A stretch of 38,823 bases of DNA, taken from positions 1 through 38,823 of the forward strand of contig DUMU01000037.1 in the NCBI GenBank assembly GCA_012839805.1. The letters run 5' to 3'. Positions within the stretch are counted from its first letter, which is position 1; the number at the start of each line of letters is the position of its first letter. Positions 1 to 38,823 of this stretch are shown here, piece by piece. Source of the stretch: Bacillota bacterium. Its GTDB lineage: Bacteria > Bacillota > Limnochordia > Limnochordales > DUMU01. Below the pieces are notes generated by a model, which saw nothing but the letters and a program-made list of their open reading frames with translations, was not told where the DNA came from and ran no database searches. The translations under genes and the position numbers were made by a program.

Positions 1-143
1 AGGAAGAACGAGGCAATGGGAACCGCGGAGTCCCCGCGCGCGGACGCGCGGGAACCCATCATGCAGGGGAGGAGGGCATAACTTAAAATGCCCCTACGCG
101 GTGCCCAAACGAAGGGGTCCACCCCCGGGACCGACTCCTGACC
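1..143 (+). other. Left-edge segment with strong hairpins, no gene
   Basis: No credible start for the following gene lies here. The segment can fold: an 8-bp stem (33-40 with 45-52, loop CGGA) sits inside a 5-bp outer pairing (ATGGG 16-20 with CCCAT 55-59), and a second hairpin pairs 74-79 with 88-93. The reading frame of the downstream glycoside hydrolase is closed by TAA at 84-86. I do not recognise a known riboswitch or intron. It could be a structured leader or the scar of the event that truncated the hydrolase. Confidence 0.3.
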
Positions 144-2258
144 GTGGACCTCAACGGTGAGCAAAACGTGGCCGCCATCACTTTTCCGGATACTGGCGCG
201 TGGGACAAGTGGAATACCGTCTTCAGGACTTTACCGCTTAGCGCCGGGTCTAACATGCTTACCTTACGCACCGAAGGAACCGGCAACGGAATCTGCCTTG
301 ACTACTTCTACCTGTGGAAAGCGGCAGGAGAACCGGTCCTCACGTCCATTCGCTTCACCAGTCCCACCATCCTGGTTGAGCCGGGCAAGAAGACGTCCGC
401 CACCGTGGAGGCTCTCTACTCCGACGGTTCGACTGCCGCTTTGTCGCGTGAAGTACGTTTCGTCTCCTCTGATGAACAAGTTGCTTTCGTTGATCCAGGA
501 GGTACCATCATCGGCATAGCCGAGGGAAGTGCAACGATTACTGCTTTGTACAGGCAGTACACAGCTACAGTCACTGTACGGGTCGAAGTCCCCGTTTTAA
601 CCGTTGACCTTGCCCACACCTATCGCCCGGTGACCCACGTTGCCTCAGGCATGCTCTACGGCCTCGCCGATGAGGGACGGCCGGCCGATGAGATGATCGC
701 GGCCATCAAGCCCAAGAACTTTACCCAGATGGCTCCAAACGGCATACACCTTCCCAACGAGGAGAGTACACCCACCGGCGACGCGCTTAAGGTGGCCCCC
801 ATCGCGGCCCGCCACGGAGCAACCGTTACCATTCGCATGCCTGACATCTACCCCACATTCCCGTACCGGTGGGTAAGCTGGGAGGACTGGTATGCCAAAG
901 TCACTTCTATGGTGAAGGCCACGCTGAATTCGGGAGCCACTAACATCTACGCTTACGAGATTTGGAACGAGCCGGACTGGACCTGGAATACGGCCAAGGC
1001 CGGACCGTTCACCGTAGGCTGGAAAAGAACCTACGATCTAATAAGGGCACTGGATCCAAATACCAGAATAATGGGACCAAGCATAAGCCAATACAATGAG
1101 AACTTCCTTCGAATCTTCCTAACTTACTGCCGCGATAACAACTGCCTGCCTGACATCATCAGTTGGCACGAGCTGGGAGGACCGGAAGGGCCCAGTACGC
1201 CATACATCAAGGAACACATTGCGCGTTATCGGCAGCTTGAGCAGCAGCTGGGCATCCCTCCCCTTCCCATCAGCATAAATGAGTACGGTGCCCAGATCGA
1301 AGAGGGAGTACCCGGCTACATGGTTCAGTATTTCGCTCAGTTTGAACGAGGAGGGGTCGATACTGCCAACGCGGCCTTCTGGTTCCGACCCGGACGGCTC
1401 AGCAACTTGATTACCGACAGCGGAGAAAAGAACGGTGGCTGGTGGCTCTACAAATGGTACGGCGATATGACCGGCATGATGGCGATGACCACACCACCGT
1501 CAAGGGGAATGACCCTAGGACTTGACGGTATTGCCAGCATTGACCCGGATGGCCAAATGGCCCGAGTCTTGTTTGGTGGGACCGACGGGGAGGCGGTCAT
1601 CAGGGTCAAGGGGTTGTTGGCATACCCCTTCTTTGGAGAGAAAGTTAAGGTGAGGGTAGAAGCAACCCCATGGTACGGAGTAGACACGGCAGTCGATGAG
1701 CCCTATCTATTGTTTGAAGGAGCTTTCGATGTAATAAACGGCGAGATACGCGTTCGGCTCCGGGGTTTGAAACGCTCCTGGGGTTACGGAATGACGATAA
1801 CAAGCTTTGACGGAATGATGCGCGAGCCAGATCCGATACCCATGAGGTATGAAGCTGAGGACGGAGTAGTTAACCATGCGGTCGTCTGGCAGAGCGCCTT
1901 TGCTTCAGAGGGACGGTACGTTGGCAACATCGATTTCTCGGATAGCTATGTTGAATTCAGCGCGGTTCGGGTAGATACAGACGGCCTGTATCAGCTGGAG
2001 ATTGGATACGCCAACGGAACCGGTAGCCCCTCAACCCATGTTGTTACAATCAATGGTAAGAGCTCCGTAACTGTCACGTATCCTTCTACAGGTGGGTGGA
2101 TAAACGCAGTTCCAAACATGGGTAATCGTAAGACCGTGACCGTTGTCGTCCAGCTAAAGGCCGGTGACAACACAATTCGCTTTGCGAAGGGAAAAGGCTT
2201 TGCCGAGCTGGACTATATAAGAGTGGTGGGATCAGCTCTTAGTTCTCCAGACGAGTGA
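144..2258 (+). CDS. Truncated multidomain glycoside hydrolase (clan GH-A-like) with Big2 and CBM modules
   Basis: Probable polysaccharide-degrading enzyme. Residues 1-60 look like only the C-terminal half of a CBM6/35-type carbohydrate-binding beta-sandwich. They align by eye with the end of the complete module at about 588-700, which begins MRYEAEDG and ends with an LDYIRV motif. Residues 64-148 form an Ig-like Big2 domain. Residues 155-570 are the catalytic part, a TIM barrel of clan GH-A type: YEIWNEPDW gives the acid/base Glu276, and ISINEYG offers a nucleophile candidate, Glu380. No signal peptide is present and the assigned GTG start has no convincing ribosome binding site. The frame stays open upstream to a stop at 84-86, with codons that still resemble the CBM. 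The N-terminus was therefore probably lost, and the gene may be a remnant. The exact GH family cannot be fixed by eye; GH39-like enzymes are one option. Confidence 0.75.
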   Translation: MDLNGEQNVAAITFPDTGAWDKWNTVFRTLPLSAGSNMLTLRTEGTGNGICLDYFYLWKAAGEPVLTSIRFTSPTILVEPGKKTSATVEALYSDGSTAALSREVRFVSSDEQVAFVDPGGTIIGIAEGSATITALYRQYTATVTVRVEVPVLTVDLAHTYRPVTHVASGMLYGLADEGRPADEMIAAIKPKNFTQMAPNGIHLPNEESTPTGDALKVAPIAARHGATVTIRMPDIYPTFPYRWVSWEDWYAKVTSMVKATLNSGATNIYAYEIWNEPDWTWNTAKAGPFTVGWKRTYDLIRALDPNTRIMGPSISQYNENFLRIFLTYCRDNNCLPDIISWHELGGPEGPSTPYIKEHIARYRQLEQQLGIPPLPISINEYGAQIEEGVPGYMVQYFAQFERGGVDTANAAFWFRPGRLSNLITDSGEKNGGWWLYKWYGDMTGMMAMTTPPSRGMTLGLDGIASIDPDGQMARVLFGGTDGEAVIRVKGLLAYPFFGEKVKVRVEATPWYGVDTAVDEPYLLFEGAFDVINGEIRVRLRGLKRSWGYGMTITSFDGMMREPDPIPMRYEAEDGVVNHAVVWQSAFASEGRYVGNIDFSDSYVEFSAVRVDTDGLYQLEIGYANGTGSPSTHVVTINGKSSVTVTYPSTGGWINAVPNMGNRKTVTVVVQLKAGDNTIRFAKGKGFAELDYIRVVGSALSSPDE

Positions 2259-2682
2259 CCGCGGCAGGGACCGGTCGGGCGCGATCAGAGCTGTAGAGAG
2301 GACGACCGCGCCGGCCGTCACCAGCCCTGGCCCGCCGGATCCCGATCGTGCGTGCCGTGTCATCTCCTGTTGTGACACCGCTGTCTGCTGCTCCGACCGT
2401 GGCCGAAGCGTCTCTCCACCGCGCAGCGCCGGCAGCTGGCGTTGGCTCGAGCTCTGGTGACTTACTTGTTTGACGCCGACGAGTACCATCGTCGTGTGCT
2501 GACGCATGACCCCAAGGAGGGGCCGGTAGCGGGGTTCAAGATGCAGGTGCTCTCCCGCCTGGCCTCGGCAGGTGGTAGACTGTCGTTGGCTACGGTCGCC
2601 CGCGTGCCGGGGAGGGGTACAGCTTGCAAGGGAGCGGGGCCGGCAGCCGGATTGAGGGCCCGAAAGATGGAGAGGTGTTCAG
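2259..2682. other. Intergenic gap upstream of purE
   Basis: A 424-base stretch without a recognisable gene. One forward frame stays open from about 2386 and reads protein-like up to about 2620 (around ALVTYLFDADEYHRR at 2448-2492). It then runs on as a shadow of purE in another frame, has no credible start, and matches nothing I know. No PurBox, terminator or clear promoter is visible before purE. It may be a decayed gene fragment. Confidence 0.3.
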
Positions 2683-3234
2683 ATGAGCAAAACTGCAGCT
2701 GGAGGTTCAGGGAGCGCCGGTGCCGGGACCGATCGGCAGGCGGAGATAAGGCCCCGGGTGGGCATCGTCATGGGGAGCAGTTCCGATCGGCCCCTCGCCG
2801 ACGAGGCCGGGAAAATCCTCGAGGAGCTTGGTATCCCGTACGAAATGCGAATCATATCCGCCCATCGCACCCCTCGAGAGGCGGCAACTTACGCGGAGAC
2901 GGCGGCCTCGCGCGGGATAGGCGTGCTGATCGCCGTGGCGGGCCTGGCGGCTCACCTTCCCGGGGTGCTGGCGGCCTACACTACTTTGCCGGTGATCGGC
3001 GTGCCGGTCGAGACCGGCCCCTTGCGCGGGCTCGACGCCCTGGTGGCGATGGTACAGATGCCGCCGGGCGTGCCCGTAGCCACGGTAGGCATCGGCGGGG
3101 CGCGGAATGCGGCGCTCCTGGCCGCGGCGATCCTGGGCCAGAGCGACCCCGAACTGGCATCACGCTTGGCAGGCTGGCGCGAAAAGCAGGCCGACCGGGT
3201 TCGCCAGGCCGACGCCGAACTACGGCGGGGCTGA
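2683..3234 (+). CDS. purE: N5-carboxyaminoimidazole ribonucleotide mutase (PurE)
   Basis: Carries out the carboxylation step of purine synthesis, producing CAIR for PurC. Class I enzymes rearrange N5-CAIR made by PurK; some PurE enzymes use AIR plus CO2 directly. The 183-residue length fits the family. Conserved elements are the GSSSD phosphate-binding loop (31-35), SAHRTP (59-64) with the catalytic His61, and GLAAHLPG (87-94). The position after the SD of the phosphate loop is Arg instead of the common Trp or Leu. The first 24 residues are a Gly/Ala-rich extension. ATG 2683 is supported by GGAGAGG about 7 nt upstream. Unlike in Bacillus subtilis, purE is separated from purB by an antisense acetyltransferase gene, and no purK is in the window. 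Confidence 0.95.
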   Translation: MSKTAAGGSGSAGAGTDRQAEIRPRVGIVMGSSSDRPLADEAGKILEELGIPYEMRIISAHRTPREAATYAETAASRGIGVLIAVAGLAAHLPGVLAAYTTLPVIGVPVETGPLRGLDALVAMVQMPPGVPVATVGIGGARNAALLAAAILGQSDPELASRLAGWREKQADRVRQADAELRRG

Positions 3235-3249
3235 GGGAACAAGGACTAC

Positions 3250-4251
3250 CTAGAGTTCCCTCTGCAACATGATGAACTTCCTGCTCACCACGAAGCCCAG
3301 CTGCCGGTAGAGCCGGGCGGCCGGGCTATTCTCTCCGGTCGACAGGAACCAGGCGTGATGGAGCCCCTGGCCCTTCATCTCCCGCAAGCAGATGTGCAGG
3401 AGTACCTTACCGATACCCCGGCCGCGCCAGGACGGATGAACGCCGAAAGGTCCGAACCGTTCGACGGGACGATCGTAGAGCCCGTACATGCAGTAGCCGA
3501 GGATCTCGTCACCACGGTGGGCCACGATGATCCTCTCCGGCGGCCCCCCGCGGAGAAGCCCATCTCGGATCGACTGGGCCCAGTCAGCACCAAAGTTGGT
3601 TTCGGCAAAGCGCAGAAGCGGAACGAGCAGCCGGGGGGTCAGACGCCCGAACTCCACTCCTTCAGCCACTAGAGAAAGTTGCCGCGCCCGCACGTCGGCC
3701 GGCAGAATGCCCACCCCGGCCAGGTCGCAGTCCATGGCTACCACCTCGGCCGAGGGGGAGAAGCCGAGGCCGGTCAAGAATGGAATCGCTGCCGGGTACG
3801 CTACCGGATCGACCCCGGGGACGAAGTAGTTGGGAGCATACTGCGATACCAGGACCTGGCGACGGCCGTGTTCCCGTAAGAAGCCCAAAGCCCGGTCGAG
3901 TAACGCCCGGCCCACGCCCTGCCGTCGCCACTCGGGACGGACTCCGAAGGCGGTGATCCAGCCGCAGTCCGCGTCGCCGTCGCCGCCCGTCTTGCTATCG
4001 CTCCCGTTCCGTCTCCCGCTGCTACCGCCAGGAAGGGGAACTCGCCGTACGATGGCCAAGACGAACCCGATCAACCTGGCCTGAGCCTCGGCTACCAGGA
4101 GTCCATCGGGATCGAAGTTCGCGTCGAGAAGAATCCGATCCACCAGGCGGGAAGACGAAATGGGGTCCGCCGGCAAGCAAGTACTCCAGAGCTCGGGGAG
4201 GGTCTCCTCGTCGCCCGGGCGGAACGGCCGGACCAAAAAGGGGCTACTCAC
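3250..4251 (-). CDS. Tandem GNAT-family N-acetyltransferase
   Basis: Predicted cytosolic acyl transferase with two GNAT domains in one chain of 333 residues. The first (about 6-175) has the acetyl-CoA-binding motif RRQGVGRALL (109-118). The second (about 195-333) has RGRGIGKVLL (276-285) followed by the usual C-terminal ARLYRQLGF. The double arrangement recalls mycothiol synthase-like proteins, but the substrate cannot be predicted. I chose the GTG at 4249-4251 because GGTGGAGGT lies directly upstream at good spacing. The frame is open to 4482, but that extra part is Gly/Ala-rich and unlike a GNAT N-terminus. A Gly/Asp/Ser-rich insert occupies about residues 75-95. The gene lies opposite to and between purE and purB and shares no regulation with them that I can see. 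Confidence 0.85.
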   Translation of the reverse strand: MSSPFLVRPFRPGDEETLPELWSTCLPADPISSSRLVDRILLDANFDPDGLLVAEAQARLIGFVLAIVRRVPLPGGSSGRRNGSDSKTGGDGDADCGWITAFGVRPEWRRQGVGRALLDRALGFLREHGRRQVLVSQYAPNYFVPGVDPVAYPAAIPFLTGLGFSPSAEVVAMDCDLAGVGILPADVRARQLSLVAEGVEFGRLTPRLLVPLLRFAETNFGADWAQSIRDGLLRGGPPERIIVAHRGDEILGYCMYGLYDRPVERFGPFGVHPSWRGRGIGKVLLHICLREMKGQGLHHAWFLSTGENSPAARLYRQLGFVVSRKFIMLQREL

Positions 4252-4691
4252 CTCTGCACCTCCACCGCCGGCTGCACCACCGGCAACCAGAGCCGCACAA
4301 CTAGGACAAAAGGAAACAGGACCCCGGCTGACCTCGGCTGTCCCAACCGGTAAGCCTGCCGCCATCGCTCTGCTTGTCGCCACCGCCGTCCCCCTAGGGT
4401 AGGACCGTGGCTCAAGAGACCGTATGGCCTGCAGGACATCCGTCAAACGGGATCTTGCCTCTGGCCACTCGGGATCCTGCAACTACAAAATACACCCGTA
4501 GCGAGCGGATTCCAAAGGCGGTGACGGTTCGAAAACTATTGCTTCAGCCTGGCGTATAGCCAACGGGCGCATGCACATCCATCTTACTAAGCCGGACAAA
4601 CAATTTTCGCCGGATTTCGCGCTTAGCTGCGGCGATGTCTCGGCCTGCCGGCGTCGGGTTCAGCACCCGTACCCGGTGGCGGGTGGCGGGC
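4252..4691. other. Divergent intergenic region between the GNAT gene and purB
   Basis: 440 bases between the GNAT start and the first PurBox. No gene is supported: the open frames are short and of poor composition. The GNAT frame remains open to 4482 without protein-like content. The control elements for purB follow at 4692-4770. Confidence 0.3.
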
Positions 4692-4738
4692 AAAAACCGA
4701 ACGATAGGGGCGTTGCTGCCGGTAATCGTTCGGATTTT
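4692..4738. promoter_or_regulatory. Pair of inverted PurBoxes (PurR operator)
   Basis: Two near-identical half sites in inverted orientation. The forward copy at 4692-4705 has core CCGAACGAT; the reverse copy at 4725-4738 reads ATCGTTCGGATTTT. Both fit the Bacillus PurR consensus AWWWCCGAACWWT, with a spacer of about 19 bp. In Bacillus such pairs bind PurR, a PRPP-responsive repressor with a phosphoribosyltransferase fold. The pair ends four bases before the -35 box of the purB promoter. Confidence 0.85.
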
Positions 4739-4741
4739 GCC

Positions 4742-4770
4742 TTGACATCCGGGCAGGAGAGGATTAGACT
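4742..4770 (+). promoter_or_regulatory. Predicted sigma-A promoter of the purB-purD operon
   Basis: TTGACA at 4742-4747, a 17-bp spacer, then TAGACT at 4765-4770, immediately downstream of the PurBox pair. Transcription would start near 4777, leaving a leader of about 120 nt before purB. The leader holds GC-rich hairpins, for example CTCCGA/TCGGAG around 4796-4818. I see neither a purine riboswitch core nor a T-tract terminator in it. Confidence 0.75.
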
Positions 4771-4898
4771 GGCCCCGTTCGGGGCGGGGGCCGGGCTCTC
4801 CGACCGTTGGAGTTCGGAGCTGGCGAGCCTCCCCGGGGCGGGTTTGGCTAGAAGCAGCGCACGGAGGAGTCGGCGAAAGGGGAGGGGTGGGGCGGCGC

Positions 4899-6344
4899 GT
4901 GGACCGGTTTGCCAACTTAAGCCCGCTCGATCACCGTTACGCGATAGATGACCCGGAGCTGTTCGCAGCTCTCAGCCGGTATCTCTCGGAAGAAGCCTAC
5001 CTGCGCTACCAGCTGGAAGTCGAAGTGGCCCTGGTGCGGGGCCTGGTGGAGGCCGGGATCGCGCCGGCCGGCGCGGCCGAGGCCGTGGCCCAAGCCGCAG
5101 CTCAGGTTACGCCGGCCGAAGTCGCCGCCGAAGAGCAGCGAACTCGCCACAATGTGCGAGCGCTGGTAAACTGCCTCCGCCGCCGGGTGCCGGAGGAAGT
5201 GCGGCCATTCATTCACTGGTCGGCCACCTCCGTCGATATCCTGGATACGGCCCGTTCTCTTCAGTACCGGGACGCCACCCGCTTCCTGGTGCTGCCGGCT
5301 TTGCGGGACCTGCTCGGGGTGTGGATCGACATCGCCCGCCGGGAGGCGGAAACACCGCAAATCGGGCGCACCCATGGGCAGCACGCCGTTCCCATTACGT
5401 TTGGGTTTGCGATGGCCTGGTACGTCGAGCGGCTCGGGAGCCGCCTGCTCTCCGTGGAAAGGGCGGTCGGCGCCCTCACCGGCAAGATGGCCGGCGCGGT
5501 GGGAGCGTACAACGCCGCGAGCCTCCGCCTGCCCGATCCGGAACGTTTCGAAGCCACCGTGCTGGGCTACCTGGGGCTTCGACCCGCAGCCATTTCCACG
5601 CAGATCGTGCCGCCGGAGCCGGTGCTCGACTGGGCCCACGCCCTGATCAGTACTTTTGGCGTTCTGGCAAACTTCGCCGACGACATGCGACACCTCCAGC
5701 GAACCGAAATCGGCGAAGTGGGCGAGGCGTTTGCACCTGAACAGGTGGGTTCATCCACCATGCCGCACAAGCGGAACCCCTGGAACTTCGAGCACGTAAA
5801 GAGCCTCTGGAAAGCCTTCGTGCCCAGGATTATGACCGTTTACATGGACCAGATCTCGGAACACCAGCGTGACCTCACCAATTCAGCTTCGGGCCGCTTC
5901 TTGCCAGAACTAGTGGCAGCGCTGGTTCACGCGGCGCGGCGGCTGGAAAAGGTGTGCCGGGTGCTGGTAGTGGACCGGGCTCGCATGGAGAAAAACCTAC
6001 GGGATTCCGCGCCGTTATTTGCGGCTGAACCACTTTATATCCTTCTTGCTGCCGCCGGCCATCCGGATGCTCATGAGGCAGTTCGCCGGCTGACTTTGCA
6101 TCCTGAAGCCGGCAAGCTCCCGCTGTTGGACCTCGCGGAGCGGGATGCGGAGACGGCGGCCTACCTGGCAAGGCTCAGTTCAGCTGAACTGGAAGTTTTG
6201 CGGCATCCCGAAAGGTACCGGGGGCGGGCGGTGGAGAAGACGCGGGCGGTAGTGGCCCGGTGGGAGGAGTACCTGACAGAACGCGGAGAGCAGGCAGATG
6301 CGACCGGAAGTCAGGTCGCGTCCGGGGTGAAGGATGAAAGATGA
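4899..6344 (+). CDS. purB: Adenylosuccinate lyase (PurB)
   Basis: Cleaves SAICAR to AICAR plus fumarate in IMP synthesis, and adenylosuccinate to AMP plus fumarate in AMP synthesis. About 481 residues of the fumarase/aspartase fold. The family signature GSSTMPHKRNP carries the catalytic flexible-loop Ser (about residue 285). TSVDILDT (about 110-117) and RTHGQHAVP (about 157-165) supply further active-site residues, including the general-acid His. The N-terminus FANLSPLDHRYA resembles the longer, E. coli-like PurB group rather than the 430-residue B. subtilis type. GTG 4899 suits the GGGGAGGGG ribosome binding site; GTG 4887 is possible but too close to it. First gene of the PurBox-controlled operon. 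Confidence 0.95.
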   Translation: MDRFANLSPLDHRYAIDDPELFAALSRYLSEEAYLRYQLEVEVALVRGLVEAGIAPAGAAEAVAQAAAQVTPAEVAAEEQRTRHNVRALVNCLRRRVPEEVRPFIHWSATSVDILDTARSLQYRDATRFLVLPALRDLLGVWIDIARREAETPQIGRTHGQHAVPITFGFAMAWYVERLGSRLLSVERAVGALTGKMAGAVGAYNAASLRLPDPERFEATVLGYLGLRPAAISTQIVPPEPVLDWAHALISTFGVLANFADDMRHLQRTEIGEVGEAFAPEQVGSSTMPHKRNPWNFEHVKSLWKAFVPRIMTVYMDQISEHQRDLTNSASGRFLPELVAALVHAARRLEKVCRVLVVDRARMEKNLRDSAPLFAAEPLYILLAAAGHPDAHEAVRRLTLHPEAGKLPLLDLAERDAETAAYLARLSSAELEVLRHPERYRGRAVEKTRAVVARWEEYLTERGEQADATGSQVASGVKDER

Positions 6345-6360
6345 AAGGAGCGGGCAATAG

Positions 6361-7095
6361 GTGGGGCCGGTAATGGGTGAAAAGCTTTACGAAGGAAAGG
6401 CCAAGGTCGTTTACGCTACGACGGAAAAGCCCGATGAGGTATTGATGGTGTTCAAAGACGAAGCTACGGCCTTTGATGGTAAGAAGAGGGGCACCATCGC
6501 CGACAAAGGGGTGCGGAATGCGGCGATCAGCGCGGTGCTCTTCCGTTATCTGCAGGATCACGGTATTCCCGGGCATTTTCTGGAACAGGTGGACGAGCGG
6601 ACGCTCCGGGTGCGGCGGGTGAAGATCATCCCGCTGGAAGTGGTGGTGCGCAATATCGCGGCCGGCTCTTTCTCCCGGCGGCTGGGTTGGCCGGAAGGGC
6701 AGTTGCTGGTTGAGCCCTTGGTCGAATTCTTCTATAAGGATGATGCCCTGGGTGATCCGCTGGTGACCGAGGACCACATCCGGTTGCTCGGGCTCGCGAC
6801 GGCGGACGAGATTAACCGGTTGAAGGAGCTGGCCCTGGCCGTCAACCGCCTCCTGCAGGACTTCTGGCGGGAGCGGGGCATCGTGCTGGTCGACTTCAAG
6901 CTGGAGTTCGGGAAGACCGAGACGGGTGAGATCCTGCTGGCAGACGAGATTTCGCCCGATACCTGCCGGCTGTGGGACGCGGAAACGGGAGAAAAGCTGG
7001 ACAAGGATCGTTTCCGGCGCGACCTGGGCCGGGTCGAGGAAGCCTACGCCGAGGTGCTGCGGCGGGCCCGGTCCGCGCCGGGCCAGGCGAAATGA
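6361..7095 (+). CDS. purC: SAICAR synthetase (PurC)
   Basis: ATP-dependent condensation of CAIR with aspartate to SAICAR. 244 residues, the usual length for the bacterial enzyme. Visible motifs are KLYEGKAK near the N-terminus, the FDGKKRGTIADKG loop, VVRNIAAGSFSRR, and VDFKLEFG followed by LADEISPDTCRLWD. GTG 6361 has AAAGGAG ten bases upstream; ATG 6373 is an alternative that would remove four residues. It lies 16 bases after purB. Confidence 0.95.
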   Translation: MGPVMGEKLYEGKAKVVYATTEKPDEVLMVFKDEATAFDGKKRGTIADKGVRNAAISAVLFRYLQDHGIPGHFLEQVDERTLRVRRVKIIPLEVVVRNIAAGSFSRRLGWPEGQLLVEPLVEFFYKDDALGDPLVTEDHIRLLGLATADEINRLKELALAVNRLLQDFWRERGIVLVDFKLEFGKTETGEILLADEISPDTCRLWDAETGEKLDKDRFRRDLGRVEEAYAEVLRRARSAPGQAK

Positions 7096-7101
7096 TGGTG
7101 A

Positions 7102-7115
7102 CACCACCGGTGGTG
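7102..7115. repeat. Perfect 14-bp palindrome between purC and purS
   Basis: CACCACCGGTGGTG, embedded in a direct repeat of GGTGACACCA. It sits in the 58-base purC-purS spacer and could be a small intercistronic structure. A function is not established. Confidence 0.35.
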
Positions 7116-7153
7116 ACACCACTGGCCGCCACGAGAAGGGGGCGGAATGAGAA

Positions 7154-7561
7154 GTGACGATGGCAGCCGGAAGGGGCGAGAGGGTGCAAGAGCAAGAGCG
7201 GGGCAAATTTGCGGTGAGGGTGCTGGTTCACTTCAAGGACGGGGTGCTGGACCCACAGGGACAGGCGGTGAGGGGCGCGCTGCACGCCCTCGGTTATGAA
7301 GGAGCGGAGAACGTTCGGGTGGGCAAAGTGATCGACTTCGAGCTCGCCGCGCGCGATCGAGCCACGGCTGAACGTACCGCCGAGGAGATCTGCCGCCGTC
7401 TTCTTGCCAACCCGGTAATGGAGAAATACGAGTTTTCTCTTCGGGAAGCGGGGACGCCGGCAGAGGGGGCAGGGGCGGATGCCTCGACAGAAGCCAGAGC
7501 GCCCGCAGGAGTAGAAGCGGGAGCAGTGGCGACGACCCCGCCGGGGAGGTCAAGGGAATGA
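7154..7561 (+). CDS. purS: FGAM synthase subunit PurS with C-terminal extension
   Basis: Small subunit of formylglycinamidine ribonucleotide synthase, needed to couple the PurQ glutaminase to small-type PurL. The PurS fold occupies about residues 18-97: beta strand FAVRVLVHFKDGVLDPQG, then VRVGKVIDFEL, then ANPVMEKYEFSL. The protein has 135 residues against about 80 normally. Residues 99-135 are an added Ala/Gly/Thr/Pro-rich tail of low complexity. GTG 7154 has a GA-rich ribosome binding site at 7134-7144; ATG 7160 is the alternative. The stop overlaps the purQ start (ATGA), which suggests translational coupling. Confidence 0.93.
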   Translation: MTMAAGRGERVQEQERGKFAVRVLVHFKDGVLDPQGQAVRGALHALGYEGAENVRVGKVIDFELAARDRATAERTAEEICRRLLANPVMEKYEFSLREAGTPAEGAGADASTEARAPAGVEAGAVATTPPGRSRE

Positions 7562-8262
7562 GCCGCGGGCGAGTGGGCGTGGTGATCTTCCCCGGCTCCA
7601 ATTGTGATCAGGATGTTTTGTGGGCCTTGGAGGAGTTGGGCTTCGAGGCGGTGCGGGTCTGGCACGGGTCGATGCGCCTTTCGGGGCTGGACGCGCTGGT
7701 CCTTCCCGGGGGCTTCTCGTACGGTGACTACCTGCGCGCGGGGGCAATCGCCCGTTTCTCCCCGGTCATGCAGGCGGTGACCGCCTGGGCCGAAAAGGGT
7801 CTCCCGATCCTGGGAATCTGCAACGGTTTTCAGATCTTGTGCGAGGCAGGAGTCTTGCCCGGGGCATTGCTTCCCAATGTGAGCCGGCACTTCCAGTGTG
7901 AACCGGTACACGTGCGGGTGGAGAACGTAAGCACGCCGTTCACCCGGGGGATACCGGCGGGAAGAGTGCTCCGGCTGCCGATTGCGCACGCTCAAGGGCG
8001 CTATTTTGCTCCCCCGGAGGTGCTGGCCGCCCTGGAACGCAACGGGCAGGTGGTTTTCCGCTACACCAGCGCCGCCGGTGAACGGGCGGCGGCCGCCAAC
8101 CCCAACGGTTCACTAAACGATATTGCGGGTATTTGCAATCCGGCGGGTAACGTGGTGGGGTTGATGCCCCATCCGGAGCGGGCGGTTCACCGGAGCCTGG
8201 GCGGGGAGGATGGCCGGTTGATCTTTCTTTCGCTGGCCGAAGTGCTGGCGACGGTAATGTGA
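7558..8262 (+). CDS. purQ: FGAM synthase glutaminase subunit (PurQ)
   Basis: Class I glutamine amidotransferase that supplies ammonia to PurL. 234 residues. The nucleophile Cys lies in GICNGFQIL, preceded by the oxyanion segment LPGGFSYGDYLRAGA. The catalytic His/Glu pair lies in MPHPERAVH near the C-terminus, and HAQGRYF is also conserved. It begins within the purS stop codon, so PurS and PurQ are probably made in fixed proportion. Confidence 0.95.
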   Translation: MSRGRVGVVIFPGSNCDQDVLWALEELGFEAVRVWHGSMRLSGLDALVLPGGFSYGDYLRAGAIARFSPVMQAVTAWAEKGLPILGICNGFQILCEAGVLPGALLPNVSRHFQCEPVHVRVENVSTPFTRGIPAGRVLRLPIAHAQGRYFAPPEVLAALERNGQVVFRYTSAAGERAAAANPNGSLNDIAGICNPAGNVVGLMPHPERAVHRSLGGEDGRLIFLSLAEVLATVM

Positions 8263-8329
8263 GGGTGACCGTTTCGCACGGCGAAGGTAACACCCCAGTG
8301 GGAGTAACGGGTCAGGTGGAGAGGGTCAG

Positions 8330-10786
8330 GTGACAAGAGTGGTGCACACTCAGGCGGGGGTGGCCGGCGACTCCGGAGCGCCGGCACGAACCGGGTTACA
8401 AACGGAGGCCCCCTGGCGCCGGCAGGGGCTGACGGACGCCGAGTACGCCCGTATCGTGGAGCTCCTGGGCCGGCACCCGAATGAGCTCGAGCTGGGTATG
8501 TTCGCGGTGCTCTGGTCGGAGCACTGCGGCTACAAGCACTCCAAGCGGGCACTGCGGCGCTTTCCCACCCGGGGGCCGCAGGTGCTGGTCGGGCCGGGCG
8601 AGAACGCCGGCGTGGTGGACATCGGCGAGAGCTTTGCCGTCGCTTTCCGCATGGAAAGCCACAACCACCCGTGCGCGATCGAACCGTACCAGGGGGCCGC
8701 GACGGGGGTGGGCGGGATCATCCGCGACATCCTGGCCATGGGAGCCCGGCCTGTTGCGCTCCTTGATTCGCTCCGGTTCGGGCCGCCGTCCGAGCCCCGG
8801 TCGGCCCATATCGCCCGGGGAGTGGTCGAGGGCATCGCCGGGTACGGGAACTGCGTGGGCGTGCCCACGGTGGGCGGCGAAATTGCTTTCGATCCGGCCT
8901 ACGCCGGAAACCCGCTTTGCAACGTGTTGTGTGTGGGGCTGATCGAGAAAGAGCGGCTGACCCGGGCGGCCGCCACCGGCGTGGGGAACGTATGTATCCT
9001 GGTGGGGCAGCACACGGGGCGAGACGGCATCCACGGAGCGACTTTTGCCTCCGTGGAACTGGATGCCGAATCGGAGTCGCGGCGGCCGTCGGTTCAGGTG
9101 GGAGATCCCTTCATGGAGAAGCTCCTGATCGAGGCGTGCCTGGAGATCGTGGAGCGCGGGCTGGCGGTGGGCATCCAGGACCTGGGAGCGGCCGGGTTGA
9201 CCTCCTCCCTGGCGGAGACGGCGGGGCGGGGCGGCACGGGGGTTGACGTAGAGGTGGAGGCCGTTCCCCAGCGGGAGACGGGGATGACACCCTATGAAGT
9301 GATGCTCTCGGAGTCGCAGGAGCGGATGCTGGTCATCGCCCGGCCGGAAAACGTGCCCGCGATCAAGGAGATCTGTTACCGTTGGGGGCTGAACGCCGCG
9401 GTGGTGGGGCGGGTAACGGGCGATGGTCTTTTCACCGTACGCTGGCACGGGCAGATCGTGGGGCAAGTGCCGGTCCGGCTCCTCACCGAGGAGACACCGG
9501 TATACGATCCCGAGGCGAAAGAGCCGGCGTACCTGGCCGTGACCCGGCAGGCGGCGGCCGTACCGGCGGTAGCGGCGGGGGTGGCGGCGGCACCGGCGGT
9601 GGCGGCGCCCGCCACGCTAACCGGAGAGCCGGAAGACTCGGTCAAGGCGTCGCCCCGAGAGCTGTTGTTGAGGCTGCTGGCCAGCCCCACGGTGGCGAGC
9701 AAGGCGTGGGCTTACCGGCGCTACGACCACCAGGTGCAGACCAGGACGGCGATTCTGCCGGGCGCGGGCGATGCCGCCCTGCTGGTACTGCGGGAGACGG
9801 GCATGCGCAAAGGGATCGCCCTGGCGACCGACGGAAACGGAAGGCTCTGTTACCTCGACCCGCGCCGGGGCGGGCGGCTCGCGGTGGCCGAGGCGGCCCG
9901 CAACGTGGCCTGCGTCGGGGCGCGCCCGATCGCCATCACCAACTGCCTCAATTTTGGCAACCCGGAGGATCCCGAGATTTTCTGGCAGTTCAAGGAAGCC
10001 ATCGAAGGTATGAGCGAGGCAGCGGAGGCGCTGGGAACGCCGGTCACGGGCGGAAACGTTTCGTTCTACAACGAATCGGAGAGGGGAGCGATCTTCCCCA
10101 CGCCGGTGGTCGGCATGTTGGGCGTGACCGATCGTCCGGACCTGTGCCGGGGAATGGCTCCGGGGCGAACTGGGCAAAGGCTCCTGCTCCTCGGGGCGGT
10201 AGAAGGCCCGGAGCGGCCGGATGAGGTCTGGGCCGGCAGTGAACTGCAGGCCCTGCTCTCGGGGGCGGGACCGCAGGGAGTGCCGGCCGATGTGGACCTG
10301 GCACTGGAAAAGCGCTTGCAGGACACTTTGTTGAAGCTTTACGAGGCGGGCGTGGTGGAAGCGGCCCACGACGTGAGCGAAGGCGGGCTGGCGGTGGCGG
10401 TAGCCGAGATGTTGATCGCGGCCGCGGAGGCGATGAGCCTGGCAGGGGCGGGCAACCCCAGCCTTGGTGCGGACGTCACCCTGCCTGGTGATCCCCGGCT
10501 CTCGCCCCTGACCCACGCCTTTGGCGAATGGCCAAGCCGCGTGATCGTTGCCGTTGACCCGGGCGAGGCTGAGGCCAGGGCCGTGGCTCTGCTCGAGGCT
10601 TCCGGCCTCCCCTGGATCCGCCTGGGGGAGATTACCGGCCGGGCGCTCCTGACCTTCCGCCTGCCGTCAAACTCCGGTTCGCAGGCGTCCCCGGGGGAGA
10701 TGCCGGGGGAGACAGAATGGTTCAGCGTGTCGCTGGACGAAGCGTGGAAAGCGTATAGCCGCGAACCGTTCGGCCGGGAGGAGTGA
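8330..10786 (+). CDS. purL: FGAM synthase large subunit, small-type PurL
   Basis: ATP-dependent conversion of FGAR to FGAM, working with PurS and PurQ. Two AIR synthase-like halves are present. The N-terminal motif MFAVLWSEHCGYKHSK (57-72) and HNHP (111-114) mark the ATP/FGAR site. The second half begins near residue 440, with GGNVSFYNES as a typical motif. The length of 818 exceeds the usual 740 or so. Much of the excess is an N-terminal extension (1-30) and an Ala/Val/Pro-rich linker between the halves (407-430). GTG 8330 has GGAGAGG six bases upstream. It is 68 bases after purQ and 6 before purF. Confidence 0.95.
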   Translation: MTRVVHTQAGVAGDSGAPARTGLQTEAPWRRQGLTDAEYARIVELLGRHPNELELGMFAVLWSEHCGYKHSKRALRRFPTRGPQVLVGPGENAGVVDIGESFAVAFRMESHNHPCAIEPYQGAATGVGGIIRDILAMGARPVALLDSLRFGPPSEPRSAHIARGVVEGIAGYGNCVGVPTVGGEIAFDPAYAGNPLCNVLCVGLIEKERLTRAAATGVGNVCILVGQHTGRDGIHGATFASVELDAESESRRPSVQVGDPFMEKLLIEACLEIVERGLAVGIQDLGAAGLTSSLAETAGRGGTGVDVEVEAVPQRETGMTPYEVMLSESQERMLVIARPENVPAIKEICYRWGLNAAVVGRVTGDGLFTVRWHGQIVGQVPVRLLTEETPVYDPEAKEPAYLAVTRQAAAVPAVAAGVAAAPAVAAPATLTGEPEDSVKASPRELLLRLLASPTVASKAWAYRRYDHQVQTRTAILPGAGDAALLVLRETGMRKGIALATDGNGRLCYLDPRRGGRLAVAEAARNVACVGARPIAITNCLNFGNPEDPEIFWQFKEAIEGMSEAAEALGTPVTGGNVSFYNESERGAIFPTPVVGMLGVTDRPDLCRGMAPGRTGQRLLLLGAVEGPERPDEVWAGSELQALLSGAGPQGVPADVDLALEKRLQDTLLKLYEAGVVEAAHDVSEGGLAVAVAEMLIAAAEAMSLAGAGNPSLGADVTLPGDPRLSPLTHAFGEWPSRVIVAVDPGEAEARAVALLEASGLPWIRLGEITGRALLTFRLPSNSGSQASPGEMPGETEWFSVSLDEAWKAYSREPFGREE

Positions 10787-10792
10787 AGCAAG

Positions 10793-12553
10793 GTGTGCGG
10801 GGTTTTCGGGATTTGCGGCCGGCTGCAGGCACCCGGTGAGGCTTCTGATATCCCGGCTGCCAACGCTGCGAGCCCGGCCGGACCGTGGCCCCTGCCCGCG
10901 GCCCACCTCACCTATCTCGGTCTCTTTGCTTTACAGCACCGGGGGCAGGAGAGCGCCGGGATCGCGGTTTCGACCTGGGAAAACGGCGTTGCCGGCGCGC
11001 GTAACCGGGGCCGCCCGGCGGAAGTGGCGGCGAGGTACGAGGAAGCCGAGGTAACGGTGGGCGGGGGTATTCTCCTCCGCAAGGATATGGGGCTGGTGGC
11101 GGAGGTCTTCGACCGGGAAAAGCTCGAGCAACTGCCGGGTAGTGCCGCGATCGGGCATGTCCGCTACTCGACCACCGGGGCAAGCCGCCGTGAGAACGCG
11201 CAGCCGCTGCTCGGCATCACTTCCCACGGGCCGGTGGCCATCGCTCACAACGGGAACTTTACCAACGCGTCCTCTTTGCGCCGGCGCTTGCTATCGGCGG
11301 GGGCGATCTTCCAGACTACCACCGATACCGAGCTCTTGCTCGCCCTCATCTCGCAGTCGGCCGCCGAAGACCTCCCGCAGGCGGTCGCCCAGGCCCTGCA
11401 GGCCGTGCGGGGGGCGTATGCCCTGGTCATCCTGGGCGAGCAGCCGGCGGGCCGTCTGGCGAGCAGTTCGACGGGCCGTCCGGCGGGTCGTCCGGCAGGC
11501 GGTTCGGCGGTTCGTTCGTCCGGCCGTCCGGCGGGAGGCGCGGGAGGCGGGATGCCGGGCATAGCCGGCGATAGGCCGGGCCCGGGCGAAGCGGCCGGAG
11601 CGGCGAACGAGACCTGGCCGGTGCTGATTGGCTGTCGCGACCCCTATGGCCTGCGGCCTCTCGTAGTGGGTGAACGTCCCGATGCCTATGTCCTTGCTTC
11701 GGAAACCTGTGCCCTGGCCACGGTGGGGGCGACGCTCGTGACCGAGCTCGCGCCCGGGGAGGCGGCCATTATCACCCCGGCCGGGCTCAGGATCGAACGC
11801 TGGTTCCCGCCCCGCCGGTCCGCGCTCTGCGTTTTCGAATACATCTACCTCGCGCGGCCAGATTCGGAGCTGGAGGGGCAAAGTGTGCATCGGGTGCGGC
11901 AGGCGATCGGCCGCGAACTGGCCGCCGAAGCTCCCGTCGAGGCCGACGTCGTTATCCCCGCCCCCGACTCCGGTACTTCCGCGGCCCTTGGCTACAGCCA
12001 GGGCTCGGGCATCCCCTTCGACCTGGGGCTGGTGAAGAACCGGTACGTGGGCCGCACCTTCATCCAGCCCGATCAGGCCGCCCGGGAGCTCGGCGTTCGC
12101 ATCAAGCTGAACCCCGTTCGCTCCGTCCTGGCCGGCCGGCGGGTGGTGGTGGTCGACGACTCCATCGTGCGGGGAACTACCAGCCGCAAGACCGTGGCTT
12201 TGCTGCGGGAGGCGGGGGCGAAGGAAGTTCACCTGATGATCGCTTCGCCGCCTTACCGTTACCCCTGCTATTACGGGGTGGATACCACCGATGAAGAAAA
12301 GCTCATCGCCCGCCGGCATTCCGTCGAAGAGATCCGCCAGGTGGTGGGCGCCGATAGCCTCCACTTCGTTTCGCTTGCGGGTCTCTTACGGGCGGTGCGA
12401 GGAGTCCGGGGCGGCGGAGCAGGCGAGACGGAGTTCGACGCCGACCTTTGTACTGCCTGTTTCAGCGGCCGCTATCCAACGGAGCTTCCCGAAGGAGCAA
12501 GACCTGCCAAGGATGAACTGGAAAGGGAGTGGCAGCATGCCGGCACCAGTTGA
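10793..12553 (+). CDS. purF: Amidophosphoribosyltransferase (PurF), Fe-S type
   Basis: Committed step of purine synthesis: PRPP plus glutamine to phosphoribosylamine. An N-terminal Ntn glutaminase domain with Cys2 as nucleophile is followed by a phosphoribosyltransferase domain whose PRPP motif is [14 protein letters not shown] (451-464). Four cysteines, 346 (ALCVFEY), 492 (YPCYYG), 553 and 556 ([10 protein letters not shown]), match the [4Fe-4S] ligands of the B. subtilis enzyme, which is degraded on oxidation. The stop of purL in the same frame at 10784-10786 leaves no room for the propeptide that B. subtilis PurF carries. Residues 216-272 are an inserted Gly/Pro/Arg/Ser-rich repeat stretch (GRPAG units). 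Length is 586 against about 470. GTG start behind GGAGGAG. Confidence 0.95.
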
Positions 12554-13613
12554 GGGCCGCAACGAACCCGGGGTGACTTACCGGGCGGCGGGGGTCGATA
12601 TCGAGGCAGGTTACGCCGCGGTCCGTCGTATCAGGGAGCTGGCCCGTTCCACCTACCGGCCCGAAGTCCGGGGCGATATCGGAGCGTTCGGAGGCTTTTT
12701 CGCCCTGGACCCGGCACGTTACCGGCGGCCGCTCCTGGTCTCGGGGAGCGACGGGGTCGGCACCAAGCTCAAGATAGCGTTTGCCCTCGACCGGCACGAC
12801 ACCGTCGGTATCGATTGCGTGGCTTATTGCGTCAACGACATTCTCTGCCACGGCGCCGAGCCTCTCTTTTTCCTGGACTATCTGGCCGTGGGCCGGCTCG
12901 ACCCCGAAAAGGCAGCCCGGATCGTAGCCGGGGTGGCCGAGGGCTGCCGGCAGGCGGGTTGTGCCCTCATCGGCGGGGAGACGGCGGAGATGCCCGGCTT
13001 TTATCCCCCCGATGAGTACGACCTGGCCGGCTTTGCGGTGGGAGTGGTGGAAGAAGATGAGGTAATCACCGGTGAACGGGTTGCCCCCGGTGACGTGCTG
13101 CTCGGCCTTGCTTCCACCGGCCTACAGTCCAGCGGCTTTTCGCTGGTGCGCCGGATAATCTTGGAGCAGCACCGGCTCCCCCTCGACCGGTACTACCCCG
13201 AGTTCGGCCGCACGCTGGGAGAGGAACTCCTTACGCCCACCGCCATTTACGTTAAGCCCGTGTTGCGTCTCGTGAACGAACTGCGCACGGCGGGTTACGA
13301 GGTACGCGGCATCGCCAACATCAGCGGTGGGGGGCTTCCCGAAAATCTCCCCCGGGCGATGGCCGAGGGGACGAGGGCGCTGATACGAACCGGGAGCTGG
13401 CCCGAGCCCCCGATCTTCGACCTGATCCGCCGGCTCGGACCGGTGGCCGAAGAGGAGATGCGCAGGACGTTTAACCTGGGCGTGGGTATGGTGGTGATCC
13501 TGCCGGCCGCGGCCGTCGACCGGGCAAGGGCGCTGCTGGCGGAGGAAGGCGTGACGAGCTGGCCTATCGGCGAGGTGGCGGCGGGAGAAAAGGGAGTCGA
13601 ATGGGTGAAGTGA
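12537..13613 (+). CDS. purM: AIR synthetase (PurM)
   Basis: Cyclises FGAM to aminoimidazole ribonucleotide using ATP. 358 residues, normal length. Conserved segments are the glycine-rich loop [11 protein letters not shown] (71-81), the [17 protein letters not shown] helix (about 99-115) and [14 protein letters not shown] 12537 follows GAAAGGGAG and overlaps the end of purF by 17 bases. The frame is open further upstream inside purF, but without homology. The 3' end overlaps the purN start. Confidence 0.95.
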
Positions 13614-14359
13614 CGGGACCGAGTGAAGTGACAAGGGTGCAAGGGCCGGTGCGACCGGCCCGGGCGGGCGAACCGGCCCGGCTCGCCGTTCTGGTCTCGG
13701 GCCGGGGCTCGAACCTCCAGGCGATCCTGGATGCTTGTGCCGGGGGCGAGCTCAAGGGCCTGGCCCGGGTCGAGGCGGTGGTGAGCGATAACCCCGAGGC
13801 CCCGGCCCTGGCCCGGGCCAAAGCCGCCGGCGTGCCCAGGGTCGAAGTCCTGGACCGCCGCTCCTTCCCTAATCGTGCCGCCTACGACCGGGCGCTGGAT
13901 GCGCTCCTTGCCGAGATCGACCCTGATTTGATCTGCCTTGCCGGCTACATGCGCCTGGTGGCTCCTGCTACCGTTGCCCGCTGGCGGGGTCGTATGTTGA
14001 ACATCCACCCGGCTCTCCTGCCCGCCTTCCCGGGTTTGCATGCCCAGCGGCAGGCGGTCGAATATGGCGTGAGAGTGAGCGGCTGTACGGTTCACCTGGT
14101 GGATGAAGGGATGGATACCGGGCCGATCCTTCTGCAGGAGGCAGTCCCGGTATACCCCGACGACACCGAAGAGAGTTTGTCGGAACGCATTCTTCCCGTG
14201 GAGCACCGCCTGTACCCGGCGGCCATTCGCTTCGTGTTGACGCAGCCGTGGCGGCTGGTGGGAAGGCGAATCACTCTGTGCGAGGAGGGTGTTGAGGGTG
14301 CCCGAGGAACCGGAGATACCGTCAGAGGTGCCGGAGAAGCCTTCGACGGCTGCAAATAG
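13601..14359 (+). CDS. purN: GAR formyltransferase (PurN)
   Basis: Transfers a formyl group from 10-formyl-THF to glycinamide ribonucleotide. The phosphate-binding loop is [11 protein letters not shown] (32-42). The catalytic triad is visible as Asn134 and His136 in NIHPALLP, and Asp172 in DEGMDTGP, equivalent to E. coli Asn106/His108/Asp144. The 252 residues include an N-terminal extension of about 26 and a C-terminal Gly-rich tail that overlaps the purH start. ATG 13601 has AAAGGGAG upstream and overlaps the purM stop by 13 bases. Confidence 0.95.
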
Positions 14360-16166
14360 GTCCCTAATCCGCATCAAGAGGGCACTGATCAGTGTCTCGG
14401 ACAAGCAGGGGATAGTGGAGCTCGGCCGGGCTCTGGCGCAAGGAGGGGTCGAGATCATCTCCACCGGGGGGACTTTCCGTCTCCTGCAGGAGGCAGGCGT
14501 GCCGGTTCGACCGGTGAGCGAGGTGACCGGCTTCCCGGAAATGCTGGAGGGCCGGGTCAAGACTCTCCATCCCCGGATCCACGCCGCCATTCTGGCCCGC
14601 CGGGATCGTCCTGACGACATGGCCGCCCTGGCCGCCCATGGAATTGAGCCCATCGACCTGGTAGTCGTCAACCTGTATCCCTTCAGCAAAACGGTGGCTC
14701 GACCCGGCGTGAGCTGGGCGGAAGCCATCGAGGAGATCGACGTCGGCGGGCCAACCCTGCTCCGGGCAGCCGCGAAAAACCACGGCCACGTGGTAACGCT
14801 CTGTGAACCGGAGCAGTATGACGAGTTCCTCGCCCGGTGGCGGGAGCTGGGCGGTATTCCGGTCGAGTGGTCGCGGCAACTGGCGCTCGCGGTTTTTGCC
14901 CACACCGCAGCTTACGACGCCGCGATCCAACGCTTCTTCTTGCGGCAACTGGATCCCGCTGAGCCACCCCGCCGGTTAACGCTTCCGCTTGAGCTTGTCT
15001 CCGGCTTGCGGTACGGGGAAAACCCGCACCAGCAAGCTGCGTTCTACCGGGACCCTTTGGCCGGTGAGGTTCTGCAAGGTACGCCCGGCCTTGCTGGTGT
15101 CGCCGGCGATCGCGACGGTGGCTCCTCCCCCACGGCGCCGACCCTGCCGGTCGGACCGATCTCGCTGGTCGGGGTCAAGCAGCGACACGGCAAGGAGCTT
15201 TCATTCAACAACATTCAGGACGCCGACGCGGCTTTGGCGCTGATCGCCGAGTTTGCCGCGCCCGCGGCCTGCGCCATCAAGCACATGAACCCCTGCGGGC
15301 TCGCGGTCGCTCCCACCATTACCGAGGCTTACCGCCGGGCTTACGAGAGCGACCCGGTCTCCATCTTCGGCGGTATCGTGGCGCTCAACCGGCCGGTTGA
15401 CCTGGCCACGGCCAACCTGCTGAAAGAGACCTTCCTCGAAGTGATCCTGGCTCCATCTTTCGACGATGATGCTTTGGCGGTACTCCAGAAGAAAAAGAAC
15501 CTGCGGCTGCTGGAAGTTCCCGGGTTGGCGGCGCTGGCCGAAGCGGTGGAGTCGGGGAAGATCCGGCCCGTATACGGTTTTGTCTCTCCCTGGGCAGTGG
15601 GGAAGCGGCCGGGAGCAGAGGCAGGAGAGGGCGAGCAGGCAGCGGCGAGGAAGGGGGAGGAGGCAGCGGCGGGGCAGGCAGCCAGCGGCTGGTCGCCCCT
15701 CGGCACTCCCTTCCTCGACGTGCGGAAAGTGGCGGGAGGGTATTTGGTTCAGCAGCCGGATAGGTTGGAGCTGGATCGGGCCGCGTGGAAAGTGGTCACC
15801 GAAACTCCTGTTCCCGATGAATTGTGGGACGACCTCATCTTTGCCTGGATCGCCGTCAAGCACGTGAAGTCCAATGCCATAACCGTGGCCCGCCACCGGC
15901 AGCTCCTCGGCAGCGGCGCCGGTCAGATGAACCGCATTACCTCTGCCCGCCTGGCCCTGGAGCAGGCGGGGGCGAAGGCGAAAGGTGCGGTCCTGGCTTC
16001 CGATGCGTTCTTCCCCTTCCCCGACGTGGTGGAAGCGGCCGCCCGGGCGGGGATCGCCGCCATCATCCAGCCGGGCGGGAGCGTCCGTGACGAAGAGTCC
16101 ATCGCGGCCTGCAACCGGGCCGGCATCGCCATGGTCTTCACCGGCCGCCGGCACTTCCGGCACTGA
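14298..16166 (+). CDS. purH: Bifunctional AICAR transformylase / IMP cyclohydrolase (PurH)
   Basis: Last two steps to IMP. The N-terminal cyclohydrolase (MGS-like) domain contains [21 protein letters not shown] and NLYPF. The C-terminal transformylase contains [15 protein letters not shown] (328-334) with the catalytic Lys-His pair, and the closing IQPGGSVRD and [11 protein letters not shown]. The 622 residues include two low-complexity inserts, about 263-285 and 432-468 (Glu/Ala/Gly-rich). GTG 14298 is best spaced from GAGGAGG (14282-14288); GTG 14289 and TTG 14292 are in frame but too close. The gene overlaps purN by about 60 bases. Confidence 0.95.
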
Positions 16167-16295
16167 CCCTGGCGTCGGTTCTGGGACCGAGCACACCGCT
16201 CCGGCGCTCTTGCCAGGCAGCGAGGCCAGGGACGGGATCGATAGGATCGATATTCCTAGGGCGGTTGTGAGCAGCATGAGGTGGGGTGACCTTTA

Positions 16296-17765
16296 GTGAA
16301 CCGGATTCTGGTGGTCGGGTCGGGCGGCCGGGAGGACGCCCTGGGTTGGGCTCTGGCTCGGGCCGGGGCGCAGCAGCTTTGGTTTTACCCGGGAAACGCC
16401 GGGACACTACGCTGGGGCACCAACATCAGCCGGTACGGTATGCCGGCCGGCAAGAGCTCGGAGAAGGAAGAAGTCGAGGCGATAGTGAAATGGGCGCAGG
16501 CCCATGGCATCGACCTCGTGGTGGTCGGCCCCGAGGCCTACCTGGCCGCCGGCCTGGCTGACCGGATGCGGGCGGCAGGCATCCCCGTCTTCGGGCCGGG
16601 CGTCGCCGGCGCCCGGATCGAGGCCAGCAAGGCCTGGGCCAAAGAGTTCATGGCCCGGCACGGAATCCCCACCGCTCCTCATGTGACCTTTACGCAGGCG
16701 GAGGCCGGCGCCGCCCGGCGGTACGTGGAGCAGTCCGGCCGGCCGCTCGTGATCAAAGCGGACGGTCTTGCTGCGGGTAAAGGCGTTCGGGTCACCGCCA
16801 GCCGGCAGGAAGCCCTCGAGGCCCTGGAAGCTCTCCTCGTGGAAGGGACGCTGGGCGAGGCGGGCCGCACCGTGGTGATCGAGGAACGCATGGAAGGGCG
16901 CGAGGTGAGCCTCCTTGCCATTACCGACGGCGAGGCGCTGTTGGTCCTCCCCGAGGCGCAGGATCATAAGCGGGTGGGCGAGGGTGACACCGGGCCGAAC
17001 ACGGGGGGCATGGGAGCTTACTCACCCGTTCCCTTCTTCAACAAAGAGGTGCGTGAGGAGGCCATCCGGCGCATTTTGCTGCCCGCCGTTCAGGGGCTGG
17101 CCGGGGAAGGGATCGATTACCGGGGCGTGCTTTATGCCGGGCTGATGCTGACCGGAGATGGACCGAAGGTGGTGGAGTTCAACTGCCGGTTCGGTGACCC
17201 CGAGACCCAGGTGATCTTGCCGCGGCTTAGCGTCGATTGGCCGTCCCTGCTGGGGGCCGCAGCCCAAGGCCGCCTGGGTGAATACTTGCGTGAACTATCT
17301 TCAACCGGTGCGACCGCTTGTGCTGACGCCACTGCTGCGAGTGTTGCTAATGCTGCAACTGCTGAGAGTCCTGCGGCTGCTACCGGCGGCACCGTTCTAC
17401 GGGCGCGCTCTACATTCTCCCAGGTTTGGGAGCTGCGCCCGACCACTGGCGCGGCTTTGGGTGTGGTGCTGGCCTCCCGTGGCTACCCGGGCAAGTACGA
17501 GACCGGGTTTCCCATCAGCGGCCTCGACGTGGTCGCCGCCCTTCCCGGGATCGAAGTTTTCCATGCCGGCACCCGCGTCGATCCTTCCCGGCCGGGCGAG
17601 GTGCTGACCGCGGGCGGGCGGGTACTCAACGTCGTTGGGCTGGGCGACACGTTGTCCGAGGCCCGGTCCCGGGCTTACGAAGGAGCGGCCGCCATACGTT
17701 TCGACAATGTGTACTACCGCCGGGACATTGGCCACCAGGCGCTGGAGGAGTCGCGGGATCAATGA
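16296..17765 (+). CDS. purD: GAR synthetase (PurD)
   Basis: ATP-grasp ligase joining phosphoribosylamine and glycine, second step of the pathway. The N-terminal Rossmann-like motif is GSGGREDALGWAL, with Asp where GGREHAL is usual. ATP-grasp features are VIKADGLAAGKGV (152-164), NTGGMGAYSP (235-244) and the metal-binding EFNCRFGDPE (294-303). Residues 335-372 are an inserted Ala/Thr-rich stretch just before the C-terminal domain, raising the length to 489 from about 425. GTG start behind a weak GAGGTGGGG. It is 129 bases after purH and probably the last gene of the operon. Its end overlaps the convergent Uma2 gene by 7 bases. Confidence 0.95.
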   Translation: MNRILVVGSGGREDALGWALARAGAQQLWFYPGNAGTLRWGTNISRYGMPAGKSSEKEEVEAIVKWAQAHGIDLVVVGPEAYLAAGLADRMRAAGIPVFGPGVAGARIEASKAWAKEFMARHGIPTAPHVTFTQAEAGAARRYVEQSGRPLVIKADGLAAGKGVRVTASRQEALEALEALLVEGTLGEAGRTVVIEERMEGREVSLLAITDGEALLVLPEAQDHKRVGEGDTGPNTGGMGAYSPVPFFNKEVREEAIRRILLPAVQGLAGEGIDYRGVLYAGLMLTGDGPKVVEFNCRFGDPETQVILPRLSVDWPSLLGAAAQGRLGEYLRELSSTGATACADATAASVANAATAESPAAATGGTVLRARSTFSQVWELRPTTGAALGVVLASRGYPGKYETGFPISGLDVVAALPGIEVFHAGTRVDPSRPGEVLTAGGRVLNVVGLGDTLSEARSRAYEGAAAIRFDNVYYRRDIGHQALEESRDQ

Positions 17766-18322
17766 ACATCACTGAACAGCACCGCCACCGGGACGGCCAA
17801 GCCGGGCAGCAAAGGGGTGGTCAGAGTGCCGCCCTCGGGTATCACACTTACCAAGGCCAGGCCGGTCCACTCGGGGCCCACCCGCAGCACCTCTACCGTG
17901 CGAGCCTGCGGATCGACGATCCAGTACTCTTTCACCCCGTACTTGGAATAGATCGTCCGTTTCAGCTGCCGGTCGCGGGCATCGGTGGAAGGGGACAGAA
18001 CCTCGACGATCAAATCAGGAGGCCCCTGAACGTTATCCCGAGTTATGATTCCAAGACGATTCTTAGCCACGAAAAAGAGATCCGGCTGAACCACGTTCGT
18101 GTCTGACAGGATTACATCCAGGGGGGAGAAAAAAACCTCACCTAAATCGTTGCCTTCGACAAAACGCTCTATAACGTCTGTGAGGCGACGCAGTATGCGT
18201 TGATGTTCGACATTGGGCGAGGGAGTCACGAGCAATTCCCCCTCGATCAACTCATATCTCTTGTCGCTTTCCCCGATGGCCATATACTCCTCTATGGTGA
18301 ACTTGATTGCCGGGTTGTTCAT
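17759..18322 (-). CDS. Uma2 family (DUF820) restriction-nuclease-fold protein
   Basis: 187-residue protein of the Uma2/DUF820 family, a PD-(D/E)xK nuclease-fold group that is common in cyanobacteria and thermophilic Bacillota and has no settled role. The start FTIEEYMAI and YELIEGEL are typical. Candidate catalytic residues are Asp81 in VQPDLFFV, Glu107 in PDLIVEVLSPST, and a downstream Lys in the KRTIYSKYGVKEYW segment. ATG 18322 has GGGAGGG at good distance. Convergent with purD. Such genes are often mobile or multi-copy, so recent acquisition is plausible but not shown. Confidence 0.88.
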   Translation of the reverse strand: MNNPAIKFTIEEYMAIGESDKRYELIEGELLVTPSPNVEHQRILRRLTDVIERFVEGNDLGEVFFSPLDVILSDTNVVQPDLFFVAKNRLGIITRDNVQGPPDLIVEVLSPSTDARDRQLKRTIYSKYGVKEYWIVDPQARTVEVLRVGPEWTGLALVSVIPEGGTLTTPLLPGLAVPVAVLFSDVH

Positions 18323-18594
18323 CTACAACCCTCCCGATTGTCAACCCGCCGGGAGTCTCCAGAGCCTCCGCCCGGTATCGGCCCGCTGTAAAGCGCCTCT
18401 TCCTAATACCTGGCGGGCGTCGACCGAGGTCACTTCCCGGGCTCGCCTTTAGCATAACTGTGTCCGATCGTTGCCGGCAAGCCGCCTTAGGCGGCAGCCT
18501 CCGCCACCCCGCGTCTAGGCGCCTGTGCCATTTGAGCAACCTCCGGCCAAAGAGCGCGAGCGGCAACCCCATTACGGCAGATATCCAGCTACCG

Positions 18595-19236
18595 CTAGAT
18601 GGTCGCTCCGTCGGTTGGAGTCCTCTTTGTAGCTTCAGTTAGCAGTCCAACGAGGAACGCCGTGGTTAGAAACATACTGAGCCCTATCTCCGTCAACGTG
18701 TATTTCTTGTCCACCTGCTTCACGTAGCGTTGGGTGATAAGTTCCCTGAGGTGATGGTAAAGCTGACCTGTCTGCATCCCGGTGGCCTGTCCCAGCTCCG
18801 TAGCCGTCTTGTCCGATTCCAGGAGTGCACGTAGAAGCTTCCAGCGTTCCGGGCTGGACAGTGGCGTAGTGAACTGCGCCAGCGTCTCATCGCTCGTCTT
18901 GAGCATACACGGCAGATGGGTTGCGGCCTGCAACGTGTGCTGGCGACCAATCGACTGGTCACGGTAAACTAAACCAACGAGTATGACGGCATCCCTGCCT
19001 GAGACCAGCTCTTTGTCCAACTGCCCGACCACATTGATGTCTGGCCCCTCTAGCGTAAAGGAAGCTCTACTATTTACGATATCGGGAACCTTATGGAGCA
19101 GGATGGCATTGGGCTTACCCGGAGTGCCATGATCCGCGGGAACTAGCCTTGGTGGCTCAAGCCCCAGATGAACGCGTATCTGTTCGACCTGTCGGGATAG
19201 CCGCTCGACGGCTTGGGCAAGTTCGGCAACATCCAT
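18595..19236 (-). CDS. Winged-helix transcriptional regulator, ArsR-like
   Basis: Predicted DNA-binding protein of 213 residues. The N-terminal 25 residues form a short amphipathic helix. The middle part (about 45-110) is an unrecognised, perhaps sensor, domain. Residues 127-190 read as a winged helix: SSPERWKLLRALLESDKTATELGQ, then MQTGQLYHHLRELI as the recognition helix and a wing ending in YTLTEIG. A hydrophobic stretch follows (187-199). ATG 19236 is preceded by CTGGAGGTG at proper spacing; an upstream ATG at 19260 is less well placed. No obvious target gene is adjacent, and autoregulation is possible. Confidence 0.75.
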   Translation of the reverse strand: MDVAELAQAVERLSRQVEQIRVHLGLEPPRLVPADHGTPGKPNAILLHKVPDIVNSRASFTLEGPDINVVGQLDKELVSGRDAVILVGLVYRDQSIGRQHTLQAATHLPCMLKTSDETLAQFTTPLSSPERWKLLRALLESDKTATELGQATGMQTGQLYHHLRELITQRYVKQVDKKYTLTEIGLSMFLTTAFLVGLLTEATKRTPTDGATI

Positions 19237-19272
19237 TGTCGGCCACCTCCAGAATTCCATTATTACAACATC

Positions 19273-19302
19273 ACGTTAACATTATCCGAGGTCTACTGTC
19301 AA
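19273..19302 (-). promoter_or_regulatory. Possible promoter of the winged-helix gene
   Basis: On the minus strand TTGACA (19297-19302) is followed 18 bases later by TAACGT (19273-19278), a weak -10. The AT-rich stretch around it contains GTTAAC and repeated AACAT, which could serve as an operator. Tentative. Confidence 0.3.
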
Positions 19303-19753
19303 CGGGGTACTGACATTGGGGTCGGCGGGGTAGAGGAGGTGGTCGGCTGGTGGAATGTCTTGGTCATACCGTGGCGGCACCCGGTACTCCAACACTTGTA
19401 AGCCTTCCTGGAAGCGGCCTGTACGGCGCGAGCCCATCCCCCTCGGCGGTAGTTGCACCCCGGAGGTGAACACGCACCGTTGAAGTGGTACAAGTGGATG
19501 GTGGCGTCCTCAGGCTTACCGGCCGTGAACGGCCTGCTGTGGTGCGGGGAGTGTCGAGAGAAGGCTGCCGTGGCGGCTGCGGTCCCGGGTGCGGTGCCGC
19601 GGACGGCGACGGTATAGAGAGCAGGGTGCGGCGGGCCGAGGGATATGCCGGGTGGCAAGCAGGCCCGGGCCGGGAAGGTATCGGCGGAGGTGTCTCGAAA
19701 GAGCCTATGATGGAATTCGCGTGCTGAAGAGACAGCCCGGGAGGCGAGGGTGT
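19303..19753. other. Intergenic region upstream of the M42 gene
   Basis: About 450 bases of GC-rich sequence without a gene I can support. Several frames are open on both strands, but they lack starts with ribosome binding sites and read as Gly/Arg/Pro-rich shadow translations. The M42 frame is itself open back to 19589, with Arg-rich, non-homologous content. Confidence 0.3.
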
Positions 19754-22024
19754 TTGGCAAGAGGCGAGGAGCTGCAGTACTTGGCGGATGTTCTGCTCAG
19801 GCTCGCAGGTGTGCGCGCCGCGGCCGGGCAGGAGCGCGCGGTGGCCGATGCGATCGAAGAGACGGCGAGACCCTGGATCGATGAGTCCCGCCGGGACTCG
19901 TTCGGGAACTTGTGGCTGATACGTCGGAGTCGCCGGGAGGCCGGTGGGCCGCGGGTGATGCTTTCGGCGCACATGGACGAGATCGCCTGGCTGGTGCGGG
20001 CCGTGGAGAAAGGGGGCTTTCTCCGCCTTTCACCCCTGGGCGGGGTGGATGCTGCCACTTACGTGGGCCATGAGGTGGTCGTCGTCACGGAGCAGGGCGA
20101 GCTCTTGCCCGGGATCGTGGGCACGAAACCACCTCACCTGACGAGGGAGGAGGAGTACCGACGTTTTCCCGAGCCGGAATCGCTATTCGTTGACATCGGC
20201 CTCTCCGAGGAGGAGACCCGCCGGCGGGTCAAAGTCGGAGACGTCGTCTATCCGTCCGTTCTACCGGCCCGGATCGGCGAGGGCCGGGTGACGGGCAAGG
20301 CGCTGGACAACCGGGCGTCGGTGGCCATCATGCTCTGGGCGTTGCGCCTGCTCCGGGGCCGTGATCACCAGGCCGAGATCTTCGCCGTCGCCACCGTGCA
20401 GGAGGAGCTGGGAATGCGGGGCGCGAGGACGGCGGCTACCGCCATCGCGCCGGACATTGCCATCGCCATCGACGTGGGATTTGGTCTGCAGCCGGGCGTC
20501 GACCGCTGGCACGGCCCCGGCCTCAAGCTGGGCGGCGGCCCGGCCATTACCGCGGGTCCGAACCTTCACCCGGGCTTGCGCCAGGCTCTGCTCGACACCG
20601 CACGTCGCATCCGGGTGGAGACGCAGGAGGAGGTAGCACCCGGTTCAACGGGGACGGATGCGTGGTACATACAGGTGGCAGGTGAGGGCATTCCCGTAGC
20701 ATTGCTCTCTTTACCCCTTCGCTATATGCATTCTTCCGTCGAACTGGCCGCCCTGTCGGATCTGGAAGAGACCGCCCGGCTTCTCGCGGAGTTCCTGGCC
20801 GGCGTCGGGCCGGAATGGAAGCGGCGGCGCCCGGGGTGGGTGGTAGGGGCGACGGCTACCACCTCCGAACTGCCTCCCCTCGTAACGGCGGGCGGGTCTA
20901 CCGCCGGGGCAGGTTTGGGGCAGGCTACGGCGGCCACCGGTGACGGCGAAGGAGACCTGACCCTGCGGGACGACCTGGCCGGCCGCCTGGTTCAGACCCT
21001 GGGGGCGCTCTCCGAGTTGCGCGGTCCTTCCGGCGACGAAGCCGAGGTCCGCCAGTGGTTGATGGAACGACTGCCCAAGGACGTAGACGAGGTCTTCGTG
21101 GACACCATGGGTAACCTCCTGGTGGCAAAAGGGCTGAACCGGCCCGGCCCGCGGGTTATGGTGGACGCGCATATGGACGAAGTGGGGCTGATCGTCAAGG
21201 GGGTGGACGACGACGGGTTCCTGCGCGTGGGGGTGCTGGGTGGCATCGATCCGCGGGTCCTGCCGGCCCAACGGGTACTCGTAGGAAGTTCGGGGTTGCT
21301 GGGTGTCATTGGGACGAAACCGGTTCACCTGAAAAAGGGAGAAGAAAAATCGAAAGCCCCCGAGCTTGACGACCTTTACGTTGATATAGGCGTCGCCGGC
21401 CGGGCCGAGGCGGAAAAGCTGGTTCGGCCGGGCGACACGATTACCTTTGCGACCCGTTTCCAGCCGGTCGGAAAGGGGCTGGTCAAGGGGAAGGCACTGG
21501 ATGATCGCGGCGGGGTTGCGCTCCTTCTCCACCTGCTTGCCGAGGAGTGGGAGTTTTCCTTCTTTGCTGCCTTCACCGCGCAGGAAGAAACGGGGCTGCG
21601 AGGGGCTCAGGTGGCGGCCGACCAGATTCGTCCCGACCTCGGGCTGGCTCTGGAGACCACGATCTGCGCCGACCTGCCGGACGTGCCCGGGCACGGGCAG
21701 GCGACGCGCCTTGGCGGAGGGCCGGCGGTGAGTTTCCAGGACCGGGCCTCGGTGGCCGACCCGGCCCTGGTCGCGCTCATCCAGAAGGTGGCGGCCCGGG
21801 AGAATATCGCCTGGCAATGGCGGCGGGCGCTGGGAGGCGGGAATGATGCGGGGGCGATCCAGCAGCGGGCGGGCGGAGCTCGCACGTGCACTCTTTCCAT
21901 CCCGTGCCGTTACCTCCACACCCCGGCGAGCCTCCTCGCGGTATCGGACATGGTGAAGACCTACCAGCTGGCTCGGGCCTTTTTGCGGGAATTGCCCCGG
22001 TTTTGGGCGGCGGCCGGCCGCTGA
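19754..22024 (+). CDS. Fused tandem M42 family aminopeptidase (two catalytic domains)
   Basis: Two complete M42 (TET/FrvX-type) metallo-aminopeptidase domains in one 756-residue chain. Domain 1 (about 5-350) shows the di-metal ligands His73 and Asp75 (SAHMDE), Asp185 (GKALDNR), Glu217/Glu218 (VQEELG), Asp240 and His326 (RYMHS). Domain 2 (about 405-750) shows His473 and Asp475 (DAHMDE), Asp583 (GKALDDR), Glu611/Glu612 (AQEETG), Glu634 in the Asp240 position, and His722 (RYLHT). The linker (about 353-402) is Gly/Ala/Thr-rich. M42 proteins normally have about 350 residues and form dodecameric tetrahedral cages. TTG 19754 follows GGGAGGCGAGGG; GTG 19721 is an alternative. Followed by an M42-like gene lacking the ligands. 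Confidence 0.9.
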   Translation: MARGEELQYLADVLLRLAGVRAAAGQERAVADAIEETARPWIDESRRDSFGNLWLIRRSRREAGGPRVMLSAHMDEIAWLVRAVEKGGFLRLSPLGGVDAATYVGHEVVVVTEQGELLPGIVGTKPPHLTREEEYRRFPEPESLFVDIGLSEEETRRRVKVGDVVYPSVLPARIGEGRVTGKALDNRASVAIMLWALRLLRGRDHQAEIFAVATVQEELGMRGARTAATAIAPDIAIAIDVGFGLQPGVDRWHGPGLKLGGGPAITAGPNLHPGLRQALLDTARRIRVETQEEVAPGSTGTDAWYIQVAGEGIPVALLSLPLRYMHSSVELAALSDLEETARLLAEFLAGVGPEWKRRRPGWVVGATATTSELPPLVTAGGSTAGAGLGQATAATGDGEGDLTLRDDLAGRLVQTLGALSELRGPSGDEAEVRQWLMERLPKDVDEVFVDTMGNLLVAKGLNRPGPRVMVDAHMDEVGLIVKGVDDDGFLRVGVLGGIDPRVLPAQRVLVGSSGLLGVIGTKPVHLKKGEEKSKAPELDDLYVDIGVAGRAEAEKLVRPGDTITFATRFQPVGKGLVKGKALDDRGGVALLLHLLAEEWEFSFFAAFTAQEETGLRGAQVAADQIRPDLGLALETTICADLPDVPGHGQATRLGGGPAVSFQDRASVADPALVALIQKVAARENIAWQWRRALGGGNDAGAIQQRAGGARTCTLSIPCRYLHTPASLLAVSDMVKTYQLARAFLRELPRFWAAAGR

Positions 22025-22223
22025 CCGTGGGCGGGCCGGCGGAACGGGTTGGCGCGGCCAGGCCCAGACGTGGTTCGATGGGCGCGGACCGCCGCAGGCG
22101 AAGACCCCGGCGCAGGCGCGAACTCGAGGCGCAAGTAAGCAGCGTCGTGATGGAAAAGCGCGTCGGAAACGACGGTGAAAAGCCTGGTAGAAAAGCGTGG
22201 CAGAAGAAAGGATGGCGACACGG

Positions 22224-23459
22224 ATGAAAACCGACGAACTGGCAGGCTGGGTAGCCATTCCCGCTCCCTCCGGTCGCGAGGCGCGACTGCGGGGTACCAT
22301 CGTTCGTGAACTCGAGGCTTTTGGCGCACGGCCAGAGACCCTGCCCGGCGGGCCGGGGGGGCCGAGCGGGCCGGGCGAGTCCCGCGGGCTATGCTGGCAG
22401 ATCGATCCTCTGGGTAACCTGATCGTGCCACCGGTTCACGGACCGCGGGAGGGTGTCCTCACCCTGGCTGCTCCCCTCGATGAGCCCGGGGTCGTGGTCA
22501 CTCATATCGACGAGCAGGGTTATCTCCGTTTTGACCTCGTAGGTAACCTCGAACCGTCAGAGATCAACGGGCGGCTGGTACTGCTCCAGGGTCAGACCGG
22601 CGACTGCTTCGGCGTGATAGCGTTGGACCGGCGGCTTCGCCAGCGGGGGCGGGGGAATGCCGGGAACTCCGGCCAGGCTGCCGGTGAACTGCGAGCAGAA
22701 GAGCTATTCATCGACATCGGGGCTCCAAGTCGCGCCGAGGCGGAAAGAGAGGTGACGGTGGGCTCGGCCGGAGTCCTCTGGTGGGCCGGAATTTGGAGCG
22801 ACGCGCCGGGCGGCACGGGGGAGGGCACGCGGGGTGTGCTCATCCGGATGGGCAGCGGGCCGGACCGGCTGGCCGGGCGGGCCCTGGGCCGGCGGAGCCT
22901 GGCATACCTGCTCTTCGACCTGATTCGATCCAGCGCTGCACCCCCGGCTGTGTCCCCGTCTGCGTCCCCGGTGTCCCCGGCAACGGCCGCGGCGCGGCCG
23001 GCCGCCTTCGTCTTTACCGTTCAAAGCTTGCTGGGCGGCCGGGGCATACAGACGGCCGCTTTCCGGCTCGAGCCCGACCCGCTTATCGTCCTTATGCCGG
23101 TGGCGGCGCACGATTGGCCGGCGGCCGATCCCGGCGAGGTCAAGCTGGGCGGCGGGCCGGTCCTGGTGCTAAAAGAAGGACCGGGGACATCGGACCGGGA
23201 TCTGGCGGCCCGGCTGGAAGCGGTGGCCGGCTCGGCGGGGATTCCCCTGCAGCGGCACGTCGCCACGGGCCGCATGGCCAACGACCTGAGCCAGGGCGCC
23301 TGGGCCGGGCGCGGCGCCCGCGCCCTGGGCCTCGGCCTCCCGGTGCGAGCGGCCGCCGGCGGTGGCCCCGAGATCATCGCCACCGCCGACTGGACTGCTT
23401 TGCGAGAGCTATTGCTCCGTCTCTTGGGGGAGGGGATCGACCACGAGCAACGCCGGTAG
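22224..23459 (+). CDS. M42-like protein without metal ligands (pseudo-peptidase)
   Basis: 411 residues with the M42 outline but a degraded active site. The HMDE position reads APLDE (His replaced by Pro84, Asp86 kept), GKALDDR reads GRALGRR (Asp replaced by Gly222), the QEE catalytic pair is QSL (267-269), and the final His is absent from the matching LPVRAA segment. Retained elements include PAPSGRE at the N-terminus, the DPLGNLIV strand, LFIDIGAPSRAEAE and KLGGGP. It could be a structural or regulatory subunit of the neighbouring fused enzyme. ATG 22224 has AAAGGA 11 bases upstream; GTG 22197 and ATG 22212 are in frame. Pro/Gly- and Ser/Pro-rich inserts lie at 41-54 and 238-260. The 3' end overlaps the convergent next gene by 51 bases. 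Confidence 0.8.
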   Translation: MKTDELAGWVAIPAPSGREARLRGTIVRELEAFGARPETLPGGPGGPSGPGESRGLCWQIDPLGNLIVPPVHGPREGVLTLAAPLDEPGVVVTHIDEQGYLRFDLVGNLEPSEINGRLVLLQGQTGDCFGVIALDRRLRQRGRGNAGNSGQAAGELRAEELFIDIGAPSRAEAEREVTVGSAGVLWWAGIWSDAPGGTGEGTRGVLIRMGSGPDRLAGRALGRRSLAYLLFDLIRSSAAPPAVSPSASPVSPATAAARPAAFVFTVQSLLGGRGIQTAAFRLEPDPLIVLMPVAAHDWPAADPGEVKLGGGPVLVLKEGPGTSDRDLAARLEAVAGSAGIPLQRHVATGRMANDLSQGAWAGRGARALGLGLPVRAAAGGGPEIIATADWTALRELLLRLLGEGIDHEQRR

Positions 23460-24677
23460 GCAGGAAGCACCCGGGGGCATGAAGTCGAAGCCGTAGACGA
23501 CCTCTTTTCCAGGTTCCAGTTCAAACTGGGCAAGAAAGGACATCTCCCGACCGTACCCCGGGAAAGTGCGCCGCGGTGTCTCCGGGATACGCACTACCCG
23601 GCCGGCCTGGGGACCGGCGGTAATACGGATCGCACCGGCGAAACCACACCCGGACCCCGAACCGAATAAAACCCGCACCCTCTGCCGTTCTTCGGAACGC
23701 AGCCGCAGGGTGATATGGTAGATGACGCCGTAGTTGCCAAAGTTCATCCGGGTGTTGCCGTCCAGCTCATCCCGGCCAACTTGGAAGGGATCGTAGTACT
23801 TACCGCTGGCGAAGAGCCAGATCCCCTGCTCTTCGCCGCCCTTCCATTCGAGTTCGACGTAACGGTCGGCGGAGGGGAAGGTTCCGCGCATGTTTTTGCC
23901 GGGATCAACCTCGTAGGGGTGGAAACGATCGGGCTCAAGATCGTCTAGCCCGTTCGTAGCCAGGACGAGCATCTCGACGGGCCCGTCCACCTCCCCCTCG
24001 TAGAGCCCTTCGATTAGCTGGTTCTCCCCGACCGGCCGGGACAAGCCAACCGGGTCGAGAAGAGCCCAGCCACCGGCCGGGATCACTATCCGGCGGGGCT
24101 GGTTCGAGAGCAGAAAGGCGCGCAGTGCCTCCTGGCCTACCCAGTTGTATCCGGTGCTGGGCCCCCGTACGCCCTCGCGGTGGACGACTACGGTAACGTC
24201 CTTGTCCGACAGGTTCCGGACGACTACCGGGAAGTATTTGGCAAGCCCTGAGTCCTGGTTCACGTGGTAGACGAAGAGCCGCCAGGCCCCGGGAGCGAAA
24301 GTCCCGCGGGCCAGGATCCCCTCGCCCCGGACATACTCGGGCTGATCGCTGAAAAGAAGGGGCGGACCGCTTTCCGTGTAGGTGAAGGATTCGGCGAGGT
24401 AGAGGGGAGGGGGACTGTCCAGCGTGACGATGGCACCCGGATAGGGGGTGGAGGGCGACGCTGCCCATGCCACCGGCAGTACCGGCAAGCGCGGCGACAG
24501 CGGCAACACCGGCACGCCTGGTAGCGCCGGTAGCACCGGCAGCACCGCCAGCATCAACAACATCGGGAAAAACCGCACCAGGATGGAGCCGGGCGCAGGC
24601 GCGCGCGGTCCTGGTCTGATCGCCCGGGCTCTACATCCACGCAGAACCATAGGAGAGGGCACACCGTTTCTGTTCAA
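23409..24677 (-). CDS. Secreted protein of unknown function
   Basis: About 422 residues. An N-terminal positively charged segment is followed by a long Leu/Val/Pro-rich hydrophobic stretch and a likely signal peptidase site near AWAASP, so export is predicted. The mature part is beta-rich with Tyr/Gly/Pro: YVRGEGILARGTFAPGAWRLFVYHVN, then a part dealing with VVVRNLSDKDVTVVVHREG, and a C-terminal domain with FGSGSGCGFAG. I do not recognise the family. TTG 24677 suits an AAAGGA box; GTG 24686 is nearly on top of it. The signal region encodes a VLPVLPALPG-type repeat. Convergent with and overlapping the M42-like gene. Confidence 0.7.
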   Translation of the reverse strand: MNRNGVPSPMVLRGCRARAIRPGPRAPAPGSILVRFFPMLLMLAVLPVLPALPGVPVLPLSPRLPVLPVAWAASPSTPYPGAIVTLDSPPPLYLAESFTYTESGPPLLFSDQPEYVRGEGILARGTFAPGAWRLFVYHVNQDSGLAKYFPVVVRNLSDKDVTVVVHREGVRGPSTGYNWVGQEALRAFLLSNQPRRIVIPAGGWALLDPVGLSRPVGENQLIEGLYEGEVDGPVEMLVLATNGLDDLEPDRFHPYEVDPGKNMRGTFPSADRYVELEWKGGEEQGIWLFASGKYYDPFQVGRDELDGNTRMNFGNYGVIYHITLRLRSEERQRVRVLFGSGSGCGFAGAIRITAGPQAGRVVRIPETPRRTFPGYGREMSFLAQFELEPGKEVVYGFDFMPPGASCLPALLVVDPLPQETEQ

Positions 24678-24856
24678 GGTTGGCACATCCTTTCGGGTTT
24701 AGCATTCGTTTCGGGATCTGGTTTCCCTGCCGGGGAACGACGTTAGAGTAAGGAATGGGCAAAGCGGTACGGCAGGAGAAGTTGTCCCAATCGTCAAAAC
24801 CTAATGAGTAAACCACGCAAAGGGACGATCGCACGCTGAAAGAGCTAGAGCAGGTT

Positions 24857-26557
24857 TTGAGAGGTATCGACTTCCAGGTTCACCCGGGGGAGCCGGCCCG
24901 GCCGGACCGCACGTCAGGTGGCCGGCCCGGCAGCCGGGCGGGCAGCGGAATGGCCGGCGGGCCGGGCAAGAAGACGGGGGAATCTCCCGCAAAGACCAGC
25001 ATCTCGGGGGTCGCGGTCGATTCGCGACAGGTCCGACCCGGGTATCTCTTCTGTGCTATTGCCGGCACCCGTCTGGACGGCAATCTTTTCATCCCCGACG
25101 CCCTGGCGGCGGGGGCGGCAGCAGTTCTGACCGATCGTCCCCAGGCCGTGCCCATGACGAACTCGGTGAGAGACGCTATCCGGCAGGGTCGGGTGCTGGT
25201 CGTGCCCGACGCGCGGGTGGCGGTGGCGAAAGCAGCGGCCAACTTCTACGGCCACCCGGCGGCGAACCTGCTCGTAGCCGGAGTCACCGGCACTCTCGGG
25301 AAGACCAGTGTCAGCCAGATCCTCTACGCGATCTTGCAAGTGGCCGGCTCCCCCTGGTCGCCCGGGCTCATTGGTTCGCTGGGCATCCGCTATGGGGAGA
25401 TCCGCCTGCCTTCTCATCTTACTACACCCGACGCGGTCAGCCTGCAACGCACCTACTCCCAAATGACAAGGGCCGGCGTCCGGGTGGCCGTCATGGAAGT
25501 CTCCTCCCACGGCCAGCTCCAGCACCGGGTTGATGAGATACCGTTCCGGCTGGGGGTTTTCCTCAACCTGATCCCCGGGGAACATGCCGACGTCCACCCC
25601 GACTTTGCCTCTTACGTGGCGGTCAAGTCCCGCCTCCTCGACCAGTTGGTCGCCGGGTCGGTCCTGGTATATAACCACGACGACGCCGAGGTTCGCACTC
25701 TGGTAGAAGCCAGGGCGAGTCAGACCCCCGCTCAAGAACGCTCCTGGACGCCCCTGGGGTACTCATGTACGGGTCCGGGGTTCACCGGGCCTATCAATGA
25801 GGGAGACGCGAGCCTGCCGGGTCTCGCAGGCTTGTCTGTCCTCCTTACCCTCTCTGACCTTGCTCTTTCTCTGGACGGTAGCCGGTTCGTTTTACGCTCG
25901 CACCCTGCCCTCGGGATTCCGCTGGTGGGCGGGGGGAGGCGACCGCCGGTCGAGCTGGGATGCGAGGTACGGTTACTCGGTCCCCATAACGCCCGTAATG
26001 CCGCGGCCGCCGCCGCGGCAGCCCTCGCCCTCGGTGTACCGGAAGAGTCGATCCAGGAGGCCCTCGCCGGGCTCCTCCCCTTCCGGCGACGCATGGAGCG
26101 CATCTATCGTGGAAGCTTCTCGGTCCTGGACGACACCACCGGCCACCCGGAGAGCTTCCGGGCGCTTTTCGAAACCGTGTTGCTTCTCGCTCCCCGGCGG
26201 GTTTGGCTCTTGACGGCCACGCGGGGAAACCGGGGAATCGCCATCAACCGGGCCAACGCCCGTACCATAGCCGCCTGGACCGGACGGCTACCTCTCGGGG
26301 GCATCATAGTCACCCCCGCCTGGGACAGGGCCGATGTGGCCAACCAGGCGAGCGACGCGGAAGTGGCCGCCTTCCGGGGTGAACTGGATTCGGCGGGAGT
26401 TCACTACCGTTTCTTTCCTGAACTGCTGCCGGCAGTTCACGCCGCGCTATCCCGGCTGAAGGAAGGAGATCTGCTGGTGATCGCAGGCACCCAGTGCCTG
26501 GACGGTGCGGCGGAGATAGTTCGGGAGGCACTGGCGGTGCCCGCTCAGGCGACTTGA
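24857..26557 (+). CDS. Orphan MurE-like Mur ligase
   Basis: ATP-dependent ligase of the Mur family, closest by eye to MurE (UDP-MurNAc-tripeptide synthetase). AVDSRQVRPGYLFCAI (53-68) is the MurE N-domain motif. The P-loop is GVTGTLGKTS (142-151), LTTPD (188-192) and MEVSSHGQLQHR follow, and Lys257 in YVAVKSRLL is the usual carbamylated residue. The C-terminal domain diverges: the DYAHTP motif is replaced by DDTTGHP and the DNPR amino-acid specificity motif is missing, so meso-diaminopimelate is not an obvious substrate. It stands outside any cell-wall cluster. MurE-like sequence continues upstream of TTG 24857 to a CTG at 24836, but no ATG/GTG/TTG occurs before the stop. The true start may therefore be CTG. 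Residues 10-45 are Gly/Pro-rich. Confidence 0.85.
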   Translation: MRGIDFQVHPGEPARPDRTSGGRPGSRAGSGMAGGPGKKTGESPAKTSISGVAVDSRQVRPGYLFCAIAGTRLDGNLFIPDALAAGAAAVLTDRPQAVPMTNSVRDAIRQGRVLVVPDARVAVAKAAANFYGHPAANLLVAGVTGTLGKTSVSQILYAILQVAGSPWSPGLIGSLGIRYGEIRLPSHLTTPDAVSLQRTYSQMTRAGVRVAVMEVSSHGQLQHRVDEIPFRLGVFLNLIPGEHADVHPDFASYVAVKSRLLDQLVAGSVLVYNHDDAEVRTLVEARASQTPAQERSWTPLGYSCTGPGFTGPINEGDASLPGLAGLSVLLTLSDLALSLDGSRFVLRSHPALGIPLVGGGRRPPVELGCEVRLLGPHNARNAAAAAAAALALGVPEESIQEALAGLLPFRRRMERIYRGSFSVLDDTTGHPESFRALFETVLLLAPRRVWLLTATRGNRGIAINRANARTIAAWTGRLPLGGIIVTPAWDRADVANQASDAEVAAFRGELDSAGVHYRFFPELLPAVHAALSRLKEGDLLVIAGTQCLDGAAEIVREALAVPAQAT

Positions 26558-26562
26558 TCTGC

Positions 26563-27225
26563 TCAGTGGTCATCCTCCCGGGCCTCCCAAAGGAAGGGGA
26601 GCCAGCGAGCGGCCTCCCGCGCGGCGGCCGGGCCGATCACGGGCACTCTCCCGGCAGGAGGCCGGGGGTCGCCGGTAGCACCGGCGGCGAAGGGAGCGGC
26701 AGGGAGACCGGGGGTCAGGTTTTCGCCGATTTCGAATTGGACCTCATCCGAAGGTGGCTCGAGCGGATGGAAGGCGGGGTTTTCGGCGTCGGGGCCGGAG
26801 GTCTGGTAAGAGGCGGTCCGAGCCGGGGTTCCTTCCGGGGCGAGTTCCAGGTAATCCTGGGGAGCAAATGCGAGCACGGCCCGGCCGGGATCGCCGGGAA
26901 CGGGGAAAACCCAGTAGGGGTAATAACCTTCCGGGTCGTACTCATAACCCCAGCCCACCGAATCCAGCCGGTCGTGATCCCAGCCCACCGCGTAAAGCTG
27001 CCGGCGCAAGAGCGAGTCGAGCCGCTCTCGATCCACTTTGAACGGCACTTCGATCCAAACCTGGCCATGGCGCAGTTGGGCCGGGAGAGCATATCCCCGC
27101 CAGTATAGTACCCCGCGCTGGCCGGCCGGTTCGCCGGGTCGGCCTGCGCCGGCGGCCCCGGGCGCGGCCGGCGTGCCCGCTGCGCCCGGCGATGCCCCCG
27201 CCCCGGTTTCGTTTCTCTCGTCCAT
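26563..27225 (-). CDS. Protein of unknown function, Gly/Ala/Pro-rich N-terminus
   Basis: Not recognised. From ATG 27225 it has 220 residues, of which the first 35 are Gly/Ala/Pro low complexity. A structured core follows (about 38-115) with QVWIEVPFKVDRERLDSLLR, then GWDHDRLDSVGWGYEYDP and YYPYWVFPVPG, aromatic-rich and probably a small alpha/beta domain. The C-terminus is acidic and Pro-rich, ending in REDDH. No signal peptide or membrane segment is seen. A GGAGGT lies 15 bases before ATG 27225; ATG 27279 is an alternative start with no ribosome binding site. It ends 5 bases from the convergent Mur ligase gene. Confidence 0.6.
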   Translation of the reverse strand: MDERNETGAGASPGAAGTPAAPGAAGAGRPGEPAGQRGVLYWRGYALPAQLRHGQVWIEVPFKVDRERLDSLLRRQLYAVGWDHDRLDSVGWGYEYDPEGYYPYWVFPVPGDPGRAVLAFAPQDYLELAPEGTPARTASYQTSGPDAENPAFHPLEPPSDEVQFEIGENLTPGLPAAPFAAGATGDPRPPAGRVPVIGPAAAREAARWLPFLWEAREDDH

Positions 27226-27359
27226 GGGTTTTGCCGTATGACCTCCGGCCACCCCGAGTGATGCGGCAACGACGGCCATGAGGGATGACCGGAACCAGTA
27301 TTCACGGTCCGAACCCGGGTCATACCCTTCGGGGGCGGTCTTGGGCGGTCCGTCCGGCT

Positions 27360-29303
27360 CTACTCGATCGCCTCGATCTTCGCCTCCAGCTCGTCGAGGA
27401 GCTGGCCAAACAGGGCGAGCGCCTGCCGGATGGGTTCGGGCGAACGCATGTCCACCCCGGCTTCGTCCAGTAGCTCCAGCGGGTAACGGGACGAGCCGCC
27501 GGCGAGGAACCGGAGGTAACGTTCGACCGCCCCCGGCTCCTCCCCCAGGCGCGTCTCCGGGCGGCTCCCCCTATCTGGCCCGGCGCTTGTGCCGGCGCCC
27601 GCCGCCGTACCTGCCTCCCCGGCCGTCCCCCCGGCCGGCCGCGCGCCTGCACCCGCTGCCTCCTGGAGAATGCCGTTCGCCAGGGCGACGGCGGCGGAAA
27701 AACCGGTCGCGTACTTGTAGACGTAGAAATTCATGTAAAAATGCGGGATACGGGCCCACTCCAAAGCTATCTCGTCATCAACTACTATATCTGGACCGTA
27801 GTAGTCACGATTGAGCTGGTAGTACGTTTTACTCAACCACTCGGGCGTCAAAGAGCCGCCATTTTCCACTTCCTCGTGAATGGCCTTTTCGAACTCGGCA
27901 AACATGGTCTGGCGGTATACCGTCCCGCGGAAAGCTTCGAGGAAGTGATTGATCACGTATAGCCGCAGGCGATCGTCGTCCAGTATTTTGCGCAAATAAT
28001 CGAAGAGAAGCACTTCGTTGACCGTAGAGGCGACTTCAGCAACGAATATCCCGTAGTGGGCGTAGACGTAGGGCTGGGCCTCCTGGCTGAAAAACGAGTG
28101 CATCGCATGTCCGAGTTCGTGAACTAAAGTGAAGAGATCGTCAAGGCGCGACTGGTAGTTCAGAAGGATGAAAGGATGAGTTCCGTAAGCTCCCCAGGAG
28201 TAGCCACCCGCGTACTTCCCCTGGTTTTCGAAGACGTCGATCCATCCTCCGCCGAGAGCACGTTCCAGGGGCTCGGCATACCTCTTTCCAAGGGGTGCAA
28301 GTGCTGCTCGAGCTCGTTGTTTGGCTTCTTCGTACGGCACCTCCATGTCCACCCGGGGAACGATGGGGGTGTAAAGATCATACATGTGGAGCTCGTCGAG
28401 TCCCAAAGCGCGACGACGGAGCCGCACGTAACGATGGAGCAGCGGAAGATACTCCCGGACGGTGGCAATCAGGTTGTCGTACACCTCGAGGGGGATGTTC
28501 TCACCATCGAGGGCCGCGGCCCGGGCGGAAGGGTACTTGCGGGCGCGGGCATAGAAGATGTTGCGCTTGACCTGGGCGGCCAGGATGGCGGCGAGAGTGT
28601 TCTTATGCTTGCCGTAGGTTTCGTATAGGGCCCGGAAAGCGTCCTGCCGGACGCGACGATCACGGCCTTCCATGAAGCGGAGATATCTGGCTTTGGTTAG
28701 CTCGACCTCCCGGCCTTGCTCGTCGCGGATGACCGGAAAGCGCAGGTCGGCGTCGTTCAGCATGGTGAAAATGTTGTCCGGAGCTTCGCCGAGCTCACCG
28801 GAGAGGGCAAGGAGGCGCTCCTCGGCCGGGGAGAGGGTGTGGGCTTTGCGCCGGAGCAGTTCGTCCAAATGGTGCCGATAAAGCTCAAGACCTTCGGTTT
28901 CGGCCAGGTAACGGCGGATGGTCTCCTCAGGCAGGGCCAGTATCTCCGGGGCGATGAAGGCGGTCGCTTCACCGGCTTCCACTCCCAGGTGCTCGGCCCG
29001 ATCAACCAGGGCCTGCGCGACCTGGTTGGTGCTATCCTCGTCCCGGTGCATACGTGCATAGACGTACAATCGCTCGAGTTTTTCGTCGATGCGGTCACGC
29101 AGGCTCAAGCAGGCAAGCAGCGTCTGGCCGCTCTCGCCAAGCCGCCCCGAGTAGGTGCGAATCTCCCCGAGCCACTCCCGGACCGCGGCATAATCGCGCT
29201 CCCAGGCTTGCTGGTCCGGATAGATGTCCTCCAGTCGCCAGCGGTATTGCTCCGGAATCTCGCTGCGCTTGGGTATGGTAAGAGGTGCGGCCGGCTCTGC
29301 CAT
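27360..29303 (-). CDS. pepF: Oligoendopeptidase F (M3B family)
   Basis: Cytosolic zinc oligopeptidase that trims peptides of moderate length. 647 residues. The zinc motif HELGH is at 395-399 (FTLVHELGHAMHSFF) with the third ligand Glu423 in VAEVASTVNE. The N-terminal RWRLEDIYPD and the helical region with VYARMHRDEDST are typical of PepF. Residues 549-592 are an inserted Gly/Ala/Thr-rich repeat stretch near the C-terminus, which is absent from ordinary PepF of about 600 residues. ATG 29303 is preceded by AAGGAG nine bases upstream; a TTG at 29333 is in frame but less likely. Confidence 0.95.
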   Translation of the reverse strand: MAEPAAPLTIPKRSEIPEQYRWRLEDIYPDQQAWERDYAAVREWLGEIRTYSGRLGESGQTLLACLSLRDRIDEKLERLYVYARMHRDEDSTNQVAQALVDRAEHLGVEAGEATAFIAPEILALPEETIRRYLAETEGLELYRHHLDELLRRKAHTLSPAEERLLALSGELGEAPDNIFTMLNDADLRFPVIRDEQGREVELTKARYLRFMEGRDRRVRQDAFRALYETYGKHKNTLAAILAAQVKRNIFYARARKYPSARAAALDGENIPLEVYDNLIATVREYLPLLHRYVRLRRRALGLDELHMYDLYTPIVPRVDMEVPYEEAKQRARAALAPLGKRYAEPLERALGGGWIDVFENQGKYAGGYSWGAYGTHPFILLNYQSRLDDLFTLVHELGHAMHSFFSQEAQPYVYAHYGIFVAEVASTVNEVLLFDYLRKILDDDRLRLYVINHFLEAFRGTVYRQTMFAEFEKAIHEEVENGGSLTPEWLSKTYYQLNRDYYGPDIVVDDEIALEWARIPHFYMNFYVYKYATGFSAAVALANGILQEAAGAGARPAGGTAGEAGTAAGAGTSAGPDRGSRPETRLGEEPGAVERYLRFLAGGSSRYPLELLDEAGVDMRSPEPIRQALALFGQLLDELEAKIEAIE

Positions 29304-29439
29304 CGCCCGATTCTCCTTCCCTGACAATTCCAAGTGGGTGGCGGTTCGTCACAGGTCCTGTCGCATGCTCGCGCATCGGCCCCGCCGGAGTCAAGCCCTG
29401 AAGCCCCGTCACCGTACCCGTCATATCCCACCGTGGTGC

Positions 29440-29453
29440 GGTTCACGTGAACC
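29440..29453. promoter_or_regulatory. Perfect 14-bp palindrome between divergent genes
   Basis: GGTTCACGTGAACC, a perfect dyad centred on CACGTG, lies in the region between divergent pepF and the LysM gene. It has the size of a dimeric repressor site. No regulator can be assigned. Confidence 0.4.
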
Positions 29454-29514
29454 TGCTCCGGCATAAGGATGGCGGAAGGGAAGTTCACGAAGTCCAGTAA
29501 AAGAGGTGGCAACG

Positions 29515-30201
29515 GTGGCAGAGGCAACGGCGGAGAATGTGGGAACGGTTCCTTCGTGGTGGAATGAAGACCCGCGCCAGCGGGAGCCGCGCCGGCCGTC
29601 GACTCCCTGTCCGGGTCTGAGCCATGTGGTACGAACCTCCGACTCCATGTGGAAGATAGCCAGGCGTTACGGCGTAAGCCTCCGCGACCTGATCGACGCC
29701 AATCCGCACATCCCCGACCCCGAGGTCCTCATTCCCGGAGATGTGCTCTGTATTCCCGGGCGACGTCCCGAAGAGCCAGAACGTCCTCCGGAAGAGATGG
29801 AGGAGTGGTGCTGTGTAATCCTGGAACCAGTGCATCGAGAGGTTGAAGACCCCTCGGTCACCCTGGTTCGCCTGGGCCGCCGAGGGCACGTCATGATCGC
29901 CCTCCATGACATGCCCGATCCCGCCCGTCTGGTCAGGGAAAGCCACCCCGATTCCGAGTTCTGGCGCCTGCGCCGGGCGGCGTACGTAGGTTGGCTAATG
30001 TCGCGAGAAGGGCGTCTAAAGCGGCGGATCTTCCTCCTCTCGGCGGGAGAAGGCTTTTGGATCGGTCACCAGGATGCTGATGTGGAGACGGAGGATGAGG
30101 TGATCGTGACCGCCGAAGAGTCAGCGCAGGTGCGGGAGCCCGGCGACGTCCTTGTGTACCGAGCGCGCCTCGAAGAATGTACGAGAAGGGAAGATGAGTA
30201 G
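29515..30201 (+). CDS. LysM-domain protein
   Basis: About 228 residues. One LysM peptidoglycan/chitin-binding module (about 36-82) is clear: SHVVRTSDSMWKIARRYGVSL, then LIDANPHIPDPEVLIPGDVLCIPG. The 120 residues after it (containing HREVEDPSVTLVRLG and GFWIGHQD) are not recognised. No signal peptide is visible. In spore formers, such unsecreted LysM proteins can be coat or cortex-associated (SafA-like); this is only an analogy. The first 30 residues are Pro/Arg-rich. GTG 29515 fits AAAGAGG; GTG 29506 is the alternative. Confidence 0.75.
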   Translation: MAEATAENVGTVPSWWNEDPRQREPRRPSTPCPGLSHVVRTSDSMWKIARRYGVSLRDLIDANPHIPDPEVLIPGDVLCIPGRRPEEPERPPEEMEEWCCVILEPVHREVEDPSVTLVRLGRRGHVMIALHDMPDPARLVRESHPDSEFWRLRRAAYVGWLMSREGRLKRRIFLLSAGEGFWIGHQDADVETEDEVIVTAEESAQVREPGDVLVYRARLEECTRREDE

Positions 30202-30253
30202 TCCATTATCAGTGAGGCTCACGCCTGCACGCTCGTTCTCACTGTCTGAGACT

Positions 30254-30281
30254 TTGACAGGGAGGACGAGCGTTCTATACT
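30254..30281 (+). promoter_or_regulatory. Promoter of the small peptide gene
   Basis: TTGACA (30254-30259), a 16-bp spacer and TATACT (30276-30281) make one of the best sigma-A matches in the window. It lies just after the LysM gene and before a short ORF and a terminator. Confidence 0.7.
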
Positions 30282-30351
30282 TCGCGGTAGCAGAACGGAC
30301 ATGCGGCCCCGGTGTCGCACGCCCGGCTGCAATTCCCGGGAGGTGGCCAAA

Positions 30352-30444
30352 GTGGCCAAAGGCGACAAGACCCCGAAGGGCCAGCCGGCTCCGCAAGGCG
30401 GCAAGCCGGGAACCAAGTCGTCCGGCAGCGAACCAAAGAAGTAA
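30352..30444 (+). CDS. Small Lys/Gly/Pro-rich basic peptide
   Basis: A 30-codon ORF starting MAKGDKTPKGQ and ending SSGSEPKK, very rich in Lys, Gly, Pro and Gln, without hydrophobic residues and so probably disordered. GTG 30352 is placed about 8 bases after GGGAGG. GTG 30343 and ATG 30301 are in frame; the last would give 47 residues with two cysteines. It has its own promoter (30254-30281) and terminator (30493-30519), which supports it as a real transcription unit. Composition recalls small spore proteins such as SspN, but the resemblance is weak and no family is claimed. It could instead be a small RNA that happens to contain an ORF. Confidence 0.5.
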   Translation: MAKGDKTPKGQPAPQGGKPGTKSSGSEPKK

Positions 30445-30492
30445 GGAATAGCAATCGGGAACGGCGCGAGATTTAAGAACGTTCTCGCGGAA

Positions 30493-30535
30493 GGGACCGT
30501 CCATCGATCGGACGGTCCCTTTGTTCGCCTTTTTC
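30493..30535 (+). terminator. Rho-independent terminator after the small peptide gene
   Basis: Perfect 10-bp stem (GGGACCGTCC at 30493-30502 with GGACGGTCCC at 30510-30519), a 7-base loop, then a T-rich tail including TTTG and TTTTT up to 30535. Confidence 0.85.
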
Positions 30536-30572
30536 GGTCCGGCGTCCCTTTGATCTAAGCACGGCCCCCCGG

Positions 30573-31949
30573 TTAGGATTCTTCGCCGGTGAGGAAAACC
30601 GGGGTCGTCAGGATCACCGTCCGGTCTCCTGCTTTCACGCGGACTTGACCCAGCACCCCTATCCACATTCCCGGGAGTCGTTTTATGGTCTGGACGAACG
30701 GTGCCTCATTGTCGCTTGCCGTTTGCACCCAGCCGGCATGCCGGAAGTCACGGGAAGGGGAAGCGGCGATCCAAAAATCGACGCTTTCGATGCCCGGGGC
30801 CGGGTCGACTAGCAGTTCAGCCGAATCATTTTCTTCTTTGAACTGCCAGCGTATCTCGGGAAGCTGCAGCTGCCCGGCTACATCGAGGTAGAAAGCACTC
30901 AAGGTGTTAAGGATCATTTCGAAGTCACCCAGGCCGTGACCGGCATTAGGGAGCGCCAGAATGTAGTTGCGGCCGGGAAGGTCGTCGTAGTAGACGTTGA
31001 GGGCGTCGGCCGGCCAGTAGGGATCGTTCGTGCCGATGATGATCAGCTTGGGCATGGTGAGAGCCTCTCGGAAAGAGTAGGGGTCGACTATCGCCGCGAG
31101 TTTCGCACCTTCTTCGGACTGGGCGATTTGGGTCAGCCCGAGCTCGGTATAGTCCGCGATCTCAGAACTGAAAGTCCCGAAAGAACGGAGCTGAAGCTTC
31201 ATCTGCTCGGCCAGGTTGAGGTTGTTATAGACCATGGGAGCGATGCCTTTCACCCGGGGGTCGATCGCTGCCGTAAGCCAGGTGGTCCAGCCGCGTTTCG
31301 AAGCCCCGAGGACCACGAAGCCCTTGATCAGGTGGTGCAGTTTCTGATCGGCGAACTCCTGGATGGCGTCCATGGCCCGGACGGCCGACTTGGTCATGGG
31401 CAGGAGCAACGGCCAGGTTTGGTCACCGGTTTCGAGGAATTCCTTGAACGTGTAGGCAATGAGAGCATCTTCATAGAGCTGGCCAAAGAGCGGCTGATTG
31501 GGAACGTCATACAGGATCGCTACCGGCGCCTGAGTGGCGGCGGCTACCATGCTCATGTACTGCAGTTCTTCTGGATCCGCACCGCTCCCGGTGATGTAGA
31601 GTAGCGCCATCTCCCGATTCCCTACGGCTGCGGGGATGAAGAGCTGCAGGCGGTGACGCCAGGTGATCCCTTGCCAGGTCTGCGAGGTGAGGGCGAGGGA
31701 GTAAAGAGTACCCTGGCCGGGGAGCGACCTGGTGCCGACCAGCTGCCACCCGTAGCTCGGGTCGCCGTTTTGGAGGTAGGCGGCGAGGCTCCCGTGGAGT
31801 CCGGTGAGATCCGGCCCCGGCGAAGGCGCTTCGGAAGTAGCGCCCGAAAGGACCTGCCGGCCGGAGAAGGCCGGCATGGCCAGGGTGGCCAGCGTGACCA
31901 CCACGATCTCCACTAGCAGCCTGCTTACGCTTTTCGCCCGCTCGTTCAT
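30573..31949 (-). CDS. PhoPQ-activated pathogenicity-related (PqaA-type) alpha/beta hydrolase
   Basis: 458 residues of the PhoPQ_related family, first seen as Salmonella PqaA; the substrate is unknown. An N-terminal hydrophobic segment (about 10-26) followed by AFSG predicts export or a membrane anchor. The conserved GASKRGWTTWL carries the nucleophile Ser217, PMVYNNLN is typical, Asp309 lies in IIGTNDPYWP and His338 in PNAGHGLG, so the catalytic triad is complete. The C-terminal domain (about 365-455) is beta-rich. ATG 31949 has GGGAGGG eight bases upstream. Divergent from the activase gene, with 143 bases between them. Confidence 0.9.
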   Translation of the reverse strand: MNERAKSVSRLLVEIVVVTLATLAMPAFSGRQVLSGATSEAPSPGPDLTGLHGSLAAYLQNGDPSYGWQLVGTRSLPGQGTLYSLALTSQTWQGITWRHRLQLFIPAAVGNREMALLYITGSGADPEELQYMSMVAAATQAPVAILYDVPNQPLFGQLYEDALIAYTFKEFLETGDQTWPLLLPMTKSAVRAMDAIQEFADQKLHHLIKGFVVLGASKRGWTTWLTAAIDPRVKGIAPMVYNNLNLAEQMKLQLRSFGTFSSEIADYTELGLTQIAQSEEGAKLAAIVDPYSFREALTMPKLIIIGTNDPYWPADALNVYYDDLPGRNYILALPNAGHGLGDFEMILNTLSAFYLDVAGQLQLPEIRWQFKEENDSAELLVDPAPGIESVDFWIAASPSRDFRHAGWVQTASDNEAPFVQTIKRLPGMWIGVLGQVRVKAGDRTVILTTPVFLTGEES

Positions 31950-32092
31950 GGCCGAACCCTCCCATTTAACTGCCGTGAAGAGCAGTATCGGTCCTTTGCT
32001 TCTGCCCCGGCCGCTTTTTTCCTGCGCCGGGAAAGATATAGAATAAATCCCGGACGGGCCGGGCGCTGGGCGGAAAGGCAGGAGTCTGTCCC

Positions 32093-34360
32093 TTGGAACG
32101 GTCGCTCTACGTTGGGCTGGACATCGGCTCGACCACGGTTAAGGTCGCCGGTATCGACGACGGAGGGCAGCTGGCCGGAGAACCCGTCTACCTGCGCCAT
32201 GACGCGTTCCCTTCGCCGATCGATGCCCTGAAATACGCATTTCGCCGCTATCTTGACACGGTGGCCGGCACGGCGGGCCGGGTGCGAGGAGTGGGCGTGA
32301 CCGGGAGCGGCCGGGCCCTGGTAGCTCACCTGGTGGGAGCCGACCTCACCCGGAGCGAGATTCTCGCCCATGCCGCGGGTGTACTCCATCTGGTAGGTCC
32401 CGGCGCGGTCGGCTCGGTGGTAGAGATCGGCGGGCAGGACTCCAAGGTCATCGTCTTCGGCGAAGACGGAATTCCCAGCTTTTTCAACATGAATACGATC
32501 TGTTCGGCCGGGACCGGGGAGTTTCTCAAGCAACTCGCGGATGAGGCAGGGCTAACTCTGGAGGAGTTCGGTCGTATCGCCCTGGAAAGCCGTCACCCGG
32601 TTACGATCGATGCCACCTGCACGGTCTTCTCCCGGCGGGACTTCCGCCACCTCACCCAAAAGGGAGTGCCGCTCGCGGATCGCTTAATGGGGGTCTGCCA
32701 CGCCCTGGTCCGCAACTATCTGGTGAACGTGGTTCAGCAGATGAAGCTGCCGTCGCCGGTCTTTTTCCAGGGGGGCGTTGCCCTTAACCCCGCGGTACGA
32801 CGGGCGCTGGCCGAAAGGCTCGGCGTCCCGGTGCACCTGACACCTCATGGCGAGGTTATTGGGGCAATAGGCATGGCCGTTCTGGTCCGGGACGAGGACC
32901 GGGGCGAGCCACAAGGCAGGCAAAGGGTGGGGGGCCGGTTTCGCGAGGATTTCTTCGATCGGCGGTTCCAGACTCGCATGCGTTACTGCCACGGTTGCCG
33001 CAACGCTTGTGAACTGGCCCAAGGGTACGAGCAGACGCCGGATGGCACCGAGGTAGTGCTTGATACGTTGGGGGGCCGTTGTGACGGATCACGGAACCCG
33101 AAGAACATAAAGGACTACCCGCAACCGTTGACCAGGCCTCACCTCTCAGTAATCCGGGACGATGTACGTAGGAGGCGCGACCGCCCGGTGGAGATGGGGC
33201 ACCGGCATGCGGCTTGGATTTCTGGAGAGCGGGAGCGGGTGCGTTCTTCTGCCGGCCGGTACGTAGCGGGGATAGACGGCGGTTCACGGGGGACGAAGTA
33301 TGCGCTCTTAAGAAGCCTGGGTGAGGGGCAGGTCGAAATAGTGGCGGTAGGGGCGCTGGAGACAGGCGGGGACGCCGTCCGGGCCTGCCTGCGGGCGATG
33401 GCCAGAATCCAGGAGGCTCTGCCCCCGGGGGAGAGGTTGGCCGCGGTCGGGACGACCGGGAGTGCGGGGGAGCTCTTCCGGGATATGCTGATCGAGCGGG
33501 TTGGGCCGGAGATTCCGAGCGCGGACTACCGTTCCACCGAGATCCTGGCCCACTATGCGTGGGCGAGTTATCGCGTTCCGGATGTGGGCACGGTAATGGA
33601 TATCGGCGGCAACGACGCGAAGATCATTGTGGTAAAGGAAGGGGGCCAGGGGGGGCTCGACTTTGCGATGAACGACAAGTGTGCCGCCGGGACGGGCGCC
33701 TTCCTCGAGGCCGTGGCCAGACGCTTCCACGTCCCCATCGAAAAGTTCGCATCGGTGGCGCTGGAGGCGACGAACCCCGCCCGGATAGCCGGGCGCTGTG
33801 CGGTTTTCGGTGAGTCGGATGTAATTCACAAAGCGCGGGTCGGATTCACGACCCCTGATCTTTTTCTTGGTGCGGCCTTCTCGGTCTGCCGTACGTATCT
33901 GTCGGACGTGGCCCGAGGTCACGAGCTGCGGCTACCTGTAGTCGCACAAGGGGGCACTTTTCTGAATGCTGCCGTGGTGCACGCGTTCCGTGAAATGCTG
34001 GAGCTAGGGCCGGAGGAGTTCCGGCTGGCCGAAGACCCGCGGGAGGTGCTGGGTGCAGGCGCTCTGGGAGCGGCGCTGCTCGCCCTCGGCCGGTGGGAGC
34101 AGGGGTTCGAATCACGGTTCAAAGGGTTTGGACGTATCCTGAGTAGTCAATACGAGACCATAACGGTAACTTGCAGCCACCCCGGGTGCTTGCGCCGGTG
34201 CCGGGATCTGGTGGTTCTCCTCGAGAACGGCGAGCCGATCGCAGGCTACCGTTCGGTCGCCTGTGAACGGGGATTTTTCGACGGGCCTTTCGAAAGCCGG
34301 GAGGAGCGTGATCATGTCGTCAACCTGCTCCGAGCTCATGTCGACGCCGTATACGCCTAG
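32093..34360 (+). CDS. 2-hydroxyacyl-CoA dehydratase-type activase, tandem ATPase domains
   Basis: 755 residues with two BadF/BadG/BcrA/BcrD (ASKHA-fold) ATPase domains, the type that injects an electron into 2-hydroxyacyl-CoA dehydratases or related reductases at the cost of ATP. Domain 1 (5-270) has VGLDIGSTTVKV, EIGGQDSK, CSAGTGEF with Cys137, and CTVF with Cys176. Domain 2 (388-690) has AGIDGGSRGTK, DIGGNDAK, CAAGTGAF with Cys530, and Cys569. The paired cysteines are the [4Fe-4S] ligands shared across a dimer. Between them Cys299, Cys302, Cys306 and Cys330 form a possible extra metal site, and the C-terminus has CSHPGCLRRC. TTG start behind GGCAGGAG. It overlaps the next gene by 47 bases, so the two products are probably partners. 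Confidence 0.9.
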   Translation: MERSLYVGLDIGSTTVKVAGIDDGGQLAGEPVYLRHDAFPSPIDALKYAFRRYLDTVAGTAGRVRGVGVTGSGRALVAHLVGADLTRSEILAHAAGVLHLVGPGAVGSVVEIGGQDSKVIVFGEDGIPSFFNMNTICSAGTGEFLKQLADEAGLTLEEFGRIALESRHPVTIDATCTVFSRRDFRHLTQKGVPLADRLMGVCHALVRNYLVNVVQQMKLPSPVFFQGGVALNPAVRRALAERLGVPVHLTPHGEVIGAIGMAVLVRDEDRGEPQGRQRVGGRFREDFFDRRFQTRMRYCHGCRNACELAQGYEQTPDGTEVVLDTLGGRCDGSRNPKNIKDYPQPLTRPHLSVIRDDVRRRRDRPVEMGHRHAAWISGERERVRSSAGRYVAGIDGGSRGTKYALLRSLGEGQVEIVAVGALETGGDAVRACLRAMARIQEALPPGERLAAVGTTGSAGELFRDMLIERVGPEIPSADYRSTEILAHYAWASYRVPDVGTVMDIGGNDAKIIVVKEGGQGGLDFAMNDKCAAGTGAFLEAVARRFHVPIEKFASVALEATNPARIAGRCAVFGESDVIHKARVGFTTPDLFLGAAFSVCRTYLSDVARGHELRLPVVAQGGTFLNAAVVHAFREMLELGPEEFRLAEDPREVLGAGALGAALLALGRWEQGFESRFKGFGRILSSQYETITVTCSHPGCLRRCRDLVVLLENGEPIAGYRSVACERGFFDGPFESREERDHVVNLLRAHVDAVYA

Positions 34361-37268
34361 TGGGGAGCGCGGGGGACGCGCGGGTCGTAACGGTAACGGG
34401 ACAGACCGGGGCCGGCAGAGTCGGGTCCACGTTCCTGTGGTGGGGCTGGTGCTCGCCTTTACGGGCCACTACTGGTCGGTTCAGGTTTTGGCCGCTTTTC
34501 TACGGCGGATGGGTGTGAGGCTGGTGACCAGCCACATCACCACTCCGTCCATGATCGAGATCGGCACCACCCTGGGCAGCGCCGACTTCTGCCTGCCCCT
34601 GCGCGCGTATATCGGGCACGTTCACCGTCTGATCGAGGAGCACCCGGAGCTGGATGCTATCGTCGCGCCCAACGTTCTAAGTGAGGATGGGCGGAGCGCT
34701 ACCTGTTCCAAATACCGCGACCTGGGGGGCGTGGTGATCCGCTCCCTCGGCCACAGCCTGGGATATCTCCTCAACCAACTGGAGGGAGCAGGGCGCAACC
34801 TCGCGGCGGGTGAACGGCTAGGCTCCTGGGGACGACGGTTGGCCTGCCTGGTGGGGGAGCAGGCGGTGAGGTCCTGGTGGGAACGGGCGGCCAGAGTGCC
34901 GCGGCTCATCATGCCCGACGTGCGGCGGCTCGACTGGGTGGAGATGCGCAACGTTTGCTACAACGTGTATGCCGACCTGATGGGATGGGCGCGGGCATGC
35001 GATGCCGCCTTCTTCCTGCCGCGCCGGTGGCGGCCTTGGGTTCGGGTGGGGCAGGCGCTGGCCAGGGTGGAGGAAGCCTTCCGGGACGCTTATGCCGAGG
35101 TGATAGGATCGGGCTGCGCGGCTGAGGAGCTGCCCGAGCTGCCCCCGTTGCTCGATTTGCTATCGCCGGCGGACAGGCCCCGCCTGGCTCTGGTAGGCCG
35201 CCGGTACCTGGTGAACGATCCGCTCCTGTCCGGCGACATCAAGCGCTGGTTCAGCCGGCGGGGTGTGAAAGTGCTGACCGCGGCCGACCTGCCGGCGGAA
35301 GTGCTGGCTAAGGGACGGGCGGAGGCGGAGGGCTTTTACGACACTTACAAGGAGGCCCAGGCTTTCGTCCGGTGGGCACTGGACAAGGTCGACGGGTTCG
35401 TTTGTATAGGAAGTTTCGGTTGCCACCCCGACGCCTTCCAGGTGGACTACCTCGCGGAACAGATCCGGGCCCACGGCGTGCCCTGCTGGACCTTCCGTTT
35501 CGACGAAGGCATGGCGGGAGCCGGCTTCGAGACCAGGTTTGAGACGATTTTGAACTTTCTTGAAAAACGTCGGGACGCCAGGCTGGGCGGGGACGGAAGC
35601 GCCGGCAGGGCCACGAAGCTGGCAGAAGGCCGAGCCGGGACGTCGCCGGATGCGGGCACCGGGACGTGTCAATCGGTGCCGGCGGGGTCGGCGGGGTCGG
35701 CGGCCGGATCGGGGAAGGTCGCGACGGCAGTGGCGGCGGCGGCAGAATCGACGCCAGGGTCGATCCCCCGGCCCCGGAAGCCCCTGATCATCTGGCCCTA
35801 CATGGGTGAGATCATCAACCTGCTGGTCGAAGAGCTCGGTCACCAGCTGGGATTGAGCGAGTACATGCTCGCCCCGCTCCCTCTGGATGAGGAGAGCATG
35901 CTGCTCGGGAACGATCGCTACACTGAATCCTGTTCACCATACGCGTGCAGCACCGGGTCACTCAAGCAAACGTTGCAGCGGGCCCTCAGCATGTTGAAGG
36001 ACGACCCCCGTCGCATCTTGATGCTGATGGCAAGGGGCGAGGGCCCGTGCACTTTCGGATGGTATGCTATCGTGCAAAGCCGCCATCTCCCGCATGAGTT
36101 TAGGGAGCAGCTCGAGGCCGGGGGCCATACCCTGGAGATGGCTACCATGGGCCTGAGCGGAGTGGTCGACTTCCTGCACGACCTGTGTGAACTGGGTAAC
36201 GCCAAGAGCCTGAAACCCATTGTAGATTTCGTCGGCTTAAGTCGCTGGTCGAGCGACGGCTCAAGCTACGGTTCAGGCCGGGGATGGGGGCAGGGCTCGG
36301 GCCGCGGCCTGGGCCAGGGCTCGAGCGAAGGTCCGGGCCAGGGCTCGGGCCGCCGCAATCCCGGCCGGTGGCAGCGGTTCGTCCTGCGCCTTCGTTTCTA
36401 CCTGGCTCTGCTGCGGCTGGCGCGACCCGTCTGGGCCAAGCTCCGGGCGGCGGAGAGCCTGCGGGCCAGGGCGCTGATCATAAGGGCGCACGAGGTGCGG
36501 GCGGGGGCGACGGCTGCCGCCTACGAGCAGGCGCTGGAGCTGCTCCGGCAGGCCCACACCCCGCGCGAGATCAGGCGGGCGCACCGGCGAGGGCTCGAGT
36601 TGCTGGGCGGTGTCGAACAGGACGGACAGGTGCGTCCCCGGGTGGTGGCCGCGGGAGAGATCTACGTGGCCCTTACCAGCTATGCGAACCGCGGAACGGT
36701 GGAGGTGCTGCTCGGGCGGGAGCATATCGAGGTGGTGGAGGGGACGACACTCCGTGGTTTCCTGGTCCACAGCCTCAAAGAGATGGCGAGGCGGCGGCTA
36801 CGGGCAAGTCCCCCGGTCAGGGTAGTGCTCGAATGGCTCCGTCGGCATAACGTCACGGTGGCGCGCCTTGAGCAACAAGAGCGTGAACCGAGGGCGAAGC
36901 CGTTTCTCGTTCACGAGGTGGGGGGAGACGGGATGCCCACCGTGGGCCACGTCCGGCGAGCGGTGGAAGAGGGATGCGATGGGATAGTTCACCTGCATCC
37001 GTTGAAGTGCATGCCCGAAGGGATCGCCGAGGATGCCATCAAGGAAGTGGCGCAGGTCTATGACGTGGCCTACCTGGGACTTTCGTTCGACAAGGAGACC
37101 GACGTGGAGCGGCTGCGCACCGAGCTGGCAACTTTCGCGGCTTTGCTGCACGGGCGCCTGGCCCGTTACCGTCGCCATCGCCGGCAGGAGATCATGCGCC
37201 GCCGGCGCCTGGGGCGAGTCGTAGATGCCATGTACCGCACCTGGCGTCGCTGCTACCGGTTGGGATAA
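34314..37268 (+). CDS. HgdB/DUF2229-like partner of the activase
   Basis: 984 residues, related to the acyl-CoA dehydratase activase-associated proteins of Bacillota, whose reaction is not known. The N-terminal DUF2229-like region (about 40-235) has GHYWSVQVLAAFLRRMGV and TCSKYRDLGG. The middle contains LVGRRYLVNDPLLSGD and CIGSFGCHPDAF. The dehydratase-like part (490-640) has IIWPYMGEIIN, cysteines 540, 545 and 579 (RGEGPCTFGWYAIVQ), and the C-terminus has HLHPLKCMPEG, typical of this family. Low-complexity inserts occupy 425-488 and 645-685, the second made of GQGSGRG-type repeats. ATG 34314 follows GGGAGGAG. In many genomes activase and this region are one very long protein; here they are two overlapping genes. 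Confidence 0.85.
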   Translation: MSSTCSELMSTPYTPSGERGGRAGRNGNGTDRGRQSRVHVPVVGLVLAFTGHYWSVQVLAAFLRRMGVRLVTSHITTPSMIEIGTTLGSADFCLPLRAYIGHVHRLIEEHPELDAIVAPNVLSEDGRSATCSKYRDLGGVVIRSLGHSLGYLLNQLEGAGRNLAAGERLGSWGRRLACLVGEQAVRSWWERAARVPRLIMPDVRRLDWVEMRNVCYNVYADLMGWARACDAAFFLPRRWRPWVRVGQALARVEEAFRDAYAEVIGSGCAAEELPELPPLLDLLSPADRPRLALVGRRYLVNDPLLSGDIKRWFSRRGVKVLTAADLPAEVLAKGRAEAEGFYDTYKEAQAFVRWALDKVDGFVCIGSFGCHPDAFQVDYLAEQIRAHGVPCWTFRFDEGMAGAGFETRFETILNFLEKRRDARLGGDGSAGRATKLAEGRAGTSPDAGTGTCQSVPAGSAGSAAGSGKVATAVAAAAESTPGSIPRPRKPLIIWPYMGEIINLLVEELGHQLGLSEYMLAPLPLDEESMLLGNDRYTESCSPYACSTGSLKQTLQRALSMLKDDPRRILMLMARGEGPCTFGWYAIVQSRHLPHEFREQLEAGGHTLEMATMGLSGVVDFLHDLCELGNAKSLKPIVDFVGLSRWSSDGSSYGSGRGWGQGSGRGLGQGSSEGPGQGSGRRNPGRWQRFVLRLRFYLALLRLARPVWAKLRAAESLRARALIIRAHEVRAGATAAAYEQALELLRQAHTPREIRRAHRRGLELLGGVEQDGQVRPRVVAAGEIYVALTSYANRGTVEVLLGREHIEVVEGTTLRGFLVHSLKEMARRRLRASPPVRVVLEWLRRHNVTVARLEQQEREPRAKPFLVHEVGGDGMPTVGHVRRAVEEGCDGIVHLHPLKCMPEGIAEDAIKEVAQVYDVAYLGLSFDKETDVERLRTELATFAALLHGRLARYRRHRRQEIMRRRRLGRVVDAMYRTWRRCYRLG

Positions 37269-37469
37269 GGGAGATTGACGCCGGCTGGGTGCCAAGAGGC
37301 GCGAAGGGGCACTACGCGCGGCACTACGGGACACCGGGACACCAGCGGGGCTATCGGAGCACTGAGGGGGTGCGAGGCATTAAGGAGGGCTGAGCGGGGT
37401 CCTGGGAGAAGGCAAGGCAGGACGAATCCCTGCCACGGCGAACAGAGTTCAAATGAGGAGGAGTCTTGC

Positions 37470-37967
37470 ATGGACGCACTGGAGTGTTTGCGAACCCGGC
37501 GCTCGATCCGGCGTTATGCGGATAAACCCATACCCAAGGAGATCCTTGCGGAGATCGTCGATATTGCCCGGCTCGCCCCCACCGCTAATAACCGGCAGCC
37601 ATGGGATTTCGTGGTCGTAACCGACCGGCAGGTCCTCAAGACCCTCGGCGAGACGGCGGACTGGGGCAAGCACATCGCCGAGGCGGCGGCCTGCGTGGCG
37701 ATAGTGGTTCAGCCGGGCACGTGGGCACGTGAGGACGGGGCAAACGCTGCCACCTACCTGGCCCTGGCGGCACGGGCTCACGGGATCGGCAGCTGCTGGG
37801 TGGCCGGCGACCCCAGCCCGTTCGCTCCCAAGGTCAAGGAGTTGCTCGGGATTCCCCAAGGACAGCATCTAACGTGCTTGATGCCCCTCGGCTATCCGGC
37901 CGAAGAGCCCCACCCGGACAAGCGGCCGCTCGGCTCGGTGATCCACTGGGAAAAGTACCACGGATAG
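37470..37967 (+). CDS. Nitroreductase family protein
   Basis: 165-residue flavin-dependent oxidoreductase of the nitroreductase family. It starts ALECLRTRRSIRRYADKPIP, the FMN-binding N-terminus. PTANNRQPWDFVVVTD and the C-terminal GIPQGQHLTCLMPLGYP are characteristic. It lacks the long C-terminal extension of NfsB-type enzymes and may reduce quinones or nitro compounds; the real substrate is unknown. ATG 37470 is preceded by GAGGAGGAG. The frame is open back to 37275 but not coding-like there. Confidence 0.92.
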   Translation: MDALECLRTRRSIRRYADKPIPKEILAEIVDIARLAPTANNRQPWDFVVVTDRQVLKTLGETADWGKHIAEAAACVAIVVQPGTWAREDGANAATYLALAARAHGIGSCWVAGDPSPFAPKVKELLGIPQGQHLTCLMPLGYPAEEPHPDKRPLGSVIHWEKYHG

Positions 37968-37975
37968 GCAGCAGA

Positions 37976-37996
37976 CGGGAGGTGCGGACCCTCCCG
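37976..37996 (+). terminator. Hairpin after the nitroreductase gene
   Basis: CGGGAGG pairs with CCTCCCG across a 7-base loop, 8 bases after the stop codon. No T-tract follows, so it is a weak terminator candidate or an mRNA 3' stabiliser. Confidence 0.3.
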
Positions 37997-38117
37997 CCGC
38001 CCCGGTCGCCGGCCGCCCGCGGCCGAGGCGCGTCCAGTTTGCAGCTGAGGTTCTGCCTGGCCGGCATCGCCGCCGTTCTCAGGGATGCACCAGCCCTTGG
38101 CTGACGGGCTTGTCGGC

Positions 38118-38143
38118 CTTGACCTCTTTCGGGCTTGACCTCT
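38118..38143 (+). repeat. Direct repeat CTTGACCTCT, two copies
   Basis: Identical 10-bp copies at 38118-38127 and 38134-38143, period 16. It lies just before the dyad repeats in the right-hand non-coding tail. Confidence 0.5.
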
Positions 38144-38160
38144 CGACGGCCGGGGTTAGT

Positions 38161-38211
38161 TGGCACAAATTGCACCAACCGACCGGGCTCCCGATGGCGC
38201 AAATTGCACCA
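38161..38211. repeat. Dyad repeat pair, copies 1 and 2
   Basis: Two 17-bp copies of TGGCRC-N5-GCRCCA: TGGCACAAATTGCACCA at 38161-38177 and TGGCGCAAATTGCACCA at 38195-38211, 34 bp start to start. Both are followed by ACC(C)GACC. The same pair with the same spacing recurs at 38361-38411. They could be operator sites or the transposase-binding sites of an insertion-sequence end. Confidence 0.75.
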
Positions 38212-38256
38212 ACCCGACCTCCGGAGGACCCGCCTGAGAGGGAGGAGGTGTACCTG

Positions 38257-38298
38257 ATGATAATTGTACTAATTCCTATCTACAACAGCCCAGCTTGA
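38257..38298 (+). CDS. 13-codon micropeptide ORF with strong ribosome binding site
   Basis: ATG 38257 encodes MIIVLIPIYNSPA and stops. An almost perfect GGAGGAGGTG lies about 7 bases upstream, stronger than that of most genes here. It lies between the two dyad pairs. The frame continues upstream to 38110 across the repeats, but without a ribosome binding site there. It may be a leader peptide, a signalling peptide, or the remains of a deleted gene. Confidence 0.35.
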   Translation: MIIVLIPIYNSPA

Positions 38299-38360
38299 AC
38301 AGGACAGTCAGAGCCCGACGCCCGTCCTTGATGGTTTCTTCGGGTCCTGGACCCCCGAGG

Positions 38361-38411
38361 TGGCGCATTTTGCACCATCCGAACGCGTGATGGCTGGCGC
38401 ACTTCGCGCCA
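38361..38411. repeat. Dyad repeat pair, copies 3 and 4
   Basis: TGGCGCATTTTGCACCA at 38361-38377 and TGGCGCACTTCGCGCCA at 38395-38411, again 34 bp apart start to start. Copy 4 has perfectly complementary 6-bp arms. Same orientation as copies 1 and 2, and 166 bp from copy 2. Confidence 0.75.
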
Positions 38412-38509
38412 TCACCTGATCTGGCGTACCTTCAAACCGGTGACTCAGCAGGCGGCGGGCCGTCACGCTGGGGCTGGGCTAAGAGATTGCCAGACCATAC
38501 GGGTCGTAG

Positions 38510-38823
38510 CGTGACCGGAGCCATGGGCTGGTTCTGGTGCTGCCCGTTGCCGCCGCGCGGGCGCTGGCCCTTGCCGGCGCTACCGCGGCGGAGTTGAGGA
38601 AGCAGTTTGCGCTCATACCGCAAGAGCTTCACCTGTGGCGAAACTCGCTGGCCTTCAACCTGACCTACCCGCAGCAGGACGTTCACGAGGAGCGGCTGTG
38701 GCAAGCGATCAAGGACGCCCAATTGGAAGAGCTGGTGGCATCACTTCCCCGGGGTTTGTATACCGAGTTGGGTGAACGGGGTGCGAACCTGTCGGGTGGC
38801 GAGTGCCAGAGAATTGCTATCGC
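38510..38823 (+). pseudogene. ABC exporter ATPase fragment lacking Walker A, runs off the window
   Basis: The frame opens after TAG 38507-38509. From about 38585 it encodes the middle of an ABC-exporter nucleotide-binding domain: LRKQFALIPQELHLW (Q-loop), FNLTYP, then a helical part ending YTELGERGANLSGGECQRIAI (signature motif), cut by the window edge. There is no Walker A and no membrane domain upstream; the preceding sequence is Ala/Leu/Val-rich and unlike the family. GTG 38537 is the only reasonable start and has no ribosome binding site. It is most likely the 3' part of a broken or recombined gene; the Walker B region lies beyond the window. Confidence 0.6.

Follow-up and report, generated by a model that had tools for sequence, protein, structure and literature searches.

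Peptidases of the M42 (TET) family, TmPep1050 of Thermotoga maritima included, have been studied almost entirely as homo-oligomers encoded by one gene. The window analysed here, a 38,823-nucleotide stretch of a Limnochordales genome (GenBank DUMU01000037.1), breaks the M42 norm, by which a chain has a single domain of about 350 residues: one of its genes encodes two complete M42 domains, here called A and B, in a single chain of 756 residues, and the next gene, C, encodes an M42 homologue that has lost its metal site (Table 1). The question raised by this locus is whether the two proteins work together, and if so in what kind of particle.

Table 1. Positions of the features discussed, in window coordinates unless a locus is named.
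Feature	Position	Strand	Basis or remark
A-B fusion gene, two M42 domains, 756-aa chain	19754..22024	+	TTG start at 19754, stop at 22024; no stop within the reading frame; PF05343 matched twice
GGAGG ribosome-binding-like site	19740..19744	+	9 nt 5' of the TTG at 19754; from the sequence
M42 domain A	19790..20797	+	Profile match; ligand table; A clade with T. maritima 1vho
Linker joining aligned A to aligned B, about 65 aa	20798..20995	+	Low pLDDT; low identity; length variation
M42 domain B	20996..21985	+	Profile match; ligand table; B clade with TM1049
Gene C, putative M42 pseudo-enzyme, 415 aa	22212..23459	+	PF05343; ligand table; TM1050 clade; AlphaFold; VIA-align; alternative ATG start possible at 22224
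Purine biosynthesis operon	4887-17765	+	Upstream of the fusion gene
221-aa protein with C-terminal ArsR-like helix-turn-helix	18595-19260	-	Between the purine operon and the fusion gene, divergent from the latter
425-aa gene	23409-24686	-	No Pfam or NCBIfam match; convergent with C, about 50 bases of overlap at the C end
M3-family oligopeptidase (PepF-like), another peptide-degrading enzyme	27360-29333	-	About 4 kb downstream
C of L047, Alicyclobacillaceae MAG	L047:3208-4257		Glu to Gln, His to Gly
C of L043, Clostridium simiarum	L043:8071-9063		Glu-Glu to Asn-Lys
B of L142, genome G033	L142:5642-6772		Asp to Pro, Glu to Lys, His to Gly

Two complete M42 domains in one chain

The claim of a first-pass annotation that two M42 domains lie in one chain is borne out by a reading frame that is open throughout and by two matches to the Pfam profile PF05343, each covering nearly the full profile, with a summed score of 540 bits (268 and 278 bits in a separate search) against a curated cut-off of 23.2. 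Metal and catalytic positions were read after 530 M42 domains had been aligned on one shared profile, and both halves retain them, as had also been proposed: all seven positions are filled in domain A (H73, D75, D185, E217, E218, D240 and H326; HDDEEDH) and in domain B (H473, D475, D583, E611, E612, E634 and H722; HDDEEEH). Glu634, which occupies the Asp/Glu ligand at the sixth of the seven positions, is normal for the clade to which domain B belongs and is no defect. The genome has one more M42 gene, solitary and complete, on another contig.

The explanation that two genes had been joined by an assembly error or by chance was rejected, because the same architecture, a fusion followed by a C lacking its metal site, recurs in two independent genomes of the same family, G001 and G002 (loci L116 and L117). 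Their A-B is 58–70% identical to that of the window, with 58–76% for the A and B domains and 43–53% for C; in each of the two a second contig also carries an M42 match. In G002 a stop reported within the match sits at the match end, outside the linker, and an open frame of 792 residues spans both domains. No other full-length fusion was found among the matches listed for a sample of 398 genomes spread over the phylum, nor was there any among 80 named loci except in L036 (Limnochordales bacterium Bu89), which is apparently the same as G001.

Depending on the family genome, the linker is 195, 273 or 228 nt long (about 65–90 residues); its identity among the three genomes is only 15–22%, and its dN/dS is approximately 0.7–1 in the two genome pairs with finite dS. 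An AlphaFold model of the 756-residue fusion (pLDDT 89, pTM 0.89) predicts disorder only at residues 366–403, within the linker, where pLDDT falls below 50. It had been argued that the fusion would force a fixed pairing of subunits; with a linker this long, which lacks both conservation and predicted order, the fusion need not dictate the geometry. The model implies that A packs on B in a definite way, the pTM being so high over two domains of equal size. The packing is most likely that of an intrachain pair, and the pTM is silent on which of the TET contacts, dimer or trimer, the pair represents. In this model the B half is informed by six aligned sequences only; the alignment (A3) combined single A proteins with the three fusions and with A-B pairs, also three in number, translated across the intervening stop. 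Alignments of the fusion with single A and single B proteins proved unusable, MAFFT having placed all the singles on one half.

A neighbouring homologue without a metal site

The match of gene C to PF05343 is weak and split into two pieces, yet its 97 bits are far above the cut-off. At the seven ligand positions it has P88, D90, G226, S272, L273, M295 and A382 (PDGSLMA), so that only the Asp following the first ligand is kept; the first-pass annotation had likewise found a single retained residue, its Asp86 being Asp90 when counted from 22,212. The relationship of C to M42 enzymes, also asserted there, is upheld by the profile match, by its place in the C clade described below, and by an AlphaFold model (pLDDT 87, pTM 0.89) with a full M42 fold, for which VIA-align gave Z scores of 41–43 against TET and TmPep1050 structures. 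The models of A-B and C both include the inserted dimerisation domain of the M42 fold, and both match M42 structures over nearly their full length (best Z 43–47). Judged by sequence and predicted fold, then, C is a homologue of the M42 peptidases and not one of them, and inactivation of C to this extent appears to be confined to the window's family.

Such a protein might be no more than a gene in decay, without function, and the loss of six of the seven positions, the long branch of C in the tree and its faster evolution than A and B all fit that description. Conservation, though, largely refutes it. The open reading frame is intact in all three family genomes, even though these share only 43–53% identity in C, and 109 positions are identical in all three. 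Nei-Gojobori estimates of dN/dS over the three genomes are about 0.29–0.49 for C (at dS of 1.3–1.8) against 0.14–0.30 for A and B, values which are approximate, with dS at 1.2–1.8 near saturation. Because an intact frame and purifying selection are joined by a confident full-length model of the M42 fold, C is to be regarded as a maintained pseudo-enzyme, and decay as very unlikely. Of the 74 columns that the C clade conserves, 37 have survived in this family's C, comprising 7 of the 20 close to the ligands and 30 of the 54 at other places. C has in addition 32 family-specific invariant residues, many of them at the former active site, where the replacement motifs P-L-D-E-P, G-R-R, Q-S-L-L and G-L-P-V-R are invariant in the family. 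These invariant residues suggest a new use of the pocket that is still under selection.

The A-B-C cassette in other genomes

A survey of relatives for conserved adjacency had been recommended by the first-pass annotation. Of 154 loci with three M42 domains, 145 lying outside the window's family are tandem arrays on one strand in the order A-B-C, found in Bacillota, Chloroflexota and Thermotogota (for example L118, L130, L099 and L040). In a tree of 96 domains from 31 loci A, B and C each form one clade (SH-aLRT 98–99), every member of the cassette falling into its own paralogue clade, and one T. maritima protein into each: 1vho, which we take to be TM1048, into the A clade, TM1049 (2fvg) into the B clade and TM1050 (3isx) into the C clade. 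The sixth catalytic position, which is the fifth metal position, holds Asp, Glu and Asp in A, B and C respectively in 139 of the 145 cassettes. A, B and C are thus three ancient M42 paralogues, of which only the window's family has joined A to B and inactivated C. The pseudo-enzyme is not an unrelated cap; its place in the TM1050 clade identifies it as the third paralogue of a widespread and ancient trio.

It had also been anticipated that separate genes in relatives would speak against the fusion. Such genes do exist outside the family, and what they reveal is how the fusion arose. In most cassettes B, as aligned, begins 10 bases ahead of where A ends, and the two are in different reading frames in 168 of 173 A-B pairs, so the separate A and B genes overlap, an arrangement like that of genes under translational coupling. 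In this family a wider gap than in most cassettes, 187 nt in the window, separates B from C.

About 20 loci, some of them at contig ends, have A-B without an adjacent C, and because of these A-B is probably able to work without C, which seems to be the most dispensable member of the cassette. L056, L058, L061, L064, L067, L128 and the other A-B-only loci are mostly from gut Clostridia, with a diverged A.

Loss of catalytic residues from a single member is not peculiar to the window. In three other lineages one cassette member, twice C and once B, has been independently inactivated while its reading frame stayed intact (Table 1); no inactivated A was seen in this set of loci. In the non-subscription literature searched, we found no description of an M42 fusion, of an inactive M42 subunit or of the three-gene cassette.

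Comparison with known systems

A close counterpart is the trio of T. maritima, whose structures (3isx and 4p6y for TM1050, 2fvg for TM1049, and 1vho) represent one clade each and share their fold with the window proteins; the Thermotogota locus L099 has the A-B-C order of the cassette. The Thermotogota version differs in that the proteins are separate and each has its metal site complete; the window has the fused A-B and a C that, by its sequence, is inactive. A dodecameric form of TmPep1050 is reportedly known. Alone, this enzyme is an active leucine aminopeptidase, and it was purified apparently as a dimer (PMC3511314).

Mixed M42 particles have precedent in PhTET2 and PhTET3 of Pyrococcus horikoshii, which form heterododecamers of 6:6 and 8:4 composition; in the 8:4 form the two homodimers of the minor partner lie on opposite ridges, and there is a single type of apex (PMC4220976). 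They demonstrate that a single particle of 12 subunits can be built from more than one M42 paralogue, but they are an in vitro mixture of two active enzymes, with neither a fusion nor an inactive subunit. In Bacillus subtilis crosslinking in cells captured the paralogues YtoP and YsdC together, and a heteromer of the two was modelled (PDB 9a5r), in a study that also describes a YmfF-YmfH heteromer (PMC10090944). YtoP and YsdC are nevertheless separate single-domain chains, and no inactive member is known. Beyond the M42 family, ClpP/ClpR, M16 pairs such as YmfF-YmfH and the proteasome are peptidase particles in which a homologous subunit, often a non-catalytic one, has been retained. These belong to unrelated or distant enzyme families, and offer an analogy only.

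A mixed particle and its alternatives

A third member that is dead and yet maintained suggests that the trio acts as one mixed complex. We favour, with a probability of about 0.57, a lineage-specific remodelling in which A and B form a flexibly linked catalytic pair and the non-catalytic C co-assembles with them in a TET-like particle. The ancestor would have made three paralogous M42 subunits from overlapping genes; in the window's family A and B became one chain through a flexible linker, predicted to pack as a catalytic pair, and C lost its metal site while keeping, in its model, the M42 fold. C would then join A-B in a hollow TET-like particle in which peptides are cut by A and B only. If the 8:4 complex of PhTET2 and PhTET3 is taken as a guide, four A-B chains and four C chains, the latter as two dimers, would give a particle of 12 domains in which each apex has two live sites and one dead C. 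We infer that a structural or gating role for C, its co-assembly with A-B and this stoichiometry are the most likely arrangement. The hetero-oligomeric cage envisaged by the first-pass annotation, which we too can only infer, is plausible because the A-B-C order is kept in 145 loci, single paralogues have been inactivated recurrently, mixed complexes have been published, and A packs on B in the model. Against co-assembly it must be set that the C gene stands apart from A-B by a larger gap, changes faster, and has kept only half of the columns conserved in its clade.

Nor need C act in a mixed particle, because TmPep1050, a member of the C clade, is active alone (PMC3511314). The main rival is therefore that C has left the peptidase complex and acts by itself, in peptide or ligand binding or in regulation, while A-B forms an ordinary TET cage of six two-domain chains. 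Six chains would indeed suffice for 12 domains, the residues that replaced the old active site of C are invariant and its own, and the roughly 20 loci in which A-B pairs lack an adjacent C point the same way. We nevertheless think it rather unlikely, since C adjoins A-B in all three family genomes as well as in 145 other loci, and since no promoter- or terminator-like site was found in the gap between A-B and C, which is weak evidence. It is also conceivable that the fusion is structurally meaningless, a passive tether between domains that form their own homo-particles or mix at random. The length, disorder and poor conservation of the linker would suit this, as would the homododecamers that single M42 proteins form when made alone (PMC3511314, PMC8993905), but AlphaFold packs A with B at a pTM of 0.89 over the whole chain, and 1:1 tethering is in keeping with a pair that is made together, given that the A and B genes overlap in relatives; a mere tether is accordingly improbable. 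A broader proposal would be that A, B and C are obligate components of one TET cage (4A:4B:4C) throughout Bacillota, Chloroflexota and Thermotogota, of which the family version has A and B covalently joined, C in a purely structural or gating role and two working sites per apex. We advance it only tentatively, and on balance doubt it.

If the trio does work together, the structures of TM1050 and of its neighbours solved so far would each show, in isolation, one piece of a larger machine. The version that is fused and partly dead is a natural experiment, in which A and B are set at 1:1 and C is marked as non-catalytic, and a few constructs from this family would allow tests of stoichiometry, of geometry and of the need for each active site. 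It is the conserved A-B-C trio that is most worth testing.

Genomic neighbourhood

Outside the cassette, flanking genes cluster within a few loci only, and none is common to the window and its distant relatives. The purine operon upstream comprises genes for adenylosuccinate lyase, SAICAR synthetase, FGAM synthase subunits, GATase/PRT, AIRS, formyltransferase, AICARFT/IMPCHase and GARS. The ArsR-like protein encoded between this operon and the fusion gene is a possible regulator. Downstream, a Mur ligase gene is listed between the 425-aa gene and the M3 oligopeptidase, and further on, at 32,093–37,268 of the forward strand, a gene for a BadF/BadG-type ATPase is followed by one with a DUF2229 CoA-enzyme-activase segment.
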